Below are positions 1 to 64,000 of a stretch of DNA of 64,000 nt, in pieces. The stretch's first letter is position 1, and the number at the start of each line of letters is the position of its first letter. The notes below the pieces were generated by a model. That model searched no databases. It was not told the DNA's origin and was given only the letters and a program-made list of their open reading frames with translations. A program made the position numbers and the translations under genes. The stretch comes from Mya arenaria (taxonomy: Eukaryota > Mollusca > Bivalvia > Myida > Myidae): positions 10,824,887 to 10,888,886 of the forward strand of contig NC_069135.1 of assembly GCF_026914265.1 (NCBI RefSeq). The letters run 5' to 3'.

Positions 1-1860
1 TGAAGAATCACTGGATCTTGACAAGTTGTAGATATTCGATATCATGATCCAACGTTTGTGAACTATGTCTTCGTGAAATGCATTGCTACATAGTGAAACG
101 AAAAGTAAAATATAATGTGTAAATATTGTTTACAATGCGCAGTAGGAATATTACTTCTTATTGCATGCTTTCGGTGGTTTATCGAAACACCCAAAAGTAA
201 ATATTTCACTCTGTTCAAATGTAGTTGTTGCTGCTTACTCTGTGCAACAAATTGCTTTCTTAGAATGAAACCAACAATTACCCTTTATATGAATGTTTAT
301 TTTCCAATATAGCCACGTTCAAGATAAACCTATTCCATAAATGTTTCATCCGTTCAACTGTTTACAAATATGTAATACTTTCACATTTGTCCTGAGAACT
401 AAAAACAACCAATCTTTTAACACTACAAATGTATGAACAAATTTGTATTTTGTATCCATTATGTGTAGAAATAACTGACTAATTGTATTGTTAGGAATCT
501 TTCAAAATTTGTATTTAATGCTATGACAAAACATACTCTTGCTATCTGCTTCTTGATTTGGTGTAATGTATTCCTTTATCAATGTTATATATATATGTAT
601 CTTGTCTAGCTTAAACTAATACTTGTCAGTTATTAATGTGTTTAATTGTTGATTTTGATGAGGCCAATTGTGTATATATTATGATGGTTGTGGCCAAAGC
701 GGGCATTTATTCGCCAATACTAAACTGCTGAGATTAAGCATCTTGCTATGAACTGAACTCTTTGAAATAAACGTGAATAAATTGAAGCAAACAACCACAT
801 TATAATGTTAAGCATTCAAAATACTATAGCAACGACGTATCTTGGCAAGCCTCGTTACTGGCTTACCGACGCGCCCTCGTGTCCAATATTTCGAAGGTGA
901 AATGTACTAATATTTTCCGCAAAACGCCCTGCGAGAGGGTTGGAATGAATCTATCTTAAACGAGCGGCCATGGTAGATGCTTCTGCCACTTCAGCTAATC
1001 GAAATAAATTTAAAACTTTTTAATGTATTTTTTTGCAAAGTACATATTCACAAAATATTTTGATTCATGGCAGAAAAACATTCAATTTTAAACACAGTTA
1101 ATCACCCTTCACTTGGTGGTATGCAGTATGTAAATCCCGATCGCTTTTAAAATTATTATTTCTAACTAAAAATAAATTGATAATCCGTTGTGCTGTAAAG
1201 GGGAATCAAATCAATCAAAATCAGCTTTTTAAATTGAAAGAGTTGCTTCACTTTATTCGAAAAATCTTAAAAAAACAATATTCATTATCCATTGTATTAA
1301 ATGAGTACGATTAAAACTATAAATAACATTTCTTATAATTAACCAAAACATGTCAGAACCAGATCACTCAAATATACCATGTCTGCATAAGAGAGAAACA
1401 AAATAACAATGTAATACCGGATTTGGCAACGAAAGTTCTTTCTACATGTAGAACGGTTACAGTTACATGCAATTATATAGTACAAGATACACATGTGTCA
1501 TTCAATGTACTTGTTATTTCTTACATACTAGTATATTATTGTTTTCATAATATCGATAGTATATCGTCAATAGTAATATATATCACTTCAGTTTTATAAT
1601 ATGTATTATTTATTATGTACGTATGTTAAAACTAAACATGATAAACGATGTTGTTTCTTTTAAAACTCGAGTTAGCTGGAGTTGTTATAAAAAGACAGAC
1701 ACTTAATATTAACGTTTTAAAAAATAATCACAGATCAATCACGAAATCATTAAACATGGAAAACGAAGCTGAAAACTAGCACAGCAATTTGGCTAGAACA
1801 ATGTAAACAAAGCAAATTTAAATGATGTGCCTCATCATTTTACTCAATGACATAATAAAA
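1..1860. other. no supported gene; AT-rich non-coding DNA
   Basis: I see no splice-consistent coding region here. The short open frames are unconvincing in an AT-rich background. A canonical AATAAA at 766-771 could be a plus-strand poly(A) signal for a gene whose coding part lies left of the window, but nothing else supports that. Confidence 0.5.
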
Positions 1861-1884
1861 GATGCTGATACGTAGATCAGCTTC

Positions 1885-2397
1885 TTACTTCTCATAAAAC
1901 ATGCAATAGTGCTTCAATACTTTCCTATCCCGCATTTCTGTTGCGTCAATATAGATCAAGCTAAGTCGGAATGACTTTCCACATCTTTTACACACATGAC
2001 ATTTGTCTGGATGATGTTTTTGCTGTACATCAACATGATGCATTTTCCTGACAGCATACATCACACTTGTAGCGTTCTCTTCCAGCATGTTATTGCCTAT
2101 GACCATTTACAAAATGCAAAATTGCACGAAAAAGAATGGTTTTAAATCGTGGTTTTGCAGAATTCAGTGCACTCGGTGAGCCTAGTAAGAACGTGTATTG
2201 TTTTCACGAGATATTTTAAAACAAGCATAATTTTCACTTAAAACAAGCGTCATCGTAAACAAGCAATCGCTCTTCATTCAGTGCACAAGGTCGTTTCTAA
2301 AAGATTTCTTTGAAACATACTCACCGGATTGAGGACGTCTTTCACCCCAAACAATGAACCAGGAAACCCGGACGCACCTGACATTACTGCCCGTGCA
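1885..2397 (-). CDS. possible two last exons of an unknown gene
   Basis: Two minus-strand blocks join in phase with GT-AG borders. The upstream exon is 2397-2325 (73 bp, after TTACAG and before GTGAGT). The terminal exon is 2096-1885 (after CATAG), ending in a TAA stop at 1887-1885. Together they encode 94 residues, incomplete at the N-terminus. The C-terminal part has a CHVCKRCGKSF stretch that resembles a zinc-knuckle or finger, followed by a charged region and a late cysteine. I do not recognise the family and found no clear exon further upstream before the TG microsatellite. It could be a real 3' end, a pseudogene fragment, or chance. Confidence 0.25.
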
Positions 2398-2724
2398 CTG
2401 TAACATAATAAAAACGGACAGTGTATGCTTCAATAAATCAAAGTGTTACATTTTGTTTTAAAATACGCACATAATCTCCATTTGAGGAAACGTTGACCAC
2501 TATGGGTACCATATATGAATTATCTTAATACAATTATTTACAAGGATAATATAGGAACATAAGCTACAAATGGTCAATATGGTCTGCATATGTTAACGCA
2601 GAGAATAAAAGACCAGTACGTACAAACATGGCATGATGCTTTATCAAATCAAACAAAACATATTTATCAGTAGTGTTTGTTTAAAACTTACCTTGAATTT
2701 GATAATTATCTCACTGACATTAAA

Positions 2725-3070
2725 GGCCTAGTTTAAGCCTTCTATAAGTGCCCCCCCCCCCAATCTGTGTACAGTACACAACCTCTGTGTATTGATCTTT
2801 ATCTAGTGCCTTGTGCCCTCTTATCATTCTCGTTCACCAGAGTGATGATCACGATCGAACCTCTGATGAATGAGAATGCCTCTTATCAGATCTCCGATCT
2901 GAGTATCCTCCTGTGAAGTTTTGGAGGTTTTATTATAGAAATGGACCCTAAATGGCCCTGAGCCAATAAACAAACACACAGGAAATTGGCCCCTACTGTG
3001 ACAACTGTGCAATTAGCAGGAGATGCAGAGCAGGGGATAATCATGCCAAACATTCCTTAAACTAGGCATA
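2725..3070. repeat. possible short inverted-repeat element
   Basis: The left end (2725-2740) contains CCTAGTTTAAG and the right end (3055-3070) contains its complement CTTAAACTAGG. A C homopolymer lies at about 2752-2761. The spacing of about 346 bp fits a MITE-like element, but the arms are short and no target duplication is clear. Confidence 0.3.
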
Positions 3071-3518
3071 AGTGAGTCAGTGAGTGATAAGCATAGAAAG
3101 GAATTGACTAAATTTAGTCTCATCTCATTGTTTAGAGATAGAAACGGGTAGATACACCAACACCATTAGAGAAAACAGAACCTGCAAGTTATGCGCATAG
3201 AATACGGTAGAAGCTGAATATCATTTTATGTTATGCTGTAAGCCTATAAATAACAACTTAGAAATCAATTTTGTATACGAGCCACCGAGCCGACAATGTC
3301 AAAATTTGAATACCTCACTTATGTCCGTTGAAAATGAGAACATTTGTATACCATGCTATAAAACACAGATAAGAGGTGTTAATTGTTTTAGTTGCTTCGT
3401 TAAGAAATTAGTTGTTCAGTGGTCTTCTATTAATTAGCTTCTATTGTGTATGTATTTTGTATAACTTCATTCAGTATACTGACAAATAAATGTTAGGATT
3501 ATCTTAAAGATATAATCT

Positions 3519-3537
3519 TGTGTGTGTGCGTGCGTGC

Positions 3538-3568
<31 letters not shown>

Positions 3569-3601
3569 CGTGTGTGTGTGTGTGTGCGCGTGTGTGCGCG
3601 C

Positions 3602-3646
<45 letters not shown>

Positions 3647-3702
3647 GTGTGTGTGTGGATTCGCGTGTGCGTGTGGTGTATGTGCGCGTGTTTTTGTGTG
3701 TA
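3519..3702. repeat. TG/CA microsatellite with TGCG interruptions
   Basis: This is a long, nearly uninterrupted run of TG dinucleotides with scattered CG steps. All overlapping open frames here (Cys-Val or His-Thr repeats) are low-complexity artefacts. Confidence 0.95.
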
Positions 3703-3989
3703 TTATGTCTATAGTATCACTTTTATACTTCCTATAATAATGTGTGTATGTTTTGTCATTGCCATAAATGTGTATATCTTGTATATGGGCATAGGCAGTA
3801 ACATGTATTTCGATCGCCAATAAACTTTTAAACTTGAATTCCTTTCAATCCAATATACATGGTGGCTACGAACAATACAAAACTCTCTCAAAACGTTGTA
3901 ATGGTATTAAGTAAATACGACAATTTTAATCTCTTTTAAGCAGTCTTAGATTGCAGGTTTTCTGTGAAGGAGTTAAGAATATTTTCAAA

Positions 3990-6900
3990 ATGTCGGCCTA
4001 CCCTCCAGGTAAGGATTTTATTGTTTTATTTTGTGTTTTTAATCGTCCAAATTGAAATTAATGAATTATAACATGTATCGGAGATCGATTTTATAGCCTC
4101 GTATACTTAGTGAGAAAGAATATATATGTTCTAGACTGATGAATATTGTTGATAGTATTTTGATACCATAATATTAAATATGTCCAATTAGAGTTGACGC
4201 TAGTATAAACAATTTTGTTTACGACACTATACACTTCTGTCTGTCTTATCAAACTTTTATTATCTTGGACGATAGTGACTTTTAAAAAAAAAAATTTTTC
4301 AGACAGACAGTAGTGTTTATTGGCGTTAACTGAAAAAGAAGAAACATAATAATGTCATCTTTTATTCTGTATATCTGAATTTTCGAGTGTTCATGCACCA
4401 CAAAGGGTTATTTTAAAGTCGTATTATTGTTTGTATGAGACTATAAAAATATCAGTTAGTTATATAGAGGATAAATACTTGTTTCAGTGTAAGACCGTAA
4501 TACATTAAACCGAGTGAGCACCAAAAGAAAGCCACGAGTGAAATATTCACTTTTGGTGTTCACGACACGAGGTGAAATATAATGCTATCTTACACTAAAA
4601 CAAACATTTTTTTTTCTTTTTACGTTATGCCTAAAGTTTGATTTAAAAATCATTTAATTATACTGTTTTAGAAAAAACGCGCCAATTTGTATGCGCACGT
4701 AATCTCAAAGAAGTCTTATAGTCAAATCTTGGTACTAAAAGGAAAACATGATAGGGTCAATATCACTTCTACGACTTGCATTGAATAGACCTGGCACTAT
4801 TTGAATATTATTTTCACATTTTATATACCTATACTGTATATTTTTTCAGATCGTCCGAGGATTTAGTTGTCATCATAATTGTTTGCTTGTGTATTTACTC
4901 CTGCAGTATATACATGTGTACGATACATATTGAGATTTGGAATGTTGTTAAAAGCATTTGTATTGAGCTCAATTGATCCATTAAAATGTCTTTACAAAAT
5001 CAATGATCTACAAGTATCGGTAAGTGTATTAAGCCGTAGCCATAACGTAGTCATAATAAATAGTATATAGAAACAATCTCTTGGTGCGGTCAAGATTGTA
5101 TTTCTATAATATTTAGAACTTCATAGTGAATTACATAATTGTTAACTATTTACTCTTTCAGGAGGCTTCGACCCCAACCAGGCTCCCCAACGTAAGAAAA
5201 ATACCACCTAATTACCATGCGAGAACTCGAATAAAAATAAAATATACTAATACGAGTGAAAAACGATTACAGTTTAAACAAATATTACCATCGCAATGTT
5301 CATCGTAATTCGTCACTTTTTAAAGCGAATCTGGGTTTAACAAAAAAAATTGTGACGGATATATATTTGAAGTTATTATGAAGGAGATAAGTATTGTAAA
5401 TGTATTGAAAAATAGGCTAATATCGATACCGACCCCTTTAATTAATTAATTAAACCTTATCTCTGCTCTTCCTTCCCGCACTTTCAGGATGGCAGCCTGG
5501 GATGGGCGGCCCAGCGCCTCAGAACCCCAACATGCCCCAGAATGATATGGAAGGGACGCAGCCGCCCCAGGGCTCCTATGGGGACCCAGCCTATCCGCCT
5601 ATACAAGGCTACGAAGGCGTCAAGTTCGGATCCATGAGTAAGTCAAACTAGATGTTCCAGTCAGGCCAGCATGCCTGTTGGTATATGGTCGTGTAAAGTA
5701 TTTCAAATCAGATTCCATTTATTATAACGCTGATAACGCTGACGTATTGGGAAATCTTAACTTTCTGTGGCAATCGCTCTCTTCAGAAAAAAAACGTCCG
5801 TGAAGGAAGTACAATTTCGTCTCACCCATTGCAAAAACAAGCTGTAAACAATAGATTGGAGGTTAAAACAAAATAATTTAAAGGTTCCACTAAATGTGCG
5901 TGGTATTAATTTCATTTAATGTTGCAGTGCCGATGCCTCCCCCGCCCATGCCCCAACAACCCCAGGGAGACCCGCCACCGCAGACGTTCACAGAGTATGT
6001 AAAACTTTTCAGTAACGCTGATAAGACGAAATTCAAATAAGATTTTGTATAAAGGTCTATATATTAATTTAAAAGGCTACTTACTACTAATAGTTTTAAG
6101 ATTTACATGACTAATGATATATATTACGGAATTTATTTGCAATGCAACAAATTTATATCTATCCCCCAGTATGGCGAACCTAACGGAGGAGGACTGTCGT
6201 CAGGCAATGATCCAGTTCGTGAGCGAGAACTGTTGCTATGGCAGCAAACCAGCCAAGGAAATGAAGATAACCAAGTTCACCGGCATCACCGCCATGCATG
6301 TACGTGCCCGCTATCATAAAACTAAAGCAATGCCACAAACCTACATACAAACAAAAACCTACCGCAAAACATAATTCATCGGTTGAGTGTCTTTAAAAAA
6401 TCACCATTCTTGCTGATTATATAAGCTACAGTAGACATCATGCTATCCTTATTCTGATTGAAGCTCCGTCTCAAAATTCCCTTTTTGGGTCAATGGCTTA
6501 TCGCCCGGCTAACTCAGTCGGTAGAGCATCAAACTTTTACGTGGATATCGTATATCGGAGGGCTGTGGGTTTATGTCCCACACTGTTAACAACATTGGTT
6601 TAGCCTTCTGTGTATTCCATACTGACATCTAGAATGATGTAAATAACTTATACCACGCTTGCCTCACTCTGTTCTTCAGTTTGAGAGTATATTTCCCTGC
6701 TTTCATCAACGGCTTGGGGCACTTTGGTTTCATTTTATGCACACTGTTGGCCAATTTGTGTGGGGCATCACTGATATTTTATGGCTAGTAACATGTCTTG
6801 TATCAGGTCGGATACGACGTTGCAATGAGGGTTCCGTGAAACAAACATTACATGACATTGATCAGGTTATTGGGGGTATCTTCTGAACCTGAAATTCATT

Positions 6901-9900
6901 TTTTGAGGTAGAGCATCAGAATTTAAGGATGATAAATAATGAGTGTTTAGAAAACTTTTTTAAAATTTGGGTATTCATTTGTTCCCCGAGTCATCCGAAA
7001 TCCCTTTTAAATGAAACTTCACCTCAACATGCTGGCTCAGTCGGTGGATAATCACACATTTAAGATGAGTTCCAATCCAACTTTTGAGCGCGTCATTTAC
7101 GTACTGTTCTATTGCAATACATCGCCACAAAACATATTGCTTTTAATTCTTTATTAAATTGTTAAATCTTCAATCTAGTTACTAAACAATAATCACTTGC
7201 ATTCCATGATCACGACCTGGGTCATAATTGATGTGATCCACCAAACTTTGACACACATGGTTCCTTAATACTTATTTAAGTCAGCTTCTTATGTGAAGGT
7301 CGCGGACACAGTGTACTCAGCCTACTGTTCTTCTGTTCTATAATGTTTGAACGAATTAAAAATATATAGACAAGTAAAGTACCCCTCAACAGGTCGATTT
7401 TAATGTAAAGGGCTCGTCAGGAATCGATAAAAGTAAATCGTTAAATCGTTAACATCTCGGTTCATTATGCTACTTTAGATACGATGATTTAAATGGCAAG
7501 GTTTGGTTGAAGTATTGTGTTAAAAAATGCCATATTATTGTACATTTGCACATAATCAATGCAGACTAGTAAAAAAAATGATCTCTCTATTTCTAAAAAC
7601 ATTAATACGAGTATATCAAAATCCGACGTACGAATTGACTCACAGTGTTGGATAACAATGAAGTAATTCCTTTACATGTTTCAAGTATCAAAACACGGTG
7701 AAGTACAGACAATACGAGATAAATAAAATGTTCTTAAAAGTTTTTGGCCATTTTTTTTCAGCAGAAAACAACTGTATACATGAAAAAATCTTCCAAACAT
7801 GCTTTCGGATGTCACATATGTAAAATAATATTGTCCCATATGTATATATTCTAAAGTTATAATTCACTAAGTTTAAAAGGTATTTACTTTACAAGTATTG
7901 TGGATAAAGTTATATGATCTTAAGTAATACGTGATGTGGTATTTTCATGTTTGGGGAAACTGAAGTACATGGACCAAACTCATATACGCCCGAAAATCCT
8001 TAAAACTAACCTGGAGCAGTATTCAATACAATTATTACCTTGATCAATACAATTTAATATGTTTCAGTGATTCCATTTAGTTTATTGGTAAATCATTCTT
8101 TCAGTCCAATCAAATCACTCAGATTCTACGCTTAAACTTTAAGTAAGATCTTAGTTGAATACGGGCCCATGAAAACCCTTTCCGCCCAAATCTTATTTAT
8201 CAATTATCATATTGTATACATTACCGTCATTTCTTACACACCTTAAAAATATTACCAGCATTTTACCTTATTTTTGTTCTACGCAATTGTGTTTCTTTTA
8301 TTTCTTTGTGCGATTAAAGGCACGACCTAAGAATTGTTTAGCATCTTCTAATTCCTAATGTATGATAGTTGCTAATTTAAATACCAGCACCTTAGTGCAA
8401 TTTTCTTTTAAAAAACGACACGTGTGTATTAAAGAAATGCTACAAATATGTACATGTATATATTAGTACGTGTTGGAGACGTTTGCCGAGGGTCGCTCCA
8501 CAGGCAGCGCGAATGAGCCGTACAGGGGAGGGCCGATAGACGGACCTCAGAACGGAATGGCGCCGCCGCCGTGGTCCATCCCCTGCCAGCCCCACCAGAC
8601 TTTCCACGACCACGACATCAAGATAGAGGTTCCCCACACCTCTGTCGTCAGTGTGAGTACACTCAAAAGACTGTGATGTCTCATAACACTTTAGGAATAT
8701 CTGGACATGCATAGCCCAAATGATTTATTATGCTTTAGGTGAACTATAATTAATTTAGCCCATAAAATCATAATGTGACTCTACAGTCAGAATTGAACAC
8801 AGTGAGATGGACGTACGAGTGGGTATGTGGCGTTTTCAAATGCATTGAAAATAACGGAGTTGAAAAAAGTTTGATTTGCAATATTCCATTTATTCCACAT
8901 CATGGCGTAAACATGCCCGCACATCACGTTCTTGCAGCCCTGCCAGGCGTGTGATGCCCGGGGCTGGAACTATTGTTGGCGGTGCAGCGGGCGTGGTCGG
9001 AACCGCTGTAACTCGTGCGGGGGAGACGGCAAGCGAATGGAGTATGACGCCCACCGCCAACAGCACGTCAGGCGCACCTGTCACCACTGCCATGGTGACG
9101 GAAGAGTTCGGTCAGAAAAGCGATATCATAAAATAAAATGGACTTTAATTTAGAATAGAAATAGTCAATACATGTCGGACGTCGATCTAGCATTTAATAT
9201 ATACTATCTAGACTATGATAGTTTTGGGCAGTTAACACAACACTCTCTTTACATTTTTGTCACCCATTGCCTAACGGCATCGTGTTTTGTCGGCAGTTGT
9301 CACACGTGCGGCGGAGACGGGCGGATCACGTGCGACACATGTGACGGCTTCCGGATGCTGCGATGCTTCATCCTCCTCACCGTGAGATAGTACGTTGTTT
9401 AAGGTTTTGTGTTAAGATTCTTAAAAATAAGCGTCCAAGATTTAAGTTGAAAAAGTAAACATCTCCGATATACTTCTTCTATACATTTTTGACATTCTCC
9501 ATTAACTGTCAATCCGCTTTATGTAAATACAGTTCACATCGATAATACGCTCTGCCATTAGCGCGTGCACTTCAGTTGATTGATTTCTCCCTTGTGCAAA
9601 TACTCAAGTCTTTATTTCCGGTGCAGCACGAACCATAAGGATGATTACATACTGGAGACATCCGACATGCCCGACGAGCTCGTTCGCACCGTCGGCGGCA
9701 CCGTTCTATTCGAGGATACACAGCCAATGGTCAGTGGTTGCCACTAACATTAACTTACATCTCAATTCTGATATACATACTAATTGCGTATTTGTTGTGT
9801 GTTGTACAAGTACCTTGGCAATATAGCTTTTATTTCTGGTGGAAGGACGGGCAAGTCGTATAATAGTTCCTTTTTGTGTTCAAAAGTAAAATATACATCC

Positions 9901-11890
9901 TTTGCAACATTTCTTGGAGTTAAGCAAACTTTACGGAGGAAGATTTCATCAGATTTAGGCTATAAAATCTTTGCATATTTTTGGAAGTCTGTCGACTATG
10001 TAAATATGTTTTTGTGTCCAAATGCTACAGATTACCAATCAACAATGTCTTGTGGTTTCCTGATTATATTATCAAATAAGAAAGTAGATTTATTAAAAAA
10101 TAGTGTGAACTAATGAATTCAATTCACTTACTGGTTACCAAAAAAAAAAAAGAATTTAGAAGCAATTACCGCAAAACCACAATACATTGTCTAGCCCTTG
10201 TACAAGTTGACACAAAAACATAGTTATGTTGTAAAAAGACTTTTCAGAAATAATGCGACAAAAAGTCTAACAAAATTGTACTTCATAAACTCTATTAAAG
10301 TCCTTATTTCACCTACAAATAGTAAATAAGGATGTTTGTATCATGTTTTCTAAATATTGAACATCAAAATAAATAATTAGTTACATTTTGAAACCTTTTT
10401 TATTTGGTCTTTCAAACCAATTTCGGCATAGCGAAATACCCTCAATTAGTTAACTTAATAAGGTTGTAAGTAATGACATTAACAACTAGAATACCTAATT
10501 AGATAATGGTGTGTACTTTGAAATGTAAATTAGTGAAATGTATATTGCATGAGGTTCTCTTTTACGACATTCTGTGACATTGCAAACAAACGGAGTATTT
10601 CTGAGCGTCTAACCCTATAAAGGTTGGGCTATAGTATGTAGGTGAGAAATTCCCTATCATTTATATTAGAATATCTAACGTATTCATAATTACTGATAGG
10701 GTATTTTGGCAGAACTCGGCACATCATAAGACTCAATTTCAATAACATTACATACTTCAAGCAGACATAATACTCGATAATGAATATTATCATCCACGCA
10801 ACAATAATCGACACAACAGCAGTCGTAATGTTCAGTACTGAAAGCAAACAAATATGCATCTTTCCAATGTCATTGCTCTGGACAAGACAGTCATTTTCGA
10901 CTAAAATATCGCATGACCAGAAAATCACAATATTCGTAGGTTGTATCCCAAAAGACTAGCGATAATGATCTTTATCGTGACAAAACAGTAATATATGTAT
11001 ACTAATGTTGCTGGTCATTATGTGACAAGATGTACACAACTGAATATATGGGCGTTACACGAACAGCCTTCATTAATTGAAAGTGAAATTTCGGTCTTGT
11101 TTTAGCAATTTACCATAACTGCGAACAGCTATTGCATTAAACAAGTCACCTTTTCATTGGCTCAGTTTTCAATAAATGTTTCTTCATGACCCATACGTCT
11201 AATGATCGTGGTAACGTTAAAGATAACAATTTTATACATGGTCTTTGATGGAAACTGGCCGGTATCCTTATATTGCATAAACAATGTCACTAAGTTGTAA
11301 TTATTTAGCAGTAGTTAAATGTCCGGTGTTAAACCTACACTTTGTTTCCCAATGTTAATCAATCGGAAACACCTTTTGCTGCAACAATGTTTGAAATCTG
11401 TAAAATAAAAAAGTTCGGCGTCAGAAAAGTGAAGTCTTGAATGCCTTAGTTTTCCTCTCTCTCCACGTAGGTGTGGCCGATCCAGTCGTACCCTGTGCCG
11501 GAAGTCAACCAGAACTCCCAGCGGCTTGTCAGCTCCCACCGCTCAAACTGGCCCTCTGAGAAGAAGCTCAGCCAGGTAGGGAAACTGGGTGATCATTACG
11601 TGAAAATGTCGGAACTCGTTGTATTTCAGCTATTATATTACCGACTCTTATGTGAGATACAGTTCTGTAGAGTTTTTTTTAAATACTGTCCATATTTTGC
11701 AAATCCTGCAACTGCACTGCGCCTTTTTTCCTTCCCCTTATAGAGGCAGACGTTGCGCGGTGTGCCGGTGACGGAAGTGGCGTACACGTGGGACGACCAG
11801 CATCTTCGCTACTGGGTGTACGGCCGAGAGCGGCGTGTGCACTCCCCCGACTACCCACAGCAGTGTTGCTGCGGTTGCTCAATCCTCTAG
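3990..11890 (+). CDS. SSUH2: SSUH2-like protein, complete 11-exon gene
   Basis: Coding exons, joined in phase at GT-AG borders: 3990-4008, 5162-5191, 5488-5637, 5928-5994, 6170-6299, 8467-8652, 8938-9110, 9297-9389, 9627-9729, 11471-11575, 11744-11890 (TAG). Total 1203 nt, 400 aa, close to vertebrate SSUH2 plus an N-terminal extension. Residues 1 to about 110 are Gly/Pro/Gln-rich and probably disordered. The conserved segment starts near residue 90 (LTEEDCRQAMIQFV). Residues 196-269 hold a DnaJ-like cysteine-rich region with CxxC pairs at 196/199, 207/210, 218/221, 242/245, 253/256 and 264/267, often followed by GxG. The end (TEVAYTWDDQ, then DYPQQCCCGCSIL) aligns with the vertebrate SSUH2 tail as I recall it. 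Known family: related to C. elegans ssu-2; human SSUH2 is linked to tooth formation; no enzyme activity is established. Intron 5 (6300-8466) contains a tRNA-like SINE. Intron 10 (9730-11470) holds nothing I can support. Confidence 0.92.
4481..4601. repeat. short fold-back element in SSUH2 intron 1
   Basis: The ends are near-perfect inverted repeats: GTTTCAGTGTAAGA at the left and TCTTACACTAAAAC at the right. Inside, GTGAGCACCAAAAG is mirrored by CTTTTGGTGTTCAC, so nearly the whole 121 bp can fold back. It looks like a small non-autonomous element. A second, weaker inverted pair (CTGTCTGTC and GACAGACAG) lies at about 4230-4317. Confidence 0.5.
6502..6583 (+). repeat. tRNA-derived SINE-like sequence
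   Basis: A tRNA-like A box (TAACTCAGTCGGTAGAGC) is followed about 50 bp later by a degraded B box (GTGGGTTTATGTCCCAC). The arms do not form a proper acceptor stem, so this is read as a SINE head, not a working tRNA. A more decayed match (GCTGGCTCAGTCGGTGGATA) occurs near 7031. Confidence 0.5.
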
Positions 11891-12131
11891 GACCGATCGT
11901 CAAAATCTTTGAATTATCAATATACCATCATTCAATTGGAGTTCTCATTCTTGTTGTGTCGGAATGAAACCAATGATCGAACTTGAATATTCAAATTACC
12001 TTACAAACTCTATTTCTTAAAAAAAAAACAAGCTGAAAACATTGCATTGAGGTTTTATTTAAAAGAAAAATATGTAATCTGCCTAGATGTATCATCTGTA
12101 TTTTACATTGTAAAACAATGGTATTTCGAGG

Positions 12132-12137
12132 AATAAA
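12132..12137 (+). promoter_or_regulatory. SSUH2: poly(A) signal of SSUH2
   Basis: This is an AATAAA hexamer about 240 bp after the SSUH2 stop codon and before the satellite array begins. Confidence 0.6.
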
Positions 12138-12329
12138 GTAAATTTGAATTTACTTGGCGTTTAGTTTTTCCACGTGGAAATGAAATGTAACAACTTTCTG
12201 AAGACCTTAGAAAGACCACGTGGAATTCAAACGGAGATACACGTATGCGTTCAAAGAAAATGGATAAAAAATGCAACAGCAATTTAGTCATACGACAGCG
12301 GAGGATATACTTCTCTCATGATTGCTTAA

Positions 12330-15300
12330 CGAACATATCTTTAGGAATGTATAACCCCATGTTTACCGAAAATACCTTCAGGAATGTATAACCCCAATGT
12401 TAACCAATGTTAACCGTAGATACCTTAAGGAATGTTCAACCTCAATGTTTACCGAACATATCTTCAAGAATGGATAACCTCAAAGTTTACCGAACATACA
12501 TTAAGGAATGTTTAACCCCAATGTTTACCGAACATACCTTAAGGAATGTTTAACCTCAATGTTTACCGAACATATCTTCAGGAATGTATAACCTCAATGT
12601 TTACCGTACATACCTTAAGGAATATTTAACCTTAAAGTTTACCGAACATACCTTCAGGAATGTATGACCTCAATGTTTACCGAACATACATTAAGGAATA
12701 TATAACCTCAATGTTTACCGAACGTACATTCAGGAATGTATAACTCCAGTCTTTGCTGAACATACCTTCAGGAATGTATAACCCCAATGTTTACCGAACA
12801 TAACTTCAGGAATGTATAACCTCATCCCCAATGTTTACCGAGCATACCTTCAGGAATGTATAACCTCATCCCCAATATTTACCGAACATACCTTCAGGAA
12901 TGTGAAACCCCATCCCCAATGTTTACCGAACATATCATCAGGAATGTATAACACCATCTAAAATATTGACCGAGAATACCTTCTGGAATGTACAACTATA
13001 TCCCCAATGTTTATCGAACATCTCCTCAGAAATGTAAAACCATATCCCCAATTTTAACTAAACATCCATCATTCAGGGATGTATAGCCTCATCCCCATTG
13101 TTTACCGAACATCCCCTCAGGAATGTATAACATATCTTCAGGTATGAATAATCTCATCCCCAATGTAACCGAGCATTCCGATAGGAATGTATAACCTCAT
13201 CCCAAATGTTTACCGAGCACACCTTCAGTAATGTATAACCTCATCCCAAATGTTTACCGAGTATACCTTCAGGATTGTATTACCTCTTCCCCCATGTTCA
13301 CCGAGCATACCTTTAGGAATGTATAACCTCTTCCCCAATGTTTACCGAACATACCTTCAGGAAAGTGAAATCTCATCCCCAATGTTAACCGAACATTCCT
13401 TCAGGAATGTAAAATCTCATACCCAATGTTTACCAAACATACCTTCAGGAATGTATAACCCCATCTCCAATGTTTACCGAACATCTCCTCAGCAATATAT
13501 AACCTCATCCTCAATGTTTACCGAACATCTCCTCAGAAATGTATAACCTCATCCTCAATGTTAACCGAACATCCCTTCAGGAATGTATAACCTCATCCCC
13601 ATTGTTTACCGAAAATCCCCCCAGGAATGTATAACCTCATCCCCAATGTTAACCGAACATCCCCTCAGGAATTTATAACCTCATCCCCAATGTTAACCGA
13701 GCGTACTTTCAGGTAAGAATAATCTCATCCCCAATGTTAACCGAGCATTCCGATAGGAATATATAACCTCATACCAAGTGTTTACCGAGCATACCTTCAG
13801 TAATGCATAACCTCATCCCCAATGTTTACCGAGTATACCTTCGGGAGTGTATAACCTCATCCCCAATGTTTTGAGCATACCTTCATGAATTTAAAACCTC
13901 ATCCCCAATGTTTACCTAGCATACATTCAGGAATGTATAACCTCTTCCCCAATGTTTACCGACCATACATTCAGGAATGTATAACCTCGATGTTTACCGA
14001 GCATACCTTCAGGAATGTAAAACCTCATCCCCAATGTTTACCGAACATCCCTTCAGGAATGTAAAACCTCATCCCCAATGTTTACCGAGCATACCTTCAG
14101 GAATGTATAACCTCACCCCTAATGTTTAAAGAGCATACCTTCAGTAATGTAAAACCTCATCCCCAATATTTACCGAGTATATCTTCAGGAATGTATAACC
14201 CCCTCCCCAATGTTTATCGAACATCTCCTCAGAAATGTAAAACCATATCCCCAATTTTAACTGAACATCCCTTCAGGGATGTATAGCCTCATTCCCATTG
14301 TTTACCGAACATCCCCTCAGGAATGTATAACCTCATCCCCAATGTTTACCGAACATACCTTCAGGTATGAATTATTTCATCCCCAATGTTAACCGAGCAT
14401 TCCGATAGGAATGTATAACCTCATCCCAAATGTTTACCGAGCACACATTCAGTAATGTATAACCTCATCCCCAATGTTTACCAAGTATACCTTCAGGATT
14501 GTATTACCTCTTCCCCAATGTTTACCGAGCATACCTTTAGGAATGTATAACCTCTTCCCCAATGTTTACCGAACATACCTTCAGGAATGTATAACCTCGA
14601 TGTTTACCGAGCATACCTTCAGGAATGTGAAATCTCATCCCCAATGTTAACCGAACATCCCTTCAGGAATGTAAAACCTCATCCCCAATGTTTACCGAGC
14701 ATACCTTCAGGAATGTATAATCTCATCCCCAATGTTAACCGAACATCCCTTCAGGAATGTAAAACCTCATCCCCAATGTTAACCGAACATCCCTTCAGGA
14801 ATGTAAAACCTCATACCCAATGTTTCCCAAACATACCTTCAGGAATGTATAACCCCATCCCCAATGTTTATTGAACATCTCCTCAGAAATGTATTACCTC
14901 ATCCCCAATGTTAACCGAACATCCCTTCAGGAATGTATAACCTCATCCCCATTGTTTACCGAAAATCCCCTCATGAATGTCTAACCTCATCCCCAATGTT
15001 TACCGAACATCCCCTCAGGAATGTAAAACCTCATCCCCAATGTTTACCGAGCATACTTTCATATAAATAATCTCATCTCCAATGTTAACCGAGCATTCCG
15101 ATAGGAATATATAACCTCATACCAAGTGTTTACCGAGCATACCTTCAGGAATGTATAACCTCATCCCCGATGTTTACCGAAAATCCCTTCAGGAATGTAA
15201 AACCTCATACCCAATGTTTCCCAAACATACCTTCAGGAATGTATAACCCCATCCCCAATGTTTATTGAACATCTCCTCAGAAATGTATTACCTCATCCCC

Positions 15301-18300
15301 AATGTTAACCGAACATCCATTCAGGAATGTATAACCTCATCCCCATTGTTTACCGAAAATCCCCTCAGGAATGTATAACCTCATCCCCAATGTTTACCGA
15401 ACATCCCTTCAGGAATGTAAAACCTCATCCCCAATGTTTACCGAGCATACTTTCAGGTATAAAAAATCTCATCTCCAATGTTAACCGAGCATTCCGATAG
15501 GAATATATAACCTCATACCAAGTGTTTACCGAGCATACTTTCAGTAATGTATAACCTCATCCCATATGTTTACCGAGTATACCTTCGAGATTGTATTACC
15601 TCATCCCCAATGTTTTGAGCATACCTTCATGAATGTACAACCTCATCCCCAATGTTTACCCAGCATACCTTCAGGAATGTATAACCTCTTCCCCAATGTT
15701 TACCGACCATACATTCAGGAATGTATAACCTCGATGTTTACCGAGCATACCTTCAGGAATGTAAAACCTCATCCCCAATGTTTACCGAGCATACCTTCAG
15801 GAATGTAAAATCTCATACCCAATGTTTACCAAACATTCCTTCAGGAATGTATAACCCCATCCCAAATGTTTACCGAACATCTCCTCAGAAATGTATAACC
15901 TCATCCCCAATATTAACCGAACATCCATTCAGGAATGTATAACCTCATCCCCATTGTTTACCGAAAATCCCCTCAGGAATGTATAACCTCATCCCCAATG
16001 TTTACCGAACATCCCCTCAGGAATGTATAACCTCATCCCCAATGTTTACCGAACATCCCCTCAGGAATGTATAACCTCATCCCCAATGTTTACCGAACAT
16101 CCCTTCAGGAATGTATAACCTCATCCCCAATGTTTACCGAACATCTCCTCAGGAATGTATAACCTCATCCCCAATGTTTACCGAGCATACCTTCAGGAAT
16201 GTAAAATCTCATACCCATTGTTTACCAAACATACCTTCAGGAATGTATAACCCCATCCCAAATGTTTACCGAACATCTCCTCAGAGATGTATAACCTCAT
16301 CTCCAATGTTTACCGAGCATACTTTCAGGTATGAATAATCTCATCCCCAATGTTAACCGAGCATTCCGATAGGAATATATAACCTCATACCAAGTGTTTA
16401 CCGAGCATACCTTCAGTAATGTATAACCTCATCCCCAATGTTTACCGAGTATGCCTTCGGGATTGGATTCCTCATCCCCAATGTTTACCGAACATCCCTT
16501 CAGGAACGTATAACCTCATCCCAAATGTTTACCTAGCAAATCTTCAGGAATGTATAACCCCGATGTTTACCGAGCATACCTTCAGGAATGTTTAACCTCA
16601 TCCCCAGTGTTTATCGAGTATACCTTCAGGAATGTATAACCTCATCCCCAATGTTTACCGAGCATACCTTCAGGAATGTATAACCTCATCCCCAATGATT
16701 ACCGAGCAAACCTTCAGGAATGTAAAACCTCATCCCCGATGTTTACCGAGCATACCTTCAGGAATGTATAACCTCATCCCCAATGTTTATCGAGCATACC
16801 TTCAGGAATGTATAACCTCATCCCCGATGTTTACCGAGCATACCTTCAGGAATGTAAAATCTCATACCCATTGTTTACCAAACATACCTTCAGGAATGTA
16901 TAACCTCATCCCAAATGTTTACCGAACATCTCCTCAGAAATATATAACCTCTTCCCCAATGTTTACCGAGCATACTTTCAGGTATGAATAATCTTATCCC
17001 CATTGTTAACCGAGCATTCCGATAGGAATATATAACCTCAAACCAAGTGTTTACCGAGCATACCTTCAGTAATGTATAACCTCACCCCCAATGTTTACCG
17101 AGTATGCCTTCGGGATTGGATTACCTCATCCCCAATGTTTTGAGCATACCTTCATGAATTTAAAACCTCATCCCCAATGTTTACCTAGCATACATTCAGG
17201 AATGTATAACCTCTTCCCCAATGTTTACCGACCATACATTCAGGAATGTATAACCTCGATGTTTACCGAGTATACCTTCAGGAATGTAAAACCTCATCCC
17301 CAATGTTTACCGAACATCCCTTCAGGAATGTATAACCTCTTCCCCAATGTTTACCGACCATACATTCAGGAATGTATAACCTCGATGTTTACCGAGTATA
17401 CCTTCAGGAATGTATAACCTCATCCCCAATGTTTACCGAGCATACCTTCAGGAATGTATAGCCTCATCCTCAATAATTACCGAGCAAACCTTAAGGAATG
17501 TAAAACCTCATCCCCAATGTTTACCGAACATCCCTTCATGAATGTAAAACCTCATCCCCAATGTTTACCGAGTATACCTTCAGGAATGTTTAACCTCACC
17601 CCTAATGTTTACCGAGCAAACCCTCAGAAATGTTTAACCTCATACCCAATGTTTTCCGAGCATACCTTCAGGAACGTATAACCTCATCCCAAATGTTTAC
17701 CTATCAAATCTTCAGGAATGTATAACCCCGATGTTTACCGAGCATACCTTCAGGAATTTATAACCTCATCCCCAATGTTTACCGAGCATACCTTCAGGAA
17801 TGTATAACCTCATCCCCAATGATTACCGAGCAAACCTTCAGGAATGTAAAACCTCATCCCCGATGTTTACCGAGCATACCTTCAGGAATGTATAACCTCA
17901 TCCCCAATGTTTATCGAGCATACCTTCAGGAATGTATAACCTCATCCCCGATGTTTACCGAGCATACCTTCAGGAATGTATAACCTCATCCCCAATGATT
18001 ACCGAGCAAACCTTCAGGAATGTAAAACCTCATCCCCGATGTTTACCGAGCAAACCTTCAGGAATGTATAACCTCATCCCCAATGATTACCGAGCAAACC
18101 TTCAGGAATGTTTAACCTCATCCCCAATGATTATCGAGCAAACCTTCAGGAATGTAAAACCTCATCCCCGATGTTTACCGAGCATACCTTCAGGAATGTA
18201 AAACCTCATCCCCGATGATTACCGAGCATACCTTCAGGAATGTATAACCTCATCCCCAATGATTACCGAGCATACCTTCAGGAATGTATAACCTCATCCC

Positions 18301-18845
18301 CAATGATTACCGAGCAAACCTTCAGGAATGTAAAACCTCATCTCCGATGTTTACCGAGCATACCTTCAGGAATGTAAAACCTCATCCCAAATGTTAACCG
18401 AGCATTCCGATAGGAATATATAACCTCAAACCAAGTGTTTACCGAGCATACCTTCAGTAATGTATAACCTCACCCCCAATGTTTACCGAGTATGCCTTCG
18501 GGATTGTATTACCTCATCCCCAATGTTTTGAGCATACCTTCATGAATGTACAACCTCATCCCCGATGTTTACCGAGCATACCTTCAGGAATGTATAACCT
18601 CATCCCCAATGATTACCGAGCATACCTTCAGGAATGTGTAACCTCATCCCCAATGATTACCGAGCAAACCTTCAGGAATGTAAAACCTCATCCCCGATGT
18701 TTACCGAGCATACCTTCAGGAATGTTAAACCTCATCCCAAATGTTTACCGAGTACACCTTCAGGAATGTATAACCTCATCCCAACCGTTTACCGAACATC
18801 TCTTAAGGATAATTTAACTTTCTCCCCTTGTTTACCGAATGTCCC
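12330..18845. repeat. 44-bp minisatellite array, part 1
   Basis: Well over 100 degenerate head-to-tail units. The consensus runs CTCATCCCCAATG, TTTACCGAGCATACC, TTCAGGAATGTATAAC (44 bp). Units at the left edge (to about 12820) are mostly 38 bp, lacking a TCCCCA hexamer; the 44-bp form takes over after that. A variant unit containing GAGCATTCCGATAGG recurs at about 13171, 13743, 14395, 15091, 15487, 16359, 17012 and 18400, which shows that multi-unit blocks were duplicated (two of the intervals are exactly 13 and 9 units). The many 60-119 aa open frames here are by-products: 44 is not a multiple of 3, so one frame cycles through all three, and unit substitutions decide where TAA appears. Confidence 0.95.
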
Positions 18846-18849
18846 TTAA

Positions 18850-19365
18850 AGTGACATTCTTATTCAACATCAATACATATATAGAGTTTATTTCAAATAC
18901 ATTAGGCAATATGCTCATGCGTACACAAGCAGTAAAACACATTTGTAATATTTCATAGTCAGTATCCATACAATATCAAGTTGCATAATAAGAATTTAAC
19001 CATTTTAACTTAATAATATCAAGCAACAACAAAACATACACCTGCATAACAGACAAATATTTTGAGTGGTAAACCTTACACAACTTACCAAATAATGCAT
19101 TGATGGAAAATATTTATTACTGATAACAAGATTGAAACCTTGTGAAAAGGGAAAATAAATAAATAATTGGTGAGTGCTTAAAGATTTACTGCGATCAACT
19201 ATCGTCTAATAAGGTAGAAGTACCGTGTTTTCTGCACCTTTCTTTTAGTATAAACTCGGTATCCGTCATACGAACCATTGTTTTCGATACTTATTTATCC
19301 TTGTTGGTATATTACAACAATTGTATCAATTGTGGAAAATCTTATCTTGGAGGAAGAATGCAACT
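18850..19365. mobile_element. TTAA-flanked MITE inserted in the satellite
   Basis: A 516-bp non-repetitive block flanked by TTAA at 18846-18849 and 19366-19369. It starts AGTGACATTCTTATTC and ends GAAGAATGCAACT, giving imperfect inverted termini. A diverged second copy is at 37626-37995, also between TTAA sites; the two share a long internal stretch (for example AGATTTACTGCGATC and TACCGTGTTTTCTGC). There is no coding capacity. A TTAA target is typical of piggyBac and Kolobok superfamilies; which of them moved this element cannot be decided here. Confidence 0.8.
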
Positions 19366-19369
19366 TTAA

Positions 19370-20345
19370 GGAGGATGTTATCCCCTTGCCTACAGAACAT
19401 CTCTTGAGAAAGGTTTAACCTAAACAACCTCCTCCGTGTTAAACGAATGTCCCGTCAGGAGGGTACACCCCCTTGCTTACCGAACACCCCTCCTCCTTGT
19501 TTACCGAATTTAAACATCCTTTAAAGAGGGTATAACCCCATCCCCTTGCTAACCGTACACCCTTTAAGAAAGGTATATCCCCTCCTCCTTGTTTACCGAA
19601 CATCCTTTAAACATCCTTTAAAGAGGGTATAACCCCATCCCCTTGCTTACCGTACACCCTTTAAGAAAGGTATATCCCCTCCTCCATGTTTACCGAACAT
19701 CCTTTAAAGAGGGTAAAACCCCATCCCCTTGGTTACCGCACATCCTTTAAGAAAGGTATATTCCCTACTCCTTGTTTACCGAACATTCATCAAAGAGAGT
19801 ATAACCCCATCCCCTTGCTTACAGAACATCCCTTTAAGAGTTTACATCTCCCTCACTCTTGTTTACCGAAAGTCCCTTCAGGAGGGTACCCCATCCCCCT
19901 CCCTTATTGAACGAACACCCCTCAAGGAAAATATAAGATCTCTCTTGGCTTACCTTAATTACCTTTAAGAGGGTATAACCCCATCCCCTTTCTTACCGGA
20001 GATCCTTTTAGGAGGGTAGAGCCGCACCCCATTGCTTACCGAACATCCTTTAAATAATGTATAAGCCCCTACCCTTGCTTGCCCGAACATCATTTAAGAA
20101 TAATGTAACCTTGCGTACGGAACATCCCATTAGGAGGGCGCCACCCCCTCCTCCTTGTTCACCGAACACCTCTTAAAGAGGGTATAACCCCCCCCCCCCA
20201 CCCCCCCACACACACACTTACGTATCAAACATCCCTTAATGAGAAAATTAACCGTTTCCTTGCTTAATGAACATTCCTCAAGGGGGGTATAACCATATCC
20301 AGGACTTAACCCCCTCCCCTTCACTTACCGAATTTCCCTTCATAT
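19370..20345. repeat. 44-bp minisatellite array, part 2 (variant units)
   Basis: This part continues the same array with a diverged unit: CCCCTTGCTTACCGAACAT followed by CCTTTAAGAGGGTATAACC. The core TTACCGAACAT and GTATAACC(C/T)CATCCCC are shared with part 1. Variant units already begin just left of the inserted element (about 18790-18845), so the element interrupted an existing array. A C homopolymer stretch lies near 20188-20207. Apparent open frames are repeat artefacts. Confidence 0.88.
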
Positions 20346-20660
20346 TCTACCGGGCGTAACAAAAGGTTTTGAGTGGTTGTGGTCCGAATAATGGCATTTT
20401 TTGACTTGTAATGTAACGTGTACCGCCTTCACGAATCCCTGGTACTAGTTAAAAGGTGTAATTCATAATGTGCAATGTAAACGAACACTGTACTCTGTAA
20501 AAATTACGGTGACTGTCAAGATATGACTGAAAAGGGAAGTAACCGCTGCCTGGTGATACAGAGAAATCATAATAGCATTGGTTACGTGTAACCGTGGTGG
20601 TTTGTCAAAATACGCTACCGGAAAGGAAACTCTAGTTTAAACGGTTATTTTAACCTTTTA

Positions 20661-23600
20661 ATGATTACAAACAAGAATGGTAAGTTAATGGAATTTGTAT
20701 TGAGCACATATCTTTTATTTTATTTTCACATTTGCGCCCTTTTGTTAGATTAAGTACATTTTTGTGAAAATTAATTATCAGGAATCAGCAGTATTTCGGA
20801 TATAAACCATACGGATAATGTGTAGGTCAGAAAGCACTAAATAAATTAAAATATGTTTTCGAATATTTTCTACAGTTAATTGACCAATTTGCATGCAAGA
20901 TAACACTGATTTCTAGTGCTTCACGACCCCAAACAACATATATGTTGAGAGAGCTTAGCTTATGTACAAAATAGTCTAATGGGGAGGGGGGGTTGAAAAT
21001 TATTGAAATTGTATAAAGTGAAGTATTTTATGTTTGAAATGTATAATAAAGGTTTATATTAATATTTTGCCATGTAAGTGGAAAGGTATTTTGCACAAAA
21101 CAAGAATTAAATGCATTAAAACACATGATTTACCTTTCCAATAAAAGAAACTTGACTGACAGACAACAATTATGCCAAGCGGAACAACTCGAACCAATCG
21201 TAATAACTTGGCCGCCTCAGACAAGCTTCGAAATAGACCTCGTAAATTCAATTGTAACAACTTGGCCATGGCCGAAGTGTTCCAATTGTTGTGAAACTGT
21301 GAACTGCAGCCTTGCAGGTGCCCTTCATGTATATATCGTTATGTTTTTACAGAATGAAAATAAGAAAACCGCATTAAACTCTTAATTATTCGTTGGATAT
21401 TTATTTTTTTGTGTATTGAGATTTAAAATAAGATTTGTTCCATGCTGAAACAGTATGTCAGTTGTCTTACTCTTTTATGATATGCTGCAATGTATTTTGT
21501 CAGTTTTTGGTCACTTTAAGGTTTTAACACATACTTAATTTAGCTTAAGAAATTTACGTTTCTTTGCCTAGTTTTGGACGGCTCCATAGCCAACTCTTTT
21601 GCAGCTTTACACTTCCATGCTGATGCACATTGTAGAAGCATGGTTTTACCTCCCTTGCTATTTTTCTATTGGCTAACATATTCTGTTTTTTATAGAAAGC
21701 ATTTTTAAATTTAATTATATTGCATTGTATAAACTTTTCAGAAATGAGAAATGTCACGGCCATGATGAACGTCAAACACAATTCATTGCTGCTGTCTTGC
21801 TTGGCATAAACTTCTGACAGACCACTAAGCTCTCAACTGTAAGTGAAGATATTGGAGTTTCTGTCTCTGTCCCCCTAATTATGTCTCCCCAATGAATGGA
21901 AGTGACATATTTTTTGCCCTGTCTGTCAAGTCTGTCAGTCTATATGTCACACTTCATTTCTGCTCAATAGTGGAAATCACTAACCCACATACTTCATACA
22001 GTGGAAACTCACTAAACCGGACAAGGTCCGGACTGGGCAAAATTTCCGGTTTAGTGAGGATTCCGGTTTAGTGAGGATTTGATGTACGGAGTAAGTTTAC
22101 TCAAAATATTAACTTAGTTAACCTTTAAAGGGAGGTTGACGTTTAGACGGAGGTTGAGACATGATTAAAGCACATGCAAAAGTGATAAACATAATTAAAC
22201 ATTTCTGCGTTTTTATAATCATCTTTTTTTTCCAAGTCTTAAAATAAAACAACTCGTGTAATTTAATGCTTGTTAAGTATGTTAGATAGTTTAATTAACG
22301 CACCGCTCTAATTTGATTCAATCATAGAAGTCTTTAGGTAAAACAACCCTCCAAAATAATCACTTAATAACCGTTTCTAGTTCTTTATTTTCTGCAACAA
22401 ACAAATTTAATGTTTCAATCAATTTTCTTTTCACAAGTTTGATTATCGTTTGATTATCGCGCGGCAGTCAATCCACAGCGCAATCATCATTATCGAGTTA
22501 ACACAACATCACAGGTCCAATATTTAACAACGCACCGGCTGTCAAAACAAAGTGACAAAGTGACACGTGATTCGCGAATTCCTAATTCACAAAATCATTT
22601 TGACATGTTTGAACAAATATACGTCCGGTTTTGTGAGGTAAAATTACGTCGACAACTAACAAATTTTCTCGATTTTTTGTCCGGTATCCGGAATTCCGAG
22701 GTTCCGGTTTTGTAGGGTATACTTTACATTGAAAATAGAAGGGGAAAACTGGGACTCTGAAAAAAGTCCGGTATTTCGAGGATTCCGGTTTTGTGGAGAT
22801 CCGGTTTAGTGAGTTTCCACTGTACTTGGTATGCAGGTTGGTCATGACCAGATGAGATCAGATGGTCATTGGTTGAGGTTGTGGTGACTTTGAGGTGGAA
22901 GAAATGTTGTCCACTCTATAACTGAAGATCCTTTGGGTCCAGGATCTTCATCATACTTGGTTTGCAGGTTATTACCAGTACATGATCTCAAATGATTTTA
23001 AGATCAGGAGTCAAGGATCAATGTCGCAGTGACCTTGAGGTTAAGAAACCAACAGTTTCCGCTCAATTACTTTAGAACTCTTACACCCAGGATCTTTATA
23101 CTTGATATGCCAGTTGTTCATTACTAGTTGATGAACCCTGTTGATTTTGGGATCAGTAGGTCAAAAGGTCAAGGTGACCTTTAGGTGAAAAAAAGTTTCT
23201 TGTTGAATAATTAAAAAACATGCTTGCACCAAGGATTGTAATACTTGATATGCCAGTTGGTCACCATTATTTGATGACCCCTATTGATTTTGAGATCAGT
23301 AGGTCAAAGGTCAAGGAAGCAGTGACTTTGAGGGGATAAAACAGAGTCAAATAATAACTTAAGAACACTTTCACCCAGGAACTTCATACTTGGTATGCCA
23401 GTTGGTCAAGACTAGTTGATGACCCCTATTGATTTTGGAATCAGTTGGTCAAAGATCAAGGTTGCTGTAAAGGTTGTAGGAACTGTGAGGTAAAAATACA
23501 GTTTCCACTCAATAGCTAAAGAAAGCTTGCACCCAGGAACTTCATACTTCATATGCCAAATGGTCATTACAAATGTTCGATTACTGGTGATCAATATTTT

Positions 23601-26600
23601 TTGCCAGGATTTTTTTTCTTCTGTTTATATCTTTTCTAATATCTTTTTTTCTTGATATATTTTTAAAACTTGGCCATGTTAACTTATCACTTTGATAAAA
23701 TTTTCAGAAAAGTTTTATATCTAATTACCTTAACACACCCACATAATTATGGATCGGTAACCTGTCCCTGTTTTGAGTATGTAGATTTCTGAAGCTGTAT
23801 CCTATTCTTTTTACAGACGAGTGTTGTCTTGGGTACATATCAAATCCACAAATGAGTTGGAAGTGGAGAAGCCTGAAGGTTATAACCTTTCTGGCTCCAG
23901 TAACCTTGACCTTCATCGACACAGTTGGACATGTTTCTCGGGTTGAGGGTGTATCTATGCAGGTAGTTTGGAGATTTTCTAATCATAATTAAAAAGTCAA
24001 ACCGAGTAAAAGGTAATGACATAAATTATTTAAGGTAGCACACCCCTAATGGGCACCATTTTAAACTATGATCAGCTTGATAATTTCCTAATGTGTTTTA
24101 TTTCCTGGATTTAAAAAAAAATTTAAAAGAAATTTACTGTCAAATAACAATTTCATTTAAATTTGAATTACCCTACCCCCATTTTAGAATTGTCGATAAA
24201 AACGACATCACCCGAGAGACAAGAACAATCCTTTATTTAATTTATTTTTCAACATTTTGGTAATAATTTGGTCTCAGAGTAACAAGAAATATATTTGCTT
24301 TCAGAAATAATACATTATTGATCACATCACCAACAAATATAATCATACTGTACTGAAATAGCCATATGGTATTTCAATTTTAACATTCTGTTTTGACCCC
24401 ATAAAATTGAAACATTGATGTTTCAGAACAAAAATGACAAGTTCTAGAAATACTCCTGACCTGTTCTTTGTTAATAATTATCTTTAATCTTTTGGCAACA
24501 TTATGCCAAAAGATCAAAATGTTTTACTGTCTCATTTAAAAAAAATAAAGTTTGTAATTCCCAACCACCTATTTCTTTCCGTGCCTGCAAGTTATAAAAT
24601 CTTTACAGAAGCTAATATTTATGTGTAAAAATGAATTTAATTACTTTTTAATGAAAATACAAACTAAACTTTTGTAAAAAATGATAGCTAATGAAAACAA
24701 AGAAGAAAAATATAACAAAAAATAGTTGTGCTTCTTGCTGGATTCGAACCACTACCTTGAAACACTCAAAAGATTTGTAGTCCTGTGCTTAACAACATAG
24801 GCTTAAGCATTAAAATTGAAGAGTTTCAAGTGGAGGTTTACATTCTAGGGGTGTGCTACCTTAAATACCATATGAGGTTATGAAGGGTCTTTTAATGTAT
24901 AGGAGCACAGCAATATTTTTTTTTTAATAAATGAAAAGTTCTTCTGATGAAAGGTAATTGATTTGAAATGAATCTAATGAATCATTCCCATATTGTAATG
25001 TGTGTAAACGGTGTTACTGGCAGCTGTGATACCGCTATGTGTTTTAATATATTTCAGCCCTGCTTTAATCCGGAGGTGAACAAGAGCTTGGACTATGTGT
25101 GGCTGAACATATGGTCCACAGTTGGGTACCAGTTTAAGCGTGGAGATATTGTCACTCTCAGGTGATACACCCTGTCACATGATTTAGTAGTTAGGGCCCT
25201 TCAATAACATGCCGATGCCTTAAAGTAATCTCCTAGCTTGTATGTTCATCCATTTGTTTTATTAGCTCTACTGGCCAAAGGCCGGGAATATCGAAAAGTC
25301 TGTTCCCGGTCGTGAAAATGCCTTGAATTTTGCAATTATAGGTTAAAATCGGGAAAAAGCCGGGAAAAGTACTAAAATTCGAACCGTCTTGGGTACGAAA
25401 CTAGTAAAAGTAAGTAGTCTCGATCATCTAGACGCTTGCATCTGACACTGTTCTGTATTAAATTGACTCTGATCAGAGCAGCTGAATGAGCGAGACTAAG
25501 AAGGTTTCCGTTACCACATGCAAGTGTTTATTTGTCATAGTAGCTGTGTCTGCACTGCCGTCTGCATTTAAAAGTTATTTTAAACGAGAAATTGGCTGCA
25601 GTTTGTCCGGATTCGCTTTATATACGCTGTCAGTAAGAATCATGGGTACTATATACAACGATCTTCTTAATCTACATTATGCTAATGATCATGGATATTA
25701 GCGATCTCTGCATTCATTGAAATATATTTTAATATGTGAAATTGGCCCTAGTTCATTAAAATAAACTTGAGATACGCTGTCAATAACCTACATGAATGCT
25801 AATTGCAATGATCTCACTAGTGCTACACAGCCTGACAAATATTTGCTATTCAAGTGTGAATCTATGAATGATGACTGACCTTGCTTGTATTTATAGACAT
25901 TGAGAAGACCACAGTTCTTTGGCCAGTAGACAACATAATAGTTTTAAACTTGTGCAAAAAAGTCACTTATTTTGCATTTTCACCCATGGTTGAAGCGAAG
26001 AACATGGATTGATGAACATTGATGTTCAGATATAGCTGAATTGCATGCTGACTGATGCAAGTAGATTTTTTTAAAGAGAGTTAAACTCTTTTAAAATGAC
26101 ACTGGATGTTATGAGTTAAAGTTGTTCAATAAATGTTTAAAGCTTCACTCTCACAGATTGAACAATTTGACTTTTACTTTTGTCTTGGAACGAGCCAATT
26201 TTGGCAAAAATCCATCAAAACCAATTATTTAAGACTGCTGGCCAAAACATAGATCACAGATATTTATATTTAAGATCAAAAACATCAATTTTCTAACAGA
26301 AATATGAAAATCAGCGATCTGATCTTTTGTTGGCAATCTTTTATCGTTGGTTTGCAGATATTTATGTCAAAAGTTTATCTATCTAAGACAACAAATGAAA
26401 CAAGTTGTTAAAATAGTATATCTATGAGATTGCAGCTTTAAAAAATGTTCAGAAAGTAAGTTTTTGTTCAGAGAGTAAAACTTTTTTAATGTGATATTTG
26501 ATTATATTTACCTTAAGCATGCATTTATCCACCAATTATGAAAATTGGTATTGTATACGGAGATCAACCTGCACAAACCATGCTGGCTGATCAGGGTCCA

Positions 26601-29600
26601 CACTGTTCAATGCACAGATAGTAGTTAAGCCTTAAAGTTTCCAAGTAGCAAATACAAATAGCCTAGACCCTGATCATGCCAGCTGATCCGTGTCTACACT
26701 GTTCACAGAGGCCAACAGTATTCAGCATGCTAAAGGTTAATCATGTTGTTCAATTAATGTCTAAGAAGTTCAGAAAGTAAAAGGTTTTGTTTTTGAGAAT
26801 AAAACCCTTGGAAAATGACATTTGATGTTATTTAACAAGTTGTTAAATGTTGAAAATGTCAAATAAGTCTATTTTTAGCAAGAGAAATTGTTAACAATAT
26901 TTCACTGAAATGTTTCGTTGTAATAACTGTGAAAAAGGTTGAGAGAAAGTCTGGAATTCGCAAAAAAACTTGGAAAAAGTCTTGGAAAAAGTCTGGTATT
27001 TTACTTGCAGAAAAATGTGGGAACCCTGTGTAAACAATTGCTTGTGAACATGATACAGTCTTCAGTTTTGATTGTATCTGATGAAACTTGTACATTATCT
27101 AGATATCCATTAGAGCTCGGTTCCTTTCAAAAACCAGCCAGATCCGCCCATGCATGCCTAGATTATGGCCCTTGAAAGTATAAAAAATGCTATTGTGTTA
27201 ACACTAGCTTGTGAACACGATACAGTCTTCCGTTTTGATTGTATCTCGATGAAACTTGTACAATATTTAGATATCCATTAGAGCTCAGTTCCTTTCGAAA
27301 ACCTGCCAGATCAGACCATGCATGCCTAGATTATGGGCATTGAAAGTATTAAAAAATCAGTTCGTCTGTAAACAATTGCTTGTGAACATGATATACAGTC
27401 TTCAGTTTTGATTGTATCTCGATGAAACTTGTAAAGTATTTAGATATCCATTAGAACTCGGTTCCTTTTGAAAACCAGCCAGATTTGCCCATGCATGCCT
27501 GGATAATGGGTCTTGAAGTATAAAAAAAGCTATTTTAAGCTATGTCTATTTTTAGGCAAGACTACATGAGCGAAGTCTATTTTTAGCCAAGTGTACATGT
27601 AAATTCGCAATTGCTTGTGAAGGTTTGTTCAAATTATGCCCCTGGGATCAACCCCCCCCACTGCCTTGGGTGTCACAATTTTCCTAGAGACTTATTTACT
27701 AAATATTTTCAAAATCATGAGTACAGTTTTAAAAGAAAATATTTCTTACCCTCGGATTACCTTTACCTGGCACATATTAAAATAGTTCATGCAACTAATC
27801 TGCTTACAACACTTCCTGTCCTCAGATGTTGAATGTGCAGCGTTTTCAGCTAACCAAAACACTAAAAGTGAACTATATATTTGTTGCCTATTACTCAAAC
27901 GTACATGCTCTGGATTGAAAATGACCACAAGAGCCATGCCAGTAGAGCATAGGCCCTTTTGGGCCTCTTGTTTTTCTTAATAACCTCTTAATTATTGATG
28001 ACATCAACTTTCAGCTACATACAATTAATCAAATAACAATATGATATTCTATGGCAAGTTACATAACTAATGAAAAATTGTTAGATTAATGTCCCTTTGT
28101 TATCAAAATTCAAACTTGAAAAGTAGGAATTCAGGGATTTTCTATCACACTCACGAGGCCGACTATCGGACTAATTTCCAAAGCAAAATGGAAGATATTT
28201 TTATACGATATTTTTTCCCAATCTTCAGAAAAAAATCCAACTCAAAAGTCTTTTTACCTGAACTGGTTCATTCAACATCCTAATAATTTATGTGATGTAA
28301 AGATTTGGGGATAATTGAATTCAGAAATCATCGATTTTTATCACATTCAGAGATCAGTATGAAATGTTATCTGGCATGATTTATTGCAATGGATATTTAC
28401 ACTCCAAGGATTGATATTTCCGCTGTTTTGGGTCTTTTGAAAGGGAAAAGAAACTAACATTTAATAATTTTCTCTTTCACAGGAGACTGAAAAGCTTTTT
28501 CTTTTAACTGTAAAATTTCCCAATTTCGGCTTATTTGCGACATAAATTTTCCCAAAATGTCAAGGGTCTTTTTTCCAAAATGGTAAGAAAAAGCCCTGGA
28601 ATTGAATGAGACTTGAAGCATCAGTGTTCCATAATGTGAAAGTGTTTGTAATACTCTGACGCAAGTGTTAACAATTGCCTCAATTAATATGAAACCAATT
28701 TTTTTTTTTGAAAGATCACTTTTTAGCAATAAGTTGAGTTTTAGCAATTTTCAGGAACCATTACTGTTGTCCATTGTTCCATGAAAAGACCCTGTTGGCA
28801 TAATGTGTATCAGGAAATGAATTAACTTTCATCAGGACTTTAAAAGCTATAGATGGAAGTGATTGAAACTTTAAGCATTAATTGATGCTGTTTATACACT
28901 CTAATAAAATCAAACATTGTGCAAGTTGATCCCTAAGTACAATTTTCTCTGATTTAAACAAGTATGCTGTAAAAGCATACAAGGTACAAATGATTTTTAT
29001 AAGAGATTGGTGGGTGGCAATTTGTAATCATTTGAAGAACCAGGATTTGATCCTATCACCATAGAACCCAAGCAGGTAGCAGGGTTCCTTCCTCTCATAT
29101 TGACACTTACCTTTAAACACAATGTTTGTTTATGAGCACCTTGCTTTAATTATATGATAAGCTTATGGTACTAAAACAGTGGTATAGAATAAATGACAAA
29201 ATGAAACATTTCAGTGTAAATGATCTGTGAGCAATATAATTTTTACATAGCCCAAATGGCAACTATCACATATTGCTGAGGAAAGATGTATACTGTTTGT
29301 TTTATACATAACATATTGTCCTGTACATTATCAGAATGAAGACAATTTGTACTTGTATTTACGAAGCATCTGAAGAGTTATTTATTTCATCAAAATCTTA
29401 ATATACAGATTCTCCTGATTTGTTTAAATCATGGACTGAAAATTTGTTTTAAGTTTCCTCATGAGAGTGAAATCCAACCTGCAATGAAGGGAATTAAGTA
29501 GGAAACTTTATTGAACTAAGCTGTAATGCTATTTATCTCTCTTTAGATGTGTCTTTCTATCGAAGCGCATTAGAAGTGTATGAAGTATATTAGAAATGGA

Positions 29601-32600
29601 CTGTAGATTGGATGAAACTATTATAAGCAATAGTCACTATTTGGTCACTATTAACTAATAGTATTGGTCACTATTAACTAATAGTATTGGTCATAAGGCC
29701 TAAAAATACCTTTGGTTCAGGTTACCCTACCTTACCTACGAAAGAGGCGCCGACAATACTGTGTTTTAGCATATAGATGAAAATAACGTTCCTATATAAC
29801 CAAATATTTTATTTTTTAAAAAACCTACCTACCCTACCTGTTTTTGAAAAGAATGTAACTTTAACCAAACCATTTTTTGGGCCTTATCTATTCATAGTAT
29901 TGGACACTTTCAACTTAAGGCATTGCTCACTCTCTACTCAAAATATTGGTCACTATCTACTACAATCATTGGTCACTATCTACTAAAAGTATTTATCATA
30001 CTCTTGTAGCTAGTACTAAAGTAACTATTTACTCAAAATATTGATCAAGTGTTGTTCACTATCTACTTAGTGCATTGTTCAATATTTACTAAACTAATTG
30101 ATCACCTTTTACTAAAAGCATTGGTTACTATCATCTTAAAGCATTGGTCATTATCTGGTAATTACTAAAACATTGGTCACTATCTACTAAAAGTATTGGA
30201 CTCTTTCTGGTCAATATCTACAAGAAGTAATCTACTAAAAGCTTAAGTCACTTTCTTTTAAAAGTAATGGTCATTACTCACTAACTACTAAAAGTGTTGG
30301 TCACTATCTACTTAAAGCATAAGTTAAAGCATTGGTCATTTTCTACTTAAAAGTACTCTCTATTTAGAACATTGATGACAGTATTCTTAGAGTATTGATC
30401 ACTATCAGGTTACTATCGAACAATGTTTTGTTCGCTATCAATTAAACGCATTGGTCCCAGGTCACTGTCTCCTAAAATATTGACCCCTATCTACTCAAAG
30501 CTTTGACGACCTTCGACTTAAAGCATTGGTCTCTATCCACTAAACTCATTGTTTTATATGCACTTAAAGCATTGCTTACTATCTTCTCAAAGATGGTCAC
30601 TTTCAACTAAAAGCACTGGCTACTACCTATTTACAATAATGGTTTATAACTGCTTCAAAATGGTCACTATCAACTAAAAGCACTGGCTACTACCTATTTA
30701 CAATAATGGTTTATAACTGCTTCAAAATGGTCACTTTCAACTAAAAGCACTGGCTACTACCTATTTACAATAATGGTTTATAACTGCTTCAAAATGGTCA
30801 CTTTCAACTAAAAGCACTGGCTACTACCTATTTACAATAATGGTTTATAACTGCTTCAAAATGGTCACTATCAACTAAAAGCATGGGCTACTATCTACTT
30901 ATAGAATTGGCTTATATGAAATAAAAGCATGGGCTACTATCTACTTACATAATTGGTTTATACCTGCTTTCAGATGGTCACTATCTGCTGAAACCATTGG
31001 TCATTTTCTATTTAAAGCGTTGGTCAATTGGTCACTATCTCCTGAACGTATTTGTCACTTTCTACTTAAAGCATTTGTCACTTTCTACAAAATGTATAGG
31101 TTACTATCGACTAAAAGCACTGGTATCTTCTTTAGTATTTACTATCTTATAAAAGTATATTTCAAAATATTGGTCCCTATCAACTTATTAAAAGCATGGG
31201 CCGCCATCTACTATCAGGTTGCCATCTAAGCGTTGGTCTTAGAAACAAGAAGACTTCATAATAATATTTAAGTTACACTAACACTGAGCAAAATACCTCT
31301 GTTGCAAATCAACAACAGCAGGACTGGACACCTTGTGATCACTTGGTAATTTCATTTTTGTTCAAATAAAGGAAATGGAATCATTTACATTGATATAATT
31401 AAGATTACATATCAATGCTTATTTAAATAAAATTAACTTCTCGATCATATTCACATTTCGGTACTATGCATATCTGTTTTTCATCTGTTCTAGTGTCTTT
31501 GTTTTGTTATATTAGTCTAAAATAATCCGATTATGGAAATTTTCTATGCTCTTTAGTTTTGCTTGGACAGGTTTTCTTTTCAGCGATTTCCTTTTCTCAT
31601 TATGGTCCCAATGCCAAAAGTTAGTTATTTCCAAATGTTAAATAACTTCCCATTCTGAAATTATATTGGAAGAAGTGTTATTATTTCATCAAAACGTAAA
31701 TGCTAATGCTGTGGAAGCTACTGAGTTGACAGTAGTGTTTGAGCCAAGCAATACTAGTATGTTTTAATAAAGGGGTAATTATGAAATGATTCACTTTATA
31801 CCAAATATTTTGAGGAAATAAGTTTCATTGTATTTTAAAAATATAATAAAATCTTCATGGGCAAGCCCTGCAGCATAAGGCTTGTAACTGATTTCAGGCT
31901 ACAGACTACTTTTTTCCCTATATATTTCAATGTAACAACTTCAGACTGACAATAAAGCTATTTAAAGCGTTTACATATATGATTACCATATATCTTACAA
32001 TTCATTTCAAAGCCAATTGATTTAAGATATGTCATGTTTTTCCTAAGAAAGTTCAAGCAATTTAGCAAGTTAGCAACATTTTAATCAAGCAGAAAATATG
32101 TCTGAGATGTTATCTTATTTTACTATATCATTGAATTTATCTGGTCTGAATCTAAAGTATAGCAATGATTGAATGATTAAGCTAGACTTACCTTTAAAGA
32201 ATGGAAGGCGACGGTTGATCATAATTTCATCCAACACAAAATTTTCGTGTTGGATGAAATTAATACTTTGCATTACTCAGATTGTAAACCTAAAGTAGCA
32301 TTCTGGTTCTTAGATATACAGAGTGCATCCTGGACCACATCCAGGCACTTGGCAGTTAGTTGTAACGTACATTCAGAATGATTTACTAGTTTATACCTTG
32401 ATTCACACCATTTTTATTACACGTGTGTTCTATTAAAACAGATAGTAGCAGGTAATGAATGTAATTGATGCATTAGCTACACAATTATTTTTAGTTAAAA
32501 TACTGGTACAGAGATGATTTCAGAATGATTTATTCTTGTTTACCTTATTTTATTTTACACATCATTTATTACTTGTGTGTTAGATTATATGTTCTTATTG

Positions 32601-35600
32601 TTTAACGATTTTAATGAATCAGACATTTTTTTTTCATCTTGCCGAGTTATGTCTGTGAAGAATAATCCCTTGGCTCCGGAATAAAGTCCCCCCCCCCTTT
32701 GTTCTTAGCAATGCAGCATGCTAGAAACATCTTAAAAGCAAGCTCAGTCATTAATATCGGTCTTTATTAGAGCTGTTTACAGTCCGGAATAGGGTAATAA
32801 ATAGGCATTTAAATGGTCTGATGGCTGTGATATATATTGCCAATGTTTGCATTATTTAATGTTCCCCGCAGGTAACGGGGAAGCTGATAAACACCAACAT
32901 CTGTGAAGGTGTTTCTCCGCATTGGAACTATTACAAACGAGCAGGAAAACAATTGCTACTTCAGAGTATGAGGCATTTCTTTATCACAAGTTGTTATATC
33001 GTTCAAGATGAATAGCATGAGGATTTACCAATGGCAGGGAAACTCATAATGGCTTTTCCAGTTTGTTTTCTTGATATACTGTGTCAGGGAGTTTGACTTG
33101 AGCTAAATATCAATTTTGCGTTTCAATGGCTTCAATAGAACTTGATATAAACTGAAATTCATATAAACTGTGTTTATGATAGTGTAAGGGTTTAAAGTGA
33201 CATATATGATATAATAAATGCCACTTCACGCACTTTTACAAATGTGCCTCAGTGCAAAGCTGTCTTTTATATCCATACTCAAATTATTATTAATTATCAT
33301 ATTATATCATGTTTCATGTCTGTCATATTTAGACAGATAACTGTTCTCATGTAATGACAGTTGTATGTTACACTATGATAGACAAGACAGTAAATTTGGA
33401 CTTAAAACTTTTTGAAATTATTCGTTTATTGGTTCCACTCTTGTAACAAACGCGTTGAAGTGTTATTTCGTGGACTAGTATATAAGTGACAGAAACTTGG
33501 TATCGAATATTTTAAAGCTTTGCCCATAATATTTGTTATTGAACATCACTAATTTTCGAACAGCTTGCAAATGTTTTAATTTAATGAAAATTTACCCCAG
33601 ATCATACATAAGTGATATATGAACATGGCGATAAACTGAGCTAATTAATTTAGCTTCAATTTTGAAATTAAAATCATGGCTGTTTCAGAGTCTGTTACAG
33701 ACTTCGATGAATAATTCATAAACATTATATTATATAATTTCTCCAGAGACCCACACAGTATTCATAGTTCGACACAGACCACTGATTTTATCTTGTCACG
33801 GGTTTATTTCAATAAAGTTGTGTTACTGACATTTACAATAGTGGTGGAGATTTGATTGTAAATTCTGGTACACTATATCAATATTATTATTTCAGATTAT
33901 TGTATTTTCATAACCGCTAAGCACGAGAAACGATGAAATATTGAAATTACCCGTACACTCACAATACATTATTACGTCAAATCAATAGGCCATCTGCAGC
34001 TGCTTGTCCTGCCTAATGCTACAGGAGAATAGGTGTGTAAATGTTATTTAAGTTCCATTATTCCCATTCAATCACGTTATATGAAATGCCATAGGGAAAT
34101 AATTTCGAGCAATAATGACCTGACATTACATTGTTTGCAGCAGAATGTATTTCATTTCCTGATATTCTAAAAGTATGTGTTTTTCATTTGTCCATTTCAC
34201 ACAACTGAGGAATTAATTATAGTGATTTAACAGAAAAAAACACTTGCGCCCATCAAATAAAGTCAGCGTTGTATGAACAACATGTGTAACTTCATAGTTT
34301 GTGTTATATATTTTTATCATTTTATTTGTTATTACAGTTGATGATTAATATTAAGAAGCAATTTTTAGAAGCTGTAAATGGTTTAACTGTCATGAAAATC
34401 AAGGGTAGTATAAAACGTGAAGAAGAAATATATACATTGTTTTCTAGATACACAGCTTCGGTTGCGTGTTTAAGTGTTTTTATAGTCACTCCTCAAGTGT
34501 ACCTTGTTCGTTTCAGAACATTTTATATATCCATGTCAATAGTTCATTAATATTCATCGAAGTTGGATTTGCTTGTATGTGTGGAAAGAAGCGATGTTTT
34601 GGAAGAGCAGAGAGGTGTTGAGAGCGGATTGTACACGTTCTGAAGCGGAATGTGTATCCCCTCTGGCTCGTCCCCTGCCCCATATGGCAACTCATAATCC
34701 TTGTGGATACGAAACTTGCGCACTAGTGTCACCATACACGCGATTGCCATGGTTATTCCAAGAGCTGTACACACACCTGCTATAATTTGCTCGCTCACTA
34801 TTTTCTTTATTGCACTTTGGTATAGATATTTGCTCTTGGTTGCAAACGTCTCACAGTCTACTTTGTAATATTCAGTATCGTATACATAGACTAGACAAAA
34901 CTCATAGTTAGTGCCTGGCTTAAGATGCGTCACCTTGTAACTCCTGTACTGGGGATCAAGGGGTAAAATTCTGTATGATGACTGAGTTTGATTGTCTACT
35001 CCCTTAATTTCCTTATAATGCAGCTGATAGTCTGAGATCATTGAGTTGTGTTGGGTTCCATTCCATGTGAGAGAAATATAGTCGACCGAGAGATTCAGCA
35101 GCACGAGCCTCACGGGCTTGTTTGTGACGGTGACCTTTGTGGAGCTGATGTCAAACCCTACTTCATTCCTCGCTTTACACTCATACGTACCACTGTCTTC
35201 AACACTGAGAAAGCGAACAACTAAATTATACTTGTCTATGATTTCTATTTTTCTACTGGATGTACTGTTTGAGATTTCTGATCCATTAGGCAATAGCCAT
35301 ATCAGCTGTGGTGAAGGAATACCATATGAGTGGCATTCAAGCCGGAGCTCCTCGCCTAGACCAAGTGTGTAATTCTCGTGAAATGACGGAAGTGTCACTG
35401 GAGCACATACTCTTGAAAACTGACTCTCGTCAACTTCAGGTAATGACAAGCCAGTGACATTTATAGGGTAAGCACATTTGATGAAGTTTGGATGACTAAA
35501 AAAAGGCTTACTAAAATTATGTTCTTTAGCCTCCTCCACTAGGTCCCGGATCCAGAGAGCGTTGCAATCACAGCGGACGGGATTGTGATACAGGTGGACA

Positions 35601-38600
35601 TCCTGGAGGCTTGGAACGGATTGAGGCAGTCCCGAGGGAAGTACCGACAACCTATTGTTATGGAAGTACAGGGTCTTGAGCTTGGGGACGTTTTTGAATG
35701 CATTCCCATCTATGAACATAAGCTTTGGATTGTCGTGCATCTCCAGATTGGTTAGATATTGCATGTTTTGAAACGAAAACTTTTCCACAACTGTCAACTC
35801 GTTCATAAAGCTAAGAGTGAGAGAAATTACACTGATGTTGTTGAAATCTCCAGGATGCAATTTATGTATTAGGTTTCCATTCAATGAAACTTTCTTCAGT
35901 AAATAAGTTGATTGCAGTTGTATTGTTGGCACAAATTGTAGGCAATTGGTACCCAGATCCAGTACAAATAGGCTTTTCAAAACATTGAATGCAGAGTGTC
36001 CAATTCTTCTGATTTTGTTATTTGATAAATTAAGTAAATTGAGGTTTTCGAGATTTTGAAATGAGTTCATTTCTATTTGCACAATTTCATTATGAGATAA
36101 ATCGAGTTCTCGTAATTCATACATGGAAGAAAACCATGTGGAAGTAACAGTTTTCAGGTGATTATGTGATAAGTCTAATGATTTCAGGTTTTTCAAACCC
36201 AAAAGACTTTCTGAATACATATTTTCTAGGTCATTAAAACTCAGATCAAATGTTAGTAAATGATCCAATTTGTTGAATGTATCATTTGGTACAGTTTTAA
36301 GTGAATTTCTTTTTAAGTTCAAATATTTCAATTGAGGATATTGAGCAAAAAATCGAATACCGCTAATACTTTCCAATGAACTATTTGACATATCTAAATA
36401 TAATAGAGAATCTGATTTTGACAATAATTTAATTGTTCCAAAACTATTATTGGCGATGAAGAACACTTCGGTGTTTTCTGGCAGGCTTGAAGGAGGTGAT
36501 GTTAATTGTTCCCCAGAGCAGTCCACAGTGTAAAGAAACTTGTTTGATGGAATATTGTGGCGAGCGAGGGAGAGCTGTCTTTTATCACATGTACACTTCC
36601 TCGGACACTGGCTTGTAAACCACGACCTTGAACTTGAATCGTTCCCAACAATGTTGTCTTTTGCAGCAACACCCGTGATACCGGTAAACGTTATGGCACA
36701 CATGTATCCTAAGATCGTGAGAAGGTACATTTGCACTTCCATAATTACTTTAATAAATCCCACTGGATATGTATTTGTTGAACCATTTTGAATATTTCCT
36801 TCTCCTACAAGTATATGACTGGCACCATTATTATCAACTGAATGTCTGTTTCCCTAATCATTGACTCACTATTGCTCCAATCCCATAATGTTAAGGAAAT
36901 AAATTCATTCGCTTTTTGTAATCAGATGCGTTAAAAAGGAACATTTTCCGTGCACTGTTAATTCCCGGTATTTTCAAGGTCTGGTTCTCGCAAAACAGGT
37001 TCTCTGTAAATTCCTGCTAGGCCCTGGAAAAAAAAGATATGGAACATTTAATTAATTTCCATTGTTTCTATCAGATATATTACTGTACAGCTCATTTTGT
37101 TTGTAATTGTTGGAATGATGCCATATGATGGTCTTGTAATTTTAATGAGTGAACCGTTCTCAGCATCATTTTATGACAACAAATTCCAGTTGAAAATTGC
37201 GCGTGCATGATCAAAATTCTAGGAGAAGTATGGTCAATGTTTTGTAGCCTTTTCAGAGCTGGTATACAATCTGTTATAAGTTGAAACTTGAAACATTCTA
37301 TGTCTTAATCTTGGTGTCGAATTCTTACGAGCTAAGAAAAGTTAAATGGTGTCATAATAATAATTTCGTTGCCCATCTGCTATCTTGTAAGGGTTTTATA
37401 ATTAAATTTTGGTTTTACATATCTGCAACTGCTATTTTAGTAACTGCACTTCATAGATGTTTTAGATGTTGGTTGTGGTTGTTATTATAATTTCAAAGTA
37501 TCATTTAACCCAAATCTAATTAAATTTATGTGTATTCGTGATAATTGATAGATTTATACTGAATTCTTGTTCCCTTATTGTGATATAATTTTGAGCCGGG
37601 GAGATTTTAAAGATGGTTTCTTTAAAAGTGACACTATTATTCAAAATCGAAATTAACACTTGTATAACAAATATAGATGTTGACTGATAAACCTTTAACT
37701 ACTTACTGAATAATACATTTATCGATAATATGAATTACTGATAACAACATTGTAACCGTGCATTTAATAGCTGAAAAGGCAACAATATTAAATCGTTGGT
37801 GAATGCTAGAAGATTTACTGCGATCTACTATCATCTCATATGGTAGAAATACCGTGTTTTCTGCGCCTTTCTTTCAAATTAAACTCGTTATCCTTCATAA
37901 GAATCATTGTTTTCGACTTTTATTTATCCTTTTTGGTATATTAAAACTATTACATTAATTGTGGTAAATCGTTTTTTGGGAGTTAGAGTGCATCTTTAAA
38001 TAAGATGTTTTATATGTAGAATAGAAGGTAACCGATTTTGAAATTATTTTGAGTTCATCTTTTTCTTTGTTATTATTTGTTTCTTAAAAGTATGTGAAAT
38101 GTGTACTCTATACAATATGTTAGTTTCTAGCTTTAGTGAACCTTTTGAAAGTGATCCGTTTCATCCGATTGGTATTCGCCTTATGTATCAGTAACACACA
38201 GAAGGTATTGTTTCTATATCTCTTTGCAAGCTTTATTTACAACGTGCATTTAAAGAAGTCTAGAACACAACACCTACTCTTTGGGTAAAAATAAAACGCT
38301 TGAATCTTAATAAAAAAACATGATATTATTTTAATCGTTATTCGTCCAATACAATACAACAAACGTTTTGATGAGTATACGAAATACGTTTTAGGACCCC
38401 TTTGACAGGAAAGTATTTCTTAGACATTCTACTGCTTGTGTTTGAACGCAATAATATATTTTGTAATTCTTTTATTAAACTTGCTAATAACAGTCAAACC
38501 ACTGCATTTATCAAGTCTGCTGAAACTATGATCACGCGTTTACTATGTTTCTTAATAGTTCTTACACAAGTTATATATTTGTTCAAGTCTTACCATATTA

Positions 38601-41600
38601 CGCAGATGTTGAAATTTCTTCTGTTTTGTGAAAGTTTAATATCAATTTATACTTTTTTCTCTTTCTGTGTTTGAATTTATTAATTCTGTTGTATTTTAGC
38701 GTTGTAGTTATTTCCTTCTTTCTGTGTTATTCCTTTCCAATTATTCCAATATGATATAATCCAAAAACAAACAATTAATTCATCATTGTGGGTAAAGCAT
38801 AGCGTAACACTTTCCTGCTGCTAAAACGTATTTCCAGAGCATCGATATTGCATTGAGTTATCAGTTCCATCCGTTAATCTATAAATTGTTCACTAAATGT
38901 TTGCACTACCCTTGAAATATCAAGATATCCTCGTTCATGCGGCAGCATCTTTCTCTGTCGGCAATGTTTTCAATACAATACAGCTCTCGACAATATTCAG
39001 TCTAAAAGATATGTTTTGTTTGCTCACATTTGTTATTGGAACTCCACTAGTTCGTATTCCTATTGGCCAAGATGGAAAGAGTACTTGGGTTTAGAAGTGT
39101 CAGTCAGTATATATTGAATCATATATTTTGTGCTACAGATGACTTGGTTTCTTGACAAATGGTCGATGTTAAGGAACCCTTATTTAATTTCCTAGAGTAA
39201 ACGCTTCCAGAAGCGATGTATAGAAAACATATTTTGTCTGAAAAATAGTAAGAACATTATTTAAGTTTGATTATATTGTTAAGTTGGCCAACCAGCACTG
39301 GAACAATCCATCTTATATATCGACTTCTAACATCCCAATTGAAATTACTATTAAATGGTAATGTCTAGACTTTTTAAGCTACAAAATTTCCATTGGTTAT
39401 GTTTAATGTCTATTAAATGTCCTCCATACTGGAACTTATTTATACTATCCACGTTTTAAACGATTTATGGGTGTTTGTTCAAATAAAATGAAAATAGTAA
39501 TTTGTTCTCACTTTTAGAGCCAAATATTTAGCATAATCACTTATAACCATTCAAAACCATGTTTTCACTTCATTAGAGACTAAGAGCCAAATCCATTCTC
39601 AGACGGAAAAAGCAGGAATTTAATGTCTCTATCAAGTACTGTTCTGTTAACATGGGAAATTTAATGTCACTTCTAACGATACGAAGATTAGGAAACAAAA
39701 GAAGCAGAAAGTGTGATTAGATTTTCCCTGAGATCTGTAATAAAAGTTACACTTTTTCCTTTATTGGTTATCAATATTTAAACAGCCGTGAATTAAAATG
39801 AAGCTGGTTTCTTTTCGATAGCTGTTGCCTTTGTTAGGTTCAGAAATTGCTCTTTATAGTTGTTCTGAATAAATTGAAGTAATGCGAACTCTGCTGTCAA
39901 GCATTTCTAGGCATTATACTTATGTATAACATTTATAGTTAAATCGAATTGGGATGATCTATTAGTGTCTTCATATGTATGAAATGTACAGGTTTATAGC
40001 ATGCTTTTACAAATGTGTTAGTACTTCCTGCTCTAAATATTTTGTCATCGTATTGCCTTTTCAATTTACACACATATGCGGCTTTTGATTAAAAATAAAC
40101 GAGGTTTACGCTCCTGTGCCTTTCCCCGTTATATTTTACTAGTCACTAGAAAAAACATTAAATCAAATTTACAAAAGAAGAATATCTTACCATCCATAAA
40201 ACAAATCACAAGGTAAGATTGCAGTTCCAAGCACTGTTGCTATATATTCCATTGCATGCGTACTGATAGATGCTGTGTATTGTTGCCAAATGATTAGAAA
40301 TGTGTAAAGAAACACTTTGAAGATGCACTGTTCATCGGGAACGTTTTGCAAGTAAAATGAGCAATAAAGACAGAGCATCTGTTATCAATAAATGCTAAGG
40401 CGAAGCATTTGCAACATTTCTTTACAGATGCTATATACTACAACATCAACTGGATATTTGAAAACTCCATGCATATTGAAAAAAGAGGAATCGCACTAGA
40501 AAAACCTTTCAAGAGCGTTCATTGTAAACCATTGTAATCAAACATATTTAAATGATACTTGGTACACGAGTTGTCAGAGACAATATGCACACGGGCTAGC
40601 TTCTATGGTTGTGGAGCGTTGCTGGTTATCGGACTGAAAGGAAAACAATTCTTTTCAAGGACATGTTACATCAGTTCATTAGTCAGTCCAACTATTATTA
40701 AACCACGATTTCATTTTACAAATGTCTTACTTCATATAAGGGACGTACACACTGCGGTCTTATTTGTAAGGGGACGTATAGTTTATTGTGATGCAATTAC
40801 CATTGCGGTCAATGGAGTCGATCAAATATATGCTGTATACTTTATCCATTTGGATATGTTTATGTATCCAAAGGATATCTCTTACAGAATGTATTCACTT
40901 AATAAGTTTTGTTAGTAATCTAAAGAAATCCCGAAACACTGAACATTTGTTTGTGTCCTCTAAATTCTGTGGTGAGATTGGGCAGTTGTGATATATTACC
41001 AATGGTAACGATTCTATTACCAGGCGTTGACCCATGTCTGGGCACTGCCCATCTGAGAACGCCATTGGATACATGGTCACCGGTCAAGTCATTCTCGTAG
41101 ACGTGTGCCTTACAGTTGCTGATTTATCATAGTCTTGTTTGATCATGTACGATTTTCCTTTGTTACCTCATATAATGACCTTCAACTTGTGTAATATTTC
41201 ATTTTGATTTGTGGCGTTTATTATTTTAAATGTTAGGGAACATCTTATTAACAACTCTGAAAGGTTATGATTTCCTGTCCTGATTCTTGGTTCCATTGAA
41301 AGCCCTTTTCCTTTAATGTAATCTATACATGAAATGAGTTGCTATATTGTTTTCTAGTGTTTGATTTTGAATAAGTCTCCTTAGCTCAATACCAACACAA
41401 TTGACAATTCAGGATCTGAACAATGTTGATAAAGCTCTACAGATACAACGGTCATTAATTAAGCTGAAAACTGTTGGGTAATCGATAGCAATTATTATGT
41501 CATTCGCATTTTCATTTGTATTGTTCACTAGCTGTGTGGATTATTGATACAGTTTATATCACGTTACCTTTATTGTTCAATACACGATATAAAAACTGTC

Positions 41601-44600
41601 ATTGTATTGTGTTTGCTGTTTCGTAATTAATGGATATCTTGATATACTTCAGTTGTTACGTGTTTGGAAGAAACACTAATAGAAACTTTGTCCTGTGTTG
41701 CGACATTATTGCGTTTGATGGATGGCAAGGTATATATTATTGTTTTTTATTGCTTTTACATCAGGGAAGAGAGATATCATGCCATATTGAAGTCTGCTCT
41801 AGGCATACGTATTTACAATGCCACGTAGTTGTGGGAAAGGCTATGGTATCTCTTTTTTTTGAACATCATCTTGTAAAATCATGATAAAGCTATGATAAGA
41901 AACTAATTTGAAATGCATAGGGAACAGAGTATCGCGGCTTGTTAAAACATTTCCAATTTATGTTATTTTCATCAAGCCCTTGACATTTTATAAAATGATA
42001 AGAAGAATCGTTATAGGGAATGATATTCGTTATTATGTTCACTAGTTTCAATTGCAAAATAGCACAAAGAACATATTTCACAAAGTTCATTGTTCTTCAA
42101 TAAATACCTGTTATTCTGCACGTAGGGATTAAACCTTTTAAACCCGTTATAGATTCCTTAATCAATGGTGAATAATTTATCGTCTCAACAGCCACTGTAA
42201 ATTTTGAATATACGGCAATTGTGATATTCTATAAACCAGCTGTTATTTTATTTCCATCTTTTGCACACTAAATTAATCTTACAATGATATAATGAATATC
42301 GGAAACAAGTAATTGAAAGAATAGTTTACCATTAATCTTTCCATGCCGAGTACGAGAATAACAGCACTACTTGGGGAACTCAATCGCTCACAACTTTCGA
42401 AATGTTGTGTCATAAATGTTGGTCAAATTATGTTGCGGAATGTTGAGATAAACATAATTATGTTTTTCTGTTAGATATTTGTTCTAAAATACTAAAACAT
42501 GTATGATGGAAAATTATACAGTTATAACCACGGTTCAAATAAGTATTTGAAAAGTCATTTAGTCGATCAGTAAACATTCAAACATTTAACAAAGACCTGG
42601 TTTAGGGGCTCATGGTACAAGGCTTAACATTCATAGATTTGGGAATGCCTTGATAAGGCCAGTCGAAGGCCACGACCAAAATCCCGTTCCAGCTATCGAA
42701 AAGAAACATGGAACGTTTATGTACTTGATATTGGTTTTAATAATTGTCGACTTATATCCCTTGTTCGACAGACTATTTCTCACAAGCTAGCGTTTGGTCT
42801 GCAGAGTTTTCGTTGTTTTCGAAATAGTTTTAAGTAAGGTTAAGATAATTAGCGAAGAGTTTTGTTTCCGCAAGTAGTATGCATAATCAGCATTATGTTC
42901 AATGAATGATAAACATAGCAACTTTAGTATGTATTCCATAAGCGTTAACTATTTATATTACTTCATGCGCAAAACATACTCGATAGCGCCACCACTACTC
43001 GACAGCGCCATCACTAGGGCAACAGCGCTACCACTTTGATAAATATGTGCATTTTTCCTTTTTAATAAGTGCTTATTAGTTTTGTTGTGTTCCGGCATAG
43101 GTACTTTATATAACATTTATGTTTGCATGCGTGAGAATGTTCTTACGGGGGTGTAAACACCGAAATGTACTTGCTATGCAATCAGATCCCAAAATATGCA
43201 CAAGTCTGATTCGGGAGAAAAGCTCCTGGCACCACAGTTTGCACAATATTGAAACGAAATAGTAACCAGCCTACAGTAAAATTGTTCTTACACGGTACCA
43301 CATTCTCCGATTTTCGAAATATGTCCATTAAATGAAATTACCAAATAAAATATAAATCATACTCAAGTTTGTCCATGTATTCATAGGGCAACACTCCACC
43401 ACCGAAGTGTCGACAGCTCTTTTTCTTTGCACCACCGTAAAGTGGTGGAGCTGGCGTTTACAGGTCGTGTTTTAGAGTCAAGGGATATACATTATAATGC
43501 TTGGTGGAAGGGGTTACATTAATCGGTTATCGAGCTTATAAAGCAGGAAGTATTCCAAGGCGGTACCTTACAATCCTTGATAAACACCTCTAGTTATATA
43601 TCTAGTGTAGTATATACTATATTAAAAAACTAGGGATGTTTATCAAGGATTGTTAGTTACCGCCTTGAAACGATCAGTAAAATGTCAAATCGACGTCATT
43701 TTGCTTCTGACACCAAAGCAATTGGTTAAAACGGACATAAAAAGAAGTATTTCTTCGGTTTTTGCGGTTTGAGGACTAGTGTAAAATAGTCAAACAATCG
43801 TCTTTGAGATTCATCAAGCAAATCTAGTAAAGTCAGTGATCAGAGGTTTGGTGCTCATAAAGCGAACTGTCTCCTCAGTTTCAACGAACATCGCTTTAGA
43901 CACGAACGATGCTTTGAGTAGCAGAAAATATTCTAAAGAACATCCAAGTCGCTGTGAAAATAAGTTTGAATGTCTGGTTATGTGATTTGTATACATCTGT
44001 TTGCGGTGTAATTGAATATGGTCCTCCCTGTATAGAATGGCTCTTTGCTTTTTTCTGGTGTCACTATACAGTGGTTACTTTTACCCCATTTCACTTTTTT
44101 CGATATTAGTAATTAAAATTCCTGAAATGGAGTCACTGTTAACGATATATTTTGTGCGGAGTCACTTTTAGCCTTTCTCTGTAAAATCATTTGTCAATAT
44201 CCATTGCCCGGGTCAATGCATTGTTATTCTTTAAAACCAAATACGCGGTTGTGTGGCACTGGGTTCTATGGACACACGTCTAGTTTGGATACAGAGAGCC
44301 AAACTACTCGACTGCATGTATATCATATCTTAATCATTTTGTGAAACGCATATTTATATTAATCATTTCCATTTTCAGGGCTCCATATAATCCAAAAAAC
44401 ACTGTGATCAAAAGGATAATTGCATTGGAAGGAGATTCAGTTAGGTAAAAACAATCACATAAAACATTGGATACATATGCAAACTATCTTTTTTGTGAAT
44501 AACATATCGTTGTAAGGGACTATTAATTGTAGTTGGTGTTGGAAACACCGTAAAGTTAATGTGTTAATGCGTCATAACATTTTGATGCTCTTGAGTGCAG

Positions 44601-45326
44601 TGTTGATTACATTTATTTTCTATGCACTGATTGGCTGCCTCAGACTTACTACAAATTCCATACAAAACACATTGATTAGTTAGCGTTTTAACCGGAGTCA
44701 TTTTCTCAAGCATTATCTACTCTGTTTTTGTGTGTATATTTCAGCCACGTCAACAGTGATGATGTTTGGGTACGTGTGCCGCGGGGGCAGTGTTGGGTTG
44801 AGGGGGATAACCCACGTTTCAGCAAAGACAGCAATTCATACGGACCAGTAAGTTTCCACCAATAAACACCAGTCATGAGTATTACAGCTGGCTTATAAAC
44901 ATAAATATGCATGCAAAGTGTAAACAACGCGTTATTGTCAAACGTTTGACATTCAATATATATATATCTGAATGAAATTTGGAATAAAATATCTTGACTA
45001 TAAATTAAGGTTTATTTTAGTTCAGTATATTTATTATTTAAGGTGACTTTGGAGTTGATTCAGTCCCAACCGACCCGCATTATGTGATATTATCATCTTA
45101 AGGACTTCTATGACAAACAAAAGCTATCCTTGTTTTCTCTATATTCCAGGTGCCTCTTGGGTTGATTCAGGCCAAAGCGACTCACATTGTGTGGCCCCCA
45201 CGTCGCTGGTGCAAACTTAACTCATCCAACAATGAATACTCACTGCCTCCTGACAGGGTGATGCCAAATCATATAACTAGCAGCCACAATGACTATAATG
45301 GGAGACCCTGTACAACTGTGATATAA
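20661..45326 (+). CDS. IMMP2L: mitochondrial inner membrane protease subunit 2
   Basis: Clear coding exons, all GT-AG and in phase: 23852-23962 (exon begins 23817), 25058-25161, 44379-44444, 44745-44847, 45150-45326 (TAA). They give 186 aa; human IMMP2L is about 175. The protein is an S26-family signal peptidase of the inner membrane that removes sorting peptides from intermembrane-space proteins. An N-terminal hydrophobic segment (about residues 8-22) precedes the nucleophile motif VEGVSMQ (Ser35). KRGDIVTL follows at about 65-72, then the general-base lysine motif IKRIIALEGD (Lys83), and WVEGDNP and DSNSYGPVPLGLIQAKATHIVWPP, as in the family. The catalytic Ser/Lys pair is intact. An optional first exon 20661-20679 (ATG, donor GTAAGT) joins in frame and would add 18 residues. 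The 19.2-kb intron 25162-44378 hosts an antisense LRRN gene and many repeats. Confidence 0.93.
21880..23620. repeat. tandem repeat of about 130-160 bp
   Basis: Landmarks such as ACCCAGGAACTTCATACTTG and GATCAGTAGGTCAAAGGTCA recur at 22935, 23095, 23228, 23373 and 23531, spaced 133-160 bp. It lies in the intron before IMMP2L coding exon 1. Arrays with this sequence flavour are common in bivalves and other aquatic invertebrates. It is interrupted by the element at 21999-22822. Confidence 0.75.
21999..22822. mobile_element. 824-bp TIR element with TA target duplication
   Basis: The left terminus CAGTGGAAACTCACTAAACC is the exact complement of the right terminus GGTTTAGTGAGTTTCCACTG. TA dinucleotides flank both ends (21997-21998, 22823-22824). 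CCGGTTTAGTGAG-type subterminal motifs recur inside both ends. No transposase frame remains. The CAGTGGAA start, TA target and repeated subterminal motif fit a non-autonomous pogo/Tigger-like element of the Tc1/mariner group (inference). It is inserted inside a unit of the tandem repeat: joining the flanks restores CATACTTCATACTTGG. Confidence 0.85.
24034..24860. mobile_element. 827-bp TTAA-flanked MITE
   Basis: The termini GGTAGCACACCCCTA and TAGGGGTGTGCTACC are perfect complements flanked by TTAA at 24030-24033 and 24861-24864. The interior is AT-rich and non-coding. A minus-strand tRNA-like piece with a perfect B box (GGTTCGAATCC) lies near 24740-24800. Sits in the intron between IMMP2L coding exons 1 and 2. 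Confidence 0.85.
26141..26437. mobile_element. 297-bp TTAA-flanked MITE
   Basis: Flanked by TTAA at 26137-26140 and 26438-26441. The termini AGCTTCACTCTCACAGAT and TCTATGAGATTGCAGCT are imperfect complements. No coding capacity. Its sequence resembles a TTAAAGCTGCACTCTCACAG-type element that I recall as frequent in bivalve genomes. It differs from the other two TTAA families in this window. Confidence 0.75.
26540..26735. repeat. interspersed fold-back repeat
   Basis: GCTGGCTGATCAGGGTC on the left is answered by GACCCTGATCATGCCAGC on the right, each followed by CACTGTTC. This gives a partial hairpin typical of a dispersed element. No coding potential. Confidence 0.45.
27029..27540. repeat. 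three tandem units of about 170 bp
   Basis: Units start near 27029, 27199 and 27367 with TGTAAACAATTGCTTGTGAA-like sequence. Each contains GATATCCATTAGAGCTC and CCATGCATGCCTAGATTATG. Non-coding, within the large IMMP2L intron. Confidence 0.75.
27600..27975. repeat. probable interspersed repeat
   Basis: The stretch contains AATTATGCCCCTGGGATCAA at the left and ends with GGCCCTTTTGGGCCTCTTG, a palindromic tail that I associate with dispersed invertebrate repeats. Family not assignable by eye. Short open frames here are not credible genes. Confidence 0.35.
29630..31230. repeat. degenerate GGTCACTATCTACT tandem array
   Basis: Roughly 20-35-bp units built on GGTCACTATCTACTAAAAGC and ATT, with much length variation, run for about 1.6 kb in the IMMP2L intron upstream of the nested gene. 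A short matching stretch reappears at 49111-49250 in the duplicated region. Confidence 0.8.
30594..30861. repeat. four homogenised 67-bp units
   Basis: Units start at 30594, 30661, 30728 and 30795, with the next boundary at 30862: an exact 67-bp period. The units are almost identical (CACTGGCTACTACCTATTTA, then ACAATAATGGTTTATAACTG). They sit inside the older, more degenerate array, so this is a recent local expansion. Confidence 0.9.
32223..32261. repeat. perfect 15-bp inverted repeat (hairpin)
   Basis: The arms AATTTCATCCAACAC (32223-32237) and GTGTTGGATGAAATT (32247-32261) are perfect complements around a 9-nt loop. No neighbouring feature explains it. It may be the tip of an interspersed element. 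Confidence 0.6.
34321..34326 (-). promoter_or_regulatory. poly(A) signal of the LRRN-type gene
   Basis: TTTATT on the plus strand reads AATAAA on the minus strand, about 220 bp after the stop codon. The pseudogene copy keeps an AATAAA at a similar distance (51849-51854). Confidence 0.5.
34547..36742 (-). CDS. LRRN-type receptor, intronless, nested antisense in IMMP2L
   Basis: Single exon, 731 aa. The open frame extends 7 codons further to a GTG, but the first in-frame ATG after an upstream stop is at 36742, so I start there. Order: signal peptide (about 1-28); LRRNT with Cys46, 50, 52, 75; 12 leucine-rich repeats (about 92-375, such as LDLSHNEIVQI); LRRCT with NPVRCDC (Cys391, 393, 423, 446); one Ig domain (Cys470, Trp482, DSGTYEC Cys522); one fibronectin III domain (about 541-635); one membrane helix (about 653-674); and a 57-residue tail with tyrosines, ending SNFDEY. 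Twelve LRRs + Ig + FN3 + TM is the LRRN/NLRR family design, and length fits (vertebrate about 708-716). LRFN and LRIT proteins have fewer LRRs. Expected role: cell-surface adhesion or signalling in neurons. Orthology to the LRRN group is likely; assignment to one vertebrate paralog is not possible. Confidence 0.9.
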   Translation of the reverse strand: MEVQMYLLTILGYMCAITFTGITGVAAKDNIVGNDSSSRSWFTSQCPRKCTCDKRQLSLARHNIPSNKFLYTVDCSGEQLTSPPSSLPENTEVFFIANNSFGTIKLLSKSDSLLYLDMSNSSLESISGIRFFAQYPQLKYLNLKRNSLKTVPNDTFNKLDHLLTFDLSFNDLENMYSESLLGLKNLKSLDLSHNHLKTVTSTWFSSMYELRELDLSHNEIVQIEMNSFQNLENLNLLNLSNNKIRRIGHSAFNVLKSLFVLDLGTNCLQFVPTIQLQSTYLLKKVSLNGNLIHKLHPGDFNNISVISLTLSFMNELTVVEKFSFQNMQYLTNLEMHDNPKLMFIDGNAFKNVPKLKTLYFHNNRLSVLPSGLPQSVPSLQDVHLYHNPVRCDCNALWIRDLVEEAKEHNFSKPFFSHPNFIKCAYPINVTGLSLPEVDESQFSRVCAPVTLPSFHENYTLGLGEELRLECHSYGIPSPQLIWLLPNGSEISNSTSSRKIEIIDKYNLVVRFLSVEDSGTYECKARNEVGFDISSTKVTVTNKPVRLVLLNLSVDYISLTWNGTQHNSMISDYQLHYKEIKGVDNQTQSSYRILPLDPQYRSYKVTHLKPGTNYEFCLVYVYDTEYYKVDCETFATKSKYLYQSAIKKIVSEQIIAGVCTALGITMAIACMVTLVRKFRIHKDYELPYGAGDEPEGIHIPLQNVYNPLSTPLCSSKTSLLSTHTSKSNFDEY
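37053..42300. repeat. intron block duplicated at 53.08-58.12 kb (parent copy)
   Basis: This non-coding intron segment begins TTCCATTGTTTCTATCAGAT and is collinear with 53078-58115. Matches include TTCACTAAATGTTTGCACTA (38889 and 55070) and AGCAATTATTATGTCATT (41490 and 57421). Identity over a 198-bp sample (38897-39094 versus 55078-55275) is about 89-90% by hand count. Together with 33.19-36.8 kb and 42.7-45.4 kb it is the parent locus of the duplication. No coding region is supported inside it. Confidence 0.85.
37626..37995. mobile_element. TTAA-flanked MITE, second copy
   Basis: 370 bp between TTAA sites at 37622-37625 and 37996-37999, homologous to 18850-19365 but shorter. The duplicated block lacks it: 53605-53608 has a single TTAA at the matching place. 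Confidence 0.8.
42982..43035. repeat. three short GACAGCGCCACCACT-like units
   Basis: Three successive copies of about 20 bp (AGCGCCACCACTACTCG and close variants). Minor low-copy repeat. Confidence 0.5.
43553..43671. repeat. 119-bp fold-back element
   Basis: Two arms of about 43 bp (43553-43595 and 43628-43671) are near-perfect complements; core ACAATCCTTGATAAACA versus TGTTTATCAAGGATTGT. They flank a short TA-rich loop. One arm plus 3' flank (GATCAGTAAAATGT) recurs at about 54165-54245, inside extra DNA of about 0.6 kb in the duplicate, so this is a dispersed element. Confidence 0.7.
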
Positions 45327-45368
45327 CTTGAGTGTTCATTATGATGCATTTGTTAATGTACATATTTT

Positions 45369-45374
45369 AATAAA
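45369..45374 (+). promoter_or_regulatory. IMMP2L: poly(A) signal of IMMP2L
   Basis: AATAAA 43 bp after the IMMP2L stop codon. The relic of the last exon keeps a similar TGAATAAAAAAC about 170 bp into its own 3' region. Confidence 0.7.
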
Positions 45375-45399
45375 GACCCTTTAGACCCGTTTTCTGTTG

Positions 45400-47685
45400 T
45401 TATAACCAGTGGAACACATAGTCCGATCGTGAATGGGAGCCCCTTCAGTGTTTCTTGTTACATCCGAACGTTAGGAATTTAGATAGATCTTTCTAGATTG
45501 TCCGTTTACTAAATGTTGAAAAATTGGACGTCTAGTTCCCCGTCGGGCAATAAATTGATATAAAATAAATACAAGAATATAAATAAACAAGAATTGAAAG
45601 TATCGCCCAAGAAAACATTGAAGAAATCTCCGCTATGACAGAAACACTGATAGTTATTTATCGTGATTGATGGTCTAAGATTATTGTCTTTACCATGTCT
45701 TTCCTGCAGATGTTATTCGTTTAATGCTTCACAATTTATTTCCGTCGACACTCAAGCAGATGTCTTATTGACAAATGATTATCTTTTGAAGATTTTCGTT
45801 GAAGATACTCTTAAAATGATCAAAAGTTACGAGCGCTCAAAAAAGTTTTAAATGATGACATGTGGACAGGTTCATTCGAGAAAGCTGAGTTTGTTATATA
45901 AAATAATCATGTATTATCATAATATGCATAGCTCTGTTTATCAAAGCACCAAATGTCCGCCTATTATAGCTTAAAAGAACATTTATATCAATATTAATAT
46001 CTGAATTAATATAACATTTTTTTAAGGTGGATGTTCTTATCTGTGAAATGGGTTCTTAATTTGCAGTATTGTGATAACACAATTAAATATTGTCCGTCAT
46101 GTGGGGCAATAACTCTTGCTTGAAACCACCATAATCAGTATACCATTTTTGTCACACGAATCTGTAGCAAAAATACAACAAACAGATTAAAACATTCTAT
46201 GCCATGTCTACCTGCCTTGAGTATAGATTTAAATACTCTTTGTAACAGTTTTTTTTTTACTTTAATAGGTACGTTTTGAGACCAGAACAACCTCGAATGA
46301 GAAGTTTCATTAAATAACTGCAGTGAAATGTCATACAAAACCCACTAATGATTATCAATATTTAAACACAGCTTGATGGACGATGGACTGTGTATAATAA
46401 CCACCATCTAACAGCTAAAGCTATCCACTGTCAACCGCTTTTTTGGGATATTGATTATGAAGCCCTTATACCTACATTTATTATTAGCTGGTATACCACA
46501 ATGCGATGTCTTGTCGTTTCAAGATTTCATTTACCCCCAACCTTATTTTCTGAATTGTTCGTGCAAAAACATATAAGGATAAAGTGTTGAACAAATCTAA
46601 GAAACATCTGGTCAGCTTAAAACCTAAATTACATGCTGAAATGAGAATCAAGTTGTTTTGGGGATGACAAACCCTTTTTGCACAAAATACATACGTAAGG
46701 TTTAAACACTAGAAATATTTTTTTGATAAGATATTTGGCTTACATATTTATCTCGACAATAAGGAGAATGAAAAAAGAGCTGTTTTACACACCCCGGTGT
46801 CGGTGTCGGTGGCTGAGTAAAGTTTTTTTTTTGCTGAACCCGTCCGTTCAATTCAAACATATTGATTAATTTGTGATGACCTTCACCAAACTAAGTTATA
46901 CAACTCTATAATAACAATATGATAGTCAAAAACCTTTCATGAAAGCAATGTTGTGTTTATAGCCACCAGTGTATTCATTTAACTAATGATCGATTGACCA
47001 ATACTTTTGGTGAGCCCGATCAAGCAAATACCGTTGTTCTCATACCATCCATGGATGTATTTTTTGCGCCAGAAAGATCTACCTTCTGGAATATTTTTTT
47101 TTTTTTTAGAAAAGGTTTTTCATCCAGTGTTTAGATGGTTGTTCGATGTTTGTCTGCTGTCGGCTTTAGCAGTTTTCATGGTGTTATGGTTTCGTTAGAG
47201 TATTAACTTCATATATCAGGCTTAAATCTTCTTTGTAGCTGGCGTTTTCAGTCTACGTTTGCCGTACTCGGCAATCACTAGTGGAATACAGCCAGAACTG
47301 TGCTAGACAAATTATGTTTTTTTCTTATCCGAATAGATGTTGCTTTATGACCATCAATAAGGTTTTGCTAAAACCGTATGTTGCCTTGTTTGTATCAGGC
47401 TGATTTGTTGTATTGTTGTTTTGATTGAATTTGAATATTTGTTTGTTTTAATACAGACGGTGTTATCATGAAATCAGTGCACTTATCAATTGCGTTAACA
47501 TATTTTAAATGCAACTAAACTGTGATCTCTAGTCAGTATAATTATTATTCAATTTCAATGGTAGATTTTAGATTAAACTAAAAAAAATCTTGTCTTTATG
47601 TATTACTTTCCAAAAGCAAACATTCTGATTAAGATCTCCGCTGCTTCATACAAAATGGGAACCCTTTTCATTTTCTGCCACTGAT
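45400..47685. other. no supported gene
   Basis: AT-rich sequence between the IMMP2L poly(A) site and the first duplicated relics. Short open frames (60-67 codons) lack splice context or recognisable content. CGGTGTCGGTGTCGGTGG near 46795 is a small local repeat. Confidence 0.5.
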
Positions 47686-47689
47686 GTAT

Positions 47690-47880
47690 GCGAGTATGCT
47701 TTATTAGGATACCAGTATTTAATGTTTACTGAGTCTCATTTGTTCAATACGATCACAATTTGTAACGTACAATGTTGATAAAGCCCATCAAACGGATTTT
47801 AATTAAATTGAAAAGTGCTGGGAAATCAATAGCAATTATTATGTCAGTAGCATGTTTCAGTAGTCATTGTATTACTTACT
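47690..47880. repeat. relic of intron block, third partial copy
   Basis: AATGTTGATAAAG and GCAATTATTATGTCA here match both 41420-41510 and 57356-57440. It lies directly before the IMMP2L exon relics, so part of the locus seems to have been copied more than once. Confidence 0.5.
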
Positions 47881-48020
47881 CAGTTGAATTTAGATACAAC
47901 AGAAGTCACGATTCGAAGTTTCGAATGTAAAATATAACACGACATAAAGTTTGGGTAGCTTTTCTTCGTAATATTTTAACCAAGAAAATAAAACATCCTT
48001 GTTAGGTGTATATAATTCAG

Positions 48021-48101
48021 CTACGTCTACAACCATGATGTACGGATGCCTATGCCACGGTCCAGTGTTGGATTTGGGGAGATCCAAGCAACTTCGGACC
48101 G
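48021..48101 (+). pseudogene. relic of IMMP2L coding exon 4
   Basis: Similar to 44745-44847: the preceding intron end (ATTCAG), then TACGTCTACAAC, ATGATGT, GCCACGGTCCAGTGTTGGAT and TTCGGACCG align with the real exon. About 22 bp have been lost (81 versus 103 bp) and the donor is changed to GGTTTGG, so it cannot replace the real exon. The downstream intron also aligns (TATATCTGAATGAAA). Confidence 0.75.
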
Positions 48102-48649
48102 GTTTGGTTCACGCAAATACACTCGCTCAAGTGTATTAGAAGATGCATGCACACTGTAAAGAACGCTTTATTGTCAGGTTTCACATACAATGTATATCTG
48201 AATGAAACTCTGAATAAGTTATAAATGTCTTGAATTTAAAATCAGTTTCAACTCAGTTTTGTTGTAACGAAGCTTATGGGTAATGTTTTGAAGAAACTCA
48301 GGATTTCTGTTTTATTATATGCCAGTTTAAAAAAAAACACGTCCAGTGCCTTGCCCGCTCAATAACTCTAAAAGCCTTTTTCTATTCATCCTTACATGGT
48401 GATAACGTGTATGGTATACTATATTGGACGCTCAAGTCACTCGATAATAATCGCAATTTAATTATGGAAATTATCTGAAATTTGTCAGAATCTGTATGGG
48501 CATAATATGTTTGTCCGGTTTGATAACCAGCCAAGTTGCCCAGGGTTATAATTTCAAACACTTTTCACCAAACTTTGTGCCCTAACCTGGTAGAGGTCTT
48601 TTTGTGGCAGTTGCTAAAGAGCTTAGTTATACTTATTTTCTATAGTTTC

Positions 48650-48830
48650 AAGGCGTCGCTGGTGCGGACTTCTCTAACAGTGAATACTCAGTAATCTCTG
48701 AAAGGGTAATATTTTAAATCAAATAACTAGCAGCCATACTGGCTATACTGGTTTTGTTAAGATTGTAGTGTTCATTATGTGTTATATGCGTGGTTGTATA
48801 TTGTCATATTTGAATAAAAAACTGAGACAA
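48650..48830 (+). pseudogene. relic of IMMP2L last coding exon and 3' UTR
   Basis: GGCGTCGCTGGTGC, AATGAATACTCA-like sequence, ATAACTAGCAGCCA and GTGTTCATTATG match 45200-45340 in order, running into the 3' UTR with an AATAAA. The acceptor and the first 50 bp of the exon are missing and in-frame stops are present. Confidence 0.78.
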
Positions 48831-48884
48831 ATTTTTCAGTTTTGATAAATGTTGTCAGGTAAAAGTAAGTTTTCATCTAAAGTC

Positions 48885-49084
48885 CTCACTCACTCACTCA
48901 CTCACTCACTCACTCACTCACTCACTCACTCACTCACTCACTCACTCACTCACTCACTCACTCACTCACTCACTCACTCACTCACTCACTCTCACTCACT
49001 CACTCACTCACTCACTCACTCACTCACTCACTCACTCACTCACTCACTCACTCACTCACTCACTCACTCACTCACTCACTCACT
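48885..49084. repeat. TCAC tetranucleotide microsatellite
   Basis: About 50 copies of TCAC with one phase slip (ACTCTCAC) near 48990. The open frame of Leu-Thr-His-Ser repeats is an artefact. It lies between the exon relics and the inverted pseudogene. Confidence 0.95.
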
Positions 49085-49110
49085 TTTTTCTAATCTGCGA
49101 CGTTCCTTAA

Positions 49111-49250
49111 TTACACATGCATTTAGCACTATCTACTTAATGTTTTGGTCACTTTCTACTTAAAGCACCGAGCACTATCTGGGCACTTTCTACTGAATAA
49201 CAATATCTTCTCAAAGCACTGGCCACTAGCTTGTTACTTTCTACTAGAAT
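49111..49250. repeat. fragment of the GGTCACT array in the duplicate
   Basis: AGCACTATCTACTTAATG, TTGGTCACTTTCTACTTAAA and GCACTGGCCACTAGC resemble the array at 29630-31230 in the same orientation. It supports the view that the copy once included intron sequence left of the nested gene. Confidence 0.6.
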
Positions 49251-49510
49251 TAATTGTATGTTTCATATCTTTTTTCCAGAATCTAGCAGAAATTAACAGA
49301 GAACCTATTTTGCATGAACCAGAATTTGAAAATACCTGCATACACAATGTGAATGGATTTATTTCCTTGATATAATGGTATGAGAGCCATAGTGAGTCAA
49401 TGAAAAGAGAAACAAAATTACAGCTGAGTATAATGATGCCAAACATACATGTGGTAAAATGAAATTATGGTTCCAGAAATACATCATCAGTAGGATTTAT
49501 TTAAGTAATT

Positions 49511-51556
49511 GATGAAGTGCAAATGTACATTCTCACGGTATTAAGATACATGTGTGCCATTATGTTTACCGATATCACTGGTGCTGCAGAAGACGCAATT
49601 GCTGAGAACGATTCCTCAAGTTAAAGGTTGTGGTTTACAAGCCAATGTCCGAGAAAGTGTACATATGACAAATGACAGCTCTCCCTCGCCCCCTCGCTCG
49701 CCACAATATTTCATCAAACAAGTTTCTATACACTGTGGACTGCTCCGGAAAAAAACACATTTAACAGCTTGCCTGAAAACACCGAAGTTTTTTTCATCGC
49801 TAATAATACATTTTGAATATTTAAATCATTGCCCAAATCATATTCTTTATTATATGGAGATATGTCAAATAGTTCATTCGATTTTTTGCTCAATATCCTC
49901 AATTGAAATATTTGAACTTAAAAAGAAATTCACTTAAAGCATTATCAAGTGTTAACAAATTAGATCATTTACTAACATTAGATCTGAGTTTAAATGACCT
50001 AGAATATATTTTTTCTGACAGATTTTTGGGATTGAAGAACCTGAAATTATTAGACTTATCATTTAATCACCAGAAAACTATTGATTCCACATGGTTTTCA
50101 TCCATGTATGAACTACGATAACTTGATTTATCTCATAATGAAATTGTGCAAATAGAAATGAACTCATTTCAAAATCTTGAAAATCTCAATTTACTTAATT
50201 TATCACATAACAGAATCAGATTAATTGAACACTCTGCTTTCATGGTTTTGAAAAGTCTCCTTGTTCTTGATCTGGGTACCAATTATCTTCCATTTGTGCC
50301 AACAATAAAACTGAAATCAACTTTTTTACTGAAGAAAGTTTCATTGAATGGAAACCTAATACATAATTTGCATTCTGGAGATTTCAACAGCATCAGTGTA
50401 ATTTCCCTCACTCTTGCCTTTATGATCAAGTTGACAGTTGTGGTAAAGATTTCTTTTCAAACCTGCAATAACCAATCTGGAGATGCACGACAACCCAAAA
50501 CTTATGTTTTATATATGGGAATGCATTCAAAAACGTTCCCAAGCTCAAGACCCTGTACTTCCACAACAATAGGCTGTCGGCATTGCCCTCGGGATTGCCC
50601 CGGGCCGTTCCAAGCCCCCAGGATGCCCACCTGTATCACAATTCTATGCGCTGTGATTGCAATGCCCCTTGGATCAGAGATTTGGTGGAGGTAGCCAAAG
50701 AACACAATTTTAGTAAGCTTTTCAGTCATCCAAACTTCATCGAATGTGCTTACCCTGTAAATGTAACTGGCTTGTCATTACCCAAAATTGACGAAAGTCA
50801 GTTATAAAGAGTATGTGCTCCAATGATACGTCCATTTAACGAGAACTAAACTCTTAGATTATGGCGAGGAGCTCCGGCTTGAGTGCCACTTAAAGGGGCA
50901 CCATAACTCCTATGGCTCTTGACTAATGGATCAGAAATCTCAAGCAGTACTTCCAGTAGAAAATTAGAAATCATAGACACGTTTGCTTTAGTTGTTCGCT
51001 TCCTCAGTGTAAAAGACTGGTACGTATGAGTGTAAAGCGAGGAATGAAGTAGGGTTTGACATCAGCTCCACAAAGGTCACCGTCACAAACAAGCCCGTGA
51101 GGCTCGTGCTGATGAATCTCTCGGTCGACTATATTTCTCTCACATGGAATGGAAACCAACACAACTCAATGAGTAGACAATCAAACTCACTCACCCTTAC
51201 TATAAGTGTTGTGTTGTCTATGTGTATGATACTGAATATTACAAACCAGACTGTAAGACGTTTGCAACCAAGAGCAAATACCTATACCTGACCGAGAAAA
51301 TCATAGCAGGTGTGTGTACAGCACTTGGCATAACCAGGCATAACCATGGCAATAAGGTGCATGCATGGTGACTCTAGTGCGCAAGTTTTGTATCCACCAC
51401 AAGGATTATGAGTTGCCATTTGGGGCAGAGGATGAGTCAGAGGGGATACACATTTCGCTCCAGAACGTGTACCAGCCGCTGTCCACACCTCTCTGCTACT
51501 CCAAAACTTCACTCCTAACCACACATACAAGCAAATCCAACTTCGATGATTATTGA
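49511..51556 (+). pseudogene. LRRN-type receptor pseudogene, inverted duplicate
   Basis: The whole reading region is recognisably the copy of the gene at 34547-36742 but on the plus strand. The start codon position reads GAT (49511). In-frame stops occur at 49622, 50119 (GAA to TAA) and 50805, and several frameshifts lie around 50470-50580 and 50820-51030. Part of the fibronectin III domain is deleted near 51170. The LRR block (49903-50460), the LRRCT (50583-50807) and the tail (51365-51556, ending SNFDDY) are still readable. Parent 5' and 3' flanks were copied too (49465-49510; 51557-52930), so this is a DNA-level duplicate, not a retrocopy. Confidence 0.93.
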
Positions 51557-52930
51557 TTGACTACTTAAATGGATTGGCAAAATGTTTCCATACAAGGAAA
51601 CATATTAAATAACTATATGAGACAGCAAGATATGGTTTATACATCACATTTTCTGAAATTTACAAGTACACTCAAAACAGGAATGACTATAAAAACACGC
51701 GCTCTAAATCGTGTATTTTGAATACAGTGTACTTAGTCATTGAAGTAATGCAATCAAACTATTAATCGCGTTTTATACGTCTCTTTTGATACTGCTTTTC
51801 ATGATTGTACCACATTATCTCTTATTGTAAATCATCAACTGTATAACAAATAAAAAGTAAAAAAATATTATACAAACTTTGAAACTATACATGATTTCAT
51901 TCTTTATTTCGCGGAGTTGTTAAACGTAAACAAATAAAAACACATACTTTAAGAATATCAGGAAATGAAATGCATCCTGCTGCAGGAGAGTGATGTCATG
52001 TCATAAATGCTCGAAATTTATTTCCCTATGTCATTTCGTATAACGTGATTGAATGGAAATACTGGAAAATTAAAAACATTTACACACCTATTCTCCTGTA
52101 GCATTAGGCAGGACAAAGCGGCTGCAGATGGCCTATTGATTGGACGTTATTATGTACTATGAGCGTACTTTTAATGTCATCGTTTCTCGTGTCTCGAGCA
52201 ATTATGAAATAAAAACAAAAGTCCGAAACAATATTATTGATACAGTGTACTCGAGTAAGCAATAAAATTTCCATCACTGATCAAAGTAAATGCCAGTAAA
52301 ACAATTGTTTTGAAATCTTCCTGTTCGGAACTATGCTTACTGTGTGGGCCTCTGGAGAAATGCTATGATATAATGTATATGAATTATTCATCGAAGCCTG
52401 TAACAGACTCTGTAACAGCCATCATTTTAATTTCAAAATTGAAGACAAACATAATAAGGTTATCGCCATGAACATATATTATGTATGCATGATAGTGGGG
52501 TAATTTTCATCAAATTAAAACCTTTATTGGTTTTGTGAACTGTACTTAAATAAGTATTTTACATGATGTTAAATGAATACAATTATGGGCTAAGCCTTAA
52601 ATATATTAAGTACTAACTTTTTGTTAGCTACATACTTGTTCACGAAATAACACTTCAACTTGTAGTTTACAAGAGTGGTATCAATAAACGTATAGTTTAA
52701 AAAAGGGTTTAATTTCATATTCACTGCCATGTCCACTATAGAGGTTGACATAAAACTGCGATGACATGATAACAGTCATCTGTTATATGACACAGACAAC
52801 AGGCATGATACATTATATTTCATCATACATCAAGTACGTTTAAAAAGCTTTGGAATAACTTCTTTCCAGAATAGAAACAGACAGCTTTGCACCTCGCAGT
52901 TTACTGAGAGGAACATTTGTAAATGTACTT
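51557..52930. repeat. inverted copy of the LRRN 3' flank
   Basis: This is the reverse complement of about 34540-33190. Anchors are CACACCTATTCTCCTGTAGC with the following CTGCAGATGGCC, and GACAGCTTTGCACCTC near 52890. Non-coding. Confidence 0.85.
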
Positions 52931-53077
52931 TTATGTCACTTTAACACGTATAAAGTAACAGTAAAATGCTGTTCCTGTCAATTTCTTTTGAAACCATCGA
53001 TACGCCAAATATGCTCAAATCAAGCTCTATGACAGTTTATCAAGAAAACGGGGTGGTCGCATTTAATTAGCTTCCAT

Positions 53078-56000
53078 TGTTTCTATCAGATATATTACTG
53101 TACAGCAAACTTTGTTTGTAATTGTCGGAATGCTGCAATATGATTTTCTTGTAATTTTAATGAGTGACCCGTTCTCAACATAATTTTATGACAAGAAAAG
53201 TAGAATTGAGTTTGTATGATCAAAATCCTGGAAGAAAGATGGCCAAAGTTTTGCAACTTTTTGCAGAAGTGGTAGACAATGTGTAATAAGTTGAAAATTG
53301 ATATTTTTAATTCTAATTATTAGGCTCTTATATTTAGGATCTAAGAAATAAGCTATTTGAATTTTACAACGAAGCCAGTCTGCATTTTACTAGCTTGCAG
53401 GGTTTTGTAATTAAATAATGGTTTAAGCATATGTTCTATTTAAAGTTATTGTATCAAGTTTCAATTGATGTTTAAAATGTTGGTTTTTCAGATTTCATTT
53501 TCACAGACTTTAAAAGTTTGTTTATATTCGTGATAATTAGAAGATTTATATGGAATTCTGGTTCCCATATTGTGAGTCAAATTTTGGATTAAGAAAAAAA
53601 TATTTTAATAAGACTGTTATATGTAGAAAAGTAGGTAATTTTGAAATGATTTTGAATCCATTCATTTTTTCTATGATATTATTTGTTTCTTAAAAGTATG
53701 AGAAATGTGTATTCTATATTTTGTGTTAATCCTTAGCTTTAGTGAACCTTATGAAAGTGATCCGATTTATCCGAATGATATAAGATTGACGTATCAATAA
53801 CACGCAGTATATGTTGTTTTAGATCTCTTTACAAGCTAGATGTATCAGTTACAACAGGCTTGTAAGAAAATTGAGGAAAAAACACCTACTGATTTGATTG
53901 AAAAAACAACACGCTTGAATCTTTATAAAAACATGAAATTATTTAATATGTAATTGGTTCAATACAATACATGTTATCATGAGTATAAGGAAAACGTTTT
54001 ACGCTTTGACAGAAAAGTGTTTGATATTTTAATGCTTGTGTTTGAAAACTTATGTGTAAAACTATTAAAACAAGCTCAGTAGCCAGAAGCTGAAATACAC
54101 ACTACATATCACAAACAATAACTATGGAACAATATCACAAAACTCCTCAAACAACACAGTGCATGTATACTATGTAAAAAACTAGGTATGTGTATCAAGG
54201 ATTGTTAGGAACCGCCTTGCAAAGGTCAGTAAAATGTAAATTTACTGGGGGGTTAAACCAGTTTACGTGCACAAACCTCGCTCTTATCCTAACAATCCTG
54301 AATAAAGAAAAACACGTAATTTTTTTATCAAATATGTATTGCCTTGAGGTAACCTGCCAATAAAACAAATTATGATAAACCCCACGTACTTCAAGGATTA
54401 GAGATCCCAACTTCATCTGCAGACTAAGGAATACAATTCAGAGAACCTTATGCAAACTCTTTTCAATGATCCAGTTATTGTTTGAAACTTTGAGCATCAC
54501 ACACAGTTTGCCTCAGAATAAATTGTTTTAAGACTGTGCGATCATAGAGTTTCATAATAAAAAGCATCATTGTAGTAAAACTGGAAACAAGTTAAGAAAT
54601 TATTATTAAAAATAAAACGACGTGAATTAGTTAAACATTTCTTCCAAGAATTTAGTTTGAAAATCTCATATTAAACTTACTACTTACAGTGTAGCCACTG
54701 CAATAATCAAGTTTGCTGAAACCATGATCATGCATTTACTGCGTTTTGTAATAGTTACATAAGTTATATTGGTGTTCAAATCATACCATATTACGCAGAT
54801 GTTGAATTTTCTTCTGTTTTGTGAAAGGTAAATTTCATCTTTTACTGATTTTGAATTTATTAACTCTGTTACATTTTACCGTTATAGTTATTTCCTTCTG
54901 TCTGTGTTATACCATCCATTTAATCCAATTTGATATAATCCAGAAACAAACCATTAATTCATCATTGTGGATAAATCATAGCGTAACACTATTTCCTGCT
55001 GTTAAGACGTATTTACAGAGCATCGATATTGCATGGAGTTATCACTTCCATCAGTTAATCTATAACTTGTTCACTAAATGTTTGCACTACCTTTGAAATA
55101 TCAAGATATCCTTGTTCAGACGGCAACATCTTTCTCTGTCGGCAATGCTTTCAATAAAATACAGCTCTCGACAATATTCAGCCTAAAAAACATATTTTGT
55201 TTGCTCACATTTGTGATGGGAACTGCATTAGTTCGTATTGATATTAGCCAAGATGGAAAGAGTACTTGGCTTTAGAAGTGTCAGTCAGTATATATTGAAT
55301 TATACATATAGTGATACAGATGACTTGTTTTCTTTATATTCTCTGTTAAGGCAACCTTATTCAATTTCCTAGAGTAAACGCTTCCAGAAGCGATGTATGT
55401 GAAGAACTGTTTTGTCTGGAAAGTAGTAAGAACATCAATCATGTGTGCTTATATAGTTAAGGTGACCAACCAGCACTGGACGAGTCCATCTTTAATATCG
55501 ACGTCATACATCCTAAAATAATCAATAGTAAATGGTAATGTCTAGACCTTTGAGCTTCAAAATCTCCATTGGTTAGGTTTTATGTCGTTAAATGTCCTCC
55601 ATTCTAGAACTTATTAATATTTTCCACGTTTAAAACGGTTTAATGTTTTTTTTGTAAAAATAAGAAAAAAAAGAACCGAGCATTTTCGTTCATAGCAGAA
55701 TCAATTTAAACCCTTACCATGTTTTTACGACATTAGAGACTAAGAGCCAAATCCTTCCTCTGCTCGAAAATACAGGAATCTAATATCTGTATAAAGTACG
55801 ATACACATAAGTAATGAGAAATTTAATGTCACATGTAAAGATACTTTAAAGATTATGAACCGAGAGAAGGAGAAAGTGAGATTTTTCCTCAGATCTATCA
55901 TACACCTTACAATATTTTTTATTAATATTTAAACAGTCTTGTATTAAACTGGAGCTGGGTTATTTAACTGTTGCCTTTGTATGGTTCTGGTATTGCTCTT

Positions 56001-58115
56001 AATAGTGGTCGTATAGATATTGGAGTATTGCATGCGCGGCTGTCAAGCATATCTTGGCAACAACATGTGTATACACTATAAATTGTTGAATCGAACGGGG
56101 ATGATCTATTTGTGTCTTAATATTTGTGATATGTCCAGGTTTATATCGTGCTTTTACAAATGATTTAGTATTTTGTGCTTTAAGTATTTCGTCAGAGTAT
56201 TGCTATTTAAATTTACTGAACACGAATTTCAGGCTTTTCATAGAAAGAATCAACAACTATCTTGTTCCTTTCTCCGTTTTATGACGTTTTTTTTGAGCGC
56301 AACATTGAAGCATATTTTCAAGAAATGAAAATAAAGTACCATTCATGAAAACTAATATTTGTATTATATTGCATTTTCAATTATTGTAGTTTTATATTCC
56401 CCTGCATTCGTACTTATACGATGCATTGTTGACAGATGATAAGAAATGTGTAAAAACACACTTCTATTTTGAGGATGCACTGTTGATCTGGAACGTTACG
56501 TGGTAAACGTGTTGTTATAGAAAATATGCGCACAAAAGAAAGGCCTCACGCTAGCTTTTATGATTATGAAACCTTTCTGCTAATCTGACTGAAAGGAAAA
56601 CAACCCTTTTTTACTTTCATGTATTATCAGTTTATAAGTGCTATTAACTGACCAAACTGTTATTCAAGTACTATTTCATTTCACCGATAAAGAAATATAC
56701 ACTTTATTTGTTAGTGGGTGTAGTTTATTGGGATTCAATTACCATTGCCGTCGATGAAATCGATCATATAGATACTGCATATTTCATCCTTTTGATATCA
56801 TTTATGAATCGAATGTATCTTACAAGATGTATTTACTTTGTTTGTTTTAGGCATCTAAAAAGAATCATGAAAGAATGAGCAGTTTGTTTTGTCCACTTCT
56901 CCTTCTGTGGTGACATAAACGGGGTTCTAAAAACAGTCGCAGACCGATTGCTGGTTATTACCCAGCCGAGAACGCCACTGGATACATGGTCACCGATGAA
57001 GTCCTGCCGAGACGGATGTGCCTTACTGGTTCGTCATTGTCTTATCTGAACATGTACGGTTCTTTATTCCATTAATACATATCATGAACTTCAAATAATT
57101 GTGATCTTGCATTTTCATTCGTGGCCTTTTCATTTTAAGTGACATCTGAACGTCATGAAATTCCCCCAAAATATTTTAAGATTTTGTCATCATCAATTCT
57201 GATTTCGAACCCTGATTCTTGATGCCAATGAAAGCCCTTTTCCTTTAATGCCGCCCATACATGAAATGAGTTGCTATATTGTTTTCTAGTGTTTGATGTT
57301 GAATTAATCTCGTTAGTTCAATACCACCAACACAATTGCCAATTCAGGATCTGAACAATGTTGATAAAGCTCTACCGATAAAACGGTCTTTAATTAAGCT
57401 GAAAACTGTTGGGTAATCAATAGCAATTATTATGTCATTAGGATTTGTATTTGTATTTTTCACTTATCATGTGAGTTCTTCATACAAACGTTATCACGTT
57501 AGTTTAATTGTTCATAAAATACATTAATGTAACTGTCATTGAAGAGTTTTGATGCTTTTGTAATAAATGGATATTTTAATATACTTAAATTGTTTCGTGT
57601 TCGCATGACTTGGAACTCTTGTTGCGGATGGGCTATGGAATCTCTTATTGTTCGACCATAAGCTTAACATATTTAAAAGTTATGGTAAGAAAATAATTTA
57701 AATTTATTTCGATACACACTGTCAAAACACTTTACCTTGATAATACTTTTTGAAATGTGACACAGGATAATTTTCTTTTTTATCTTTTCATTTATGAACT
57801 TAAGCCTTTTTTAGAAAAAGAATTAATTTGACACAGATCATATGAATCGTAATGGGAAATAATATAGATATTCGTGTTCAATAGTTTGAACTGCAAACTT
57901 GCACAAAGAACAAACAATTGTCATAATTCATTGTTCGATAATATTCTACAACCACTGATTCCCTTTAAAACCATTACAGAATCCTTAAACACTGGTGAAT
58001 TATTTATCGTATCGACACCGTCTGTAAAACTTATGGACACGGCAATGTGATATTTTATATACCTGATGTTAGTTTATTTCCATCATTTGCCTATAAAATT
58101 CATCTTGTAATATTT
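53078..58115. repeat. direct copy of the intron block
   Basis: Collinear with 37053-42300 in the same orientation, unlike the inverted stretch just before it. It lacks the MITE found at 37626-37995, and has about 0.6 kb of extra sequence at roughly 54080-54690. No gene is supported in it. Confidence 0.85.
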
Positions 58116-58784
58116 ACACCTCAAATTCCATTCTTTAAATGAACTGCCTTTCGGCAATTGCGGTGATCATCCGATGAACGCAACATCTTTGGATATGTTC
58201 GGATCGCATAACAATATACATGAAATTTATTGATATTGTTATTGTTTGTATTGTGTCAGCAGGTCCCGTAAAAATAAATAAACATTTTAAAAAACGTTAA
58301 TTTATTATATGTTAAATGTATTGTTGCCATAACTGTTTCAATCTTATTTTTTTAATAATGATTCCAAGTGGTTGATATTTTCCCGTGTTATTGTGACGGC
58401 ATTTGATAAAACGTTTCCGGTTACAGTCGGGTCTATCTATTTACAATAGGGTAAGAAAGGATTACTGAAAGGTTTTCTTAAACAAACTGAAGTGTTTTTT
58501 ACAATTTCTTAGTGAAATAATGCACTATTAGTGTAAATATAAGTGTAATATTCGGACTCCCCACACTTTGACCAGCCGTATTGCGTTCAAACCCCGATAA
58601 TGACATCAATCCCGCAATGTCTTAAATAATGTTATAAATATATATATATAGTATTCAGCTAGGTCATAACTGTAATGAGCAATCGGAACAATGGTAGTAT
58701 ATGGACGGATTTACAATCTCATAATTAATTTAATTTAGAGCCTCTGCAAGTAGATCGCTTAGTATTAAACTCAAACACGTAAGC

Positions 58785-61645
58785 TTAATACGGATAGCAC
58801 ATTAAGAATAACATTACTAAATATGATAATTGTTCGTTGTATGAACATCTTTTTCTAATGCACCGGCATCCACCAGAGGTTGGTTCTGACTCTGAATACG
58901 TGACAGTCTTTGGCGCCTTCCTTTCAACCATGTGATTCATGTTCTCGTTGGCGTTAGTACTTTGCACATGGGCTAGAATTTCCAACATACTCTCATTTGT
59001 GTACCTGAAAATTGAATCATTGCATATTGTAATTTAACGTTTAGTCATCAATGCGACTTTTAAGTGACTCGACCGTGTTTTTAGACAAAATGTTTTCCCG
59101 GTATAGCATCTGAAAACACTAATGTTATAATTATATTACTCTATGATATCTATATAGCAGAACAGTTGTTATAGCATAAAAAAGTATTTTGATTTAGTGG
59201 GGTTCGTACTCCCGCCATTATAGTCAAAAAGAAAAATAGAAAACATCCGGCTAGTCCACACGGCCACGGGAACTTTAACAAATGCTGGATATGTTGACCT
59301 ATTAAGGATACATTGATAACATCACGTGATAATGTCAATCAACGAATCACGCAACACCATAGCCGTGATAAATTTTCAATCGCATTATTAACACAAATGA
59401 AAATTGTGGTCTTCAAAGACGATATTTGAGCGAGTCACTTTAATGATTAGATTTAATACTGTTCGATTAAAAATAAAAGCCTTTTTTTCACGAGTCTTGA
59501 TGGCTAAAATTAACATCAAACATTTCAGGTTTGAATAAACTTCGTTTTACGAAACTGATTATCATTATTATTATAACTATCATTTGCATGACCCCTGCTA
59601 CAAAAATGAAGAACACGTAAAATGTGTAAGACATATATAGTGCGTACCCGTGTATCACGTTCTGGAAATCTTTTCTCAATTCGGGACCCTGCAGTATGTG
59701 CGCCTGTCGGTAATTCTCGTCCCTTAGAGACTTACACCAGGTTGGGCTGCACGAGGAATGTTCATTGAACATGTGGGAGGGCAGGGCGTCTAAACTGGTC
59801 TTTATTCCATGCGTGCTGCCCTTATTTTGACTTATTCCATAAGAGAAGCATTTCTGAATATGGGCAATATTATTGTTTGATAATGATTTGTGTTTTGATT
59901 TTAGCTTATACAATTCATTTCCGAAATTTTTGACAATATGATTTTTATCATTTGATTTTTTAAGTTCTGGAAATAAAGACCGCTTGACGCGAGTAAAAGT
60001 GGTTGAATCTCCGTCCATTGTTAACCGTTCGATATTCAACCCCTTTTGTTTCACTTCCTGTAAACAGGTAGATGTAAGAAAGGGCTCCATCGCTTTTGAC
60101 GAGCCATTCCAGTTTTTTCTACATGAATGAAGTTTTGCTTTTATTTTATTCCTTTTCGCTACCTTGCATGTCCTGCAAGTTTTTTTAGCAACTGAGTATG
60201 AAACACACTTTTTTGTGAGTTTTCCAATAACAGTAACGTGTCCTGCAAATACATGTAAAATACAGATTAGAATATAATGCAAATATACGGGATAACTAAC
60301 TCAGACCTATGCTCAAGACATCATATGTTTAAAATATTACATCAAACTTTAAATATACATGTTTCTCAGATTTTATATAAAGATACAGTTTTATGCGTTA
60401 TAAATAATTACCGGACAAACTATTGGAGCCTCTTTTTTGCCAGGCCCCATCTGCAGAGACATCCGTTTCAACATGATCACCAGTTGGATCCCTAAAATCA
60501 TATGTGTAAAAGTAGTACTTTGTATAGACTGTTTGCCACTTGTGCGTGTGTTTGTGGCTGGAGGGGGGCTGGTGGGGGTCTGTGGGTTCATACAGCCTCA
60601 TATATACAATAATACGCGTTTGGCCGACTGAATGATCATCATCGTTAGCATAATCACTATCACCAACATCATCTATATTTTATCAACAGTAGTAACTCAT
60701 CCTTAGATATTTAATTATGCACAGGTAAAAGCGTGTTGAAATAATATTTTACATGTTGTTAACTTCTTGAAGCAACTTCATCTCCTGTTGAATAGCGGTG
60801 GTGCACGAGATTTCGGCCACACTTTCAATAGATGGTCCGATCTCTCGCTCGCGGGCCTTCAGTGCGGTCTTACTGATTCCAGGCAGATTGAGTTCAGCAA
60901 ATATCGCACTGATCTGAGACTCTCCTACACCTGCGTTGATCATCGCTAAAAGAGATACACAACAAGCTTGTTTTCGACCAAGTAAACTAAGCGCTATTGA
61001 CGCCTTCACATAATAATCGATAATCATGGTGCACTCATTTTATACTTTTGTTCATTTTACTGCTTAAAATGTTGTTTTAGAAATAATGCTTTTTTTCTAG
61101 GAAATGACGAATCTATGAAATGGAATCAATGGAATCAAATTTCGTTACAATATGTCAGGGCGTTTTTTTATACTGTATGTATTGACGTTAATTCACTTAT
61201 ACATTATGTGCCAAGTCTAACATCATTCACTACATTTGTTGGCACAACGCTGGCTATTGATATGGTGACAAAATTTACCTGCAGCTAATTTAGTGTTGAC
61301 ATCAAAACATCTTCTAGCTGCGGAGCCGTCACTCGTGGAATGCCGTTTTCCCGTAGGCACCAGATTAACCATCCTACAGGTGTTGCAGCTGATATGAAGG
61401 ATAGATCCAAGGCCATATATAGTTTCCCCTACAATGCCATTGATGCAAAAACTGTTTCCACAAGAACTACAGGAGCTTAATCTTTCCAAAATTACACCGA
61501 TTTCTACGACTCTGCGACCTTCTAGCCAAGGCGGGACGGTTTCGGGAACAGAAATGCATGTTTTCTTCTCCACATTCACGTTGTTTATTATTGAGGTTCG
61601 ATTTGCGTTACTCTTAGAAATAAACTGACCTTTTTTCCTCCTCAT
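58785..61645 (-). CDS. Mutator-like transposase, multi-exon, 3' end degraded
   Basis: Exons on the minus strand, joined in phase at GT-AG: 61645-61279, 60945-60753, 60491-60412, 60242-59648, and about 59004-58785. The first four give 411 residues plus two bases that complete a codon in exon 5. Content follows the Mutator-like transposase domain seen in many invertebrate proteins: CSSCGNSF and CNTC near the N-terminus, a helical segment with LKAREREIGPSIE, DGAWQKRG (Asp201), a CRTC knuckle (236-239), HSCRKNWNGSSKAMEP (252-267), MDGDSTT (Asp290/292), and SDKNHIVKN with a C-terminal YTNESM and ERKAPKT segment. The acidic motifs are likely DDE-type catalytic positions (family inference). In exon 5 the conserved tail appears to change frame after TYSESE (near 58865), so the copy may be inactive, or a further exon is missed. 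I saw no clear terminal inverted repeats. Confidence 0.75.
59192..59272 (-). repeat. tRNA-like SINE fragment
   Basis: The minus strand shows an A-box-like TGGCCGTGTGGACTAGCC and a B-box-like GGGAGTACGAACCCC about 55 bp apart. The sequence between cannot form a normal anticodon arm. It lies inside the last intron of the transposase gene. Confidence 0.4.
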
Positions 61646-61649
61646 CTTT

Positions 61650-63010
61650 ACCGGATGTTGTTAACGGAACGTGCCCGGAAGGACAATCCGTTTAAAATGA
61701 CGTCAGTAACGTATAAATGACAATTTCGCGGCATTTCCACTAAACTTAAGTTCGTTATCTATTTATATGTTTAGAAAGCTTACTAACGTTAATTAGTTCG
61801 CTCCCGTATACATAACTACTATATATCAATTCAGAACATATATAACAAATGACAAACAATATTATCAGTATTCTGACTTTGTTCGTAATTCTGATTGCAA
61901 TTCACAACATTTGCAAACAGTGAAATTAAAATCATTTGCATAAACAAAATGACACTGCACAACTATTCTCATGCATCAAACAAACCTATGGCGTCACTAA
62001 CTTGACGTGTTTTTTATTGACGTTGACGGTGGCGTAGAAATCACGCTAACTCTATCAATTTTCTTAGGTTACTTATATCTTTTAGCAATTAACCTCACCG
62101 TCAATTTTTTATTTTTTTACATAATTTTATTCATTATTCCGTTCCGTTTCCTATGACTAAATAAAAACTTACCCTACCCGAGTTCGTTTTCGAGATAAAT
62201 ACGTCAAATTCACCGATGGGTATCTGTTTTTGGCGATTTCTTATTAAAGCCTTTTTGTCATAAAACTTAGAATTAATTATTTATTTCTTAAATACTTATA
62301 CTAAAATTATAGGATTATTTATTCATCGTACAATAAATTATATTCCGTTTTTTTTTTTGTAAAAAAAAGCCGTAAAGTTATATTTTTTTACGGTTTAATC
62401 AATGTTAGCGCCAAATAGCACGTGTCCGCTAGGTGGCGCTGTAATTCAACAAAACACGGGATTCAAAAAAAAAAAAATTACACCTCGTTAAAGTAGAGTC
62501 ATTGACGATTGTTTGTTCCAAGTTTCATTGAAATCGGCCGACATTCATATTTTTCGGAGTAACGTGGTCATGTACCTTAATGAGTATCATCAGAAGCAAG
62601 AACTATGTAAGCATGCATGGTTTACAGGCAAACGGTACGAGGCCTACCATTTAAGAAGTGATACAAAACGCAACATGACAACCAACTTAAAAGTATAAGG
62701 CCTCTAAACGGTCAATATAGTGTGGTTATCCACATTGGAGGTTCTTCAATTGTGGCCATCCAGATCATTGGATATGTTTCAGTGATTGTTAAAAAAAGAA
62801 AACCGCTAGACTGATACAATGTAAAATTATGTTCAAATATATCGCTTCCGATTGAATAGAGACCTTTAATAAAGCAAATGATTTTTTATTAGCTTATGTT
62901 TAGAACTCTTTTTATATCAAAGATTATGGACATTTAATGACCATAACTGAAAACTGATTATGAAATTTAAAAGAATCGTTCATAATCTTTAATACTAGGT
63001 ATTAAATGAA
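61650..63010. other. no supported gene; part of the extra 58.1-63.0 kb DNA
   Basis: Upstream region of the transposase gene, with poly-A/T runs and a short inverted pair (TAGCGCCA and TGGCGCT at about 62406-62440). AAGTTTCATTGAAATCGG at about 62520 looks like a dispersed repeat. None of it aligns with the parent locus. Confidence 0.5.
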
Positions 63011-63014
63011 GTTA

Positions 63015-63985
63015 ATTAAGTTTTAATAATTGTCTTCTTATGTCTCTTGTTCGATTGAACATAAATCGCAGGTCGAACAAAAATGGATTACTTTGTTATA
63101 ATGTATATGAAAATCTTGCATACCTTGGAATACATTCGTTTCAGATCAATCAATTTTAGTTAATACTAATTTATTTCAGCACAATTGTGACGAAAGCGTA
63201 TTGACTCACTCTCGAGTAGTCCGTTTCCTGGGAAGAAAGCAGTACTGGTGTCCATGAGAGAGTACCCTGGTGGGATCGAAACAACAACCTCTTTCAGTTT
63301 GTGTACAATTTTCATAACGATTGGCCGTGATTAGAAGTTAGCCACTTTTTAGTTTTAAGATCAATATATCCAAGTTGGGTAGACCTTAACTAGAAAATTA
63401 AGGGCGAGGAAGTGATATTTTTTTATGTTTGGCACATGAATCAAGGCGTGCAATTTAGAATTTTAAACCCCATTTACGTTGTTTTGTATTGTCCGTCCGT
63501 CCGTCTGTCCATCCGCCATATGTTTTACCATATCTTTAAAGTGATTTGTCAGATAAAGTTCAAATTGATTAGAATGCCTTCCTAATTACAATATCGACCG
63601 CTTGTATAATTAAGTGAATTTACTCATCTTTTGTGTCCAAAGTGTTATTGAAGAAATGCCTTTTTTCACTAAATTTGTTGGTAAATGAGCTTTTCCTTGA
63701 CGTATTTAATATCAATTATATGTCAAAGGGAAAGGACATTTAAGAACGTTTTTAATATTTCAAAATATATACAGAAAATCCGTCGTTATACATCAAGCCA
63801 AGCCTTGTAGGTCATTGATCAGAGGTTTGGTGCTCATAGATCAACATTTCTCCCCTATTTCAATGACAAACACAAACAACGATGAAGACGCGACAGTTGA
63901 TTGAATTAAACGGAAACATTTTAAAGAACATACAAGCCTCTGTAAATATTAGTTTGGATGACTTAATATGCGATTTATATATAAT
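63015..63985. repeat. continuation of the duplicated IMMP2L intron
   Basis: TTTTAATAATTGTC near 63021 matches 42736. GATCAGAGGTTTGGTGCTCA at 63818 matches 43840 exactly, with TAAAGAACAT and flanking sequence continuing to about 43996. The middle (63100-63780) is too diverged to align by eye. Confidence 0.7.
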
Positions 63986-64000
63986 TTTTATTACATATCT

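Follow-up and report, generated by a model that had tools for sequence, protein, structure and literature searches.

The host gene

The stretch of DNA analysed (the window) comprises 64,000 nucleotides of Mya arenaria, positions 10,824,887-10,888,886 of contig C14, and coordinates without a contig name are counted from its first nucleotide. Its plus strand carries a gene for IMMP2L with five coding exons, delimited by tblastn with a reconstructed human IMMP2L sequence, by splice borders and by translation. Coding exon 1 (23852..23962) runs from the ATG to VSMQ, exon 2 (25058..25161) ends with KRGDIVTL plus two bases, and exons 3 (44379..44444), 4 (44745..44847) and 5 (45150..45326, with the stop codon) follow. 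All borders are GT/AG, the intron phases are 0, 2, 2 and 0, and the open frame encodes 186 amino acids. The second of these introns (25162..44378, plus strand), placed by splice borders and translation, measures 19,217 bp and has phase 2, as the initial annotation had it.

The sole Pfam match of the product is Peptidase_S26. This S26-type peptidase is nearer to IMMP2L (50% identity, 161 bits) than to IMMP1L (35%, 88.6 bits), both human sequences being reconstructions. The serine of VEGVSMQ and the lysine of VIKRII, which we take to be the catalytic residues of IMMP2L, are retained. Within the long intron, 29641-31088 is made up of repeated units based on 23 bp and resembling TTGGTCACTATCAACTAAAAGCA.

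The nested LRRN gene

The same intron contains, wholly and in antisense to the host, a gene with a single coding exon (34547..36742, minus strand), which has 731 codons and a stop when read from the likely ATG. The open frame itself extends over 34547-36763, or 738 amino acids counted from a GTG. On this longer frame Pfam finds LRR_8, I-set (464-546) and fn3 (550-628). The layout is that of an LRRN (neuronal leucine-rich repeat) protein: leucine-rich repeats, one Ig and one FN3 domain, then a hydrophobic membrane stretch, identified by eye only, and a short tail with IPLQNVYNPL. The intronless LRR-Ig-FN3 gene first noticed on the minus strand between IMMP2L coding exons 2 and 3 is thus borne out in its coordinates, strand and intron.

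Assignment of the nested gene to the LRRN family

When human LRRN3 was compared with the Mya genome, the top four of 65 matches were the four full-length copies of the nested gene, which scored 227.4-232.4 bits over residues 28-647 of 708; the next locus scored 94.9 bits. In the reverse comparison the clam protein gave 244 bits with LRRN1, 231 with LRRN2 and 230 with LRRN3, against 114 with LRRC4C, 105 with LINGO1 and 88 with LRFN5. The human LRRN1-3 sequences were reconstructions, not database entries; LINGO1, LRFN5 and LRRC4C sequences obtained in the same way match solved chains over nearly their whole aligned ectodomains, which lends some trust to the LRRNs as well.

In a tree of 34 rows, from which L034 was left out as a near twin of L029, a single group with support of 96/96 (ultrafast bootstrap/SH-aLRT) unites human LRRN1-3 with P0015 and with 12 rows that are mollusc or mollusc-like. 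A 22-row tree, made by removing 12 of these rows (Hetaerina, Dreissena, the extra copy B described below and nine Mya paralogs), supports the LRRN group at 83/94, which the program's verdict calls not firmly shown. In the larger tree the Hetaerina protein (P0076) is weakly joined to a long-branch paralog outside the LRRN group (78/87). Both trees were built without LRIT, AMIGO and LRIG. Human LRRN1-3 form a group of their own in both (100/100), so the clam gene is no closer to one of them than to another. Alternative placements of the ten mollusc-like rows with LRRC4C (AU p 0.0106), LINGO1 (AU p 0.0039) or LRFN5 (AU p 0.0076) were rejected.

Two features, defined after inspection of the alignment, point the same way: all 17 LRRN-type rows carry a repeat signature of LRRN type, 12 of the 17 carry a tyrosine motif in the tail, both are absent from the 17 other rows, and the clam gene has both. 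Three protein searches returned no vertebrate LRRN among the matches considered (the best 120 of 3348, the best 120 of 4489 and all 24 of the third). These were mollusc or LRRN-type proteins, P0015, the LRRN3-like damselfly protein P0076 and otherwise mostly proteins of chaoptin, LRIG, Toll and artichoke type, with three fish L1-type proteins in the third search. As far as sequence comparison can place it, the nested protein is an LRRN. The family tree that the initial annotation had put forward as a check thus places it inside the LRRN group and apart from LRFN5.

A second unit and additional copies

A second assembled unit with the same exon order and the same nesting lies 0.59 Mb away, at C14:10.257-10.278 Mb. 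The coding regions of the two nested LRRN copies are 99.68% identical over 731 codons, and the second unit may be the other, unmerged haplotype. On C13, C14 and C15, loci of the pair region and DOCK-domain loci are doubled at distances of 0.6-1.4 Mb, the pattern that haplotypes kept apart in the assembly would give.

Each nested LRRN gene is accompanied by a further copy, here called copy B, at distances of 149 and 136 kb. The one copy B region that was read (26 kb) contains a segment of about 10 kb of the host intron with LRRN and a degenerate last IMMP2L exon; a search near both B copies found no other IMMP2L exon. The LRRN frame is open in both. Between the nested copy and copy B, dN is 0.0485, dS 0.290 and dN/dS 0.17, averaged over both copies, which indicates that LRRN was under constraint although copy B has no intact host. 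A broken LRRN copy lies downstream of IMMP2L (49514..51554, plus strand), in the orientation opposite to that of the nested gene and with several stops and gaps. Its flanks are similar to those of copy B.

A predicted 5′ region of LRRN

Two peaks of non-coding conservation lie upstream of LRRN when the nested copy (A) is compared with copy B. One, at 36950-37175, includes a T-rich acceptor, TTTTTTTTCCAG; the other, at 38540-39040 and with 92-99% identity from 38740 on, includes a donor, GTAAGA, that begins at 38593 on the minus strand. Both signals are retained in A and B; in the broken copy the donor reads GTATGA. From the shared donor signal and the conservation between duplicates, the upstream peak is predicted to hold a 5′ non-coding exon of LRRN, perhaps its promoter or both (38594..39040, minus strand, the 5′ bound being provisional), spliced to a predicted 5′ untranslated part of the coding exon that would begin after the T-rich acceptor (36743..37023, minus strand).

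The segment 38540-39040, about 2 kb upstream of LRRN, is conserved above its flanks among three duplicates, the broken copy included. Its core is about 90-93% identical beside the broken copy as well, which argues against selection for LRRN as the sole cause of the conservation.

The pair in human and other vertebrates

The human IMMP2L/LRRN3 pair at 7q31.1 combines the same two gene families, on opposite strands and in the ordinally same intron. There too the LRRN coding region lies in one exon, and the intron that bears it is far longer than the 19 kb of the clam. The clam locus differs from the human one in that its LRRN gene is equally close to LRRN1, 2 and 3, in the extra and broken copies nearby and in having no adjacent DOCK gene.

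Passages in print place human LRRN3 inside the third intron of IMMP2L (PMC2913944; PMC4255718). The long human IMMP2L transcript is described as composed of exons 1a, 1b, 2, 3 and 5-7, and its ATG is located in exon 2 (PMC7105681). By count this gives five coding exons; LRRN3 then follows the second of them, the position that LRRN has in Mya. Provided that these papers number exons 1-3 alike, comparison by exon count therefore supports the view that the clam host intron is ordinally the one that bears LRRN3 in human, and the initial annotation agrees with print on this point. It had also supposed a non-coding exon 1 in both species. This stands for human, to judge from the printed ATG position; in Mya an AG that resembles an acceptor precedes the IMMP2L ATG, at 23815-23816, and suggests that the exon with the ATG starts at 23817 and is preceded by a non-coding exon.

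A study of human nested genes counts 91 different-strand pairs flanked by coding exons of the host, and its Table 1 records IMMP2L/LRRN3 in coelacanth and/or zebrafish as well and shows that frog lacks the host (PMC3933685). The same source treats the LRRTM genes in alpha-catenin introns, likewise opposite-strand LRR receptor genes long kept in long introns of unrelated hosts; that nesting is reported as early-vertebrate in origin, whereas IMMP2L/LRRN would be older (PMC3933685). A full-text literature search found no description of the IMMP2L/LRRN pair outside vertebrates in the texts it reached, and the tables of Irimia et al. (2012) may list it; the passages of synteny papers that were covered name neither IMMP2L nor LRRN.

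Origin of the nesting

The clam locus and the vertebrate IMMP2L/LRRN3 locus are very probably one orthologous nested pair, inherited from the common ancestor of molluscs and vertebrates, with the clam as the only protostome examined. Membership in the LRRN family, the antisense placement and the agreement in ordinal intron together make old nesting the best explanation. On these three points the claim that the pair predates the protostome-deuterostome split is supported, and the initial interpretation is borne out in part. In that common ancestor LRRN would already have occupied, in antisense, the intron that follows IMMP2L coding exon 2, and after the vertebrate genome duplications LRRN3 would have kept its IMMP2L host and LRRN1 and LRRN2 would not.

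That an LRRN gene instead entered the same IMMP2L intron in antisense twice, in the mollusc and in the early vertebrate lineage, is improbable, as had been argued from the outset. Convergence would have to repeat host, ordinal intron and strand. Under uniform placement a random gene falls in this intron with a probability of about 1.6e-5, or about 8e-6 with the strand, and 7e-4 coincidences would be expected over the 91 human pairs; these figures are a rough guide, since gene placement is not uniform. The human LRRN3 sequence used, moreover, matches no other Mya locus as strongly. Set against this, nesting is common among LRR genes, and a long intron offers a large target. An LRR gene lies inside 12 of the 19 different-strand pairs lost in frog or chicken, and the authors suggest that nested LRR genes stayed mobile (PMC3933685). 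Human LRRN1 is placed inside SUMF1 (PMC2913944), so LRRN genes can take hosts other than IMMP2L. It is more improbable still that misassembly or misnaming brought the pair together. The region is assembled twice, possibly as unmerged haplotypes, which would favour such an error; yet gene order is identical in both units, the exons and LRRN lie within 22 kb, and the family tests are concordant.

Persistence of the pair

If the pair is indeed orthologous, a nested arrangement of vertebrates, found in human at a locus associated with neurodevelopmental disease, goes back to the bilaterian ancestor. The pair also allows regulation and simple lock-in to be compared as reasons for lasting nesting, and copy B serves as a natural control within this clam. 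IMMP2L would be a subunit of a mitochondrial inner-membrane peptidase, and LRRN a receptor in the membrane that carries LRR, Ig and FN3 domains. LRRN would be transcribed from its own promoter, on the opposite strand, in the longest intron of its host. The pair would be hard to separate because a break in that intron would damage IMMP2L and, less surely, because control DNA of LRRN may be spread through the introns of the host.

Lock-in without any regulatory tie, in which the nesting is old but endures solely because a broken intron would damage IMMP2L and because gene order is slow to change, has a chance a little short of even. Copy B speaks for it: its frame has stayed open, with the dN/dS given above, beside nothing of IMMP2L but a degenerate last exon, so LRRN can do without an intact host in cis. 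Against it, the stretch of the same intron that copy B carries may have retained control DNA, and a table in PMC6906185 gives human LRRN3 the role of target in a single regulatory block whose bystanders are IMMP2L and DOCK4. Regulatory DNA as the tie that holds the pair together is a serious possibility, to which we give somewhat less than an even chance. Its fullest form can be put forward only tentatively: IMMP2L introns would have housed nerve-cell enhancers of LRRN from a time before the protostome-deuterostome split, with IMMP2L an obliged host ever since, and LRRN3 may mediate the effect of deletions within human IMMP2L introns that are reported for Tourette syndrome and further neurodevelopmental cases.

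Neighbourhood and other features of the window

The clam locus resembles genomic regulatory blocks, as described in PMC6906185, in that a regulated gene is kept with an unrelated neighbour; it differs from them in that conservation is known here from the nested pair alone and non-coding DNA has been compared among clam copies only. No DOCK gene lies beside the clam pair, and the conserved block is therefore the nested pair only. The DOCK-domain matches of the genome are on C13 and C15 and, weakly and with stops, at C14:44-46 Mb.

Of three L1CAM-tail matches, one is at C14:1.63 Mb and two are on C10, and SUMF1, with six of seven matches, is at C14:58.5 Mb. The presence on C14 of SUMF1, one of the three L1CAM-tail matches and the weak DOCK match fits one ancestral chromosome, weakly, because these families also have members elsewhere and the genes share no more than a chromosome.

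Upstream of IMMP2L, a 6.4-kb tandem array of units of about 44 bp (12405-18799) has a strongly negative GC skew on the plus strand. Downstream of the gene there is a CTCA microsatellite of 200 bp with 97% matches (48885-49084), and a 264-codon open frame on the minus strand (59491-60282) has a Pfam match to the Mutator-like transposase family PF20700.
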